Part shown: positions 1 through 64,000 of the stretch, piece after piece
Numbering within the stretch: the first letter of the stretch is position 1
Layout of the letters: every line of letters begins with the position of its first letter
Origin: Sinohyriopsis cumingii
Lineage: Eukaryota > Mollusca > Bivalvia > Unionida > Unionidae
NCBI GenBank assembly: GCA_028554795.2
Contig: CM068825.1
Coordinates: 158,229,053 to 158,293,052 of the forward strand
DNA length: 64,000 nucleotides
Reading direction: 5' to 3'
The notes under the pieces: model-generated
Seen by the model: only the letters and a program-made list of their open reading frames with translations
Database searches by the model: none
Told to the model about the DNA's origin: nothing
Made by a program: the position numbers and the translations under genes

Positions 1-225
1 CTGGTCATCTCGTGTGTTGGATTTCCAAATCTCTTAAAATATACAGAACATTCTTCCATTCCAAGAAAACCCCAAGACAACATGCAACCATATTAACCAA
101 GATAACATTCTTATAATCGTACCTGGTATTTCATAATCCCCCGTTTCCATATTCAACACAAATGCGTTGTTTTTCTTCAAGAAATTCCAACCGTGAATTT
201 TCCTTCGGAACAAAATGAGCAGCAA

Positions 226-1045
226 CTGAGGGAACGGTAAAACAGTTACTCAATAATTGTTAGGCATAGTTATGGGTATATTTCAACGCAAGATTTTTTT
301 ATTTCTTCATGGATAGATTCTGTACGGTAAATATCTCCATTAGGTCATACAAACTGATCATAGTTTCCATCATCGAACTTTGAAACAGCCACACGGATAT
401 AGGATCGCTTTTACTGATATTTCTGATAAAATCAAACATATCACCGTTATAGAACTAAACAGTGTGATTTCGGGGAAATATTTTCACCGCCAATGTTTAC
501 GCATGCTCATTATGATCAATACTATTTATCGGAGCTCCTTTCGATTTATATTTCGATTCGTACAGGATCTCTCCGGTTATTGTTTTCATCGTTATTAAAA
601 ATTTTAGTTTTTTTCCCTGTTCAGCAACGTCTTTGATAGATGCTCCGGCATCTTTAACTGTTTCTGCCCACTCATTTTTTTTTTACGTCTTAGATCTGTT
701 AAACCGTTTCAACGTATCGCATTTGTGAAATTTTCTGTAATTTGCTCGGCTACACAATTCAGCGTCGAAAATTTCATGAACGCTAGGTTTATCACTTATA
801 ATTTATCATTTGTAATTCGCTCGGCTACACAGTTCAGTGTCGAAATATCACGAACGCTAGATTTATCATCTATCGGATATATTGCATAAATAACTGCAAT
901 CACAGGATATACTCGTTCATAATACCGTTTATCAATACCATTCAACATTCCTGGTTAGGAAGTTTTACTTAACGTAACAGTATTTCCAGTATGAAGACGG
1001 ACAGGGTCACGTTAGTCACGGATAATCCAAGTATCGTCTGCCGTG
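226..1045. other. No recognisable gene; flank or interior of the Polinton fossil
   Basis: Only short open stretches are seen on either strand and none has a recognisable motif. A phrase beginning gctcggctacaca is repeated at about 747 and 819 in similar surroundings, so a short local duplication is present. Confidence 0.4.
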
Positions 1046-1348
1046 TTATCTACGTAAATTTTTTTCAAAAAAATGTCTTTGATTGTCGAGATAATTAATA
1101 ATCGTCGCTGTTCGTTGATCATTCATAGTAGCATGGATAGCACCTTCGGTATTGTGCATGACTGTGAAAGTTGACCACACATGAGCTGCAACATCGTCGC
1201 GAAATTCTTTCTTGTCGCAACGAACACTATTAATCAGAGTTTCCGTCGGAACAACCAGATCTCTTCTCCGCAAGTCAGGGGATCTTCTCTCAAGTTTGAA
1301 TCTAGCTTTAAAAGGTTCGAATGTAGATAATCTCTCAAACTTTTCCAT
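1046..1348 (-). pseudogene. Unassigned small ORF of the Polinton fossil
   Basis: About 100 codons on the minus strand, rich in charged residues (Arg, Lys, Asp, Glu) and without a signal peptide or membrane segment. I do not recognise the family. It sits divergently to the small cysteine-rich ORF at 1400-1600, separated by roughly 50 bp of AT-rich DNA that could serve both as a shared promoter. Its amino-acid composition looks like a real protein rather than a random frame. Membership in the virus-like element is inferred from position only. Confidence 0.35.
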
Positions 1349-1399
1349 GTTATAATTAAGGCATATATATATTTAAATTGAAATATAATTATATACATA

Positions 1400-1600
1400 A
1401 TGATTCAAACAAATAATAACTGTAAATGGTTAATGATAGGTTCCACAACTCCCTGTAACAAAACCTGCGTAAACGAACTCTGTGGATTTTACCTACAACG
1501 TGTACAAAGAGGGAATCTAGGACCGAAACCAAGTCTGAAGTGTGATGGTGGGGTTAGTGGAGAAACGCAGTCGTGTGTGCAATGTTCTGGTAAAAAATAG
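1400..1600 (+). pseudogene. Small Cys-rich (zinc-ribbon-like) ORF
   Basis: Sixty-six codons containing seven cysteines besides Cys8: a CNKTC pair near residues 19-23, then ELC near 27, a lone Cys near 49, and CVQC near 59-62. Such paired spacing resembles a small zinc-binding fold, and the tail is basic (SGKK). It is the only clearly plus-strand coding candidate in this part of the element and faces away from the ORF at 1046-1348. Function unknown; membership in the Polinton fossil is inferred from position. A host microprotein is the main alternative. Confidence 0.4.
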
Positions 1601-3224
<1,624 letters not shown>

Positions 3225-3534
3225 GAATTAGGAAAATATTAATCTTATTATTTTATTATTTCTGGAATTAAAATATTACAACATGACGGTTTAAAAATAT
3301 CTAAGCAACTGAATCTTGAAAAAATTATTTGTAAGTTTGGATCATTACAACAATGAAAATTAGAAGATATGTATAAATTACCAGCAGAATACCTATTCAT
3401 TAAGGTGATTGAACAATCTATATTCCATTACTTGGCGACCGTCATAGACACAGCAGTTAAAAAGTTCGTTTCTTTCTCGCGCGCAATTAAAAAAAATTAG
3501 ATCAAAATTATCTCACGAATACGAAAACAAGGTT

Positions 3535-3705
3535 ATGAATGCGCGTGTAAGGCAGATGAAAAAGATTATGTCAGATCGTGAAACTATTCATTGTAAAAGT
3601 GAAAATGAAAGTGCTGTCACCTGTGACCGTAGTGATTGTGAAAGTGAAAGTTATGGCAACAGCGAGCATTCCAGTTTTGTCTGGGCTAACGGATTCTCAA
3701 ATTGA
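3535..3705 (+). pseudogene. Short acidic, Ser-rich ORF of unknown function
   Basis: Fifty-six codons from the ATG at 3535. The start is basic (NARVRQMKK) and the end is rich in Ser, Glu, Asp and Cys, with a repeated CESES/CKSENES flavour encoded by gtgaaagtgaaag repeats. The frame stays open upstream of the ATG for some codons. It may be only a short-repeat tract that happens to be open. I do not recognise a family, and it is listed because the composition differs from the surrounding AT-rich DNA. Confidence 0.25.
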
Positions 3706-3709
3706 AAAC

Positions 3710-4440
3710 AATGACAAAGTCACTAGTGATTGTGAAAGGGAAAGTGTTAACACGTAATAACACATGCAATATTTATTCTAATAATAATATTTATTATGAT
3801 TTTATTCAGATTTGTTTTTTATTCAGATATATTTTATATTTTATATTGTGAAATTATTATTATGTAATTTTATCTCTCTGTTTTCAGCAGGATTTTCATT
3901 ATTTTGAGTAGCATTTACCCCATCAAATTATGAAATCAGTTCAATAATTAATATTTTGAGTAATATTTACCATAAAAAAAATTATGAACTGTGATCGATG
4001 ATCACAATTTTGATTACGATTTATCCCAGGAAATTCGATAATCAATGAAGAATAAGAATTTTTTAAAATTCTGATAATATTATTTATTCAGATTATAATA
4101 TTTATTCAGATTATAATATTTATTCTGATAATAATATTTATTTAGATTAAAATATTTAGTCAGATTCAGATTTATTTTTCAAATTTACATTTACTTTTAT
4201 TCAGATTATAATATTTGTGATGCTAATTTTATGTTTTGATTAGGATTTTCACAATTATGAGTATCACATACCCCATTAAATTATAAAATCTGATTTTGAC
4301 AATTTTGAATATCATTTGCATGAAATCTAGACTAGAATCAGTAAAACATAAATTATGTTAAAATATATGTATATGTTTTTTTTAAGAAATTATTATTACG
4401 TAAATTTTTCTGTTTTTGATGAGATTTTTATTAGTCTGAG
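3710..4440. other. AT-rich stretch with no gene, short repeated phrases
   Basis: Variants of attcagattataatatttatt and of a phrase reading ccccatcaaattatgaaat recur here. The second is a degenerate forerunner of the 52-bp unit that becomes a regular array further right. Confidence 0.6.
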
Positions 4441-5510
4441 TAATATTTACCCCATCAAATTGATGAACTTGTATGATATTCTGATTTTGGGTAATATACC
4501 CATCAAGTTGATGAAATTGTTTGATAATCTGATTAAATTTGGGTAATATATCCGTCAACGTGATGAAATTGTGTTATAATCTGATTTAATTTGGGTGATA
4601 TACGTGTCAATTCAATTAAACTGTTCAATAATCTGGTTTAATTTGGGGAATATACCCGTCAAATCAGTGAAACTAACCTAATGATAAAATCATTAAATCT
4701 GAAATAATATTAATAACGATAAAATCATTTTAATATCAATGATAACATCATTGAATATAAAATTATTAATGAACTTGACTAATAATCTGAAACATTATGG
4801 GTAATATACCCATCAATTTGATGAAATTATTTGATAATCTGAAACATTATGGGTAATACACCCATCAATTTGATGAAATTGTTTGATAATCTGAAACATT
4901 ATGGGTAATATACCCATCAATTTGATGAGATTGTTTGATAATCTGAAAAATCAAGGGTAATATACCCATCAATTTGATGAAATTGTTTGATAATCTGAAA
5001 CATTATGGGTAATATACCCATCAATTTGATGAAATTGTTTGATATTCTGAAACATTATGGGTAATATACCCATCAAGTTGATGAAATTGTTTGATAGTCT
5101 GAAAAATCAAGGGTAATATACCCATCAATTTGATGAAATTGTTTGATAATCTGAAACATTATGGGTAATATACCCATCAATTTGATGAAATTGTTTGATA
5201 ATCTGAAAAATCAAGGGTAATATACCCATCAATTTGATGAAATTGTTTGATAATCTGAAACATTATGGGTAATATACCCATCAATTTGATGAAATTGTTT
5301 GATAATCTGAAAAATCAAGGGTAATATACCCATCAATTTGATGAAATTGTTTGATAATCTGAAAAATCAAGGGTAATATACCCATCAATTTGATGAAATT
5401 GTTTGATAATCTGAAACATTATGGGTAATATACCCATCAATTTGATGAAATTGTTTGATAATCTGAAAAATCAAGGGTAATATACCCGTCAATTTGATGA
5501 AATTCGATTT
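4440..5510. repeat. 52-bp tandem array with internal palindromes
   Basis: From about 4799 to 5505 a unit of exactly 52 bp repeats some fourteen times; more degenerate copies reach left to about 4440. Each unit contains a near-palindrome GGGTAATATACCC and a second one ATCAATTTGAT. Two unit variants, ending in aaacattat or aaaaatcaa, alternate irregularly, which suggests duplication of multi-unit blocks. The array lies inside the Polinton fossil, directly beside the ORF at 5511-5849. Confidence 0.95.
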
Positions 5511-5849
5511 TTATTCTGAATCAGATTCAATTATTTTATCATTTATATTAATTTTGTTCTGTCTTGACTTTGTCAAGGGAATCAGATAATATTTATTAAG
5601 CTGATCAAATTCAATGTAAGAATGTGCATAATTCAGAATCTGATCTCGATAGCTCATACTCGTAATAATATGTTCTCCCTGCGGCTCATTTAACTGTTTC
5701 TGCATTGACAAAATTTCTTCATCGCCGCATTCATTAACATTAACTTTTTCTGCCTTGACTTTGTCAATGGTGGAAACCGTCAATATTGTTCTGACGGCAC
5801 TTTCAAGTCTCTCTTTGTTGTACATAAAATCTCTCACGTGTTGATTCAT
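5511..5849 (-). pseudogene. Unassigned ORF of the Polinton fossil
   Basis: About 112 codons on the minus strand. It is mostly hydrophilic, with a Lys/Asn/Ile-rich C-terminus ending in an acidic SDSE, and no membrane segment. The 3' end runs up against the 52-bp array, so the original end may have been replaced by repeat DNA. I do not recognise the family. It shares strand and spacing with its neighbour at 5884-6314, as expected for a compact virus-like gene cluster. Confidence 0.35.
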
Positions 5850-5883
5850 ATATAATACCCCATTTGATTAAATCAAGAAAAGA

Positions 5884-6314
5884 TTATTTGTAAAGCGCCA
5901 ACTTCGACTCAGAAATATATGTTTTTACTTTCCTTGACTCTGTCACGAGCGATAAAATCGACGAAAACATCTGTGATCTTACATACAGATTTATATTCAA
6001 AACTGCATATCGCAAATCAAAAAGGTGTCCGATCTGGTCAGTAAGTTTGAAATGTATCCTTGATAAAGGCGGATTATGATATCGCAGATAAACCGGATTA
6101 ATTGATTCTTGTGCAATCATATATCCAGGAGGTACTTAGGTGTAAATTTATATAAAATATAACCCCGGTGAGCCTGACTGGGTTTTTCAAGATCTACGTG
6201 ATAACTGCCATCAATTGCATCACATACAAGATTGACTGCGATCGTTGATGTTATATTTACAATTCTTGGTGAAACATGACGACCTGCACCGTATGGATCA
6301 TTGTTTTTAATCAT
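5884..6314 (-). pseudogene. Unassigned virus-like gene region of the Polinton fossil
   Basis: A coding-looking minus-strand region, no longer a whole gene. It includes segments such as GAGRHVSPRIVNIT and HFKLTDQIGHLFDL, whose alternating hydrophobic pattern suggests beta strands of a structural protein. I could not assign it to a named Polinton protein family. Its place downstream of the capsid, protease and fibre block would suit a virion or attachment protein, but that is an inference from position. Confidence 0.35.
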
Positions 6315-6739
6315 GCTTCAAGTACCTTGGAAAAAATATACATCGATGATATCGTTGACTGATTTTGTTAGCTCGTCGTAATTAAATCCTGGTTATTTAA
6401 ATAAATGCTGGTAATTCTCTGTCGGTTATTTTATAATGATTGAGAAACAACTGTCTAAGATCGTTTATATAGGGTTTTGTAAAAAAAAAAAAGAATGCAT
6501 GCATCGTATCTAACCAGTGTTTCAGTGATAGCTTTGCTAATATATTTAAGATATAATATAATCTGGTTTAAATGTTGTATCTTTTCAGTAATCTTTTGTT
6601 TTACCTCCTTTTCGTAATATTATTGTGTGATGCAAAATAAATTTTGTAGGTTGCCAAATGCATGTGCATGCTCAATTTTAATTATCTCGATAGATGATTT
6701 GATAAATTATTCATCGATGCTTGTTGGTATATTGTTGTC

Positions 6740-6847
<108 letters not shown>

Positions 6848-7019
6848 CCTGCATGTTGGGAAGTAATTCACCGTCAGAAGCATACAATTGTAAGATGGCA
6901 GACTTCCATGGATTTTTTCTCTCTCGATATTCAGGAAGTTTATTATATATTTATTTATCTGTGACAAAGTTGACACGTTTAGGCTTAAGCGGTCCTTGAT
7001 AAACATGTGATATTTCAGG

Positions 7020-7286
7020 TCATCCTAATAATGTTCTTATTGACGATTGATATATATCTACAGCATAATCTAGAGAGTCTATTTCTGTCGCCGCTGATAA
7101 TGTTGGTTCGTGGACAGTGATAGTAATTTTAGATTCTCTTCGTGTAAAAGATTTGTTTCTGCGTTGGAATTCATCGTTGCTTTGTTCGATTCGATAACTA
7201 CATGTGGGAATACCAACAACTTTCAAGTCTGGTGTTCCATCGCGTGTATTTTTATACGAAAATACCAGTGAATTATTTGCTGGCAA
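7020..7286 (-). pseudogene. Unassigned ORF of the Polinton fossil
   Basis: About 88 codons on the minus strand with an ordered mix of polar and beta-prone residues (for example SKITITVHEP), consistent with a beta-rich structural protein. No family recognised. It lies between the fibre-like genes and the unassigned block at 5884-6314. Confidence 0.35.
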
Positions 7287-7480
7287 TCCACCAAAGGATT
7301 TTGATCTACTACTTGGCCAACTATGATATATTCGTAATTGTACTAGTGCTATTTCTTTCGCTGGAATTGCAGTTTGAAAGACACGCTGATCTCAGGATTG
7401 GTCGAGCTTCCTCATATCATGCTGCTTGTCTACAGAGTTGCATTAGCAAGAATCTGCTGCTGTAATTCGTTTGACGTTGA

Positions 7481-7481
<1 letters not shown>

Positions 7482-7537
<56 letters not shown>
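7482..7537. repeat. (ATT)n microsatellite
   Basis: About 18 uninterrupted ATT units in otherwise unassigned DNA of the fossil (7290-8040). Confidence 0.95.
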
Positions 7538-7538
<1 letters not shown>

Positions 7539-8044
7539 TTATAAATCGGACGTAGATTATGATAGTCTCCAAAGGTACATTTATACCTTCGTTGTAAATC
7601 TTAATAATTTTAGTGAACTCGCTTTCTGACATTATTCTATCGCTAAGACCTGATGATATTAAGGAATATAATTTGGAATATGATAGCGTCGCTACATGCA
7701 ACTTTATTATATACTCATGTTGTTTATTTTTCGCTACACGTAGATATTGTTTTTTGCGATGATATTAAGAATACCGGGTATTGTTGCTGCAGCTGAAACA
7801 CAAATTGTTACAACTGCTGGTGATGTCATTATTATTGTTGATAAAAATACACCGGTTCCAGTGATATCAGCAGACGCCGAATACATAATTATGTCAATGA
7901 CAACTACACGTCTGCGATATTTTTTACTTTTACTGTATACTCGTCAACGATATTGTTCAGTTTGGTTTGCCAATCACATACTTTTTCGAACCTGTACTTG
8001 ATTACAGAACTTAGATCGGACAATTGTGAAATCATATATTTTTA

Positions 8045-8263
8045 CTAAGTAATCAATTGAGGTGTTTCAGCGACAAATTTCAGACACCACAAGTAAGACG
8101 CTGCGGTTAATTTTTTATCAGATGGTTTCAGCATAAACGTTTCTTCGTCCGCTGTATTTAACACAATAGACATGGTTCCTGAAAAATTATCAGTTGAATG
8201 ATGCCATATATACGTGGTAGATATACTAAATTTTGCACCGCTGAACACGGACAGCCTATACAC
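8045..8263 (-). pseudogene. Unassigned ORF, possibly fibre-associated
   Basis: About 72 codons on the minus strand, next to the coiled-coil and fibre-like ORFs and in the same orientation. The segment TTYIWHHSTDNFSG and its flanks look like beta-strand-rich sequence of the kind found in receptor-binding or fibre-tip domains. No family is recognised; the fibre association rests on position. Confidence 0.3.
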
Positions 8264-8351
8264 AAACCAGTAACTTCCGCAGCATGTTTGACAGCGTTAT
8301 TTTGCTGTGGCCAAGTTGATGATCCTGATGATCTGCTTGTGAGGAATTTAT

Positions 8352-8651
8352 TCAGATTAATTTTTTAATGACATCAGGAATTCCACTGATAACATCTTCT
8401 AGTTTTTTTCTTCTAATATCATCGATATTTCTCTGCGCTATCATGACTAGATCTGAAAATGATTTAGGATCTCTGATAACACCTAATCGTTGATTAATCG
8501 TTTCAATGTCTGACATAGCTGTTTTAATATCGCCGAGTTTGGTGTTGATTTCACAGAGATTTACGTCAACAAACAACGGACTTCCAAAGAAATCATCTGT
8601 GATTTTACTGAGTTTTTGAAAATTTCTACGAAGATTTGAAAACATGTTCAC
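8352..8651 (-). pseudogene. Coiled-coil protein beside the fibre-like gene
   Basis: Ninety-nine codons with heptad-like spacing of Leu, Ile and Val (for example NTKLGDIKTAMSDIETINQR), predicted by eye to form a long helix or coiled coil. It lies directly downstream of the fibre-like ORF at 8739-9020 on the same strand. In Polintons and adintoviruses, fibre or stalk proteins often contain such trimerising segments, so a stalk role is plausible but not shown. Confidence 0.45.
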
Positions 8652-8738
8652 ATGAAAGTCATAATCAAATCGCAGCGTGGTTAATTTGGTATCTACTGTA
8701 GTATAGATATTATATACATATTTTTGGTTACGGCATTT

Positions 8739-9020
8739 TCATCGGATGTTGGTTCTCTTAAAAAAAACTATTTTATTTCCATTCATGTTGAGTTCACCTG
8801 TCATTGTATCACCTTTGGATCGTAAACGAACAGTAACACTTTTTATAATTTCATTTCTGATAGTTGCGATTGATACATTTGAGTCTCTGGTTCTAACGCC
8901 GCCAATAAATACTGGAATGTTATCCGTGGTAGCACCGAAAACTCGACGAACTATGTCAACCCACTTAATGTTACTCGTCTTTAAAACACCGTATTTATCC
9001 TGAACAAAACCCCTATTCAT
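8739..9020 (-). pseudogene. Fibre/tail-fibre-like protein
   Basis: About 93 codons. The C-terminal part carries SKGDTMTGELNMNGNKI, a short beta-repeat signature common in phage tail fibres and in the fibre-like proteins of adintoviruses and Polintons (pattern GDxMxGxLxMxGNxI). It lies immediately downstream of the protease on the same strand. The motif is seen directly; the role as a virion spike or fibre follows from the known use of this repeat. Part of the broken element. Confidence 0.6.
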
Positions 9021-9143
9021 CCCGATCCACTCCAGATATGTTCAATAGATCAACAAGATCATCTCTGGTCGGGTAATTCGATAAATTAACATCATCTTTC
9101 TTTGATAGAAGATCTTCCGTAAATATAAACCATTATATGATTA

Positions 9144-9566
9144 TTAATTATTTAAAACAGAACTCGTGTACGCAAGTACAACTTTAAGAAGTGCATCGGA
9201 AGATTTTGACACAGCGTCTGGTACAGCATATACTTCACGGCCACATATTGGCGGATCGGTTATTGTTTGTGTTGGTAATGTTGAAAACCAGACGGGAGTG
9301 TTTTGAAGACGAGTGCTTTGCACTCTGCCGACATTTTTTACAAATTCTTTCGGTGGCGCCAACCCATATGAATCAAAATAAACAATTCCACGTGGATCAA
9401 TTGCATATGCAACCCAATGAGTACTTTTTCCTGAGCTTCTATCGAGATTAATGATGCCGGTTTGAACATTGTTTGGTTGTTTTGGTAATTGATCACGCAT
9501 TAAAAAAAATCTGAAGCCTTTGATGTTTAATTGTTTAGCAGCGTCAGTTAAATCAAAACTGGGCAT
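9144..9566 (-). pseudogene. Adenain-type cysteine protease of the Polinton fossil
   Basis: A 140-codon minus-strand ORF with the hallmark of adenovirus-type maturation proteases and their Polinton relatives. THWVAYAIDPRG, near residues 49-60, contains the catalytic-type His. YFDSYG, near residues 63-68, is followed by a PPKEF segment. A CGREVY segment lies near residues 108-113. In Polintons and adintoviruses this enzyme cleaves capsid precursors during particle assembly. It sits between the fibre-like gene and the small hydrophobic/basic protein, the usual neighbourhood. This is the most secure marker for the element as a whole. Upstream and downstream parts of the element are broken, so it is treated as part of a fossil. 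Confidence 0.8.
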
Positions 9567-9599
9567 AGGAAGTGGGCGATTTACGTCTAATGAAGTGTC

Positions 9600-9917
9600 T
9601 CAGGAAGTCTCAGACTTTTTCCGTACAATGAGTGAGGAGTTCCTTGCAATCTTCGGCCGCGACCATATCACGGGCCTGCCAATCTTAGACGACCGGGCTG
9701 CGGCACATTTGGCACTCTTAGACGTTTTCCGTGTTGTACCCATCGTGATCATTTTTAAGCTTTCTGCGTGCTTAATTCCCTTTCCAGTTGCTTTTTTCAG
9801 TGCCATTCCAGCAGAAGTTCCATTATCACAAAGTTCAGCTGCTTTTTCAACAGCTGGGGCTTCAGTGGCTATTAACCCTGATATAGCTGCGAGAAGTGGA
9901 AATATACCACCCGTCAT
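9600..9917 (-). pseudogene. Small hydrophobic/basic capsid-associated protein
   Basis: About 105 codons. The N-terminus has a Gly- and Ala-rich hydrophobic stretch (GGIFPLLAAISGLIA), followed by a Lys/Arg/Ser-rich tail. This layout, a GG-FLPLLA-type membrane-active segment plus a basic tail, is typical of the pX/pVI-like minor proteins that accompany the protease in Polintons and adenoviruses, where protease cleavage sites often lie near Gly-rich motifs. The assignment is by pattern only. Confidence 0.5.
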
Positions 9918-9989
9918 GACTGCGACTTTAATAGCACCCGCAGAAATATTGTTTAACGCCAGTTTTTATTCTTTGGCTTTATTGAAGTG

Positions 9990-10480
9990 TTTGAGTTGAC
10001 GTTCTGTCAGTGATAATTTATTTTGGACTACCTATGAATTGTTCTTTTTTAGTGTTACTTTTATTCCACAGTTTTCTTTTGATATTGATAGTAGTTTTTT
10101 TTAAAATCTGACCAGGAGCCAGACTGACACGAACATGATGATATGACATTATAATATCATGAGCGATTTAATTACATGTTTTCTACGGGGGCATCAATAA
10201 CTCTCAATCGTACACCAACACCTTCAAGTAACATTGTTTTGTCTGAGAGTATAACAGCAGATGCTCAGTAATTAGCTATAGCTTCTCTTTCCATACGAGC
10301 TCGAAAGTGTATATCAATGACAGATTGTCTAAATGAATCCAGGTGTTCCAGCGAAAAAAAAGTAATAGATCGGATACAGCGTTGTAAGATCTAGTTGTGA
10401 TATTTGTAGACCAGTACCAATAATTTGATCACGTCATATGAATGTCATCAAACGATGATATGCACGTGCTACATGATTAT
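9990..10480 (-). other. Interior of the Polinton fossil, no clear gene
   Basis: Coding-like phrases are present on the minus strand but no part can be named. It links the capsid region to the small basic protein. Confidence 0.35.
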
Positions 10481-10482
10481 TC

Positions 10483-11564
10483 TCAAAATTGAATAATATA
10501 TCTCGGATGGTTCTTGATGTCCATTATTCTCAGTGAAACTTCAATAATACCAAGTTTGTCAAATATCATGATACTGTATGTTTGTGAGTTTACTCCTGTA
10601 GCATCTTGGAAAGCAACAAATATATGTCGCGGCGCAGAAACACCTTGCTGTGATGCTATCTGCCATATGAATAAACAATTAGTGTTACTTTGAACACTAT
10701 CTGTTGTCACCGTCTACCATGATAATACTGATTTACCACCGGATTCCATAAAGGAGAGTAACTGTTGGTATCATCGTTGGCATCCACAACGAAAGTTTTG
10801 TCAGCATTACTTTACCAGCATCACCGATAGGACGCCAGATTGCACCATCGTCAGTAGCCTTTCTTACAAGCACAACTGTATGTTTGGCTCCAAAAATAAC
10901 TTTTCTAATATTTCTGCAAATCAAAAGATGTGGGACAGTGGAATTGCACATGAAAATCTTCTGCTTCCATCTTTCAGCATTGATTGACGCGTTGCAATAC
11001 TAGGTTGAATTCTGGATTAACACCATGAACCACCGACCAGGCATCAGCTTAGTTTTATCGGCAATGTTTTTGGTCGTCTTATATTATACTGTATGTTATT
11101 AGGGTGGTCAGAAGTGTCTTTGGCAAACATCATTGACGGACCAGCTGATCTTGGATAATCATCGGAATATCTTGATAGACCCAATTTCGTCGTGGCAATA
11201 TCGACGTCGTTCTGGCATATTTCAATGATTTTGTTTGTCATTCATGTATGTAGCACTGTTAAATAACGCCATAACATCACTATTAACCAATTCTAACATC
11301 AGGTCCATATACAGTATCATCTGTTTTTAAAATTTCGCCTTCTACTTCAAAAAATGATTCAGTGGGTAAGAAATATCTGCTTGTATCCTGAAATTGAAGT
11401 TCGATTCGTCCATGCTGATTTGGCTGTCGTGTGTCATAAGAATAATATTGATAATCGCGCTCAGATTCATCTTTAAGAACTGGCGCATCTATGTCAAATG
11501 CTGGATCAGAAGATATACGTTTGAACATTTTATTATAATTGTTTTCGTCTAACAGGAAGAACAC
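10483..11564 (-). pseudogene. Major capsid protein region (double jelly roll), broken
   Basis: Several minus-strand segments in this stretch match what I remember of Polinton major capsid proteins (the family that includes C. elegans F54H12.2). At the N-terminal side, RIELQFQDTSRYFLP and FFEVEGEI suggest the first jelly-roll strands. A middle segment reads KLSLWMPTMIPTV, and a late segment has PRHIFVAFQDATG. The total span, just over 1 kb, and the position immediately before the minor-capsid-type ORF fit the family. The gene is broken; only the region is annotated. In the living element this protein would build the icosahedral shell. Confidence 0.6.
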
Positions 11565-11955
11565 TTCCTGATATTAGAATATCAGTTATATTGTTTTCTG
11601 TTTCTGATAGGTGTACACCAGCCATCTCTGCTAACCTTTTATTCGCAGCTTGATTTATTATTTTACTGAAATCTGAAGGCATCACTTCAGTGCTGGGTAA
11701 TTTTACTGGCTGAGGTTTTCGTCGTATTAATCGTGCTAGTCTGTCATTGATTGCTGATAATGCGTTACTAGCAACATCACCAACAGCACCAATACCTTTA
11801 TCACTAACAACGTCAATAGCCTTCAATGATAATTGTTTTGCAATCGTTATTGCTTTTGGGGCTAATCTTCTTGATAGACCCTGAACAATATCACCGAGTC
11901 CATCTCCATAGGTAACCTTATATCTTGGTAATCGCGAATTTATCAACCTGACCAT
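11533..11955 (-). pseudogene. Minor capsid / pVI-like protein
   Basis: A 140-codon minus-strand ORF that slightly overlaps the start of the capsid region. It begins with a basic segment, then a GDGLGDI motif, helical alanine-rich stretches (residues about 20-80) and an RRKP patch. Basic, amphipathic-helical proteins with GxGL motifs just upstream of the capsid gene are a standard part of adintovirus and Polinton clusters and are thought to be cleaved by the protease. The family link is by layout and composition, so moderate confidence. Confidence 0.5.
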
Positions 11956-11959
11956 TGCA

Positions 11960-12530
11960 GGTCCACGTTGAGCATTAAGTATGATCGTCTTATTTTTTAT
12001 TCACTGATCTAATTGTATACCCTCATTCACTGTGATAATCATAAACGATTTCATCGACGAGAGAGACCGATAAACATTAATGTCCATGATACCGCCTGTA
12101 AATAATCGGTGATAAATACAGGCTGCTTCATTAATAATTTCTGATGAATCCGCCAATCAGAATTTCTAATCGTTCAACATCTGTAAAAACGTTGTTTGGG
12201 CATGAAGTAATAAGACAACTTCCTCAAGTAACAGGACCACTTCCAGTTGCTCCTTCTTCCTCATTTGTTGTTTTATTCGTTTTTTCTTCCATGCCCTTGA
12301 GGTTGATTTCCTTTCTGCTTTTGCTTTTTCAAGTTGCTGCTTCATTTCTTCTTCTTTTTGTATCCTTTCTTGTCTTACTTGTTTAATATACTCATATATA
12401 CTTTCTGGTTAAAGATGCCAAAATCATTAATATCTTCCATACATCTAATTTGCGAAATATCATTAGCTATGCGATAAATATCTCTAATCCAGTCGGCATT
12501 TTTTTAAATAGAGTTTTAACATATTCGGGT
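11960..12530 (-). other. Interior of the Polinton fossil, charged helical coding remnant
   Basis: On the minus strand around 12,240-12,390 the DNA reads as a Lys/Glu/Gln/Arg-rich helical segment, which is the reason the opposite strand shows a false Leu/Phe-rich open frame. No named protein family was recognised. Confidence 0.4.
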
Positions 12531-12531
12531 T

Positions 12532-13020
12532 TTACATATTTATTTCTCTCATGATATCCATACGCGGCAATATTAAGTACTTTGTTTTTGTCTTTGATAG
12601 CGGCAATACCTTCAGGTGTGAATTTATATGCGATGTTGGTTCTAAATCTTGACAGAGCTTGTGGCTCATCTTCAGATTCTGGTTGAGGGGGTTGCTGGAG
12701 GTGGGGTGGGGTGGTTGAGCTGCTTGAAGACGGCCAACAATATCAACAGATAATGGTTCAAGAGCTTTTTGAGCCGCGTCAGTTGCTGTAACAGTTTTCT
12801 TCGTTGGTTCGACAATTGGTTTAAATACCTGTTCTGTACCTCCTGCAAGTTCCATCTGAGACTCCTGACGCTCTTGTAATTTTTGCTTGACAGAATCACG
12901 GACTGGAATATATTTCTTAATTGCCTTTAGTTTCTCTCGAGCTAATCTAGCTGTACACACTACAGCAGCAGGGAGGGTGCGACCAAAAATGAGTGTCCGG
13001 GTGGGTAAACGAATACACAT
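12532..13020 (-). pseudogene. Unassigned structural-type ORF of the Polinton fossil
   Basis: About 162 codons on the minus strand, first in the apparent gene order. The N-terminal third has a hydrophobic patch and a basic helical part (ARLAREKLKAIKKY); the middle is Gln/Thr/Pro-rich and looks flexible. No enzymatic motif is seen. A capsid-associated or DNA-binding role would suit the composition and position but is only an inference. Confidence 0.4.
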
Positions 13021-13499
13021 ACAAAAAGTACCAAAATGAGCTAACCCAATTAGAGTAAATCTTGGTCGGTTAGAGGCTTTGGTTTGACGTTATTGACCTT
13101 GTATTTTCACTTTCTTCGTATGAAGTTTTATTTTCAAAGAAGACTTGCTCCAAAATTGGTCTGTTCACCCTCCCTGTGGCTGGCCTCCAAGTCAAATCGT
13201 GACCTTCTTTTAATATTCCATCTGGCGATTCTTTCTCCTAGTGTAGATTGATCGCATTCAAGTCATGGCTTAGATCCACGTCGGCGCGTTGAAGATTCGT
13301 TTACATTTTATACGCGAGATATTATTTGTAAAATGCAGTTTTGATGCCCATTATAGATTCTTCGGCAGGCTTCGGTTGCTTATCATGCAGACGTATGTCT
13401 AGCAGTCTTCCAGGCCGCAATAATTGTACTCAGATTATAGATTTCGCCATGATACTTACTACACGGTACTCCTCCACCCCAGTTGATTTGTTAGCGCGG

Positions 13500-14186
13500 T
13501 AGCTATATCACCGCCAGCGACATTATTTAATAAGTGTGAACTTCTTTGCCCCACATCCGAACCAGAGATGATTTGCGTTACATATTTTGTCAGAACTGAG
13601 AGAAATGTAATAGGGCGCCCTTATTCACGTTTTGAGTAAAGCACAAGACAAATGCACTGTTATAGACTGATTTAAATCAAGCGTACGTTCCAGAATTAGT
13701 AAAATATGGCGTTATGTATACGAAAGGTGTTGATTTTTCTATAATTAATGGATAATAATCATGCAATAATATGGACTGAAAAGTTTCTGTCTTTTATTGC
13801 AGTTCTAGCTCTTTCACAGGGACTGTAAGTTCTAATATAATGTTGAGTACCCAGCAGTATGTTTCTCACTTACATAAAAACGTCAAAAGGAAGGCTCTGA
13901 TTACGGTCAAAGGTTATCCTGCTAAACAAAAAAAACTAAGGTAAGATAAGCTAAGCTAAGATCGGATTCTATAAATAATAAAAAAAAAAAATATAAAAAA
14001 AGAACAAATAAGAGTCATTAAGTAAATATGATTTGCAAGGCATAAAAACATAACATAATAAATAGATACAAGTGAACAAAACACAGCGCAGAGCTTGAAA
14101 CGTTAGCAAGTAAAGCTTTCTCAAAAGGCCATCAGTTTCAAATCCAGTTTTTGGATAAATTATAACCACAATTAAGGATCATTTGA

Positions 14187-14219
<33 letters not shown>

Positions 14220-14439
14220 TGGTAAAAGAATTCGAAATTTAAATTAAACGCAGAAGCACCAAATAGGGTCCAAATGCATGCTTCGATGCAGCTTAAGCTT
14301 TACTGTTTATTTTGCAGTCTGAATATCAAGATAACAGCCACCATGAAATAAACTGTCCGTTAAAAACGCAACTATGCAACACATCCTGCAAAGCCTTAAT
14401 AGTTTCATTTCCCATACTGGATTAAAATGTAATGGGTGT

Positions 14440-14517
<78 letters not shown>

Positions 14518-14725
14518 TTGATTACACATACTTTTAAACAGCGGTGATTATAAAGTACACTGCCATTTTTGGGAGCAGGTCAACATGAAGATGTAATAAA
14601 GTAGAAACTGGATTGAATATTACCGTTGTGATGTCACTATCTAAGCTGCACATGTTGATACAAATTCGTATTTCCTTGAACTTTGTTATGATGGATCTGA
14701 CGTCTTATTTTCTTGATTCAATTTA
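13500..14725. other. Intergenic DNA between Polinton fossil and first SINE
   Basis: No gene is recognised. It holds poly-A tracts near 13,979-14,000, an (AAT)n run at about 14,188-14,218 and an (AT)n run at about 14,443-14,513. The right border of the Polinton fossil probably lies somewhere in 13.0-13.9 kb but cannot be placed. Confidence 0.6.
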
Positions 14726-14737
14726 GTACCTGGCCAC

Positions 14738-14975
14738 TAGTGGCCTAGTGGTCTAAAGCGCTCACCGTTCCTGATCACTGCCATCTCACCTCTGTCTGCG
14801 TGGGTTCGAGTCCAAGGCTCGGCATGCGTGGTTACGTGGGAAAGCCTGCCAGTAGCTTCTCGTGGGTCGGTGGTTCTTCCCTGGGTTTTCCAGGGTTCTT
14901 CCTCCACTAGTTATACTGGCCCCCATGTATAGTCTATCCTGTGCTCAAAAATGGCGTTAAACCCTAAAACAACAA
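14738..14975 (+). mobile_element. SINE-A copy 1 (tRNA-headed), complete
   Basis: A 238-bp element with a tRNA-like head: box A TGGCCTAGTGG and box B GGGTTCGAGTCC. A family-specific body follows (cctgccagtagcttctcgtg and other shared phrases) and a tail of ctaaaacaacaa. It is flanked by a perfect 12-bp target-site duplication, GTACCTGGCCAC, at 14,726-14,737 and 14,976-14,987, which fixes both ends. The perfect duplication indicates a fairly recent insertion mobilised by a LINE. Confidence 0.95.
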
Positions 14976-14987
14976 GTACCTGGCCAC

Positions 14988-15998
14988 CATTGTAAAACTC
15001 CATAGCGATCAATAATTTTCTCTGGATTTTTCGTTTTTTAAAGATTGCATTTCAAGTGCATTCAACAATCGAGATGTAATAGACTATACTATTATTAAAT
15101 TTTGGAACAAAAACTATTTCGTTATTGTTTGTAAATGCGCCTACATAACCACGTTCAGATACACTTTAAACCACAGCATAGCTAGTGCTTTATTCATCAT
15201 ATAACACTTAAGATTTTAAGAAAATATTTTGTATTCACGTGCAAAAAAAGGCTGTTTTATTTTATATGCAAGCTTAAAACGTATATGCTGTTTTGGAGCA
15301 TTGATGTGGCCTATCATGATCCATGGAGGGAAAGAAAAAGTTTGCATTCTTCATTTTGGTAAATGATGCAATTGTGCCTACGTCATTACGCCCCATACAC
15401 CTACAGCTGAGCAAGTCCAAAAAGTTTTGTCCCAAATCTGGAATCACGTCACAATTAATACTTCCAGTTCAGTACCCAATGTAGTTCTAGTCTATTTTTA
15501 GAACATTTTTTCCTCTCTCATTTTGGTGGTGATAGAAGAGTTTTATTTATGCATTTTTGGTAGGGATTTAAAGGTAACTGTTTATTCTTGATAATATGAG
15601 CTCAGGGTGTTGTTGTCTGTGTGTATTTTGGCGACAGTGCACAGTGAGTAATAAGGCCTTGGTGATGATCCGGAAATGAAACTTGTGTTCTGTTTACATG
15701 CTGCTATGTTGACAGTCCAGCATCTAAAAAAAGAGCAGGTCAACCTTTGACAAGGACTTCACCGTGAAATCATCTTTGATGGTATTTTAGGTTAACATAT
15801 GATTTGCATTCATTGTTACACAGTGGAAAGGTCAGTACTGAGAAACAAATGTAGAGAACATATAGTCAAATTAATTGTGTTCTATGTCCATCTGCACGGT
15901 GGCACTTGATTTGATGGAACAATAAAAGTTGTATACCAAATGCTAAATCAAACACGTCTTATTGGCTGCTTAGACTGGACCTCTATGGTAAATTTTAT
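14988..15998. promoter_or_regulatory. Upstream region of the METTL24-like gene
   Basis: No coding exon is recognised here. The 5' untranslated exon(s) and promoter of the methyltransferase gene should lie in or left of this stretch, because a good acceptor (a T-rich tract ending in ttcag at 16,007) precedes the first coding exon. No TATA box could be assigned with confidence. Confidence 0.35.
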
Positions 15999-16046
15999 AT
16001 GTTTCAGGATGGTTCCCTTTTCACATGGCAGTCCAATGTGTACAAT

Positions 16047-16160
16047 ATGGAGGATGGTCACTTTAGATACCAAAAAACGATCATTCTATTCTTACTTTTT
16101 GTCTTTACTTGTCTGGTTATCGTTACTAGTATTGTGTTTAATGGATCATCATTAACGAAG
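16047..16160 (+). CDS. METTL24-like exon 1 (signal anchor)
   Basis: Thirty-eight codons: short cytosolic head, membrane span, and the NGSS site. The donor gtacac follows a complete codon (phase 0). Confidence 0.8.
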
Positions 16161-19100
16161 GTACACGAACATGGAAATACATTGAATTAGGAGACATGAT
16201 TTTGTTTGTTCGTAGATATTTGTTTTTTTTTGGCGTCGAGCACTAAAATATAAATAACATATGATATGTCTTACATTGTAGGACTAGGTCGGACATGGGA
16301 CAGGCACTTGTTTTAGAAAACATAGCGACCCTACCCCGTGTCTCAGCATGCTTACAGTACATTTCATTTGTATTGTATTCCATATAAAACGGTATGCGGA
16401 GAACTCGCCCTGGACTAGGCATAGCACGTGTTGATTTTGTTTAGGTGCTATGTCTTACTATCCAAATAACGGCCTTGTATATCGTGTTCCGATGTCGTTG
16501 ACATTGGAATGAGTAATCAAAGTTTCAGGAACATCTCACACATTTGGCAGCCTATATCGACACTCTTCCACTAATTACCGCTCCGGTGGCCTAGTGGTCA
16601 GAGAGTCCGCCTTGGATGCGGGAGGTCATGGGTTCGATCCCTGGCCGAGTCATACCAAAGACTTACAAAAATGGTACTAACAGGTGCCTCGCTCGGCGCT
16701 GAGCATTAAGAGGTTAGTGTTAGGACTGGTCGGCCTGGTGTTAGGATAATGTGACTGGGTGGGACATCTTGCTACATGTCTGCGGCATGATGCCCCAGTG
16801 CTAGACATCACTATAAGCTGCCACATTGCAGACATCATAGCGATATGACTGAAAAATTGTTAAAGCTACATTAAAAATCCAAATCACACTCACTTCCACT
16901 AATTTATGTGTAATTAATGTACTTACTGTGCTGTCTTTATCCTGGCAGAATGAAAATATGCTACTTGCAGATGGACGCATTTTTATGTTCTGTTGACATA
17001 CATCTGAATTTGTTGCAATGCGACAGTAGTCGAGGTATGCTGAAGTAAGTTCAATTAGGTACATGTTGGAGTTAAGTTTCTTGAACGAAATGAACCATTG
17101 CTTTCAGTTCCAATAGGCATAATATATTTTTTATTCATTTCGTTGAAGAATAATATTTCAACTTAACCCGATTTCAGCATTCCTGGCTTTCATCGCCTTC
17201 CAGCCAACTGAAATGTAGGCCAACGAAAGTTGAAAATAGGTCCATTTCTTTTGTGAGAATTTGAATTTATTAGAGAAAAGACATCAGAATAAGTAAAGTC
17301 TGACTAAAACATTATGACTTTACTTTGTAGAAAAGCGTCGCTGTTTTAGTTGTTAGTTTTTTTTAAATATTTCTGAAAATGTGACTTTCGTAATAATGTT
17401 AATCGACATCAAAAGATGCTACACAGTGCTGTTAGTTAGGCTGTAAGACCTTGACGCCCACAACATAAATATCAGCATCAGGTCTTACACGTAGGACTAG
17501 CCGTGGGAGAACTTGCCCCTGGGACAACACATCCTGGGAAAACTCGCCCCAACATATCTGGAGAAGTTGCCCCATAGTCATTGGAGAAGTCGCCCCAATT
17601 GGTTGGAGAAGTCACCCCAAAACTTGTCACCCAGATAACCTTTTAATAACAGAATTAAATCATCTTTTATGTGATTCATATTTAGATTTTTATATATACG
17701 CAATCACAAAAGAGATATTAACTGGTAATCATAAAAAGCAATATCATAGTAATATTTCTAAGGATGAAATTAAGTCTTTATATAATCTGATGAGTGATGA
17801 CAGTATAGTGATTAAAACGGATGATAAGTTATGAACACTGACAAAAAAGAAGAAATAAACTAAATGATGGGTGTAGTACAAGTGATCTTTCAGAAACCGT
17901 GCAAATTTTGCGCATTAGCCATGATGATGAACTCGGTAGCGACCACATTTCCTGAGTAGGTGTCAGCGATGCTTTTTATCGAGTTCAAGTATCATTCGTC
18001 AGTGGTTAGCAAATCTCAATGAACAATCAGATTAAATTGTTCAGTTAGAGAGATGATAATATAACCCTTTGGCTTATTGACTGTCATCGCCAATTCAGTC
18101 GATTTCGGGTTATAGAGGTCCATGCCATAAAGTCATCTCAGGATGACTTAGGTCATTAGGTTGGAACCCTTTCATATATAAAAGCTGCAGACATCACATT
18201 ATGCTTACACCCTCTCTATTTTTCCAAATAAAATGCATCTAATGATTTGAAGAGCAGAGCAAAAGGGACAGATAACACTTTTTTTCGTTAAGTCCAGAAG
18301 CGGAGTTGATCAAATGAAAAAGTTGAAAAATTTCAAATTTGATAGATTTAATAAGTTATTAAGTTAAAGAAAAACAACAATAAGTAAAACCTTAACAACC
18401 ATGTGGCAACATCTCAGAATTACTATATGTGATCCTTGGGGCGACTTCTCCAGGCGAAGTGGGTGACTTCACCGACCACCATGGGTCGACTTCTCTCAAC
18501 ACCTGGGACGAGTTCTCCCAGGGCGAGTTCTCCATGGGGCGAGTTCTCCGTTATTCATAATAAACATGCAAGGCATTGGTTGTGGTTAATGATTTATTTT
18601 ATTTCTGTTCATCAAATCCCCCAAGGGGCTCCGAGTGGTCTAAAGCGCTCACCATCACGGATCATTGCCATCTCACCTCTGTCTGCGTGAGTTCAAGTCT
18701 CAGGCTCGGCTAACGTTGGTACATGAGAAAGCCTGCCAGTAACTTCTCATGGGTCGGTGGTTCTTCTGGGATTTCCAGGGTTCTTCCTCCACCAATTATA
18801 CTGGCCACCATGTATAGCCTATCTTGTGCTGAAAAATGGCATTAAACCCTACAACAACAACAACAAATCCCCCAAAGTAATGGGTATTTCGACGTGACTT
18901 CTGATGGGAGGCATTCTAGCCCTACAATTTATGACTGAGGCCTTGATATTTATGTGTTGGGCATTTTACGACAATCTTATATTAGACTGCATGGCATATT
19001 TGTACTTAACCCCAACCTTCCTGAACTTAAATTTTATGCCCCAGGTCTTAAAAGCACTTTTTTGACCTTGACGGATAATAGAGTTCATTAACTGGCCTTT

Positions 19101-22100
19101 ATACAAAGGATCCAGTGCGCAAATAAGAAACTGCTTTAACACAGGCCCAGGTTTGTGACTTAAAAAATCACAAGCATTGGCTTAAATTCCACAAGCCTGT
19201 GCTAAAATTTCTATATGCCCAAAATGTCCCCTTTTTAAATGGTATTTGTCACACAATGTTGCAATTGTTACAATTCAAATATAAATTAAATAGGTTTCAG
19301 TTGGGGGTTTGAAGTAATGCAAGTGTCATTAGTGTTCATTACTAAACTCGCTGGAGACTGGATGGTCTTGGTGTTCAAACTTCTCTGCTGGATTCACTGA
19401 GTGAGTCCTGCTCAGAACCAAGATGACGTATGTTGATATGTTTGCAGTATTTATACATGCTACATTTAATGGGTGTATATTGAAAGTGGTGTTTTTTTCT
19501 TTTATTTTCAAAGATTACAGAAAATTGTTTCCTTGAAACATGACTGTATAAGGAGGTTTGGGGGTATTACAAAATCATGTTTTAGCATGGCACATCATGT
19601 TATAGTTTTATTAAAATCAGATCTGCACTTCACATAGGATAGTGGTGATCTGGTTTTAATCAGATTACTCATCATTATGGCAGGTATGTCAGCATCTTGA
19701 AAATACAAGCCAGACAGGCACATCTCTTAGAATACAGGATGGTCCCAATCTGAAATTAGAGGGGCACTGGGTGTCATGCTATCAGATTTTTGGAGCACTG
19801 GGATATAAGAATCCCACACTGAAACAAAAGTCATGAGTTTACAGTACACTCCTAATGGGCTTCAACGAGTTAGATAATATTGGTTATTAGATAGCTCTGA
19901 TTGTATGATCAAGTCTGCTTCTGTTGCTTATTAAATTGTGAAGCACCTAACATTCAGTTCAAATTCCTTTTTTATACTTTTCATTCATAAAATAATGCAA
20001 AACACCATGTGATATAGAATGGGATTTGCTGACTTAGTTAAATGTGTACATGTATGGAAAATCCCTGATTTCTTTTACCATAAACTTTTTTCCATTTGTT
20101 AATCTTGACTGCTGTGTGAACTTATTGAGAATATGTTTATATATGGGTCATTTATTTAGAAATTATGTCAGTATGGCAGATATGGCTGACATTGCTGAAA
20201 ATAGGAAAACCGTAACGTAATTCTGAAAGGTACTGGCAAAAGATAATTTGACCAAAGTTAATAGAAAGAATCCTTGAATGAAGACTTTGAAAAGTTTATG
20301 AAAAAACTAAGCCAATCTATCATTAGGTATGGCTGCAATTACTAATGATCAAACACACTTCCCATGATATCTTTTCTAAATCTGTTGAACAGAAGGTTTA
20401 CTAAATTTAGCAGAAAGCATTGTGGCATGAAAGCCGTGATATTGAACTGCCATCAAATATGGCTACCATTGCAAAAAATAAAAAAAAAGCTTCAAACAGC
20501 TTTCAAATAATGCTGTACAGAAATGATTAAATTTGACAAAAGGCATGCTAACACAAAAGCTTTTCAAGCTTATACAAATGGTCTTGATCTGCCATCATTA
20601 CTAATATAAAATCCTTTAAATGTACAAAATAGTCATTGTAACCCATATATTTGACCATCTGTTTAACATCTAAAAGCCAGTGAGCAACTCATCCACTTGG
20701 GCCTCTTGTTTTATGTGAGCCATCTTCAACAAAAAAATCATATTTAACTTAATAAAAATATACAGGTAAATCCTTTTATTATATGCTCATTTTTTGCCCC
20801 ATTAACTTTACATTGTCAGAATTGTTCAGTATTACCCGATACTGAACTCACGTGCCAATACACACATAGCATTCATGTGCATAAAGGAACTACTTTCTAC
20901 TGTAAACAAACAATGGACGCAGATGCCAGCACTTTTTATTTGTAAACAAATCATGTACACTCGCGTAAGAGGTGCTTTACTTTGTGATTTTTAAATTTGT
21001 TTCTGAATGAACTAAAACAGATCATTTCGTGGACTGCCACATACCAGCTGCTTTGGCACATTCCACGTTAAATTTGTTGATACGTTTCGGATTTAGGCTA
21101 GCTACAGTACACAACAGATGCAAGAAGGGGTCCTTACAAATAACATACAAGTGACAAGTCATATACTGTCTTCTTTAGCTGGTGATAAGAATGGCAAAAA
21201 ATATACTTACAGTTTTACATCCTGAATTTCCTCAAAATGTACTTTCTTAGTTCTGCAAATCCGAATTACATGAGCCATGTCAAAGGTTCTCAATCTTGAT
21301 TACACATTTTGAAATTGTACTGTAACTTCAATTATAAGTGCAATTATATCCTCCTTACTGGACTCAAAATGAAATAAGCATTAGATTCCATAGCGTCTTT
21401 TTGATAATTGCAATTGAAAGACTTCATATTTTCCCCACATTTTGATTTCAAACATTCAATGACAGAAACAGAAATACATTTGCAGATGTCAATATGCTTG
21501 TCCCTCGCTTCTTCAATCCCATGTATTTCATGTGGAATTGTCACATATAAATCCAGTCCATAATCATGAACTTTCGAAAAATAAAAAAAAAATACCAAAA
21601 TCTATTCATTCCAGATCAAATGGAAAAGTTGTTACAATGCACATTCATTCACAATATGACTCAAAATTTCAATTTTAACTAGACCCACCATTTTCTTTCG
21701 AAAGTTATGTCGAGCACGCGACTAAGTAATAATGATGAATATGCGCTTGTGTATTTAGTTTGGAATGCGGCATACATTCATTTACTTTGTTTCGTGTAAT
21801 ATATTTTGTTAATATAATTAAGCATTAGGTAGAATAATGTTTTTTAGCATATAATAAAAAGGTTACTGCATTTGTTGTTGCAATGCGCATTCATTCACAA
21901 TATGACTTCAAATTTCAATTTTAACTGGATACGCCATTTTCTTTCGAAAGGTTATTGCATTTGTATGGGAAAATATGAACTCGTTTTGTCGGATGGATAT
22001 ACTGAACTCCCAAGGTCATATTTTCCCATACAAATGCAGTAACCTATAAATACTATACAGCTACCATATGTACCTACATTACAATATTTTACCATACTGC

Positions 22101-25100
22101 ATTTGTACATCACCTGAGCCACATGGATAAATTTGACTGGTTTAAACATTGATCAGAGAAATTAGACTGTAGAAGGCCTTTAAGCATGCAAATATAGTAC
22201 TGTAGTCTTCTTCTACACCTTCTTAATCTTCTTTATTTTCTTCTTCTTTAAAAAACCAGAAACAAATGATGTTTAACAATGGAAACATTGTGGCTTTTAT
22301 TTATTTATTTTCTTCAGGTACCAGATACATCACTAATCATAGAGGAGATACCAGATGTCTCATGCAAGCCTGAAGACATGTTGAGGGAGGATTTTGTTAA
22401 GGATTATCAGTCAAAAGATGATTTTGTCATTCCATCATTAGATAGACTGAATCAAATGAACCATGAAGAATTAAGTGCAATGTATCACAGGTAAGAATAA
22501 TATCCAACTGAGAAATTATTTTTGAAGATTGCATCCTTGAAGAAGAAAGGATTCCTAATTTGATTATTAAATATGAAATTGTTGTTGTTGTTGTTGTTCT
22601 AGGGTTTAACGCCATTTTTCAGCACAAGATAGGCTATACATGGCGACCAATATAACTGGTGGAGGAAGAACCCTGGAAAACCCAGGGAAGAACCACCGAC
22701 CCACGAGAAGCTACTGGCAGGCTTTCCCACCATACCCACATTAGCTGAGTCTTGGACTCGAACCCATGCAGACAGAGGTGAGATGGCAGTGATCCAGAAC
22801 GGTGAGCGCTTTGGACCACTCAGCCACTCGGGGCCCCTTTGAAATAGTATTGAGCTTGAATCACATCATGGTAGACAGCTTAATTCATATTAACAGAGCA
22901 GTTTGGACTAGTTTATATTGAAGAACAACATTAGAAACTTAAAGAGTTGTAAATTTTAAATGAAAAATAAAACCAATTGGACTTACGATTCAACTTCATG
23001 TGTGACATGAATATAAGAAAGGAAATGGAGCTATACATGTATTTTGGTCACATGTAATAAATAAGTACCATCAGAACTTTGTATGATACAGATATATATT
23101 TTCAAATGATGAAATTTATATTACTTTCCTTTTTAGTTAAATTAATTTCAGCTTCAACCGAAACTTTGGTAGGGGTATATATCATGAGTCAAAATAAACC
23201 ATTCTTTGTGACTTTGTTGTCCATATTTCACTGTATGGTGACCTGCATGATTTTCTTGCTGAGCACCAGACTGATCTCAAAAGAGTGTAATAAACCTGAT
23301 TCAGAAACCAATTCAGAAACATAAGCACAGGGCAAAATTAGTGTACATTTTACCTCATCTTTGCTAGCCAAGGTTCCAGTGTGATAACTCTATTTACACC
23401 ATGGTGTATTGAGCAGACTTTTCTGTACTTCAGGTCTGTGAATTTCATTGGATGTGACACATACAATCAAACTTAAGTTGTTCAGATTTGAACACTGTTC
23501 CTACATGATCAAGACAAAAGGAGCACACAACTTGAATGGACTGATAAATAAGGAATTTTCTAGTGCCGGTCTGTGTTCATACAAATACCTTTCACTCAAA
23601 TATACCCATAATGGCTTCCCTCTGGTACATAGTCATACTTTTGATGTTAAACTTCCAAAGTATCTTTTTTACATCTGTTAACCCCACCATTTTAGGCCAA
23701 TGTGCAATGCACCATGCAATTGGTTAGTCGGCATTACATACTAAGGGAGGCAACTCATGAAATCCAATAGATGTTGCTTGTACAAAGCAACAATATATCT
23801 GTTCGATCCGCCAAGGTGTAGATAGGATTATCGTATTGAAACCTTGGCTAGCGAAGATGATTATACCTGATCCAAAACCCAAACCAAAAATATTTTATAT
23901 GGATATCATAAAACACTGCAGAGTGCTTTAGACCTGATCCAAAACCCAAACCAGAAATATTTTGTATGGATATCATAAAACACTGCAGAGTGCTTTAGAC
24001 CTGAACCAAAAAACAAACCAGAAATACAAGCCCTATTCATGGATATCATAAAACAGTATGGAGTCCATTAGATATTTTGTCATGCACAGATCGAGTGCAA
24101 CAAACCTGATTTAAAAACCAAAACAGAAACATAAACACTGTACAGCATTGCTATCATGAATGCATTGTAGTATACACAGAGTGCAGTAGACCTGAATGCA
24201 TGAACACTGTAGTGTGCAGTGATGTCATGAATGCATTGTAGTATGCACAGAGTGCAGTAGACCTGAATACATGAACACTGTAGTGTGCAGTGATATCATG
24301 AATGCATTGTAGTATGCACAGAGTGCAGTAGACCTGAATACATGAACACTGTAGTATGCACAGAGTGCAGTAGACCTGAATACATGAACACTGTAGTGTG
24401 CAGTGATATCATAAATGCATTGTAGTATGCACAGAGTGCAGTAGACCTGAATACATGAACACTGTAGTATGCACAGAGTGCAGTAGACCTGAATACATGA
24501 ACACTGTAGTGTGCAGTGATGTCATGAATGCATTGTAGTAAGCAGTAAACCTGAATACATGAACACACTACAGAGTGCATTAGACCTGAGTACATGAGCA
24601 CACTACAGTGCATTAGACCTGAATTCATGAACACACTCTTGTATTCAATAGACCTGAATACATGAGCACACTTCAGAAATGCAGTAGACCTGAATACATG
24701 AACACACTACAGAATGCAGTAGACCTGAATACATGAACACACAGTAGTATGCAATTAACCTGAATACATGAGCACACTACAGAGTGCATTAGACCTGAAT
24801 ACATGAACACTTGTATGCAATAGACCTAAATACATGAGCACACTTCAGAATGCAGTAGACCTGAATACATGAACACTTGTATGCAATAGACCTAAATACA
24901 TGAGCACACTTCAGAATGCAGTAGACCTGAATACATGAACACACAGTAGTATGCAATAGACCTGAATACATGAGCACACTACTGAGTGCATTAGACCTGA
25001 ATACATGAACACACAGTAGTATGCAATAGACCTGAATACATGAGCACACTACTGAGTGCATTATACCTGAATACATGAACACACTCTTGTATGCAGTAGA

Positions 25101-26704
25101 CGTGAATATATGAGCACACTTCAGAATGCAGTAGACCTGCATACATGAACACACAGTAGTATGCAATAAACCTGAATACATGAGCACACTACAGAGTGCA
25201 TTAGACCTGAATACATGAACACTTGTATGCAATAGACCTAAATACATGAGCACACTTCAGAATGCAGTAGACCTGAATACATGAACACACAGTAGTATGC
25301 AATAGACCTGAATACATGAGCACACTACTGAGTGCATTAGACCTGAATACATGAACACACTGTAGTATGCAATAGACCTGAATACATGAACACACTACTG
25401 AGTGCATTAGACCTGAATACATGAACACACAGCAGTATGCAATAGACCTGAATACATGAGCACACTACAGAGTGCAGTAGACCTGAATAAATGAACACAG
25501 AGTAAAGTGCATTAGAACTGATTCATAAAACAAAACATACATGAACACCACTGATATCATGAATGCATTGTACATTTGCATTCTTTCATAAACTGTGATG
25601 AAACTTGGTATACATTATCAGTAACAGGTGAAGATATTCATATTGTGTTCTTCAATGAGTTATTCATGAACCATGCCCTAGGCCTTTCCGCTACTCATTT
25701 CCAACTCACGGTTTATTGTACAACTGAAAATTTATGGGGAAATTCACCCCTGCGTCTTAAAATAGGAATGATTTAACAAAGAAATAAAAGTCGGGCTTGT
25801 AGACATGATTTGCACACATTTTGGTTTGTTTTACATATTCTTTTAATATTTAAAATGAATGTCACAATTGTACAACCTAGAATAGACATTTGACACTATT
25901 TAAATATTAGACTCTTGTTGAGTTCTGTATTCTATGTATTACTGAGTTGTAGTTTTAGATTCTGAAGCCAAAGACTATTGAATCTTAAGCTACTGCACAG
26001 CTCTACAGCTGTAATACACGGATCCCCACAAGCAGGTGTCAGTAATAATTTTGATATTCAAAATCAGCCTCAGCAAAAAGTTTAAACCACAATTCACTGA
26101 ACACTTCCAGTGATGTCGTATCAAAACAAGACCGAAGCAGGGAAAAACATTTCAAGGAGATTACCGTCATTCATCATGTAATTAATGTAATTTACAAAAT
26201 GGTTCTTTTTTTGATATATGCCTTAACATTTACTATTTTATCATTGATATCCAAAGGTGATGAGGAAAATGTTGGAACATAAATTGAAACCACAGCATCA
26301 TTGTGATGTATTGCTATGATGTCATTCATAGTCGTTTTCTACAGATGTAAGCAATCAATTTGATTGGTTTAGTTAAATCATTATTGCTTTCAGTGTAACC
26401 TAGCAACAGTGATAAAGTACATGTCTGAGTTATGCAGGTACTACATCTGACAAAGCCAGGTTTTTAACCAGTGGGAAAAGGTTTTACAGATGTGAAGCAT
26501 GATAAAATAAATCATACCTGCACAACTAGTGCCACAGGACTGGATGAAAAAGTTTTCAGGAATTAGAAACATTAGATGAAGTCAGTAATATCTGCCAAGT
26601 TAGCTTTCAGGACAACATTTCGTCAAAAGAGCTGGGACTAGTTGCCCGCTTAAGATTGATCATGTGTGTATACATATATACATGTGTGTGTGTGTGTGTA
26701 TATA

Positions 26705-26798
<94 letters not shown>

Positions 26799-29700
26799 TG
26801 TATATATGTATGTATATATATGTATGACTATATACTAATTGAAAATATTTTTATTGTTATTATTTAATTGGGTCATATATCAGACATGATTTTTCTCCAC
26901 CTTAAAGTGGAATTCCACTTTTCTCATGATTTGAATCAGATTTTTCTTGATATAGTTCATTTTTTGTATCATCTCCAATCTGTTTAAAAATAATATGGTC
27001 TGTCCATTCCCAATCCGCAATGTCCCTTGTAAATTATTCGTTCCATATATTAGGTAGCACAATACTCTCGTAAAGAGTATTCTGATTGGTCAAAGGTTTC
27101 AATTCATCCAGTGTATCTTCGTGTAATGGTTACTGATGGCAATGGAAAGAATAAGCATGCTTGCAGAACATGGCATCCTGAGTTGTTGAGAGAGACCATG
27201 GCATGAAAAGTTTAGATAAAGGTTTAAAAAACATATGGAAATGGGAATGGCTGGAGAGAAAAGTTGACGGAAATTTAATTGGTCAGTTTATAAGAAAACT
27301 GAATGCTAGAGGACTGCCATTTTGTGACCACTGCAATAAAGATCTGAATTATGGTAATCGCAGTTGGACAAATTTGGAACAACACCTACAAAAGATGCTG
27401 CATACGGAAAAATTGAAGCTCAGAGGTATCTGGAAAAAGTGCATTTAATTACTATAAGAAAAAAGATTTCTTGCATGAGAGAACAGATATAGCCCTCTGT
27501 CAGAATATGCGCACTGCATGTTGCCAAGCACCAGCTTGAAAGGAAAAAGGCTCTCATTGAGAAGGAAAATAAACGATTGCACATTGAGCCAAAAAAGTCA
27601 GTGGTGACAAAAAGGAAGGCTAAATAAATCTTTGCCAAAGCCGCAAAAAGAGCTCAACTGGCATATCAACAGGTTGTGTCCATTGGAGAAAAAGACAAGT
27701 GAATGTATTTGATTATTTGTATATAGTTGTACTTGGGCTTTTATTTTACAGATTTGTTATGAATAGAGAGAAGTATAATATATTTGCTGCAAAAATTGAC
27801 AATTTATTGTGACTTAATTACGATGTGAACATTGACATGCACATGAAATAAACTTCAGCATCTGATTCAATAGTATTGGAGAACAAATTCATGTGGCTAT
27901 AAATATTGTGAAATTATTGAACTCAGGTTGAACATTTTTGGTAAGTTTAATAGTTTTTCAAATGATTATTTTGGTTTATTTTATGTTCATAAGTTGCACC
28001 AGGAGCAGTTTTTTTATGAGTTTAAAATGCATTTTTGGTGGGGGGGGGGCACAGGCATTGACCCTCAAGACCCTGTTGGAGGAGGACCCCCAAACCCCAC
28101 TTAAAATTTTTTCAGCTTTTTGGGGGGAAGACCAAAATCATGTCTGATATACTCTTTATTTTCATTGCATCTCGTAAGTTATCCTGTTGATAATATATAA
28201 TTTCATACTTTAATGGCATTTGGAAAACACTTATAAAATAATACCCTAGATATTTTTCTTTGTCCTGTTCAGGTACATTAATAATGTGCAGTATCTGTGC
28301 AAGAAGAAAGTACGGATGGGGCTGTTGGAGGACGGTGGCTGGGAAGTGTGTACCGAATCAAAATACCTGCCTCCCCCATTATCTTCTTCAGGATCTAATT
28401 CATCTTGTCTCATATACTCAGTAGGGTAAGACTGGAAGTCACATATATCAGATTACCAGATGTGTTATATTTACACTCACCTGTGTCTGTTGACTGTCAT
28501 CTCCATAATCCTTTTGTCAACAATTGCTTCTTGCATCTCTGGAGTCCATGTTTATAATATGACTTCAGTCAAACTTGGAATATGGGCTACTGCCATCAAA
28601 AACTCCAACATGGCTGGCAAGATGGACACATAATTGAAGTGAACTTGCATTTAATTGGCTGAACTTGTTACTGATTTGGAAACCATATTTCTCATGTGTT
28701 TTTTATCTGACTTGAAATATAGGCTGTTACATTGTCATTAAGATCTTGGATCAACTGAGATCCTCACACGTTAATTGGGTAATCTTATATCTGATTGGCT
28801 GACCATGTTTGCACTCTGGAGGCCATATTTCTGATCTGATTTTGATCAAGCTTTGAATACATGTTTATATTATCAAGATACCAGACAATTTAAGTATTTA
28901 GTGAAAACTGAGAATATTGTTAAAGTGATTCTGCATCTGATTGGCTGATCTTTGTACCACTCTGGAAGCCATATTTCTGGTACATTTTGGATCAAATGCA
29001 GACATATATAGTGAAAATCCTGGATGGGTTCAATAATGAGTGAGAGTTTCAATAATGCAGTAATCTTGCTTGTGATTGGCTGAGTTTGTTACCACGCAGG
29101 AAGCTCTATTTCTTGATTATATCATCAAGATCTTGGATAATTTCATTAATGAGTAAGATTCAGGCATATTAATGAAATGATCTTGCGCCTGATCGACTGA
29201 ACTTGTTATCACTCAGAGCCATAATTCTGATTCAGTGTTTGATCAAATGTGGACTATTGCTTTGTGGGATGTACATCTCACATGAATTTGATAATGCATT
29301 GGATCAGTGCATATTAATCAAATTATCTTGCATGTGATTGGCTGAGCTTGTTACCACTATAGATACTGTCACTGGTCTAACTTTGAGTCAGCTTTGTAAA
29401 TGGTCTTAGATTGTCAAGATCTTGGATGATTCTTTTTATAACAAGATCCAGCCATGCATATTCATTAAAGTGATTTTATATCTGATTGGATATCAGCATT
29501 TTAGTGCCTTTATTTCTGTTTTTTATTTGTTTGTTGCATACTTGGTATTTACAAGATATATAATACATTTTGTCTTGACCCAGATGTGTTTTTCTGACCT
29601 GATTTTAATCAGACTTGGTAAATAGGCTAACATAAGCACGACATTGTTTTATGAGCATTGACTCAGATTTGATTTACCACTCTTGATACAGTATTGTTTC

Positions 29701-32700
29701 CAGTGATTTGATTTACCACTTTCAAGACAGTATTATTTGCAGTGATTGGATTTACCACTTTCAAGACAATATTATTTGCAGTGATTGGATTTACCACTCT
29801 CAAGACAGTATTGTTTGCAGTGATTTGATTTACCACTCTCAAGACAGTATTGTTTCGAGTGATTTTATTTACCACTCTCAAGACAGTCTTGTTTCCAGTG
29901 ATTTGATTGAATTTGGTAAATAGGCCTATGTCATCGTGATCTTGTTTGAGTATGAATATGTATGAAACTCTCACTTTTTTAACGATGTGACTTGACACTG
30001 GATTGGTTGAACTTACCAACACTCTAGCAGGTATATTTCAGATCAAATTTTGATCAAACTTGTTAAATAGTTCAATATTATCAAGATGTTAGATTAGTTT
30101 GAATGTGACAAAGATCATCACACATTATTGATGTCATCTTGTATCTGATCTCCTATACTTGTTACCAATCAGGAGATGAAATTCCAGTTGGATTTTCTCC
30201 ACCTTCATAAAGAAGTTTCTGGACAGGTACTGTATTAAGTGAGATATACATGTATTAGTGACCATATACACCACTCCCTCAATAAATCGTGCCCTGATAA
30301 CTCGCGATCCCGCTTATAACACGGGGTCAGGCATGGATCCCATATTTGTAAACCAGAAAATACCCCTAAAAATTGATCCCTATTTGTTGAACTTGAAGAA
30401 TTTTTTTACATTTTCTTTCCAAAAGACATTCCTTGTACACTGCAATTAACGATATGTAAGGAAATTTTTGATCAATGAAAATGTCACTTACGTTGAGTGG
30501 ATGCAGTACTTTAATAAATAAATACAAATTAAATAATTTTTTTATCAATTGAAATTTGTGTTCTAGTTCTATCTTTTAGTTCCTTTTATGTGTAATCATC
30601 ATAAATGCAATTTGTCTTCTTGTAATTAAACATAAAATGCGTCAATCTACCATAACAGCTATGTCCGCGAGTGCTTCTATGTGAACCTAATTAAGTGCCG
30701 ACCATATTTTGATAACTGACTTGCGGAAGTATTTGTTGTATTGTTGCATTGAATTAAAAGCTGGCCTGCTTTATATTATCACATTAATTATGTCTTTTGA
30801 ATCAAATAAAGGCGGTGGAATAAAGAAAAATTAAAAGGCACGAAAATCCTACAAGCTTGAAATTAGTGGCTCCAGTCATAAGTCGGGTGAACTCACTTCA
30901 TTTGGTCAATCGAATAATTATAAATGTTATTGTGTATGCAACATAAACTACCTTAAATTAACCGACTCTTTCATAACTGTGACCAAAGATGACAAGGCAT
31001 CCTAGCGAAATTAATACTTTGTAAAATAAAGGGCTTGATTTCACCGATACGGACCATTGTGGGCAAGCGAGATTCAGAGAATTCTTGAACTGGCACTTAG
31101 AGATATCCTCAAGGATGATAAGAAGTTCCATTATTACTTCCAATGAAATCACAACATCAATATTGTACTAATTGAACAATACAGAAATTAAGTTTCGACA
31201 TAGACAATTGTCGCATGACATAAATGTCACATGTGTTTGTAAAAAAGGAATCTTGTTTGGTGGTGTATCAACAGTTAGTCTAGTTCCCTGCTCTGTGGAC
31301 TCCATATTTGGCAGGATACTATTAAAAACCACTATGGAAACCAGACTCATCAAGAAAATAAAAAGCAGTGACATAATACATGTGATGGTTGTTAAAACCA
31401 GTTGGAACAATCTTTCATATGTTGAACATTTTGAAAATAAATGTTATTTAAACAGAATAATGAACAACTTCATTAGAAAAAGTGCATTATTAAAAATTAA
31501 TATCGATGTGATCGTAAAATGAGGATTCAGTCATTAAACAGCCTAGTTCCCTAATGCTGCTCCCCCCCACCACCCCGGCCCGATTTTTGTCAATGTCAAA
31601 GCGATTTTTAAAAAAAATTGGAAGTCCCTCAGTAACTTGCGCCTCACTTATAGTGCGGTCTGTGTTTGTGGACCCCATTGTGCCTGAGTTATCGAGGGAG
31701 AGGTGTACATGTATTAGTGAGATATGCACATATTAGTGAGATATAAATGTATTAATCAGATATATTGATATTAGTGAGATATACAAATAATAGCAAGATA
31801 TATACATACTAATGAGATATACACACATTAGTAAGATGTACATATATTAAATGAGATATAGACAGTGAGATATACACATATTAGTGAGATATATACACAT
31901 AGTGAGATGTACCCGTATTAGTGAGATATACACATGTAAGTGAGATATACATGTATTAGTGAAATATTCATGTATTAATGAGATATACATGTTAGAGAGA
32001 TATACACGTATTATTGAGATATACACATATTATATTAGTGAGATATACATGTATTAGTGAGATATACACACATTAGTGAAATATACACACAGTGAGATAT
32101 GCATGTATTAAGTGAGATATACACATATTAGTATATCCACATATTAATGAGATATACACAGGTTAGTGAGATATACATGTATTTGTGAGATTTACACACA
32201 TTAGTGAGATATACACAGGTTAGTGAGATATACATGTATTTGTGAGATATACACAGGTTAGTGAGATATACATGTATTTGTGAGATTTACACACATTAGT
32301 GAGATATGCATGTATTAGTGAGAGATGTGCACATTTTAGTAAAATATACATGTATTAGTGAGAGAAACACAAGTAGGTTTTTTAATGTTGAGGCAATTGG
32401 AGTAAAGTGCCCTGCCTAGGTACACACCTCAATAACTGACCCAGAGTCAGTTGGAGTAAAGTACTTGCCTAGGTAAACACCTCAGTAACTGACTCAAAGT
32501 CAATTGGAGTAAAGTGCATTGCCTAGGTACACACCTCAGTAACTGAGCCAAAATCAATTAGAGTAGAGTGCCTTGCCTAGGTACACACCTCAGTAACTGA
32601 CCCAAAGTCAGTTGGAGTAAAGTACTTGCCTAGGTACACACCTCAGTAACTGACTCAAAGTCAATTGGAGTAAAGTGCCTTGCCTAGGTACACACCTCAG

Positions 32701-35700
32701 TAACTGACCCAAAGTCAATTGGAATAAAGTGCCTTGCCTAGGTACACACCTCAGTAACTGACCCAAAGTCAGTTGGAGTAGAGTGACTTGCCTAGGCAAA
32801 TGCCTCAGTAGCTGACCCAAAGTCAATTTCATATTAATTAGTATGTTTTTATTTGACTAGAATACACATATTTCAAATACTCAGTAACATTTTGTTAAAC
32901 AGTATAAATTGTATATAGATTTAATTTTTATATCTTGGCTGCATTAACAGAAGTGGGTGCATTGGCTGGCATATCCATCCTGAAATCTACTAAACATATT
33001 AATATGCATTTTTAATCATATTTTAGTGTTATGAAAGTGATTTTGCTTTTGCTTTAGAGGGTTGTTTTTGCAAATTATTGGCAACTTTTGTCAGTGAAGT
33101 TAGCATGAATATTTATTGGCTGCATGATCTAGGTAGACTGCTTATGGCTTTTTTATATATATACATATGTAGAAGACTTGAATAGATTTTCAAGCCATTT
33201 GAGCGAAATTTTACTTTTATCTTTACATTTCACTATTTAGGATGAGATTTTTAATGCTAACTTTATTAGCCTGATCATTTAGAAACCATATCATCTAGGC
33301 AATCAAATTGGTATGCATTTTACATTCATAGATAGATGACCTGATAAGATTGTAATGCCATATAAATGATTTTTCGCTTTTTTATTTAATTTTGTAATTT
33401 CAATATATGGATTTTAACATTGATAATAGAAACTTTACATAATTGCTTAGAAACCACTTGACCTAGGTGAATACTTGCATGATGTGATTAGGTTCTGTTG
33501 TAATTCAGGTAAAAGAAAATTGAATGGTTTATCTTTCTTTGATACTTTTTGGAGAAGATTTATAATTTTTTATTTGAAAAACATTTTTAGCACAATTACT
33601 GTAAATAAAAGCCCACTTAATTTATGCAAATGAAAATTGAAAGGCTGAGTTTTTATCTCTGTGTATATGATCTGAACAGACTTCTGTGCTAGTAAAAAAA
33701 GTTTGATGTTAAATTGTGTTGACATTTTTAGCACTTGTGGCATCCATTTTTGTACTTAAGTCAGTCTATTCCTTAATTACTCAGCAATGAAGTTTATTCA
33801 GTCTGATTAAATCCCATTTCTTTTGAAAATATTAACTTATTTTTTTCAGGATCAATAATGATTTTTCATTTGATGATGACATGGTCAAGTTTTACCACTG
33901 CGAGGTGCACTCATTTGACCCCAGGTAAATTTACAATTGCTGTTATACGGTATATCTGGTTAATTTTACTTAGGTAGCATCATGCTTCCTCCCACGAACC
34001 CTCACTCCTTCATGTGGAGAAATAGCTTACATTTGAACTACTCAAGATGAGTGGTGTCTCCCTTCCATCCCATCACTTATTGAGATCTCAGCAAAGGCCA
34101 CTCCTGTGGCCTAGTGGTTAGAGCATTCGCCTTGGATACAGGAGGTCGCTGGTTCGAACCCCTGCTGAGTCATACCTAAGACTTCTAAAAATGGTACTTA
34201 ACAGCTGCCTTGCAAGGTGCTCAGCATTACGAGGTTAGTGTTAGGACTGGTCGGCCTGGTGTCAGAATAATGTGCCTGGGTGTGACATGATGCTACATGT
34301 ATGCGGCATGATGCCACAGTGCTAGACATCGCTATAAACTGCCAACTGCAGGCATCATAGAAATATGACTGAATTTTTTTTAAAGTTACATTAATAATCC
34401 GAATCACACACACACCTACTCAACAAAACTTTTCTTCAAACCTTGCTTCCATTGTAGTATATTTGTTGTAAAGACTTTCTGTGATTACAGACAGTAACAT
34501 TAAAGTGATTAGATTATACTGTGTGTTCTTATGTTACATGTTTAGGCTCAAATAAACAGTAACACAAGAAAGAGTGAAAACAACAAGCTTTGAAAAAATA
34601 CAGTAATTTTTTTCCCTGGAAAAATTCTGTGAAAATTAAAAATAATTGGAAATCTTAATAAAAAAATGTTCTCCTGATTTCAAGTTTGAATCCCGACAAA
34701 GAATCCAAGATGGAAGATGATGATGTATGCTGCAGTCTGTAGTGTTGAAGTCTACAGTTCCTTGTAGAAACAAGAATTATCAGTCCGATTTCTGATAGGT
34801 GAATAAATTTTTTATAGAAAACTGTCCTTTTTGAAAAAATTTACATGAGGACACATATTTTCCAGAAAAATAACAGAATTAATCCTTTTGAATCCAAATA
34901 ATTTGGAATAATTCCAATCCAAGTAATTTGAAATAACTCCAAAGAGCACAATATACAACTTCATGTGTAACAGCTGAGCTTCTTCTGAGAATAATTTTCC
35001 AAAATAGAGGTTGTATGGTCTTCAAAAACACAAACAAGGGGTCACGTGATCATCTTCTCGAAGCTTATAGAAAATAAGTACTTGTTAAAGATCATGTCTA
35101 CCCAGTGTGATCCTGATGAAAACCAATCATTTTGCTCTAAGAAATAAAAAATTTAAAAAATTGTTTACATCTTAAAGACAAAGTCCCATCATGACCTCGA
35201 CAACAACCAATCATTTTAAAATAAAGATAGAACTTGTTTACGTGGTTGTCACAAATTTATAAACAAGGTCAGGATTTAGATCAAGACCTAGTGTTTATAA
35301 ACTAACAGTCAAGGTCAAATTATTTTCTGAAAAAAGTACATATATCATCTCTAGAAAATAAATTTGCATTACAATAGCCTGTAAAAAAAATAAAAATTTA
35401 AAACTGACAAACAATTAAATTGAAATGAATATATATTAAATCAGATACAAGTAAATCAAATATACGTAACAGTGTGATCAATAGTAATTAAGAAATGATT
35501 AAAGATGTTAACAGCTTATAGTCAGATTTCGAAAGAGGTCAAGTAGCATAAAACAGTTCACATATTTTGGATTCAATCAGCAAGCTTGGTTTGGCTTCAG
35601 TATTTAAAGTTTGCTGTGATGGGTTTATACTGTGTATGATCAGGAATAATTCTGAAAGGATTAAAGACATTAATGGATCTTGGTTGGATTAGTCATTCCT

Positions 35701-38700
35701 AAAGACCCCAAGTGGCATAAAACAGGTCAGTTTGGCTTTGGTAATTAAAGCTTGTCAAGATATCTAAGCATGCATCATCTTCCAATGCTAAAATGCTCAA
35801 ATCTAAAGAACCAAAATAGCACACAGAATTCAATAATTGATAGAAACTGGAATCTCAGTAGCCAAAACAAAGTTCAAAGGGACATGAATATTCATTCTTC
35901 CATTATTGTACAGTTGAATTTAAAAAGAACTTCCAAAATTCAACCCAAAGAAGCACCAGTCTTGAGTAGTTCTGGTAGGCAGTCAAGAACCAGAATCTAC
36001 CCACAGGCAGGAAACAATTTAAATGTTCAGATGGGCTCATTAGAGTTGTATTAATATTGCCACATTCCAGTACAGACACTGAAAGGACATTTTCCATTCT
36101 GAGGATAATTCAGGCTGACTCCATCCAGAGGAAATCTGGATCCAGAAAAGATGTATCATTTGCTAAGTGCTAAGATCAACAATGATGACTTCCACAAATA
36201 TGATCTAGGCAATGATGAGGATTTCCACAAATATAATCCAGGCAATGATGAGGACTTCCACAAATATAATCCAGGCAATGATGAGGACTGCCACAAATAT
36301 AATCCAGGCAATGATGAGGACTGCCACAAATATAATCCAGGCAATGATGAGGACTGCCACAAATATAATCCAGGCAATGATGACGATTGCCACAAATATA
36401 GCAGTGATGAGGACTGCCACAAATATAATCCAGGCAATGATGAGGACTGGCACAAATATAATCCAGGCAATGATGAGGACTGCCATAAATATAATCCAGG
36501 CAATGATGAGGACTGCCATAAATATAATCCAGGCAATGATGAGGACTGCCATAAATATAATCCAGCCAATTATCTACTAAGAAATGTCAAAATGTTACTG
36601 TGAAAACACTGATGTGATGAGATGCCATGCACATTTGAAAGGTGAAAAAAGTAATTTGTTTAATAGTTTTCATGTTTGTCCATGTATGTGCTAAAACTGA
36701 GGTCAGTGAAAATCGTCCTGATTTAAAGTAAAAACTCCAGACAAAATTTCGCAAATCTCCTGAACTGTCCTAAAAACTTACCTATGTGTTACATGTATGA
36801 AATAGTAAATTTATGCCTTTGTTCTTATCAGTTTCTTGTTCTCTGATATGTAACAACATTATTGCTTTGATTTCTGCATTCATTGCAAAATTTTGTTTAT
36901 TACTGAAAGTTCCACTGAGATTGTAAACAACAGAGTAACTACCTACTAGGGTGTTTTGATAATGTAGCTATTATGATTGGTGATGTTATTATGAACATAA
37001 AGTAGTATCATGTTATTGCCAATGGTTTATATTATTTTAAATCAGCAAGTTTTTCTCTGCAAAGTGCATTGAAGAAACATGTACTATAAAGAAGATTACA
37101 TCATCTTTTTATTTTACCAATAATCATCACCTGTAGTAAACTTTGCGTTTATGTCTGACATACATGTATCAGTCAAAATGAATGCTCAGGATCACAGAAA
37201 ACATGGTACTCTTCAATTGTGCTTTGTACTGCAGTGAATTGTAAATGGATTCACATGGGTCCATGGTGGGAGTGATGTAACAAAAATCTGTATATGTTTT
37301 TTTGTGCATATTTCACCATTGCACTGAATTTAACATCAGCAATGGCAAAATTTCATAACAGCACTAATTCTGATTTGATTGGCTATGCCATTCTCAAAGA
37401 AGTAAATTATTTTCATTACTTAGTTACTGTTCATTATGTCTTTTATCCAGACAGTTCATATACAAATTACCTTTTTTCTTTATTTTTCATTAGGTAATTT
37501 TTTCATTTTTGCATACATGATTGCATGATTGTAGTGCTGGATATTAAATTTAGGATAGCTGTCAATGAACTGTTACATGTAACAATTCTAAGTTGTAGTT
37601 GATATGCTTGTAAAGTGATTGTTTAGTATGAGATAAAGGTACCATGTTGGATCAAAAGTTAAGACAATATTGTTGTCTTTTTGGTCAGTATGAAGCAGGT
37701 AGACTTCAAAAGGAGTGACTTGGACTATTTCTACAAGGTGGGACTATCTGGAAGGGAGTTCCAGAACAATCTTGGCTGGAAGATGGTGACCTTACAGGGC
37801 ATCAGGAAGATGCTCAACCACACACAGGTGAGACTGGGGCCAGAACAAGATTTTATTCTTAGGATACTACCACTATCCCATAAGATGTCCATTCCTTTCG
37901 ACTTTTTTTACACAATTTCTGCAAATTCTATCTATATAGGTAGAATAGTTTTTCTCAATGAGAAGCTAATTCTGAATACAGTAACATGAATGGCTCCATC
38001 TTAGGAAACTGTATTTAACCCGACAAAACTGCTGAACTTACTTATGATACGTTGTCTGAAAAAAAAGTTATTTCTGAGGAAAATTTTTGCCTCTTGGTAA
38101 ATAAATGGGGAGGTTCAAAAGTGGTTTAAATTACTCTTTACAGATATTCTAAGGCAAATGGGTGCCATATTTCACCCCATATTTTGTTTTTCCCCCATGT
38201 TACATGACATATGCCTTGGATGGATAATTTATTATTTGCAATAATTACACCATTTTTTTCCCCTGACCTCTTTTATCAGAATCTTACTAGTTATGATCTT
38301 CATTACGTATAAGGCAGATTTAATCATCACCAGTGGGTCTCACTTCGAACACAGATTATGAAAAAGTTACCCATTTCATAACATGCTATATATTCAGGGC
38401 TTTCCATAATTGCCAGGAAACTTGTGAAATACTTGCCTTCTTCACCCTTACATACTGGCAACTGAAATTCACTGTTACCAATGATATATAAGGACTCAAA
38501 TCCTGTTTCTGTTTCTTTGAATTATCCATGTTGTGAAAAGAGATTGGGAAAACTGCAACAAGATAAGTGTGGCTCATTAATCATTACATCATTTCAGTTC
38601 AGTTAATAAAAAATTCCTTGATTTATATAAAAGTAAAGTGTGCAAAAATGTGACAGATCTTGTTAGTACTATTGGTCATAGACCTGAAGAGCTTAACGTC

Positions 38701-40229
38701 GTGGCCTTTTATTGTCTTGTTCATTTGTCCATGTTCATTATCACTACTCTTCCTAAGCTAGTAGGAGGCCACAATATAAGCATCTTGAAAATCTTGCTAT
38801 TGCTATTTTTCCAGTAATGATGGTACTAACAATATCACTAAAAGACTTTGATGATATCTAGTTGGATCTAAATGAAAAAGGTGCTGAACTGAATTACAAT
38901 ATGGCTGCCATGGTTGCCATCTTGAAAATTTCGTTATTGCTGCTTCTCTTGAATAGGTTGTCTTGTTGACATGAGGTTTTCACTGAAAGACTTGTTTTGT
39001 TGCATCATGGGTCTTAAATTAAAATGGTGCAGATCTGACATACAAAATAGCCACCACTAATACACCAGAATGGGTGATCATATTGACATGGGGTTTTCAC
39101 CAAACAACATCTATGATGTCTTTTTGGTTTTAAAGAAAATAGTTCTGATCTGGCATCCAATATGGCCACCATGGGAGCCATATAGAAAATCTTACCTCTA
39201 CCACACCTAGTTGGTCCTAAATGAAAATGATGTTGTTGTTCTTGTTATTCGGTTTAATGCCATTTTTCAGCACACGATAAGCTATACATGGTGGCCAGTA
39301 TTAATGGTTGAGGAAGAACCCGGGAAAACCTCGGAAAGAACCACCGACCCACGAGAAGCTACTGGCAAGCTTTCTCACTTAACCACATTGGCTGAATCTG
39401 AGACTCGAACTGGCGCAGACAGATGTGAGATGGAAATGAAAATGATGCTGATCTGACATCAAATATGGTCACCATGAAAATCTTGTTATTGCCACTCAAC
39501 CTGAATGGATGGTCTTATGGATATGAAAATGGTTGCAATCTGACATAAAATATCTTCACCATAACATCCATATTCAAAAATGTATCTCTGCTCCACTTGT
39601 ATGAATGGTTGTAGTGTTTTCACTCTAAGATTTCATATGATGTTCAGTTGGTCCTAATTGGTCCTGTGGGGCCATCACAGAAATCATGTTATCACATCCA
39701 ATATATCCACCACTGCAGCTAATTTGAAAATCTTGCTATTGCTGAAGAGATGGTTTGAGCACTGAGCAGTTAAAAGGAAGGAATGGTTTTATCTTGAATA
39801 TCTGGAAACTCATTTTTCCCAGTAGAGTGTCGGTTCCTCCAAGGGAATGTAGTCAAGTTATACAATCCCAAACAGAAATTATAAACCTTTTAACCTGTGC
39901 TATTTTGTCATCTGCAGAGAATAATAGATGTGTTGAAGATTGACATTGAGCGGTCTGAGTGGGAAGCCCTTCCAGAGATGCTTCAGTCGGGAGTGCTGAA
40001 ACAAGTGCGACAGCTGTCCATTGAGCTTCATTTGCATATTGCCCCACCCCAGCACAAAGACGTCCCAAGGCCAAAATATCTACTGGCACTTAATATCCTT
40101 AGACAGTTGTATCAGGAAGGCTTTAGAATTTTCTGGACACATCCTAATCCTTCATGCATCTTTTTATCCAGATGTAGAAATTTAAGAAGAGCTAACTGTC
40201 ATGAGGTCAACTTCTTAAAAGTTTCTTGA
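16047..40229 (+). CDS. METTL24-like FkbM-type methyltransferase, six coding exons
   Basis: Six coding exons join in frame into 321 codons: 16,047-16,160; 22,318-22,490; 28,273-28,425; 33,850-33,924; 37,689-37,827; 39,918-40,229. Every junction has AG before and GT after, with matching phases. Residues 1-10 are hydrophilic, 11-31 form one membrane span (type II signal anchor), and NGS at 32-34 is a possible glycosylation site. The catalytic-type domain follows: GGWEVC at 117-122, YSVGINND at 144-151 (motif-I-like), VHSFDPS at 166-172, and [12 protein letters not shown] at 222-233, the FkbM/METTL24 signature. Cys105, 122 and 141 could form disulphides. It is probably a Golgi/ER-lumen enzyme that uses S-adenosylmethionine; its substrate is unknown. 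The start at 16,047 is preferred because the in-frame ATG at 15,999 overlaps a likely acceptor. Confidence 0.88.
16577..16893 (+). mobile_element. SINE-B copy 1 (tRNA-headed), complete
   Basis: A 317-bp element with box A TGGCCTAGTGG, box B GGGTTCGATCCC, a body with ggactggtcggcctggtg, and a 3' tail of attaaaaatccaaatcacac. A perfect 11-bp target-site duplication TTCCACTAATT flanks it at 16,566-16,576 and 16,894-16,904. It lies in intron 1 of the methyltransferase gene, same orientation. Confidence 0.95.
16905..17500. other. Intronic DNA, nothing recognised
   Basis: Ordinary AT-rich intron 1 sequence; no open frame or repeat family stands out. Confidence 0.6.
17501..18550. mobile_element. 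1.05-kb foldback-type element with iterated ends
   Basis: The left end (17,501-17,632) carries five spaced copies of a motif close to GGAGAAGTCGCCCC, and the right end (18,434-18,550) carries about five copies of its reverse complement, GGGGCGAGTTCTCC and variants. The two clusters therefore form long inverted ends made of short iterated motifs, as in foldback elements or elements with transposase-binding subterminal repeats. The 800 bp between them are AT-rich and show no transposase, so it is non-autonomous. A related single motif occurs at about 16,397. No clear target duplication was found. It lies in intron 1. Confidence 0.6.
18625..18863 (+). mobile_element. SINE-A copy 2, complete
   Basis: A 239-bp copy of the same family as 14,738-14,975, ending in (acaaca)n, flanked by a perfect 12-bp duplication CAAATCCCCCAA (18,613-18,624 and 18,864-18,875). 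Its head shows GCTCCGAGTGGTC in place of the usual box A. Confidence 0.95.
18876..21600. other. Intron 1 interior with a weak dispersed repeat
   Basis: No exon is recognised. Between about 20,160 and 20,710 phrases such as gccatcaaatatggctacca resemble the degenerate repeats at 38.7-39.7 and 49.2-49.7 kb, and the end near 20,690 (cacttgggcctcttgtttta) looks like a repeat terminus. The remainder is ordinary AT-rich intron. Confidence 0.45.
21618..22045. repeat. Direct repeat pair plus 30-bp inverted repeat
   Basis: A stretch of about 85 bp at 21,618-21,710 recurs at 21,875-21,955 with few changes (shared attcattcacaatatgact). The second copy runs into an inverted repeat: arms of 30 bp at 21,949-21,978 and 22,016-22,045 with one mismatch and a 37-bp spacer. 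The arrangement looks like a small decayed or solo foldback element in intron 1. Confidence 0.85.
22318..22490 (+). CDS. METTL24-like exon 2
   Basis: Residues 39 to part of 96, an acidic stem region between the membrane anchor and the catalytic-type domain. The acceptor is a T-rich tract ending in ttcttcag; the donor gtaaga follows two bases of a split Arg codon (phase 2). Confidence 0.85.
22580..22839 (-). mobile_element. SINE-A copy 3, reverse orientation
   Basis: About 260 bp. It starts with the (gtt)n complement of the tail and ends with the reverse of the tRNA head (box B complement ggactcgaaccc). A short TGAAAT duplication (22,574-22,579 and 22,840-22,845) is a possible target duplication. 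It lies in intron 2, opposite to the gene. Confidence 0.9.
23355..23860. mobile_element. 506-bp MITE with long inverted ends
   Basis: The first about 46 bp (starting tcatctttgctagccaaggt) match the reverse complement of the last about 46 bp (ending accttggctagcgaagatga) at roughly 80 percent identity. Flanks ttttacc and ttatacc may be a 7-bp target duplication with one change. The interior encodes nothing recognisable, so it is non-autonomous. It lies in intron 2. Confidence 0.7.
23868..24070. repeat. About 66-bp tandem repeat, three copies
   Basis: Three copies containing tggatatcataaaacactg, directly right of the MITE and leading into the larger array from 24.1 kb. A degenerate fourth copy may lie at 24,100-24,160. 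Confidence 0.9.
24170..25520. repeat. Large minisatellite (unit about 36-40 bp)
   Basis: Dozens of copies of a unit built on agacctgaatacatgaacac followed by a variable cactacagagtgcatt or cagtagtatgcaat segment. On the left (24,170-24,540) a longer higher-order unit with gtgcagtgatatcatgaatg is also repeated. Long minus-strand open frames here are by-products of the repeat. It lies in intron 2. Confidence 0.97.
25521..26655. other. Intron 2 interior, nothing recognised
   Basis: Ordinary AT-rich DNA without a convincing exon, motif or repeat family. Confidence 0.6.
26660..26826. repeat. Compound (TG)n-(TA)n microsatellite
   Basis: A short TG run at about 26,683-26,698 is followed by nearly 90 bp of TA, then mixed ATG/TATA units. 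It produces false Ile-Tyr frames on both strands. Confidence 0.95.
26876..28151 (+). mobile_element. 1.28-kb DNA transposon with perfect 18-bp inverted ends
   Basis: The sequence TATATCAGACATGATTTT at 26,876-26,893 is the exact reverse complement of 28,134-28,151. If the outer TA is the target duplication, the element is 26,878-28,149 with ends TATCAGACATG. The interior holds a BED-like zinc-finger coding fragment (27,203-27,448) and a G-rich right part (a run of Gs near 28,040). It is probably a deleted DNA transposon; the superfamily is not settled because a TA duplication suggests Tc1/mariner while the zinc finger suggests hAT. It lies in intron 2. Confidence 0.7.
27203..27448 (+). pseudogene. 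BED-like zinc-finger fragment of a DNA transposon
   Basis: Eighty-one codons with WKWEWLERK near residues 12-20, then CDHCNKDL (Cys-x2-Cys) near residues 41-48, and [12 protein letters not shown] (His-x5-His). The order Cys-x2-Cys, about 18 residues, His-x5-His, preceded by an aromatic patch, fits BED-type fingers at the N-terminus of hAT-family proteins. Downstream plus-strand frames to about 27,700 contain Lys-rich helical phrases but stops intervene, and no transposase catalytic domain follows. It lies between the 18-bp inverted ends and is probably a remnant of that element's protein. Confidence 0.45.
28273..28425 (+). CDS. METTL24-like exon 3
   Basis: Residues 96 to part of 147. It begins the catalytic-type domain with GGWEVC and the motif-I-like YSVG, and contains three cysteines and an NSS site. 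Acceptor tgttcag; donor gtaaga; phases 2 and 2. Confidence 0.88.
28490..30200. repeat. Degenerate tandem repeat, unit about 140-160 bp, with a nested 40-bp array
   Basis: Successive blocks share the order: gattggctgaacttgttacc, then ccatatttctgatctgattt, then tatcaagatcttggatgatt, then attaatgagtgagattcagg. About ten diverged copies can be followed. Near 29,660-29,930 a subsegment has expanded into a regular array of about 40-bp units (gatttaccactctcaagaca). It lies in intron 3. Confidence 0.8.
30269..31705. mobile_element. 1.44-kb TA-flanked element with CACC ends
   Basis: The left end CACCACTCCCTCAATAAATC matches the reverse complement of the right end, CACCTCTCCCTCGATAACTC, at 16 of 20 positions. 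TA dinucleotides flank both sides (30,267-30,268 and 31,706-31,707), as for Tc1/mariner-type insertions. The interior holds open frames of up to about 116 codons on both strands, but none shows a transposase motif. It interrupts a short-unit minisatellite: the left flank at 30,238-30,266 and the right flank from 31,708 carry the same gagatatacatgtattagt unit. It lies in intron 3. Confidence 0.65.
31708..32370. repeat. Minisatellite of about 19-bp units
   Basis: Units of gagatatacacatattagt and variants with catgtatt, about 35 copies. A fragment of the same array lies left of the CACC-ended element at 30,238-30,266, so the array predates that insertion. Confidence 0.95.
32385..32830. repeat. 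Minisatellite of about 56-bp units, eight copies
   Basis: Unit with ttggagtaaagtgccttgcc, then taggtacacacctcagtaac, then tgacccaaagtcaa. The minus-strand open frame here is a by-product. It lies in intron 3. Confidence 0.95.
32831..33849. other. Intron 3 end, nothing recognised
   Basis: Ordinary T-rich intron sequence leading to the acceptor tttttcag of exon 4. Confidence 0.6.
33850..33924 (+). CDS. METTL24-like exon 4
   Basis: A 75-bp exon for residues 147-172, containing INND and the VHSFDP acidic motif that in SAM enzymes contacts the cofactor ribose. Acceptor tttttcag; donor gtaaat; phases 2 and 2, both matching the neighbours. Confidence 0.88.
34096..34418 (+). mobile_element. SINE-B copy 2
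   Basis: About 323 bp, box A TGGCCTAGTGG and box B CTGGTTCGAACCCC, tail with aatccgaatcacacacacac. Flanks ctcagcaaa (34,087-34,095) and ctcaacaaa (34,419-34,427) are a probable 9-bp target duplication with one change. It lies in intron 4. Confidence 0.92.
34535..35480. repeat. Dispersed repeat R, copy 1 (about 0.95 kb)
   Basis: Shares an extended alignment with 41,693-42,905. It begins tgttacatgtttaggct, then aaacagtaac, a block with gatgatgtatgctg near 34,717, a block ending attgtttac near 35,165, and a right end acaattaaattgaaatg to aaatatacgtaac. No protein or terminal structure was recognised. It lies in intron 4. Confidence 0.75.
35481..36180. other. Intron 4 interior, nothing firmly recognised
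   Basis: Open frames of up to 100 codons (35,752-36,054 plus) have no motif and no splice context that fits the gene. Confidence 0.5.
36185..36570. repeat. 33-bp minisatellite, eleven to twelve copies
   Basis: Unit aatccaggcaatgatgagga followed by ctgccacaaatat. Because 33 is divisible by three, several frames on both strands stay open; the best plus frame would encode [11 protein letters not shown] repeats. One unit is partly deleted (about 36,385-36,410). Intronic position and repeats in every frame argue that it is not a gene. Confidence 0.95.
36571..37688. other. Intron 4 end, nothing recognised
   Basis: AT-rich intron sequence to the acceptor of exon 5 (tttttggtcag). Confidence 0.6.
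37689..37827 (+). CDS. METTL24-like exon 5
   Basis: Residues 172-218: [11 protein letters not shown], then [11 protein letters not shown] and [13 protein letters not shown], a block typical of METTL24-type proteins. The donor gtgaga follows a complete codon (phase 0). Confidence 0.9.
37828..38690. other. Intron 5 start, nothing recognised
   Basis: The exon frame stays open past the donor to 37,989, but the following exon joins in phase at 37,827, so the extension is read as intron. Confidence 0.5.
38690..39755. repeat. Degenerate tandem repeat, unit about 160 bp
   Basis: About six diverged copies share: ctgacatccaatatggccac, then catcttgaaaatcttgttat, then ttgaatggatggtcttgttg, then gttttcactgaaagac, then agttggtcctaaatgaaaat. 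The same family is at 49,170-49,710, and weaker at 20.1-20.7 kb. SINE-A copy 4 is inserted in it. It lies in intron 5. Confidence 0.8.
39233..39433 (-). mobile_element. SINE-A copy 4, reverse and 5'-truncated
   Basis: A 201-bp copy lacking about the first 40 bp of the tRNA head, flanked by a perfect 14-bp duplication AAATGAAAATGATG (39,219-39,232 and 39,434-39,447). The 5' truncation with a perfect duplication is what incomplete target-primed reverse transcription leaves. Confidence 0.95.
39918..40229 (+). CDS. METTL24-like exon 6 (last coding exon)
   Basis: Residues 219-321 and the stop. It carries [12 protein letters not shown], the clearest family signature, then QLSIELHLH, where acidic and His residues are conserved in FkbM relatives, and a C-terminal [10 protein letters not shown] segment. 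Acceptor ctgcag. Confidence 0.92.
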   Translation, partial: RIIDVLKIDIERSEWEALPEMLQSGVLKQVRQLSIELHLHIAPPQHKDVPRPKYLLALNILRQLYQEGFRIFWTHPNPSCIFLSRCRNLRRANCHEVNFLKVS

Positions 40230-41690
40230 CCTTCAGAGTGTTTTTATTAGGGATTAAAAGTGTCCGTATGTCATTATCTTTATTACATTTACCTGAATAG
40301 GCATGTATAGGGTAAAATTAAATGACAAATAAGAAATGGTGCTGTGTCAAGCCCTGTTATCCTTTTGACTTGTAATATTTATAAGACTGCTTATAAGTCT
40401 TGAGGTTTCTGAGATGTTAGAGAATATATATTTTATTTTTGGTATTATATACAATTATTATATGTTAAAGCCTAGAGCTATTGGAAATGAGTCATCTAAG
40501 ATGTCCATATTTACTTTACAGATGTAACAGGCACATCAGACTGTCTGTTCACTATTTTTTTATATTGTCCAATAGAACAATCATTTTTAGTCCATTTATA
40601 ATATTATGACTTTCTTTATGTGTGTGTTTTGCATTCTTTCTTTAAACTTATTGCTCTTAATATCATGTAGCCAGTGATATTAACCAAGAAAGGAATAGAT
40701 TTTACAAGAATTTTATGTGCATACTTTGATTGTCTTTTAAGGTCTCAATTTTCTTTTATAAATACCTCTTGCATTTCAGTATTTTAATATTTTAATATTT
40801 ACCTGGATAGAAATTTGCAGGAATCCAAGACATTTGCTATCAGACTTTGTGAAAAGTTAAAAACTAGACAAAATTTGGTCCAAGCTGAATCTTGTGCTAT
40901 TAGAGGTTCACAAATACTTTTTCAGGATTTTCATTCATTCTGACCCTTTTTTTCAGACTAGGGTCCTTTCACATCTCAGCTGTTTATGATTGCTTACTGC
41001 TATTTAGACTTATTTCTGAAACCAATAGTTAGGGCCATTCCATTTAGACATATATGAATGTACCAAAAATTGGTCAGTAAATTATCCAACGATGAATCTT
41101 GCATGATCACGATTAAAAAACATTATAATAAATAGTACAATTATTTTTGCAAATAGAAATATCATTGAATAAAATCAAGAAGTTCTAAATTATTATCATT
41201 AAAAGTTGAAACAAATCTTTGTAAAGGAGTGTGTTGATTTTCTGGGATTGACACAAACATTGTATTATTTGTCACTGCACGTTAATTCATTGCTGTGTAG
41301 CTTTTCATATATTGTACATAGAGTGTTACACTGAAAAATAAGGAATGTAACTGTAAAAGCCAAGTCTGAGGAAAAGCTAAGATTCATTATTTCACATTGG
41401 AGAATTTGACCTATTTTCATGGGAGGATTTTGAATTAGATGAAAGGATCAGTGAGTATTGGTTTGCAAATGAATACGCTTTCTGTTGCTTTTCAGTGATG
41501 TGACTGTAGAGTATGATGGAATTAACATTTTATGTTTACTAATATGCATTATAACTAACTCACAGCATATTTTTTCCTAATTGTTTAAATAGATGTTTGG
41601 AGGTAATGTGGTTTCTTAAAGTTTTTTATGGAGTGAAAATCAGCTTTTGCAGTGTTTTCATGATCACTGATAGCTTTTCTCTCAATGTGT
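40230..41690 (+). other. Probable 3' untranslated region and flank of the METTL24-like gene
   Basis: No further open frame belongs to the gene. An AATAAA at 41,127-41,132 is a candidate polyadenylation signal, though the transcript may end earlier or later. The rest is AT-rich with no recognised feature. Confidence 0.4.
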
Positions 41691-42256
41691 TGTTTAGTGT
41701 TACATTGTTTAGGCTCTTTTAAACAGTAACAAGAAAAAAGTGAAGACAAAAAGCTTTGTAAAATTTAACAAATAATTTATTTCCCTAGAAAAACAAGGTA
41801 AAAATGAGAAAAGGAACTTTTAAGATTCAAATCCAAAAATAATCCAAGAATAATCCAAGAATTAAAAATTAGAAGTCCTAGTAATAAAATGTTCTAATGA
41901 AATTGAGTTTGAATCTTGATGAAATCCAAAATGGAAGGCGATGATGTATGCTGTAGTCAGTGTAGTACTGATGTGTCAACAGTTCTTTGTTGAATCACAG
42001 AAAATAGTATTCCAGTGTTTTAATTCTGTAAATTTCAATAACTGTCTTTCTCCAAGAATTAATTTACAGCACAAGTATTTCCAAGGAAAAATAATCTCTT
42101 AGAATCCAAATAATTTGAAGAAAAATTAAAAATTAAAATCAAACTGGTCACAACAAAACCACGTTGGCATCTCAAGTGTTAAGGCAAGACTAAAATTATT
42201 TATCAATACGTCAATATTAAATCTGGCTACTGTACAAACCAAATGACTGGTTGTGG

Positions 42257-42326
42257 GTGACAAATAACATGTAGCAGTTATTTCAAAACCAGAGTTTTGA
42301 AATAATTGCTACATGTTATTTGTCAC
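42257..42326. repeat. Near-perfect hairpin, 33-bp arms
   Basis: 42,257-42,289 (starting gtgacaaataacatgtagca) is complementary to 42,294-42,326 with one mismatch and a 4-base loop. Such tight palindromes usually arise by template switching or local inverted duplication and can extrude as cruciforms. Confidence 0.95.
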
Positions 42327-42572
42327 GTACTTCAAGCATGGCCTCAGTTTCACTCAATAAATCTACTCTAAGAAAGAATTAAAAGCTAAGATATAAAAAG
42401 TTGTTTACTTATGAAGTAAGTTAGAAACTAGGTCAGCATTAGATACAAAGTTTCTATATTAGTGTTTACGAAAAACTGAACTGAATTTCTTTAAAATATA
42501 AAATCCAGTAAATAAAATTACATTACAATAGCATGTAATGAATAAAAAAAACTGTAAAACTACCAAAGAAAC

Positions 42573-42862
42573 GACCACTCCAATGGCCTAGTGGTTAGAG
42601 CATCCACCTCAGATTTGGGAGGTTGCAGGTTCAAACCTCTGCCAAATGATACCAAAGACTTACAAAAATGGTACTAACTGCATTAAGAGGTTAGTATTAG
42701 GACTGGTCGGCCTGGTGTCAGGATAATGTGACTGGGTGGACGTCATGCTACATGTCTCCAGCATGATGCCCCAGTGCTAGACATCACTATAAACTGTCAC
42801 ACTGCATACATCATAGCGATATGACTGAAAAATTGTTAAAGCTACATTAAAAATCTAAATAC
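42573..42862 (+). mobile_element. SINE-B copy 3
   Basis: Diverged copy (ccactccaatggcctagtgg, box B aggttcaaacct, body tgccccagtgctagacatca), ending attaaaaatctaaatacac. It is older than copies 1 and 4 by its substitutions and has no clear target duplication. Inserted in repeat R copy 2. Confidence 0.9.
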
Positions 42863-42905
42863 ACAACAGACAATTAAATTAAATCAAATATACATAAGTC
42901 AACCC

Positions 42906-44200
42906 TTTCTCTGTTCAAGGATCTTCCGTAGGCAGAGCTCTAGTTGCTATGTAGAGAGATCTTCTTTTGATTACCTTCCATTCTTTTCATGCATAGAAAT
43001 TGTACATGGTGAGAGCATCTCAGTCACAACCCATTGCAGATGTCATTGTTATGGCTCTTGCTTCTGTTCTGATTTTTTTGGCCACTCTCGGAGTCCATAC
43101 TTTCATGGATATCTTTGGTCTCTTCTTTTATTTTCAGCAATGTTCAGTCTAAGTTTATATCTCATAAAGTTTTTTTAGCAGTGTTGTTTCATCACCATGA
43201 ATTTCAAGAATATATGGCGATGAGTTGAGGTTCTCTATGTTTCATTTTTGTTTTCATTGTAGATTTTCCCACATTCAGGACACAGGATTCATGCTTAATG
43301 TAAAAATGTTGATTCAGCTAATTTTCTTCCCGAACTTCTAAAAGAATGTCATGGTTTATATGAAATTGAGACATTCACCACCTTCAGCAGTCATTTACAA
43401 CATCAAGGAGTGCTTTTGTTTTCCTCTTTTCTGGTTTTCCACAATTACATTGAATAGTTTTGCTTGACAGACTGTTTTAAGTGCATTCAGCTCAAGCTGA
43501 AAGACTGCTATAGTATGGTGGTTTGGGTCCAAGGCCATCGTCATGCTATGTATAGTTACTATCATGCTAGAATGAATCACTTCATTTAGCTGGAGAAAAG
43601 ATGCATACAAAATAAGGGTGGAGATAGAAGTGTCATGTCATTTAGCTGGAGAAAAAGATGCATACAAAAAAGGGGTGGAGACAGAAATGGGCAGAAGACT
43701 GCATGCTTCATTGGCATATTTATCATCTTAACTAATTGCATATTAAATGAGAAATACACATATAGTGAAAACAAAGAGATTGCATATGTAAAATTGAAAT
43801 TTATTCAGAGAACCACTCATTGGTATATATACATGTGTACATTCCAGGGTTAATAAAGAGTGTCTATAAATATACAGTTAGAATGTTTTCTGCTTTGATT
43901 CATATGACTTTATTGTTTTTTTATTTTTTAAAACATTGATTTCAAGCTGGTATTGTCATGTTTTGTCTTAACAAAGTCAATCATATTTCTTTAACTCAAG
44001 AATTCGACCATAGTCAGTATTCCAAGTCGCCATCCATCTTATCACACACTGTAAAAACTTTGTTTCTGTGTAAATACCCATTAATTCACACTTTGACACT
44101 TATTTGTGTAAATGACTACAGCAAGAATAATTGTTAATGGACAGTGGGGTTATTTTTATACGGAATGGATGATATTATTTTCTGGTCAACTGATTGGGAT
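42906..44200. other. Intergenic DNA with a small duplication
   Basis: No gene is recognised. A phrase of about 40 bp with tttagctggagaaa and gatgcatacaaaa occurs twice in tandem at about 43,586-43,690. The 43.0-43.6 kb part reads like decayed coding DNA but no family could be named. Confidence 0.5.
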
Positions 44201-44204
44201 GATT

Positions 44205-44435
44205 GACTGATGTCTTTCATAAATAACCAATGTGCAGTGATTGGCATAATGCAGTCAGTTTTTCTAAAGCACTGATGTCTTTCATAAATAACCTAAGACC
44301 AATGTGCAGTGATTGGCATAATGCAGTCAGTTTTCTAAAGCACTGATGTCTTTTCATAAATAACCTAAGATCAGTGTGCAGTGATTGGCATAATGCAGTC
44401 AGTTTTCTAAAGCACTGATGTCTTTTCATAAATAA
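44205..44435. repeat. About 72-bp minisatellite, left part
   Basis: Three copies of a unit containing gtgcagtgattggcataatg, then cagtcagttttctaaagcac, then tgatgtctttcataaataac. The array continues at 46,839-47,020 on the other side of the CMC-like transposon. Confidence 0.95.
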
Positions 44436-44565
44436 CACTGGACAACAAATTTTTACAAAAGTCATGTTACTGAAATAAAATTAGTCAATTCTTATCAATT
44501 TTTATGTGCTGAACACGAATATGACAGTCAAATTGCAAAATTGGCTCTAGTTTTTTTGTAATCTG
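44436..44565 (+). repeat. Left inverted repeat of the CMC-like transposon
   Basis: Begins CACTGGACAACA and contains tgctgaacacgaatatgac and attggctctagtttttttg, matched by the complement of the right end with gaps and substitutions. Confidence 0.85.
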
Positions 44566-44652
44566 CAAGAAATTAATGTTTACATAACGAAATGCATTCC
44601 AATAGTAAAAGGTCAACTGTAATAGCCTACCTATAAAAAATCAAGTCATTGA

Positions 44653-46341
44653 CTACATCTTAGATTTCTTCGCCTGTCTCTTGTACAGCTGTTCGGGAGC
44701 ATCTCTGAGGAGTGTCCAGCAGTAGTCAGCCAGCATTGTAGTGGACCATTTTCCCTGGTATCTTTGTTCCATTGTTGCGATATCTTGATGAAAACGTTCG
44801 CCGTGTTCATCACTAACAATACCACAGTTGCTAGGAAAGAAATCCAAATGGGAATGAAGGAAGTGAATCTTTAGAGACATATTGCAGCCAAGTTTCTTAT
44901 ACTTCATCAACATGTCTTCTACTAGTTCCTTATAGTTTTCTGCCCTAACATTTCCGAGGAAGTTTGTAGAAACTAGGCGAAAAGCATTCCATGCTTGTTT
45001 CGCGTCACCTTCCAGCAAGTTGTTGAACCGGTCATCTTTGAAAAGCTCTCGAATCTGAGGACCCACAAAAACTCCCTCTTTAATCTTTGCTTCGCTGAGT
45101 CGAGGGAATTTTTCATGCAGGTATCGGAATGCTGGCAAAGTCCGGTCAATGGCTTTCACGAAGTTCTTCATCAAACCTAGTTTGATGTGAAGGGGTGGTA
45201 GCAAGATTTTCTGAGCCTCAACCAGAGCTGGGTGTTGGATATTCTTCTCTCCAATGGCTACATTCTGCCTGTGAGTCCATTCCTTCCTCATGTAGTGCAT
45301 TTCCCTTGCTCGGCTATCCCACTCGCATAAGAAACACATGTATTTTGTATATCCTTGCTGCAGTCCCATTAAAAGGGCAACTACCTTCAAATCACCATAG
45401 CGGTGCCAGCTGTACTTGTTATACTCAATGGAATTCAGTAGCTGCCTTAAGTTATCGTATGTCTCTTTCATGTGGACAGCATACGCTACTGGAATAGATG
45501 GAAGAATGTTTCCATTGTGCAAAAGCACAGCCTTGAGACTCAGTTTCGAAGAGTCCACAAATAGTCTCCATTCTTGTGGGTCATGAGTGATTTTTAAAGC
45601 ATTCATGAGGCCCTCAATATCGGAACAGAATATCAGATTACTTTTCTTTCTGAAGAAAGGCTCCAATTGCTGGTGGCGCTTTCGATATGCAGTAATTGTG
45701 ACATCTTCTTCTAGAAGATTCCATTGTTGGAGTCTTGATCCTAGCAATTCTGCCTTGTTCTTTGATAAGTCCAAATCACGAATCAGGTCATTTAGTTCTT
45801 CCTGTGTTATTCTGTGTGGGGTTGATGATGCACCACAGTGAAAATCTGGATCACTGCATGCTGATGGACCAGGAGAAGAACAGGTCGACTCACCTTTGTC
45901 TTCGTCAGATGAATCAAGAGAATATTCTGCTGGAGGTTCTGGAATAGGAAGTCCCTCACCATGTGGAACTGGTCTCAATGCAGACGGAATGTTTGGGTAG
46001 ACTATTCTCGACTTCTTTCGCTTCGTTATTCCGCCGGAAAGAGGAGGAACCAAGCAGAAGTAACAGTCATTTAGGTGGTTGCTTGGCTCTCTCCACGCCA
46101 TTGGGACTGCAAACGGCATTGATGACCTTTTGCAATTCAACCACTGTGAAAGCTGTGTTGTACATGTAGCACAGCATATATGCGGAGCCCAAGGCTTGTC
46201 TTGGTCACCAACCTTGCATCCGAAGTAAAGATGATATGCCTTCTTCACTTGAGAATTGATACTTTTCTTCTGGTTGGCAAATGTCACTTCCCCACAAATA
46301 TAGCAAAAATTGTCCGCGGTATTAACACACTTTCGAGGCAT
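44653..46341 (-). CDS. CMC-type transposase-like protein, 562 aa, intact
   Basis: A single unbroken frame of 562 codons from the ATG at 46,341, without introns. Residues 13-60 hold CYIC, a Cys at 42 and HICCATC, with a further CYFC at 93-96: an N-terminal zinc-binding, probably DNA-binding, domain. Residues 135-175 are Ser/Pro/acidic and likely flexible. The core follows: FVDSS (Asp263), YGDLK (Asp317), CFLC (Cys336 and 339), PPLHIKLG (His385), HFLHSH (493-498) and DEHGERFHQ (Glu512 or Glu515). Asp-Asp-CxxC-His-Glu in this order is the pattern of CMC and related DDE transposases, which cut and join element ends. Similar proteins appear in many invertebrates as uncharacterised predictions, from memory. 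It is flanked by the CACTGG inverted ends, which supports a transposase role. A domesticated host gene is the alternative. Confidence 0.8.
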   Translation of the reverse strand: MPRKCVNTADNFCYICGEVTFANQKKSINSQVKKAYHLYFGCKVGDQDKPWAPHICCATCTTQLSQWLNCKRSSMPFAVPMAWREPSNHLNDCYFCLVPPLSGGITKRKKSRIVYPNIPSALRPVPHGEGLPIPEPPAEYSLDSSDEDKGESTCSSPGPSACSDPDFHCGASSTPHRITQEELNDLIRDLDLSKNKAELLGSRLQQWNLLEEDVTITAYRKRHQQLEPFFRKKSNLIFCSDIEGLMNALKITHDPQEWRLFVDSSKLSLKAVLLHNGNILPSIPVAYAVHMKETYDNLRQLLNSIEYNKYSWHRYGDLKVVALLMGLQQGYTKYMCFLCEWDSRAREMHYMRKEWTHRQNVAIGEKNIQHPALVEAQKILLPPLHIKLGLMKNFVKAIDRTLPAFRYLHEKFPRLSEAKIKEGVFVGPQIRELFKDDRFNNLLEGDAKQAWNAFRLVSTNFLGNVRAENYKELVEDMLMKYKKLGCNMSLKIHFLHSHLDFFPSNCGIVSDEHGERFHQDIATMEQRYQGKWSTTMLADYCWTLLRDAPEQLYKRQAKKSKM

Positions 46342-46454
46342 TACTGTTCTTTATTGTACGTAAATGGATAAAATAATAAGTTTTATGTAACAGTAGCTTG
46401 AACTGTCTCGCACAACGTCTAAAATATTTTAAATGCTGAACCTATCTGATTGGG

Positions 46455-46580
46455 CTTTATATAGTACACTGCTTACGTCAGCTTCAGCAGCCGCCTGGCA
46501 TTAGTATAATAGGCCTACACATGTATAGTACACTGCTGACGTCAACTTACTTCAGCAGCCGCATGGCATTAGTATTGCAT
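46455..46580 (-). promoter_or_regulatory. Candidate promoter of the transposase, with duplicated CRE-like block
   Basis: On the minus strand a TATATAAAG box lies at 46,463-46,455, about 115 bp before the start codon. Upstream of it a block of about 50 bp (tatagtacactgct to ggcattagta) is present twice with a 64-bp period (46,460 and 46,524). Each copy has a CRE-like site, TTACGTCA at 46,473-46,480 and the full palindrome TGACGTCA at 46,537-46,544. Function is inferred from the motifs only. Confidence 0.5.
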
Positions 46581-46699
46581 TGCATCAGAAAATGATGCAA
46601 TCAACTGTGGATGATGTGAGCATGATGGTATTATGCAATGTTACATCATTATTCCGGATGTTGCTGCAGTCCTACTGGAGAAATTTACACAGTGAAACA

Positions 46700-46835
46700 T
46701 AGAAAATGAGGTATATGAATATCTTCAAAACGAGAGCCAATACAAATTTTTCACGGTTATATTCGTGTTCGGCACACCAAAATACTACAGATTAGGGCCT
46801 TTTCAAGTCAGTAATGATTTCACTGTTGACCAGTG
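46700..46835 (-). repeat. Right inverted repeat of the CMC-like transposon
   Basis: Ends with ttgaccagtg; its complement shows CACTGGTCAACA, then GCCGAACACGAATATAACCG and ATTGGCTCTCGTTTT, in the same order as the left end. Confidence 0.85.
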
Positions 46836-46838
46836 TAA

Positions 46839-47020
46839 CCTAAGATCAATGTGCAGTGATTGGCATAATGCAGTCAGTTTTCTAAAGCACTGATGTCTTT
46901 CTTAAATAACCTAAGACCAATGTGCAATGATTGACATAATGCAGTCAGTTTTCTAAAGCACTGATGTCTTTCATAAATAACCTAAGACCAACGTGCAATG
47001 ATTGAAATAATGCAGTTGAA
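46839..47020. repeat. About 72-bp minisatellite, right part
   Basis: Two to three more copies of the unit seen at 44,205-44,435, separated from it only by the transposon. Confidence 0.95.
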
Positions 47021-49169
47021 ATGAATATTAAGTAACATAAACTTTTCACATCATTATTGATATAAAGAAAGACACATTGACAAAAGACATTTTTTATGCA
47101 GGAAAGCAACATATCTTGCAAAATTATTAAATCAAGTTCTTTATATCAAGACTAAAACTTTGTTTTACTTTATTGGTAACATTATTGTAAAATGTTGAGA
47201 GCCATTCCATGATCACATTAGATCTAAAGTGATGTTTCAATGAGGTGTGCTATAGCAGGGTTTCACAGTATTCAGATTTTTTTTCATTTACTTATTTTGT
47301 ACACAAAATGTTTATCTTTTTTTAATATTTGTTAATTATAGATTTATTAGGCATGCCCCCCACCCACCCCAAATGAAACACATTTCATGCAAATACCTCT
47401 TTCTTGGATTTTATGGTAATTACAACATATCACCAAGTTTGTTTACGTATTGAGATTCTTAGATATCCGAAGTTGGATATGGTTTTATTTTGGTGCTAAC
47501 TCAATAAATCTTTGGTTAATTGGATACATTGTATCAAGTGAATCCATGCCCTGTTTGCAGGATAACACAAAATAAGCTGTTTCTCCTAACAGTAATAACT
47601 GGTTGATGATAATAGGAATCTTATTTTATTTAAATAAAGTGATAGACAACAAATATTTCAGGGTCACCCCACATATCATTAATTGTAGTTTGTTTTCAGT
47701 GTAGTAATGTTATCTGGTGATGGGTTTGTCAAATTGACATAAAATGAAGTGTACTCAATTAGGCTTACTGATGACAACAAAATTACAATAAAACCCTGTC
47801 AATGATACTAGTAATCAGGAACTAACTCCCACAAAAATACAAATACTGTTATGTTTTAAATAATTATTCTGGTATTTATGTTGAGATCAGTGTCTCCATA
47901 GGCTTGATTACCTTTTTGGATTGTTTTTTAAATAATGTTTTGAATTTATTCTATTCCAGTTGAGTTGTTTTGGGGTTGACTGGTTCCTTGAGTTTGGTTA
48001 TGAAAAACAAGTCAGGTTTTCCTATAGTGCACACAGTAATATGACACCAGTCAGTGCTTTACATATTTGAAATTAAATTAAATTCTTCCTATAATGTTTA
48101 GTTTAGAATAATTTCTACTGGAAAGTATTAGTTGCTCTTTTTATTCGATTGTCTTTGACATTGACGGAATCCCTATAAAAGCCTTGTTTTTGTGCAAGTA
48201 CTTGATACATATATATTTTGCTACAGTAACAGTATAACCTTGAGTCACTCACATCCTTTATTGACTTAAGCAAACTATGCGTGTCCACCAAGTGTATACA
48301 ATTCATTAGCATTACTTACTTATGCATACCCCATGTTTATCTTGTCAATGTACAGATTTAGTATATGAAAGACTTACTCTTCCTAATTCCTGTTTCTCCA
48401 GACGTATTTTGTTTGTTCTAAGAATTTTGTTTGTAAACAAATTTCTACTGTACTGCATCTATTTCATAGTGACTGGATTTGTAAATTTAGTGCTTCATTC
48501 TATACAAATTGTTAACACTATTTGTTTTCTTCCTACAAAAAATGTATTTATCATTTATTTAGTATTATAGGATGCTATTTTTAGATGTACCTTATCAGTT
48601 TAATTTTCTCTTATTTTTATGCTGACAGAATCATTGTACATTAACTTTCCATACTTTTTCACATGTTTTTTTAATTTTCTTGAAACCACCGTTTGTGTGT
48701 ATAAACCATTTCAATTGAGAAATAGACCATATATTTATTTATTTATGTATTTAATTATTTATTTATTTATTTATTGAGTCCTTGCCACTGGACAAATAAA
48801 TAATGAACTAATTAGGACCTTTAGGAACATTTTATTCTTTTGCTTTATTGTAAAGGTTTTGGTATTACACCAGGAATTAGCAGTGTTTTCAGTAAAAGAA
48901 AAATTTTAACTCTCGGATTTCCTTGTCTAGTGCCAACCTAATTTGGAATCTATTTTTCTTTTCCAAAATTGTGTACCAATGCAGTTCTTTAAATGAGACA
49001 TTTATACTTTCTACAAGTTTTGTCTTTGGTTTTAGACTTAATGGTCTGCAACCAGGGTGGTCTGTTGTTAATCATCTATGCACCATCTGTCCATCCACTA
49101 GCACATGTTTGTTATCGCTACATCACCTTAACTACATGGAGGATTACATACCATGCAACATTTTCAGAC
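47021..49169. other. Intergenic DNA, nothing recognised
   Basis: AT-rich DNA; a (TTTA)n-like run lies near 48,732-48,778. No convincing exon or mobile element. Confidence 0.6.
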
Positions 49170-49613
49170 ACATTCAACCACAAGGCCTTGTTGGCGCTGA
49201 ATGAAATGATGCCACTCATACATGCAGTATTGTTGCCACAGTGGCCATTTTTACTATGTTGTCATTGCTACTTCTTTTGAATGGATGGTCACATGAACAA
49301 GGAGTTTACACTAAAAGACTTCTTATGATACCTGTCTAGTTATTCCTAAATTACATTGGTGCTGATCTAACATCCATTATGGCCACCACGGCAAACACCT
49401 TCAAACTATTGCTACTTCTGCTAAATGGAAAGTCACATTGAGAAAGGGTTTTTGCAAGAAAACTTTGTAATGTGTCAAGTTGCTCCTAAATGAAAATGAT
49501 GCTGATCGGAAATCCAATACGGCTACCATGGTTACCATCTTGAAAATCTGGTTATTGGTGGATAGCCATATCATCAGCATAGGATTTTTCACCAGAAGAC
49601 ACACATATATATA

Positions 49614-49668
<55 letters not shown>

Positions 49669-49710
49669 CATCATTTATGAAAATGGTCCCAATCTTACAT
49701 ATAGTGTGAC
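49170..49710. repeat. Degenerate 160-bp repeat family with TG/TA microsatellite
   Basis: Three diverged copies of the unit also seen at 38.7-39.7 kb (aatatggccaccatggttgccatc-type phrases, ttcctaaattaca, atgaaaatgatgctgatc). A (TG)n-(TA)n run at about 49,602-49,665 interrupts the last copy. Confidence 0.75.
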
Positions 49711-50120
49711 TCCCATGACAGACTCTCCCAGAATACCCACAAGAGAGAGCAAGACCCAAGGTCCCCTTTTCGTGATGTTCCAACTAATCTGTGACATCAG
49801 AATCCTTGATATTAGTGAAAAGGACACAGCCATAGATAATGAAGGTTGTGTGGGTCTCGGTGGCATGCTCTAAAGTGGACCATCCACTTACCTGTAACTG
49901 CCTCTTTACTGCCATGTAGGTAGGATATGACACCTGAGCCTGATAGACTTGGGATCCATACCAGTCTCCATGAATCCTGCCACTAATATTATGATTGATT
50001 TTTGCAATAACATTTCTTAAACTGTTATCAAACAGGCAACTTATATCACATGTAGACAGGAAAAGAAGTTGACAGTTTTCATGTTGGCCACATTGCAGTG
50101 CCCATCTTTGCATCAGCAAA
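49711..50120 (-). other. Unrecognised coding-like stretch, probably a repeat
   Basis: A 111-codon minus-strand frame (49,784-50,119) and an overlapping shorter one have more GC than the surroundings and phrases such as SGRIHGDWYGSQVYQ. I recognise no domain, and there are no splice or terminal structures. It may be a fragment of a dispersed element. Confidence 0.3.
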
Positions 50121-51372
50121 TGTGAGCTAAAATAAACCTGTATTTCCTTGTGAAAAGATGTGATTTATGTTAAGACAGAATTCATTAAATCATTTTGATG
50201 ATGATCTTTGACCTTTCCATGAATCCAGTTTTAAAAATGCATTGTGTGATTTGAAACTGTGTGTTATCCAGACTGTTTCTCAGACACTGTACCTATATTG
50301 AACCAGTTTGAGCTTCTGCTTTAGAGGATTGAGAGTTCTGTCCCGTAGACAAATTATTTAATTTGCCATAACTGACATAACCTTAAAACACCTTTAAAAA
50401 TGCCCTCTGCAGTTAAATATTTTATCATATTAACTGTGGTGTATTTATTATGTATAAAGCTTTTCATGTCAAAATATCATTTACTGTTCGTTTCATATGC
50501 AGAGAATATTTTCTTTCTAAAAGTTGTAGTTTTGAGTTGCTTTGCAATTAATCTCATGGCAGTTTAAATAAATATAATTTGTAATTGGTAGATCTCTAAG
50601 ATATCCTTGTTCATTTTCATGTATTTATTACATTTGTAGCATTTTTCAGAACCTTCTTTGATTGTTTCTTTTGGATAATTTTTTGGGGTATATTTTTATG
50701 TAATTTATTATATTTCTGGTTTTTTTGCACAATTCCTGGTTTACAAAAAATGACATTGAGCACTTTTTCCCTGGCAGCCTGAAGTTGAAAACAAAGGCAG
50801 CTAGTGATTTAGGAGAAATGCATGATGAGCCTGAAGTTGAAAACAAAGGCAGCTAGTGATTTAGGAGAAATGCATGATGAAGGCATTTAATGATGCAAGA
50901 TTTTGTAGTCAACTATTTGGGATGGATAACCAAAAATTATGCTTAGCATTTATGAAACAAACTGTGCTTATTTAAAATGACCATCTCTTGTATCTGCTAC
51001 AGATTTAGTAAAAATCCAATACTTTTACAATTTTGTTGACAGATTCAAGTTTTTTTTTTATCACCATGATGTTGAATGTGATGTCTGTTTTTTTTTTTCT
51101 TTAACGGTGAGTGTTTTCGATTGCATTTAGTCATAAGTTTTACTGTACAAATCAGTATTGCATTGGATTACTGTTTTGTTTTATATCAGCAAAACAGTTG
51201 ATTTTATAAGTATTAATTAGTAGATTATTGTTGAGACATATTGTAAAGACAGGCAGCAGTCTATACTCTGTTGGTGAATTTTCTTTGTTGATCGCTATTA
51301 ATGTCTCCATTAGTCTGTTGTCCAGAATTTATCCTTTTTTCTTTGTATTACAGCTCTTGTTATTCTTTCCTT
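50121..51372. other. Intergenic DNA with a perfect 52-bp tandem duplication
   Basis: Nothing coding. At 50,778-50,829 and 50,830-50,881 a 52-bp segment (starting cctgaagttgaaaacaaagg) is duplicated without change, so the duplication is young. Confidence 0.8.
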
Positions 51373-51383
51373 TTGACTAAGTA

Positions 51384-51705
51384 GTGTGTGTGTGTGTGAT
51401 TTGGATTTTTGATGTAGCTTTAACAATTTTTCAGTCATATTGCTATGATGTCTGTAGTGTGGCAGTTTATAGTGATGTCTAGCACTGGGTCATCATACTG
51501 CAGTCATGTAGCATGATGTCCCACCCAGTCACATTATCCTGACACTAGACCAGCCAGTCCTTACACTAACCTCTTAATGTTGAGTGCCTAGTGAGGCAGC
51601 TGTTAGTACCATTTTTTTAAGTCTTTGATATGACTTGGACGTGGCTGGAAACATGGACCCACTGCATCTGTGGTGGACACTCTGACCACTAGGCCACCAG
51701 AGTGG
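51384..51705 (-). mobile_element. SINE-B copy 4, complete, reverse orientation
   Basis: A 322-bp copy starting with the (TG)n complement of the tail, then atttggatttttgatgtagc, and ending with the reversed head (ctaggccaccagagtgg). A perfect 11-bp duplication TTGACTAAGTA lies at 51,373-51,383 and 51,706-51,716. Confidence 0.95.
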
Positions 51706-51790
51706 TTGACTAAGTACTAAATGGAATTAATGCCTCTGTGCAGATATGCATGGACTGTGAAAGAGAATTTGTAGCATGTTAACCTCAATG

Positions 51791-51930
51791 TATGGAGTTT
51801 TCAAGAGAGTTGGTACCTTGCATATATACTTGGAGTTTTCAAGAGAGTTGGTACCTTGCATATATACTTGGAGTTTTCAACAGAGTTGGTACCTTGCATA
51901 TATACTTGGAATTTTCAAGATAGTTTTGTA
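51791..51930. repeat. 38-bp tandem repeat, nearly four copies
   Basis: Unit with ggagttttcaagagagttgg followed by taccttgcatatatactt, nearly identical in the first three copies. Confidence 0.95.
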
Positions 51931-52159
51931 GTATTGTAACTGCATTTCACTTAATGTGTCTGAGTACTTAGTCATAATGCTTATGATTAAGGTCTATGTA
52001 GCACGTTTGGTCATTGCACCATGTATTTGGGGATATAGGACTTGGAATGAGCACAGTGAAAGATATTTTTTGTGCATTCTAACTGATTAGAGTATCTGCA
52101 TTACATTATTTTATCACCTGCTGCTAGAAAAATCAATTTATAGAATTGAAAAGTTCCTT

Positions 52160-52690
52160 CCTTGCTCTGGATAATTCATGATCATTAGTAATTTCTCATA
52201 CTGGATAATTCATGATCATTAGTAATTTCACATACTGGATAATTCATGATCATTAGTAATTTCCCTTACTGGATAATTCATGACCATTAGTAATTTCTCA
52301 TACAGTAACAAGCATGAATTATCCAATATGGGAAATTACTCATGAGCATGAATTATCCAGTATGGGAAATTACTAATGATCATGAATTATCCAATATGGG
52401 ATATTACTAATGATCATGAATGATCCAGTATGGGAAATTACTAATGAGCATGAATTATCCAGTATGGGAAATTACTAATGATCATGAATTATCCAGTATG
52501 GGAAATTACTAACAATCATGAATTATCCAATATGTGATATTACTAATGAACATGAATTATCCAGTATGGGAAATTACTAATGAGCATGAATTATCCAGTA
52601 TGGGAAATTACAAATGAGCATGAATTATCCAGTGGGGGAAATTACTAATGAGCATGAATTATCCTGTATGAGAAATTACTAATGATCAAT
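52160..52690. repeat. Head-to-head inverted minisatellite (34-bp units)
   Basis: From 52,168 to about 52,307 four units read ctggataattcatgatcatt then agtaatttctcata. From about 52,312 to 52,690 some eleven units read the reverse complement, atgaattatccagtatggga then aattactaatgatc. The turn lies near 52,305-52,315. The whole can fold into a long hairpin. Confidence 0.95.
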
Positions 52691-52894
52691 CAATTTAAAT
52701 TCCAAACCTTCACAAATAATTTTCAAATTGATCCTTTAAAAACATGTAGTTGCAAGTGGAGATTATGTATCCATAACAACAGTAACGACTGTGTCTTGAG
52801 TATATTATCGCTATGATGTGAAGACATCTGTGCATATACTGTCACATACATGTATACTTGTTGTAGACTAGGTTTGAAGTGTTTTGGAGTGTCT

Positions 52895-53270
52895 CTTTAA
52901 TGATTTCTTAGAAACCACTAAAAAAAATATTGACTAATTGAGTGGCAGTTTATTAGAAACCACTAGAAATAAATTGATTAATTGAGTGGCAGTTTATTAG
53001 AAGCCGCTAGAAATGAATTGATTAAAAGAGTGACAATTTATTAGAAACCACTAGAAATAAATTGATCAATTGAATGGCAATTTATTAGAAACCACTAGAA
53101 AAAAATTGATCAATTGAGTGGCAATTTATCAGAAACCACTAGAAATAAATTGATCAACTGAATGGCAATTTATTAGAAACCACTAGAAATAAATTGATTA
53201 ATTGAGAAGCAATTTATTTGAAACCACTAAAACTAGATTGATTAATTAAGTGGCAATTTATTAGACATTT
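52895..53270. repeat. 44-bp minisatellite, eight to nine copies
   Basis: Unit with tttattagaaaccactagaa then ataaattgattaattgagtg and gcaa. Confidence 0.95.
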
Positions 53271-53317
53271 TTAAAATTAGCAATATGTAGTCTAGATGCT
53301 CCTGTCATTTAGAATAA

Positions 53318-53640
53318 TGTGGTGTAATGACCAAACTAGTGTAATTACCAAACTAGTGTAATGACCAAACTAGTATAATTATCAAACTGTTGTACTGACC
53401 AAATTATTGTAATGACCAAACTAGTGTAATGACCAAACTAGTGTACTTGCCAAACTAGTGTAATGACCAAACTAGTGTACTAGCCAAACTAGTATAGTGA
53501 CCAAACTAGTGTACTAGCCAAACTAGTGTAATGACCAAACTAGTGTACTAGCCAAACTAGTGTAACGACAAAACTAATGTAATGACTGAACTAGTGTAAT
53601 GACCAAACTAGTGTACCGACCAAAATAATGACCAAAATGA
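53318..53640. repeat. 17-bp minisatellite, about eighteen copies
   Basis: Unit aatgaccaaactagtgt with variants tactagcc. Many units contain the palindrome ACTAGT. Confidence 0.95.
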
Positions 53641-53941
53641 CCTAGATCTTAAGTTTGTATGCTGTCTTATTACAAATATATATACTTATGATATTAAGAA
53701 GTTATTCTATAGGGATCTGTATAATATGTACTTTTATTATAAGACTTCATATTGTGCTTGACAATCTGTATTGGATGAAATTTATATAATTACCTTTTTA
53801 TTAAATGCCCAAAATTCTTAATGTCTACATTTATTATTTTTATGAATTATTCACATGGGTTGGCTCTGGCATAAAATATTATTTGCAAGATCTAGTGATT
53901 GGATCTGCTTTATCAGGCGGATTGCCAAAAGTTTTGTGGGT

Positions 53942-54355
53942 GTAGTAGTCTAAGACACACATCTTTAAAGATGACTCGCAGATCTCTGTGTCCATTTGAG
54001 TTTGAGTCTAGGTTCAACCAATGTCAATACAGAAAAACCTGTCTTGTGAAACCACTGCTATGAAAGAAAACCTGTCTTGAAAGACCAGGTTCTTTTGCAC
54101 AGATTTAATGGTTATATAGTGTTATGACCTGTCATGACAGACCACCTGTCTTGAGAGACCAATTTGGGGGGCAGAAAGGGTGGTCTTTCAAGACAGGTTT
54201 TACTGTATGTGAGAAAGCTTGCTGGTCGCTTCCTGTGGGTCATGGTTCTTCATGGAGCCTTCCTGGGTTCTTTCTCTACCAGATATATTGATTGCCATAT
54301 GAAGTCTTATCATGTCCTGAAAAATGGTGGCACACCCCAAAAACCAAACCAAATC
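53942..54355 (+). mobile_element. Old SINE-A relative, split by a MITE
   Basis: Flanked by a perfect 10-bp duplication TTTTGTGGGT (53,932-53,941 and 54,356-54,365). Without the 176-bp MITE and its extra TA the element is 236 bp, matching the 238-239 bp of the younger SINE-A copies. The body aligns with them (gagaaagcttgctggtcgct, gggtcatggttcttc, cctgaaaaatggtgg) at perhaps 70-75 percent identity, so it is an old copy or a sister subfamily. Confidence 0.8.
54030..54205. mobile_element. 176-bp TA-flanked MITE nested in the SINE
   Basis: The left end CAGAAAAACCTGTCTTG and the reverse complement of the right end CAGTAAAACCTGTCTTG differ at one position. TA lies on both sides (54,028-54,029 and 54,206-54,207). 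A third related motif in the middle (acctgtcttgaaagacca near 54,071) gives extra internal symmetry. TA target and short length suggest a Tc1/mariner-type MITE. Confidence 0.85.
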
Positions 54356-54365
54356 TTTTGTGGGT

Positions 54366-55980
54366 ATAAAACAGAGGAGATTTACTGGATAACTGTCTGG
54401 TTCTTCTAGCATTGCATTATGTGCAGATTAAAGGGCCTTTGATTCCTGGTGTATTTTCTTGTCTTTTGTTCTCTCTTCTGGTAAAAAAGGTGTTGTTTTC
54501 CATCCTCATCATCCTAGATTACTAAATCCACCTAATCTTAGCTTTTGATGCTCATCCCTACCTTTTTAATCCTGAACGCTTTCCTCCACCATGTTGTATT
54601 AACAAGCTTCTGCTATAACTTCCCCCTTAATTCATCTCTGCCATAGCAACTGAAACATAATAATTACATATTATACATTACATATAATAATAATGATAAT
54701 AATAATAATAATAATAATAACACCAACAATAATAGTAATAATATTATTTGTTTTATTACTATTATTTATTTATACCTTTTTAATTGGGAAGCAGTTTTAT
54801 TGCAATACAGCTTGAACCAATGCACCTGTTCATAACTATATAATTACTTCCTCTTGCATCATCTATTAAAGCCATAATTTTAGAAACTTGAATTTTTTCC
54901 CAAATAATTGAATCTTTTATAATAAACAGAAATATTTCAACTAAATATTGTATTATATATTCTAAATAAATAAAAAATCAATACTATGGTTTTATTTTGA
55001 TATAGTGAAAATAGTAATAATTGGAAACAAATAAAAAATGCTCAGCATATTTAAAAGACATCAGCACTGCAAAACAAGTTACCATTCAGTATATCTTTTT
55101 CCATGATAATGAATTGGCCTTTTTGAGCTTTCACTTTCAGATATGTTCCCAGATCACGTTAACATCAAAGATAGAGGGCCTACTACCTCCGATATCAAGC
55201 TCTACTACAAAGATGAAAAATTCATTATTTCGACATCATCAAACAAAGGGCAATAACACTTGCCCATTACCTCCCCTTGCCACAATGAGGTGTCACTAGC
55301 TTTTAAGCTTTGCTTCTGTACTGTTGACTTTGAATGTAATACATCCCAATATTCCATGCCATTATCAGCATCACCCCTGAATTTCGCATTTATTGTGCGT
55401 ATTTTATATTCCTCTACAGGTTCTATACATCTTGAAACTATTTTTTTCCAATTTAGGGAGAATTTGTCACATTTACAGACTTTGTTTAATTTTACCATGT
55501 GTACAATGCGCTATCATCAAATATATGTTGTCATTCAGTTTAGCATGACAATGTCTAGTTTTCCTTACTCAGTAACGGTTGTTGTATTAACGACTTAACA
55601 TGCTAAATTGTTTATTTATGCTGCTGTTTCTTTATTTTATGTTATTTCAGTAAAACATGTCAACCAAGTGCATAAAATTATAGAAATTGAAGGCAATAGA
55701 AAACAATCTCTCAGTGATAATATAAATATCTTAAGCATACATCCAAAGTCAGCATCTCCTGCAAGCCATGTGGGAGACCATGCTGGGGTCCTACCACCAC
55801 CTGAAGTATAAAGTTTATTGCTGTATACTACAGTTCCTAAAGCAGAAATGGAAGAACAAAATGTGGAGGTTTTGCAGTCTAGTGCCTTTGAACAATGTGT
55901 TGTCTGGTTCTGAAGATACTGATGCAGTTATTAAATTCAGAGCAGATTTTACCCATATTTCTGTCTCTTGCTTCTTCAGG
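54366..55980. other. Intergenic DNA, unrecognised coding-like stretch
   Basis: An (AAT)n-rich tract lies at about 54,660-54,770. Between 55,200 and 55,600 both strands show frames of about 100 codons with mixed composition (minus strand: CYCPLFDDVEIMNF). I cannot assign either, and they may be decayed transposon sequence. Confidence 0.35.
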
Positions 55981-55984
55981 TTTT

Positions 55985-58900
55985 TCTGGCTCATTGGGGT
56001 AGTGGCCCCCCCACCACGTTTTTGGCAGCCCAGTGATAATAAGTACCCCCATGTGTCTGAGCATGACCTTAGGGCTGATAAGTCCAGGGGCATGGGATGT
56101 TTGCATGATCTCTTGGATCAAGTTGACTTTGCTCCCCAGCCAGCCTGGCCATCTCAGCATGTGGACTTTATTGATAGATCTTTCCAGCCAGCCATGATTA
56201 CAACTTCATACAACTGTGGGAATCTTAGTGACAGATCCACCTGTCCTGCTGTGCCTTCCTTCTGCAACATACCCATATCATTTATTGAAAAGTCCAGCCA
56301 GCTAGCCATGCGCTTGCAACAGCTGGTACAATTGATGGCCAGACTGCATTCTGTATGGCAGCTGCTGTGCTGACCATGCTACTGGCATACCAGTCAGCTG
56401 TTCTCACATGACATTCATCCAGCTAACTTGACTTACCATATATTCATGGATTATCCATGGAGTAGGGTTAGTGATTTATGCATAAACGACAGTATTGTGT
56501 CATCTATGCCACTGGGTATAGTTTATTCGGATATGCAAACCAAACAGGAATAGAACAATACACAATGAGTGTAATGATACTCCTTACAAAACAACTTTAC
56601 TCAGATCCAACCATGGAGTGGACTGAATTCAGTGTCACGGCTGATGTGAAAGAAGTTTATAGGGTGTTATCAGCTTCAGAATATTTTCCACCGCCTACAT
56701 CCACATAAGACTATAAAGTCAAAGCATCAGTAGATTTCAACGTGAATAGACTCCATCCTTTTAAATGCTTCCCCATGTGGTGAAAATTACGGCGATTAAT
56801 GACACTCTGTAGGTAAGATCTGCAATCCAGTGAACATCAAGGCATTCTTTTCTGAAAGCCATGTGCCAGCAGCATTCTCATCAGGCTCTTATAAGACCCA
56901 CTCGGATGCATCCTTTACTGACCTGGATATCTTGCAGTGCTTTATGTCTTCCCCACTGTTTTCTAATGTGGACAGGAATGTATTCTATGCCACTTAGAAG
57001 CTGGTTCGAAGTGTTTTCGCCACGACTGTGCTACTAGATTTGGTCTCAGTGTTTATTTTCCGACTTGCAGACAATGAACATGCCTGGGAGGCGACGGCCC
57101 CTACTGATCGGGTCATTGACAGGCCAGCTTACCATTCCAAGGTCAATGTGCTCCGTCAATCTTGACCTGATACGACGTGGCGTATGTTTGTCAGATCATA
57201 CCCTGGCATTATGGATGACCCAGTCGTACTCACCATTACTCTTCAGGTGCAAAATAGAAGACTGTCAGAGGTAGACAGCCCAGTAACTGCCTCTCCAACT
57301 TGCCATCACACCCTCATAGAACAATCCGCCAATGCCACAGCCGAGAGACGATGGTCAGGCCAGGGCCAAGGGTTGTTTTTAGGCAAACGTTAAGTTCGGA
57401 TCACAGACCAATGCCAGGAATGCAACGGTCAAATCAGTTTAGGAGGCAACCTTACCTTGGATGGCAAGAAGCCAAGTTTCTACACTTCCAAGCTTCCTAA
57501 CTCAAGGCGTTGACCTGTCAAACCTACAGCCCACAAACGGCCTACCAGGGGTACCTGACTTCTATAATTCAAGTACCGTGTATCAATATATTTATTCAGA
57601 ACGAACGAGTGAACCAGATCATTTCGGAGGGACTTAAGATTTCATTTATTTAATCTCCTCATCGCTTTTCCTCTCCTCTATTGAAGTTAGAAGAAGAACG
57701 CTTCAAGAGCTACTAAGTTGCGAACTCCCGCCGTAGTAAAATATCAGTATTGGTTTCTGCTACATACAGATACAGATACAACAGGAAATGTGCTTGTTCA
57801 TAAACAAGCGAGTGGTGAAAATCGTACCCCCGAAAAAACAGTCTCCGTGGTTTTATTCCATTATTTTTCTTCATACAGAAGGCGAAGGACAAGTGGAGGC
57901 TGGTCATTAGTTGCTTAAACCAATAAATTATGTCAACGAACTTCAAGATAGAGACTGAGATCGATAGTTTCCATCAGAAGGGACAGGCGTGCCGTTAGTC
58001 TGGATCTGACGACGCATCTTTAAAATTCTCAATCCAACTTGAATCACGGACATTTCTACGTTTTTTTGACGCTACACGGTTTATGAGGTTTAAATCCAAC
58101 CCTGCTCTGGTCGACAGTGGCCTACTTGGACATCACCACACAAAAACATGACAAGTTCCATTAGCCTTAGGAGCAGAAAAGATCTATTACTTTTGAATAA
58201 TGGAGGAATTCCAGCGAACTTGGAACAGCGGCAGTTTTAGGCCAGTTCAGGCCTAGTACGAAATGATGACAATTGGCCCCCAAAATATAATTTATATATC
58301 ACTGGAAAATTGTAATATATTCATATACAATACAGGTTTTTAAAAATCAAATTTATTTTTAAATAATCGGCTTTAATGATAATTGTTTTAAACAAACTAC
58401 AAAATTTTCTCCTCCTACCTCCACCCCACTCGGCTTGCGAACCTACGCGAACAGACCTTTCTCATCTCGCTAAGGCCGCTAGCGTTTTGTCCATCTGGGT
58501 ATGAAGTTTCTTGTCAACCTCAATCTGGTACGGCTCCATCGCTTTCTCGTAGTCCGGATAATCGAACTTGACGAGTGCGTTTCCAACAGGACTCTGATCT
58601 CAGAGAGAAGATTCTCCTCGGATTATTCAACTCGGCGGCGAAGTCGATCCCGCTCGACCGTCTTCTTATGCGTCTCTTGCATGTGATCTTGCTGGCCCAA
58701 TGACGCCCCTTTTCAAGTCTTCTCAATCAGAACGTCATGATCACGCACGAAGTAAGATCATTCCTGCATCAATCGGGCAACTCGGGATGGCTCACGGCAG
58801 ATTCCACTGCAGAAGCCCTAAGGGGAAATGACAGTATATACCAACGCTAGTACATACAGCTGGGTTCTCACCTGATGTCAGACTTAACTACTGTCAGCAG

Positions 58901-59675
58901 CACGTGGGAGTCAGGGGGATCTACATATCCACATCAACCTTCTTGAAATCAAGGCAGTCATCATTGCCTGACAGCTCTGAAAGGATCGACTCAAGGGGAA
59001 GACAATCTTGATAATGTCGGAGAACTCGACAGTCGTGACATGCTTACACAAACGGGGGCACCAAATCACCCTGTCTATGCGTTTTGATTTCACAGTGTCA
59101 ACGTTGGTGCGACCAACTCCTTATCAAGGTACAGATCAATGTTCTGGACAACACTCGGTACAGAAAGGGTCAAATCATTCATACAGAATTGCCTTCCCAT
59201 CAGTCAGTCGTTCTTCGGATTTGTGTACTTTGTGGGTGGTGGATGATAGAAAATGTTGAAACAAGATTGACTCAGAAGTTATCCACCTTTGTCTCGCCTG
59301 TTCCAGACCCAGAAGTTAGGGCCGTAGGCCCACTGTTAGTCATTTGGGACTTTCGCGTACCCTCCCAAGGTCTAGGTACCGAAAATAATTCAAAAGATGC
59401 GGAGCCATAACTGCAAGATGATTTTGATAGACCCTTACAGATGAGACAAGTCCTGGGTCTGCGATCTGTCCAAGCCAAATGTTCTCAAACAACTATGGTC
59501 GCGAGTGTAGCCCGCCCGCCTTGACCGTCTTTATCTTCACGATTGGCTCTTGTCAGGACAGCTTTGCTAGATAACAAATTTAAACCTTTTTTTATTGTGG
59601 AGAGAATCTTGCGGATAAGAAGGCCATTTACTCTGAATGTTTATAAGGGCAAAGTCAAGTTTACCGGTTGTGTGT

Positions 59676-59710
<35 letters not shown>

Positions 59711-60235
59711 ATTTGGATTTTTAATTAGCTTTAACAATGTTCCAATCATATCGCTACGATTTCTGCAGCGTGGCAGTTTAAAGTGATGTCTAGCACTGTG
59801 GAATCATGCCGCAGATATGTAGCATGATGTCCCACCCAGTCACATTATTCTGACACCATGCCGACCAGTCCTAAGACTAACCTCTTAATGCTGAGCGCCT
59901 AATAAGACAGCTGTTAGTACCATTTTTGTAAGTCTTTGGTATGACTCGGCCGGGGTTCGAACCCACGACCTCCCGCATCGGGGGGGGGGGGGGGGGGGGC
60001 ACTATAACCGCTAGACCACCAGAGCGTTCGTACCGGTTCTGGTGTAGAGTCAATAAAATCATCCCTATGAGCGCCCCAGTCCATCAACTGGCCGACCTTT
60101 CTGTCTTGATCTATGAGGTGAAACAGTTGACCACAGTTACCATCAAACGCTACTTGTCCATGATATCAGACACATTCCGGCATCATGACAGACCCGATAT
60201 CTATCATCATAAAGATTCTTAAGATCTTTTTGTCA
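55985..60235 (+). mobile_element. DIRS-type retrotransposon fossil
   Basis: A GC-richer plus-strand stretch with, in order, a gag/ORF1-like region (about 56.0-57.5 kb), a reverse-transcriptase region around 57.88-58.1 kb (KWRLVIS and RTFLRFF phrases), an RNase-H-like phrase near 59.0-59.1 kb, and a tyrosine-recombinase N-terminal part at about 59.6 and 60.03-60.22 kb (STIKGYRS-like TIKRYLSMIS). This order is that of DIRS elements. It is heavily broken, with well over ten disruptions, and clearly old. A SINE-B inserted later (59,670-60,030). Terminal repeats were not found and the ends are approximate. Confidence 0.65.
59670..60030 (-). mobile_element. SINE-B copy 5, inserted in the DIRS fossil
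   Basis: A 361-bp reverse copy starting with (TG)n and ending with the reversed head (cgctagaccaccagagcg). A perfect 8-bp duplication TACCGGTT lies at 59,662-59,669 and 60,031-60,038. A run of 20 G at 59,980-59,999 sits where other copies have a few bases. Confidence 0.95.
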
Positions 60236-60439
60236 AATTTTATTTATTTACTGATAGTGAACTCTGAGGATGCGCAACACTCCATAGTTTAAGACAGCGT
60301 GCTATTTTATGCATATGCAGGGGGAATTTGTTTTATTTAACCGATATTAGATAAAAATAAGACTCGTGTGAAAATTGGTGTGTCACTGAAGGGAGAACTT
60401 GGACTGAAGACATTCTGATATAGCGTGGTGTTAGTGTCT

Positions 60440-61410
60440 TAGGTTTACAACGGTGACGTCATCACATTTTGTGTTCAAGCTTTCGGTTCACCCGCAGATG
60501 TCGTTGATCAGCATCGAACTAATTGCTACACATGTGAAACTGAAAAATGGCCGGGTTTCTCAGAGGGAGAAATTACATGACTCATAATGTGGTGAAACGT
60601 CAATATTATCTAGTTCTAATGAAACACAGCGATGTATAGGACCCATATCTTTCACTCAGTTTTATTCATATGATTTGGTATATATAATCTTTCGCACGTA
60701 ACGACGGCATTGGGGACTTAACAAAATTAACACAAATATATGAATGATCTACCACTATATATACTGAAGAATTATTCTGAAAATAAAAGTGCACGCTTAG
60801 CCAAGATAGCACACACATGTGAACATGTATTTTATATATATGTAAAAACACAATGGATGAATAAAAGGAATCTACTGATGAAATGGAAAGGGTATAATTA
60901 ATTGATTAACAGTCGGAAACCGACTAAAATCGTTATGCTGTGAAAACAAAATGATCTTCAAGTCATTTAGCAGCAATTCCTCATCACATAAGGATGTAGT
61001 GTGTAGTGACGGCTTTTCTTTACTACGGTGACATCTTGTGTTGTAGCTATCGACTGAAATCAATTGTCCGGCGGATGTCTCAGATCAACATCGGATTAAT
61101 TCTTAGAAAATAAAAATTATCCGGGTTTCTCAGTTCGAGGGAGAAATTACATGGTTCATTATGTGAGGAAATGTCAATACTTTTAGGTTTTAATAGAACC
61201 CAACAGTGTTTAGGACCAATATCTTTCACGATTCAGTATTATTTAGATGATCTAGCATATACGACTTTTGCAAATAATGGCGGCATTGGGGCTCTAAATG
61301 AGTAATCAAGACAAATTAATGGATATAAATTGTATAAAAAAATATGATTGATTTATGGATCCATCACCATCGATAATCAATGTTTAGAAATTAAATACAA
61401 AAATAAACAA
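60440..61410. repeat. Two diverged direct copies of a 350-400-bp sequence
   Basis: 60,440-60,800 and 61,010-61,410 share, in order: acggtgac, gatgtc, gatcagcatcg, gggtttctcag, gagggagaaattacatg, atatctttcac, and ggcggcattgggg-type phrases, at roughly 70 percent identity. No gene was recognised in either. They could be two copies of an unknown dispersed repeat or an old local duplication. Confidence 0.75.
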
Positions 61411-61425
61411 TAGTAGTATAGTGGG

Positions 61426-61909
61426 TCACCCAAGGGACAATGGGACCAGTTGTTGTTGTTCAAATCTTTCTTTTGTCTTGATATTCTCTTCTTCTTTCCT
61501 CTCCTTTGTCCACTTTTCTTTAATCTTCTTTACCTCTTCTGTCTGCACTTTTCTCATCAGTTCCTCTGCTTTTATGAGTTGGTCTAAGCCCCACTTCACA
61601 AATGACCATTCAATCCATTCCAAGATATCTTCTAGGAAGTACCTGACTCTCGTGACATGATCAAGGGCTTCCTTCAAGCTACCTGCTCTCACATACTGAG
61701 GGTCAATGAATCTTCTTAATTTTGTTTACTTCCTCTTCTATCATGCCCTGGAGAAGATCATTGGCTACTTTGAGAGTAGTTACTTGTCTTGTCACAAAAT
61801 CCTTGGTAACTTGATACCTCCGTTCCTTCTCAAGCCTTTCCACCACGTATTTCCCATCCACTATATAATACCAGCAGTCCTTTAGTTCATTGAACAGCTG
61901 TATGCTCAT
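61426..61909 (-). pseudogene. Unrecognised coiled-coil coding stretch, one frameshift or unseen intron
   Basis: Two minus-strand frames follow each other. 61,703-61,909 has WYYIVDGKYVVERLEKERR then DLLQGMIEEEVNKI. 61,426-61,692 has KEALDHVTRVRYFLEDILEW and a highly charged Lys/Glu helix to the end. Reading in the second frame continues upstream as KLRRFIDPQYVRAGS, overlapping the end of the first, so a single frame change near 61,700-61,730 would link them into about 160 residues. Both parts have ordered amphipathic helices and look like real coding DNA. I recognise no family. It may be a small host gene, a pseudogene, or part of the neighbouring repetitive block. Confidence 0.4.
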
Positions 61910-61989
61910 CTTCTTTGCTTATTCCGCTGAAAGGCGCGAAGGACAGACGCTTTGAGTTTAAATGTAAAGCACGGACGTGAAGGAAAACA

Positions 61990-62840
61990 CCCCATACTTT
62001 TCTCTTCTCATATTATCTACTATCCACACAAAGGTAATGAGACAAAACCTAACCACATTATATACTATCCACACACGCTGAGAAGCAAAAACAAAACCCA
62101 ATTTACCATCCACACAGAAGGGAAGTTAAACAACCACACACTCTACTATCTACATAAACGTACGTGAACGCTCACAAACCCCAATAATCTACTATCCACA
62201 CACACCGAAAAGCAAAATCAAACCCAAACTATACTATCCGAACACGCGAAGAAGCAAAACCATAACCACAATCTGCTATCCACACACGCGAAGAAGCAGA
62301 AACATAACAAAACTATACTATCCACACACGCTGAGAAGCAAAAACAAACCCCAAACTATACTATCCACACACGCGAAGAAGCAGAAACATAACCAAACTA
62401 TACTATCCACACACATTGAGAAGCAAAAACGAACCCCAAACTATACTATCCATATACGCGGAGAAGCGAAAACAAAACCCAATTTACCATCCACACAGAA
62501 GGAAAGTTAAACAACCACACACTCTACTATCCACACAAACGTACGTGAGCGCTTAAATATCCCAATGATCTACTATCCACACACGCCAAGAAACATAACC
62601 AAACTATATTATCCACACACGTTAGAAGCATAACAAACCCAAAATCTACTTTCCACACACGCGAAGAAGCCAAATCATAACCATAATTTACTATCCACAC
62701 ACGCGAAGAAGCCAAATCAAACCCAAAATTTACTATCCACACAGGCAAAGTAGCAAAATCAAACAAAAAATCTACCATTCACACAGAAGGGAAGGTTAAA
62801 AAAATTTACACTCTACTATCCACACAAACGTACGTGAGCT
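61990..62840. repeat. Minisatellite with higher-order units
   Basis: Basic unit about 35-38 bp: ctatccacacacgcgaagaa then gcaaaaacaaacccaaacta. A longer block with catccacacagaagggaagt, then ccacacactctactatccac, then aaacgtacgtgagc occurs at about 62,100, 62,480 and 62,775, spaced about 380 and 290 bp. The last block directly adjoins the end of the LINE. Confidence 0.95.
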
Positions 62841-62866
62841 CTTACAGAGACCTGGCATCCGTCCGT

Positions 62867-64000
62867 CTACGAGAGACGATGGCATAGCTCCAAAGTACGC
62901 TTTTGCTTATCCTTCTTTTTAGCTCTCTTTTCAGCTTGCTTTATTCTTCTCTTTTCCTCTGCGTTTTGAACTCCCTGCCTGACAGCTAGACGCCAGCTGG
63001 AACGGTTGTTTTCACAGCTCTCCCAGTCGTTGACATTGATGTTTGCTGTCTTCATATCCTTCTTGCAAACATCTTTGTAGTGCAGATGTGGTCGTCCAGT
63101 TGGTCGTGCAGCTTCTGCTAACTCCCCATATAACAGGTCCTTGGGAATGCGACCTGGGTCCATTCTCTTGACATGGCCGAGCCAGCGAAGGCGCCTCTCG
63201 CTGAGTATGGAGAACATGCTGTTCATGTTGGCGCGTTCTAGAACCTCTGTGTTGGGTACTTTGTCCTGCCACTGGATGTGCAGAATGCGCCGCAGACATC
63301 TCAGGTGGAAGCTGTTGAGTTTCCTCTCGTGTCTTGCATAGGTGGTCCGTGTTTCGCTGCTATAGAGAAGTGAGCTGAGCACGCACGCTTGGTAGACACG
63401 CATTTTGGTCTTCTCTGTGAGGTTGGGGTTGTTCCAGACCCTCTGGTTAAGTCTGACCATCACTGCTGCTGCCTTGGCAATCCGGCCGCCCACCTCAGAA
63501 TCAATGGAGAGTGAGCTGGAGATGTTAGACCCAAGGTATGTAAAGTTCTCGGCAACTTCCAAATTGTACCCATCGATGGAGACAGAGGGGGGGGGAGTCT
63601 GTGTCCTGTGCCATGACATTCGTTTTCTTCAAACTGATGGTCAGTCCAAATTCCTTACATGCATGGGAGAGGCAGCATACCAGCTGCTGAAGTCCATCTT
63701 CCGTATGTGATGTCAAGGCTGCATCGTCGGCAAAGAGCAATTCACGGATGAGTACCTCTATGACTTTAGTCTTAGCACGGAGACGGGTGATGTTGAACAG
63801 TTTGCCGTCAGCCCTGGTATGGATGTACAGTCCCTCGCTGCAGTCCTTGAATGCGTACTGGAGAAGCATGGAGAAGAAGATGGCAAAGAGCGTCGGTGCA
63901 AGGACACAGCCTTGTTTGACTCCGCTAATGACTGGGAATGCTTCAGATGTTGCGCCATTGAAGCACACTGTGCTGTGCATGTTCTCGTGGAACGACATAA
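62867..64000 (-). mobile_element. LINE, 3' part (reverse transcriptase), runs off the right edge
   Basis: Minus-strand coding for the second half of a non-LTR reverse transcriptase. 63,998-63,525 carries GVKQGCVLAPTLF, the FADD catalytic box (LLFADDAAL, near residues 88-96 of this segment) and FGLTISLKKT. 63,619-62,867 carries the post-RT region (NFTYLGSNISSS, WNNPNLTEKTKMRVYQACVL, RLRWLGHVKRM, RIPKDLLYGEL) and a basic tail. The two frames meet at a run of nine G at 63,587-63,595, where a one-base length change breaks the frame; homopolymer sequencing error is possible. The endonuclease and 5' half lie beyond 64,000. The clade is not assigned with confidence. Similarity to the SINE tails was not found. 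Confidence 0.9.

Follow-up and report, generated by a model that had tools for sequence, protein, structure and literature searches.

A probable Chapaev3-group transposon family with a young burst of near-identical copies in the genome of Sinohyriopsis cumingii

The 64,000-nucleotide stretch of Sinohyriopsis cumingii DNA that was analysed (the window) contains a host tandem array interrupted by a 2.4 kb insertion, which raises the question of what kind of element this is, how it came to be there and whether it can still move. An earlier note on this DNA had described it as a compact CACTA-like transposon with an intact transposase that may be active. The element occupies positions 44436–46835, exactly 2,400 bp, and its ends read CACTGG and CCAGTG. 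The outer 125 bp at each end (44436–44560 on the plus strand and 46711–46835 on the minus strand) form an imperfect terminal inverted repeat of about 120 bp, with 91 identical positions in 107 aligned columns, plus gaps; this alignment scores 34.5, against 15 or less in 300 shuffles. A TAA trinucleotide flanks the element on either side (44433–44435 and 46836–46838). The interrupted host array (44226–47016) has a 71/72-bp period and is divided into the parts 44226–44436 and 46836–47016; when the element and one TAA are removed in silico the two parts are rejoined and the repeat reads through. On the minus strand, a single ATG-initiated and uninterrupted frame (44653–46341) forms a one-exon gene for a protein of 562 amino acids, followed by a stop codon. 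Two copies of a repeat of about 50 bp (46460–46507 and 46524–46575, spanning 46460–46575) lie 5′ of this gene and form a possible promoter or transposase-binding region. The ends, the inverted repeats, the restored host repeat and the unbroken intronless gene are as the earlier note had described them.

The encoded protein combines a Cys-rich N-terminal region with a candidate DDE core, all of the following codons lying on the minus strand. The N-terminal region (residues 5–96, positions 46054–46329) contains ten cysteines (5, 13, 16, 42, 56, 57, 60, 70, 93 and 96) and is a putative zinc- and DNA-binding part. From the order of the motifs, Asp 263 (45553–45555) and Asp 317 (45391–45393) are the candidate first and second catalytic residues. 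These are followed by a C(2)C (CxxC) motif at residues 336–339 (C336 and C339; 45325–45336), an LH motif at residues 384–385 (45187–45192) within PPLH (382–385), and an H(4)H motif, HFLHSH, at residues 493–498 (H493 and H498; 44848–44865). The candidate catalytic Glu is residue 512 or 515 (44797–44808), both of which belong to the sequence DEHGER (511–516). The DDE/CxxC/His arrangement proposed previously is therefore present in the correct order. An RNase H-like fold of the candidate core is suggested by this motif order, and two single-sequence fold predictions gave low-confidence models (mean pLDDT 38.0 and 38.2). A Pfam profile search returned no family up to E 10, in a search where the HMMER filters discard most matches above about 0.1, and an NCBIfam search returned no match. 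The PDB sequence search gave only matches of E 0.43–1.4, which were taken as chance and included none to RAG1 or Transib, and the PHROGs search gave a single irrelevant weak match (E 0.056). No relatives of the transposase were found in the viral contigs, bacterial and archaeal genomes, phages and plasmids that were searched. One viral contig (L001) was considered and rejected, its 8-residue pattern having been matched by chance and its frames resembling phage genes by eye.

One unbroken frame in the window could also belong to a domesticated host gene that merely resembles a transposase, and the earlier note had accordingly expected a transposon to have other genomic copies and a host gene to have none. 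The assembly (2.905 Gb in 1,138 contigs) contains 4,839 exact occurrences of a 35-mer from the left end, 4,831 of an internal 35-mer and 4,972 of a 27-mer from the right end, and each reversed control gave 0. The right ends outnumber the left-end and internal matches by about 140, and the right-end pattern is the shorter one. A plain DNA search, a method which skips very common words, returned at least 38 matches. The left-end and internal counts exclude an isolated element, and the internal count excludes a single-copy gene. If all copies are assumed to be full length, the family would occupy some 11.6 Mb (0.4%) of the genome. Domain searches of this assembly for mollusc haemocyanin and for arthropod cuticle protein each gave 0 matches, as they did in every control genome. 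The open frame is also maintained in all 77 scored protein matches in the genome, which are open over 562 amino acids, these being the best 77 of 9,574 first-look candidates and a biased set. Against a host gene stand about 4,800 dispersed copies; the 51 complete ones that were read lie in flanks of their own, and 49 of them carry a separate duplication (see below). Furthermore, singleton changes in 43 full-length copies are about as frequent in coding as in non-coding sequence (56 per 1,689 and 24 per 711 bases, respectively), which is what neutral decay after insertion would produce. The possibility of a domesticated gene can thus be virtually dismissed.

The completeness of the copies was assessed in the first ~50 Mb of contig C1, using the first 100 matches each of the left, internal and right patterns. 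The spacing comparison covered 94 of the 100 left ends (six beyond the last right end being omitted), 96 of the 100 internal matches and all 100 right ends. A right end is found on the same strand within 4 kb of 91 of the 94 left ends. The spacing is exactly 2,400 bp for 73 of the 94 and within 30 bp of this value for 88, and only two are separated by less than 2,300 bp (1,540 and 2,295 bp). Similarly, a left end lies at precisely the expected distance from 82 of the 96 internal matches, and nine of the 100 right ends are without a left partner. The near equality of left-end and interior counts across the genome argues against many elements having lost internal sequence while retaining both exact ends; exact-match counts and end pairing detect unaltered ends only, and elements with altered ends escape them.

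Three further observations concern the distribution and variety of these sequences in the assembly (G000). The stretch C1:33.4–41 Mb, chosen post hoc, holds 32 of the 100 copies against 14.9 expected, about twice the density of the first 51 Mb. Three copies (L035–L037, on C1, C6 and C13) all have a length of 2,388 bp and perhaps represent a small deletion sublineage that spread itself. Lastly, the amino acid stretch DEHGERFHQD is encoded by clearly different codons in four of 28 matches in one search and in both matches of another (C4:129166776, C6:23598095, C6:163642190, C17:113873113, C6:115589931 and C210:390538), and these matches probably mark a further, related family in this genome, diverged from the first and of low copy number.

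The boundaries and target sites were read from 67 fetched loci (L010–L076), from which eight duplicates and eight loci with one exact end only were removed to leave 51 distinct complete copies. As these were selected by exact ends they provide no independent test of the CAC...GTG termini. They share the boundaries of the window element and differ in their flanks. An exact 3-bp duplication is present in 49 of the 51, the exceptions being L020 and L056, and a 4-bp duplication in none. The duplicated sequence is TTA in 16 copies, TAA in 15 and another sequence in 18; TWA therefore accounts for 31 of the 51, where base composition predicts about 7%. The base 5′ of the duplication is A in 39 copies and the base 3′ of it is T in 38, with the full A-TWA-T arrangement in 15. 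These data also bear on whether segmental or satellite duplication, and not transposition, could have been the chief means of spread. Some copies do lie close together, with seven of 99 gaps on C1 below 20 kb against 3.8 expected, and two same-strand copies only 2.65 kb apart at 17.41 Mb on that contig. However, the flanks differ among the copies read and nearly all carry a 3-bp duplication of their own, which leaves duplication as the main route with hardly any probability and transposition as the preferred reading.

The remaining question for classification is the group to which the transposon belongs. Non-Chapaev3 members of Chapaev generate a 4-bp target duplication; Chapaev in this strict sense was rejected, as none of the 51 copies has one. 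Chapaev as a whole is given a 3–4 bp duplication in the available part of PMC4079192, and Chapaev3 is a Chapaev sublineage within the CMCT clade, for which the available part of PMC12730594 lists D-D-E, C(2)C and H(3–4)H motifs and mostly CA..TG ends. The hallmarks of Chapaev3, as far as the available text of PMC4079192 describes them, are CAC...GTG ends, a 3-bp duplication of TWA type preceded by A and followed by T, a length of 2.3–2.45 kb, in most cases a gene of one exon, and a protein with the motifs C(2)C, LH and H(4)H; a partial source adds a Chapa zinc finger (PMC4411706). The window element has 5′-CAC...GTG-3′ termini with inverted repeats, an exact 3-bp and mostly TWA duplication in its family, and all three protein motifs. 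Its 2,400 bp, 562 residues and one frame fall within the expected 2.3–2.5 kb, about 560 amino acids and mostly single exon. The ten cysteines of residues 5–96 are a putative fit to a Chapa-type zinc finger, by description rather than by a Chapa profile. The A and T neighbours of the duplication are enriched but not invariant, unlike the statement of Zhang et al. (2014), in the part of PMC4079192 available, that A and T always adjoin the duplication and that TWA occurs in all Chapaev3 elements examined; the target site of this family is accordingly less strict than that published.

A CACTA/EnSpm element in the strict sense would share several of these characters, namely CAC-type ends, a 3-bp duplication and the order of the C(2)C and His motifs, H(3–4)H included, which are common to EnSpm in the available part of PMC12730594. 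The termini read CACTGG and not CACTA, but this alone leaves EnSpm possible, since the same partial source accepts CAC..GTG for that group. In contrast, the TWA-rich targets, the size of 2.4 kb and the one short single-exon gene of about 560 residues are the description of Chapaev3 in PMC4079192, as far as it is available. It is therefore the exact 3-bp TWA-rich duplication, the size, the single exon and the combination of C(2)C, LH and H(4)H that favour Chapaev3 over CACTA proper. Pfam includes CACTA transposase models, and none of these matched the protein up to E 10. Taken together, a strict CACTA/EnSpm identity is quite improbable, and the window element is, with high confidence, a copy of a young Chapaev3-group family of the CMC superfamily that has undergone a recent burst, the group being set by published description. 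The proposal of a compact CACTA-like transposon therefore holds in that the element belongs to the CMC grouping of DNA transposons, is complete and was recently active, and is amended in that its hallmarks fit Chapaev3 better than CACTA proper.

Transib elements have a 5-bp target duplication, as opposed to the 3 bp found here, and the PDB search linked the protein to neither Transib nor RAG1. The position of the C(2)C and H(3–4)H motifs between the second Asp and the Glu is nevertheless a feature of Transib/RAG1 as well (PMC12730594, available part). Closer likenesses, again by description in the available part of PMC4079192, are Merrow from sea lamprey (2,451 bp, exons of 78 and 484 amino acids) and Garfield from silkworm (2,289 bp, 556 amino acids), two Chapaev3 elements that resemble the window element in size, CAC...GTG ends, TWA-type duplication and motifs. 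Both differ from its intronless gene in having two exons, and most other Chapaev3 elements in that text appear to be single-exon. The family differs more in scale. Its copies, about 4,800 and mostly full-length, compare with at most a few hundred in the listed rows of Table 1 of the same survey, the highest of which is a lamprey family with >254. MITE derivatives are described there for Chapaev3, whereas few deletion derivatives occur in the window family. No Chapaev3 burst of this scale and purity was recognised in the open-access literature as far as it was available, which is weak evidence. The family thus appears from its sequence to be a new one of a kind, Chapaev3, already known, and what seems unusual is the scale and purity of its burst. 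Elsewhere among molluscs, one recently active CMC insertion is annotated in Octopus vulgaris in the available part of PMC13282606.

The age of the burst depends on how copies are sampled, as those found by DNA or protein search are biased towards the window's own variants or towards the best-scoring proteins. A less age-biased sample consists of the eight internal matches that come first on the map of C1, where the exact 35-mer still mildly favours little-diverged copies. Seven of the eight are complete, each with a 3-bp duplication, and one is truncated; a 565-codon open stretch is present in five of the seven, and stretches of 530 and 559 codons in the other two. Compared with the majority sequence of 43 other copies, the seven show 4–8 differences each, 37 in total, none of which is shared. 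This star-like pattern has a mean divergence of 0.22%. With the substitution rate that PMC13282606 quotes for octopus, which may not be that of the host, this converts to about 0.6 My, and assumed rates of 5e-9 to 1e-9, which likewise may not be the host's, give 0.4–2.2 My. The predominance of complete copies and the lack of shared differences mark the burst as young and as made up of autonomous-type elements, few deletion derivatives being present; it would have started from one or a few source copies within about the past million years. Among the 43 full-length copies of the biased set, three are identical to the majority and the frame is intact in 40 and broken in three. Here 28 of 108 variable sites are common to two or more copies, and ten of them to more than three, so that small sublineages exist and the tree is not a pure star.

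Assembly polishing is able to homogenise high-copy repeats, and near-identity could partly reflect correction towards a repeat consensus, with a burst older than it appears. The small mean pairwise difference (2.98 per 2,400 bases) of 20 full-length copies from the protein search, chosen by best score, is in keeping with this. Nevertheless, the distinct flanks and duplications denote separate insertions, each of the seven map-order copies retains its private differences, and a spacing of exactly 2,400 bp in 73 of 94 end pairs is not a product of polishing. An appreciable contribution of polishing is thus unlikely, and a genuinely young burst remains the preferred explanation.

The window copy is itself a variant. 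It differs from the majority of the 43 full-length copies by four bases, all of which change an amino acid (residues 82, 233, 314 and 315), and the combination of the four sites is present in one of the 43 copies. The adjacent substitutions at residues 314 and 315 directly precede Asp 317, the candidate second catalytic residue, and an exact 31-mer containing both occurs once in the genome. The earlier description of an intact transposase thus applies to the open 562-residue frame, with four residues being of non-majority type. Single variants recur in other copies, which implies that variant copies have been moved. Given the position of the non-majority residues before the candidate second Asp, the window copy is rather probably a derivative that encodes a transposase of reduced or lost function and was mobilised by an enzyme acting in trans. 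The suggestion that the element may be active therefore fits the family better than it does this copy. The family may be active in the present day. The fullest version of this reading, a currently active Chapaev3 family with about 4,800 copies, almost all full-length and autonomous-type, produced within ~1 My and with no takeover by MITEs, is possible but put forward tentatively.

What is observed directly are the footprints of transposition: the ends, the duplications, copies that are dispersed in their thousands, near-identical and mostly full-length, and open frames in most copies read. A mechanism consistent with the family would have the 562-residue protein acting as the cut-and-paste transposase. 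Its Cys-rich N-terminal part would probably bind the ~120-bp terminal repeats and its DDE core, with the CxxC and His motifs, would cut both ends, a catalytic role suggested by the family. Strand transfer would then take place with a 3-bp stagger at AT-rich sites resembling TWA and so produce the 3-bp duplication. If the family is active and free of a MITE takeover, it could represent a very fresh invasion, for example a horizontally acquired one, caught before parasitic deletion derivatives arose; alternatively, the transposase may suppress such derivatives through a strong cis-preference or faithful gap repair. Thousands of near-identical, mostly full-length copies at the onset of decay offer a natural setting in which to learn when non-autonomous derivatives arise and how a host deals with a new transposon. 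No activity assay of a Chapaev3 transposase was found in the literature covered, as far as its text was available, and the majority-type protein is a candidate active transposase of this group.

The remainder of the window contains several unrelated features. A run of separate open frames on the minus strand (7020–13089) looks like a Polinton/adintovirus-like remnant; one of these frames (9144–9599, minus strand) matches the adenovirus-type endoprotease family PF00770 with E 0.086, below the curated cut-off. A repeat of ~320 bp is present in five copies (16577–16904, 34090–34415, 42567–42872, 51379–51706 and 59696–59987) that are 77–90% identical. One of these begins with a predicted tRNA-Pro, and the repeat probably represents a SINE family of tRNA origin. 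Another dispersed repeat, ~245 bp long, occurs at 14732–14975, 18619–18866, 22573–22835 and 39221–39439 (84–90% identical). Large minisatellite arrays with higher-order periods are located at 23861–25529 and 4437–5523. Finally, a 253-codon frame on the minus strand (62867–63628) resembles, on inspection by eye, the end of a polymerase from a non-LTR retrotransposon; its only Pfam match, to DUF6451, is weak and below the cut-off.
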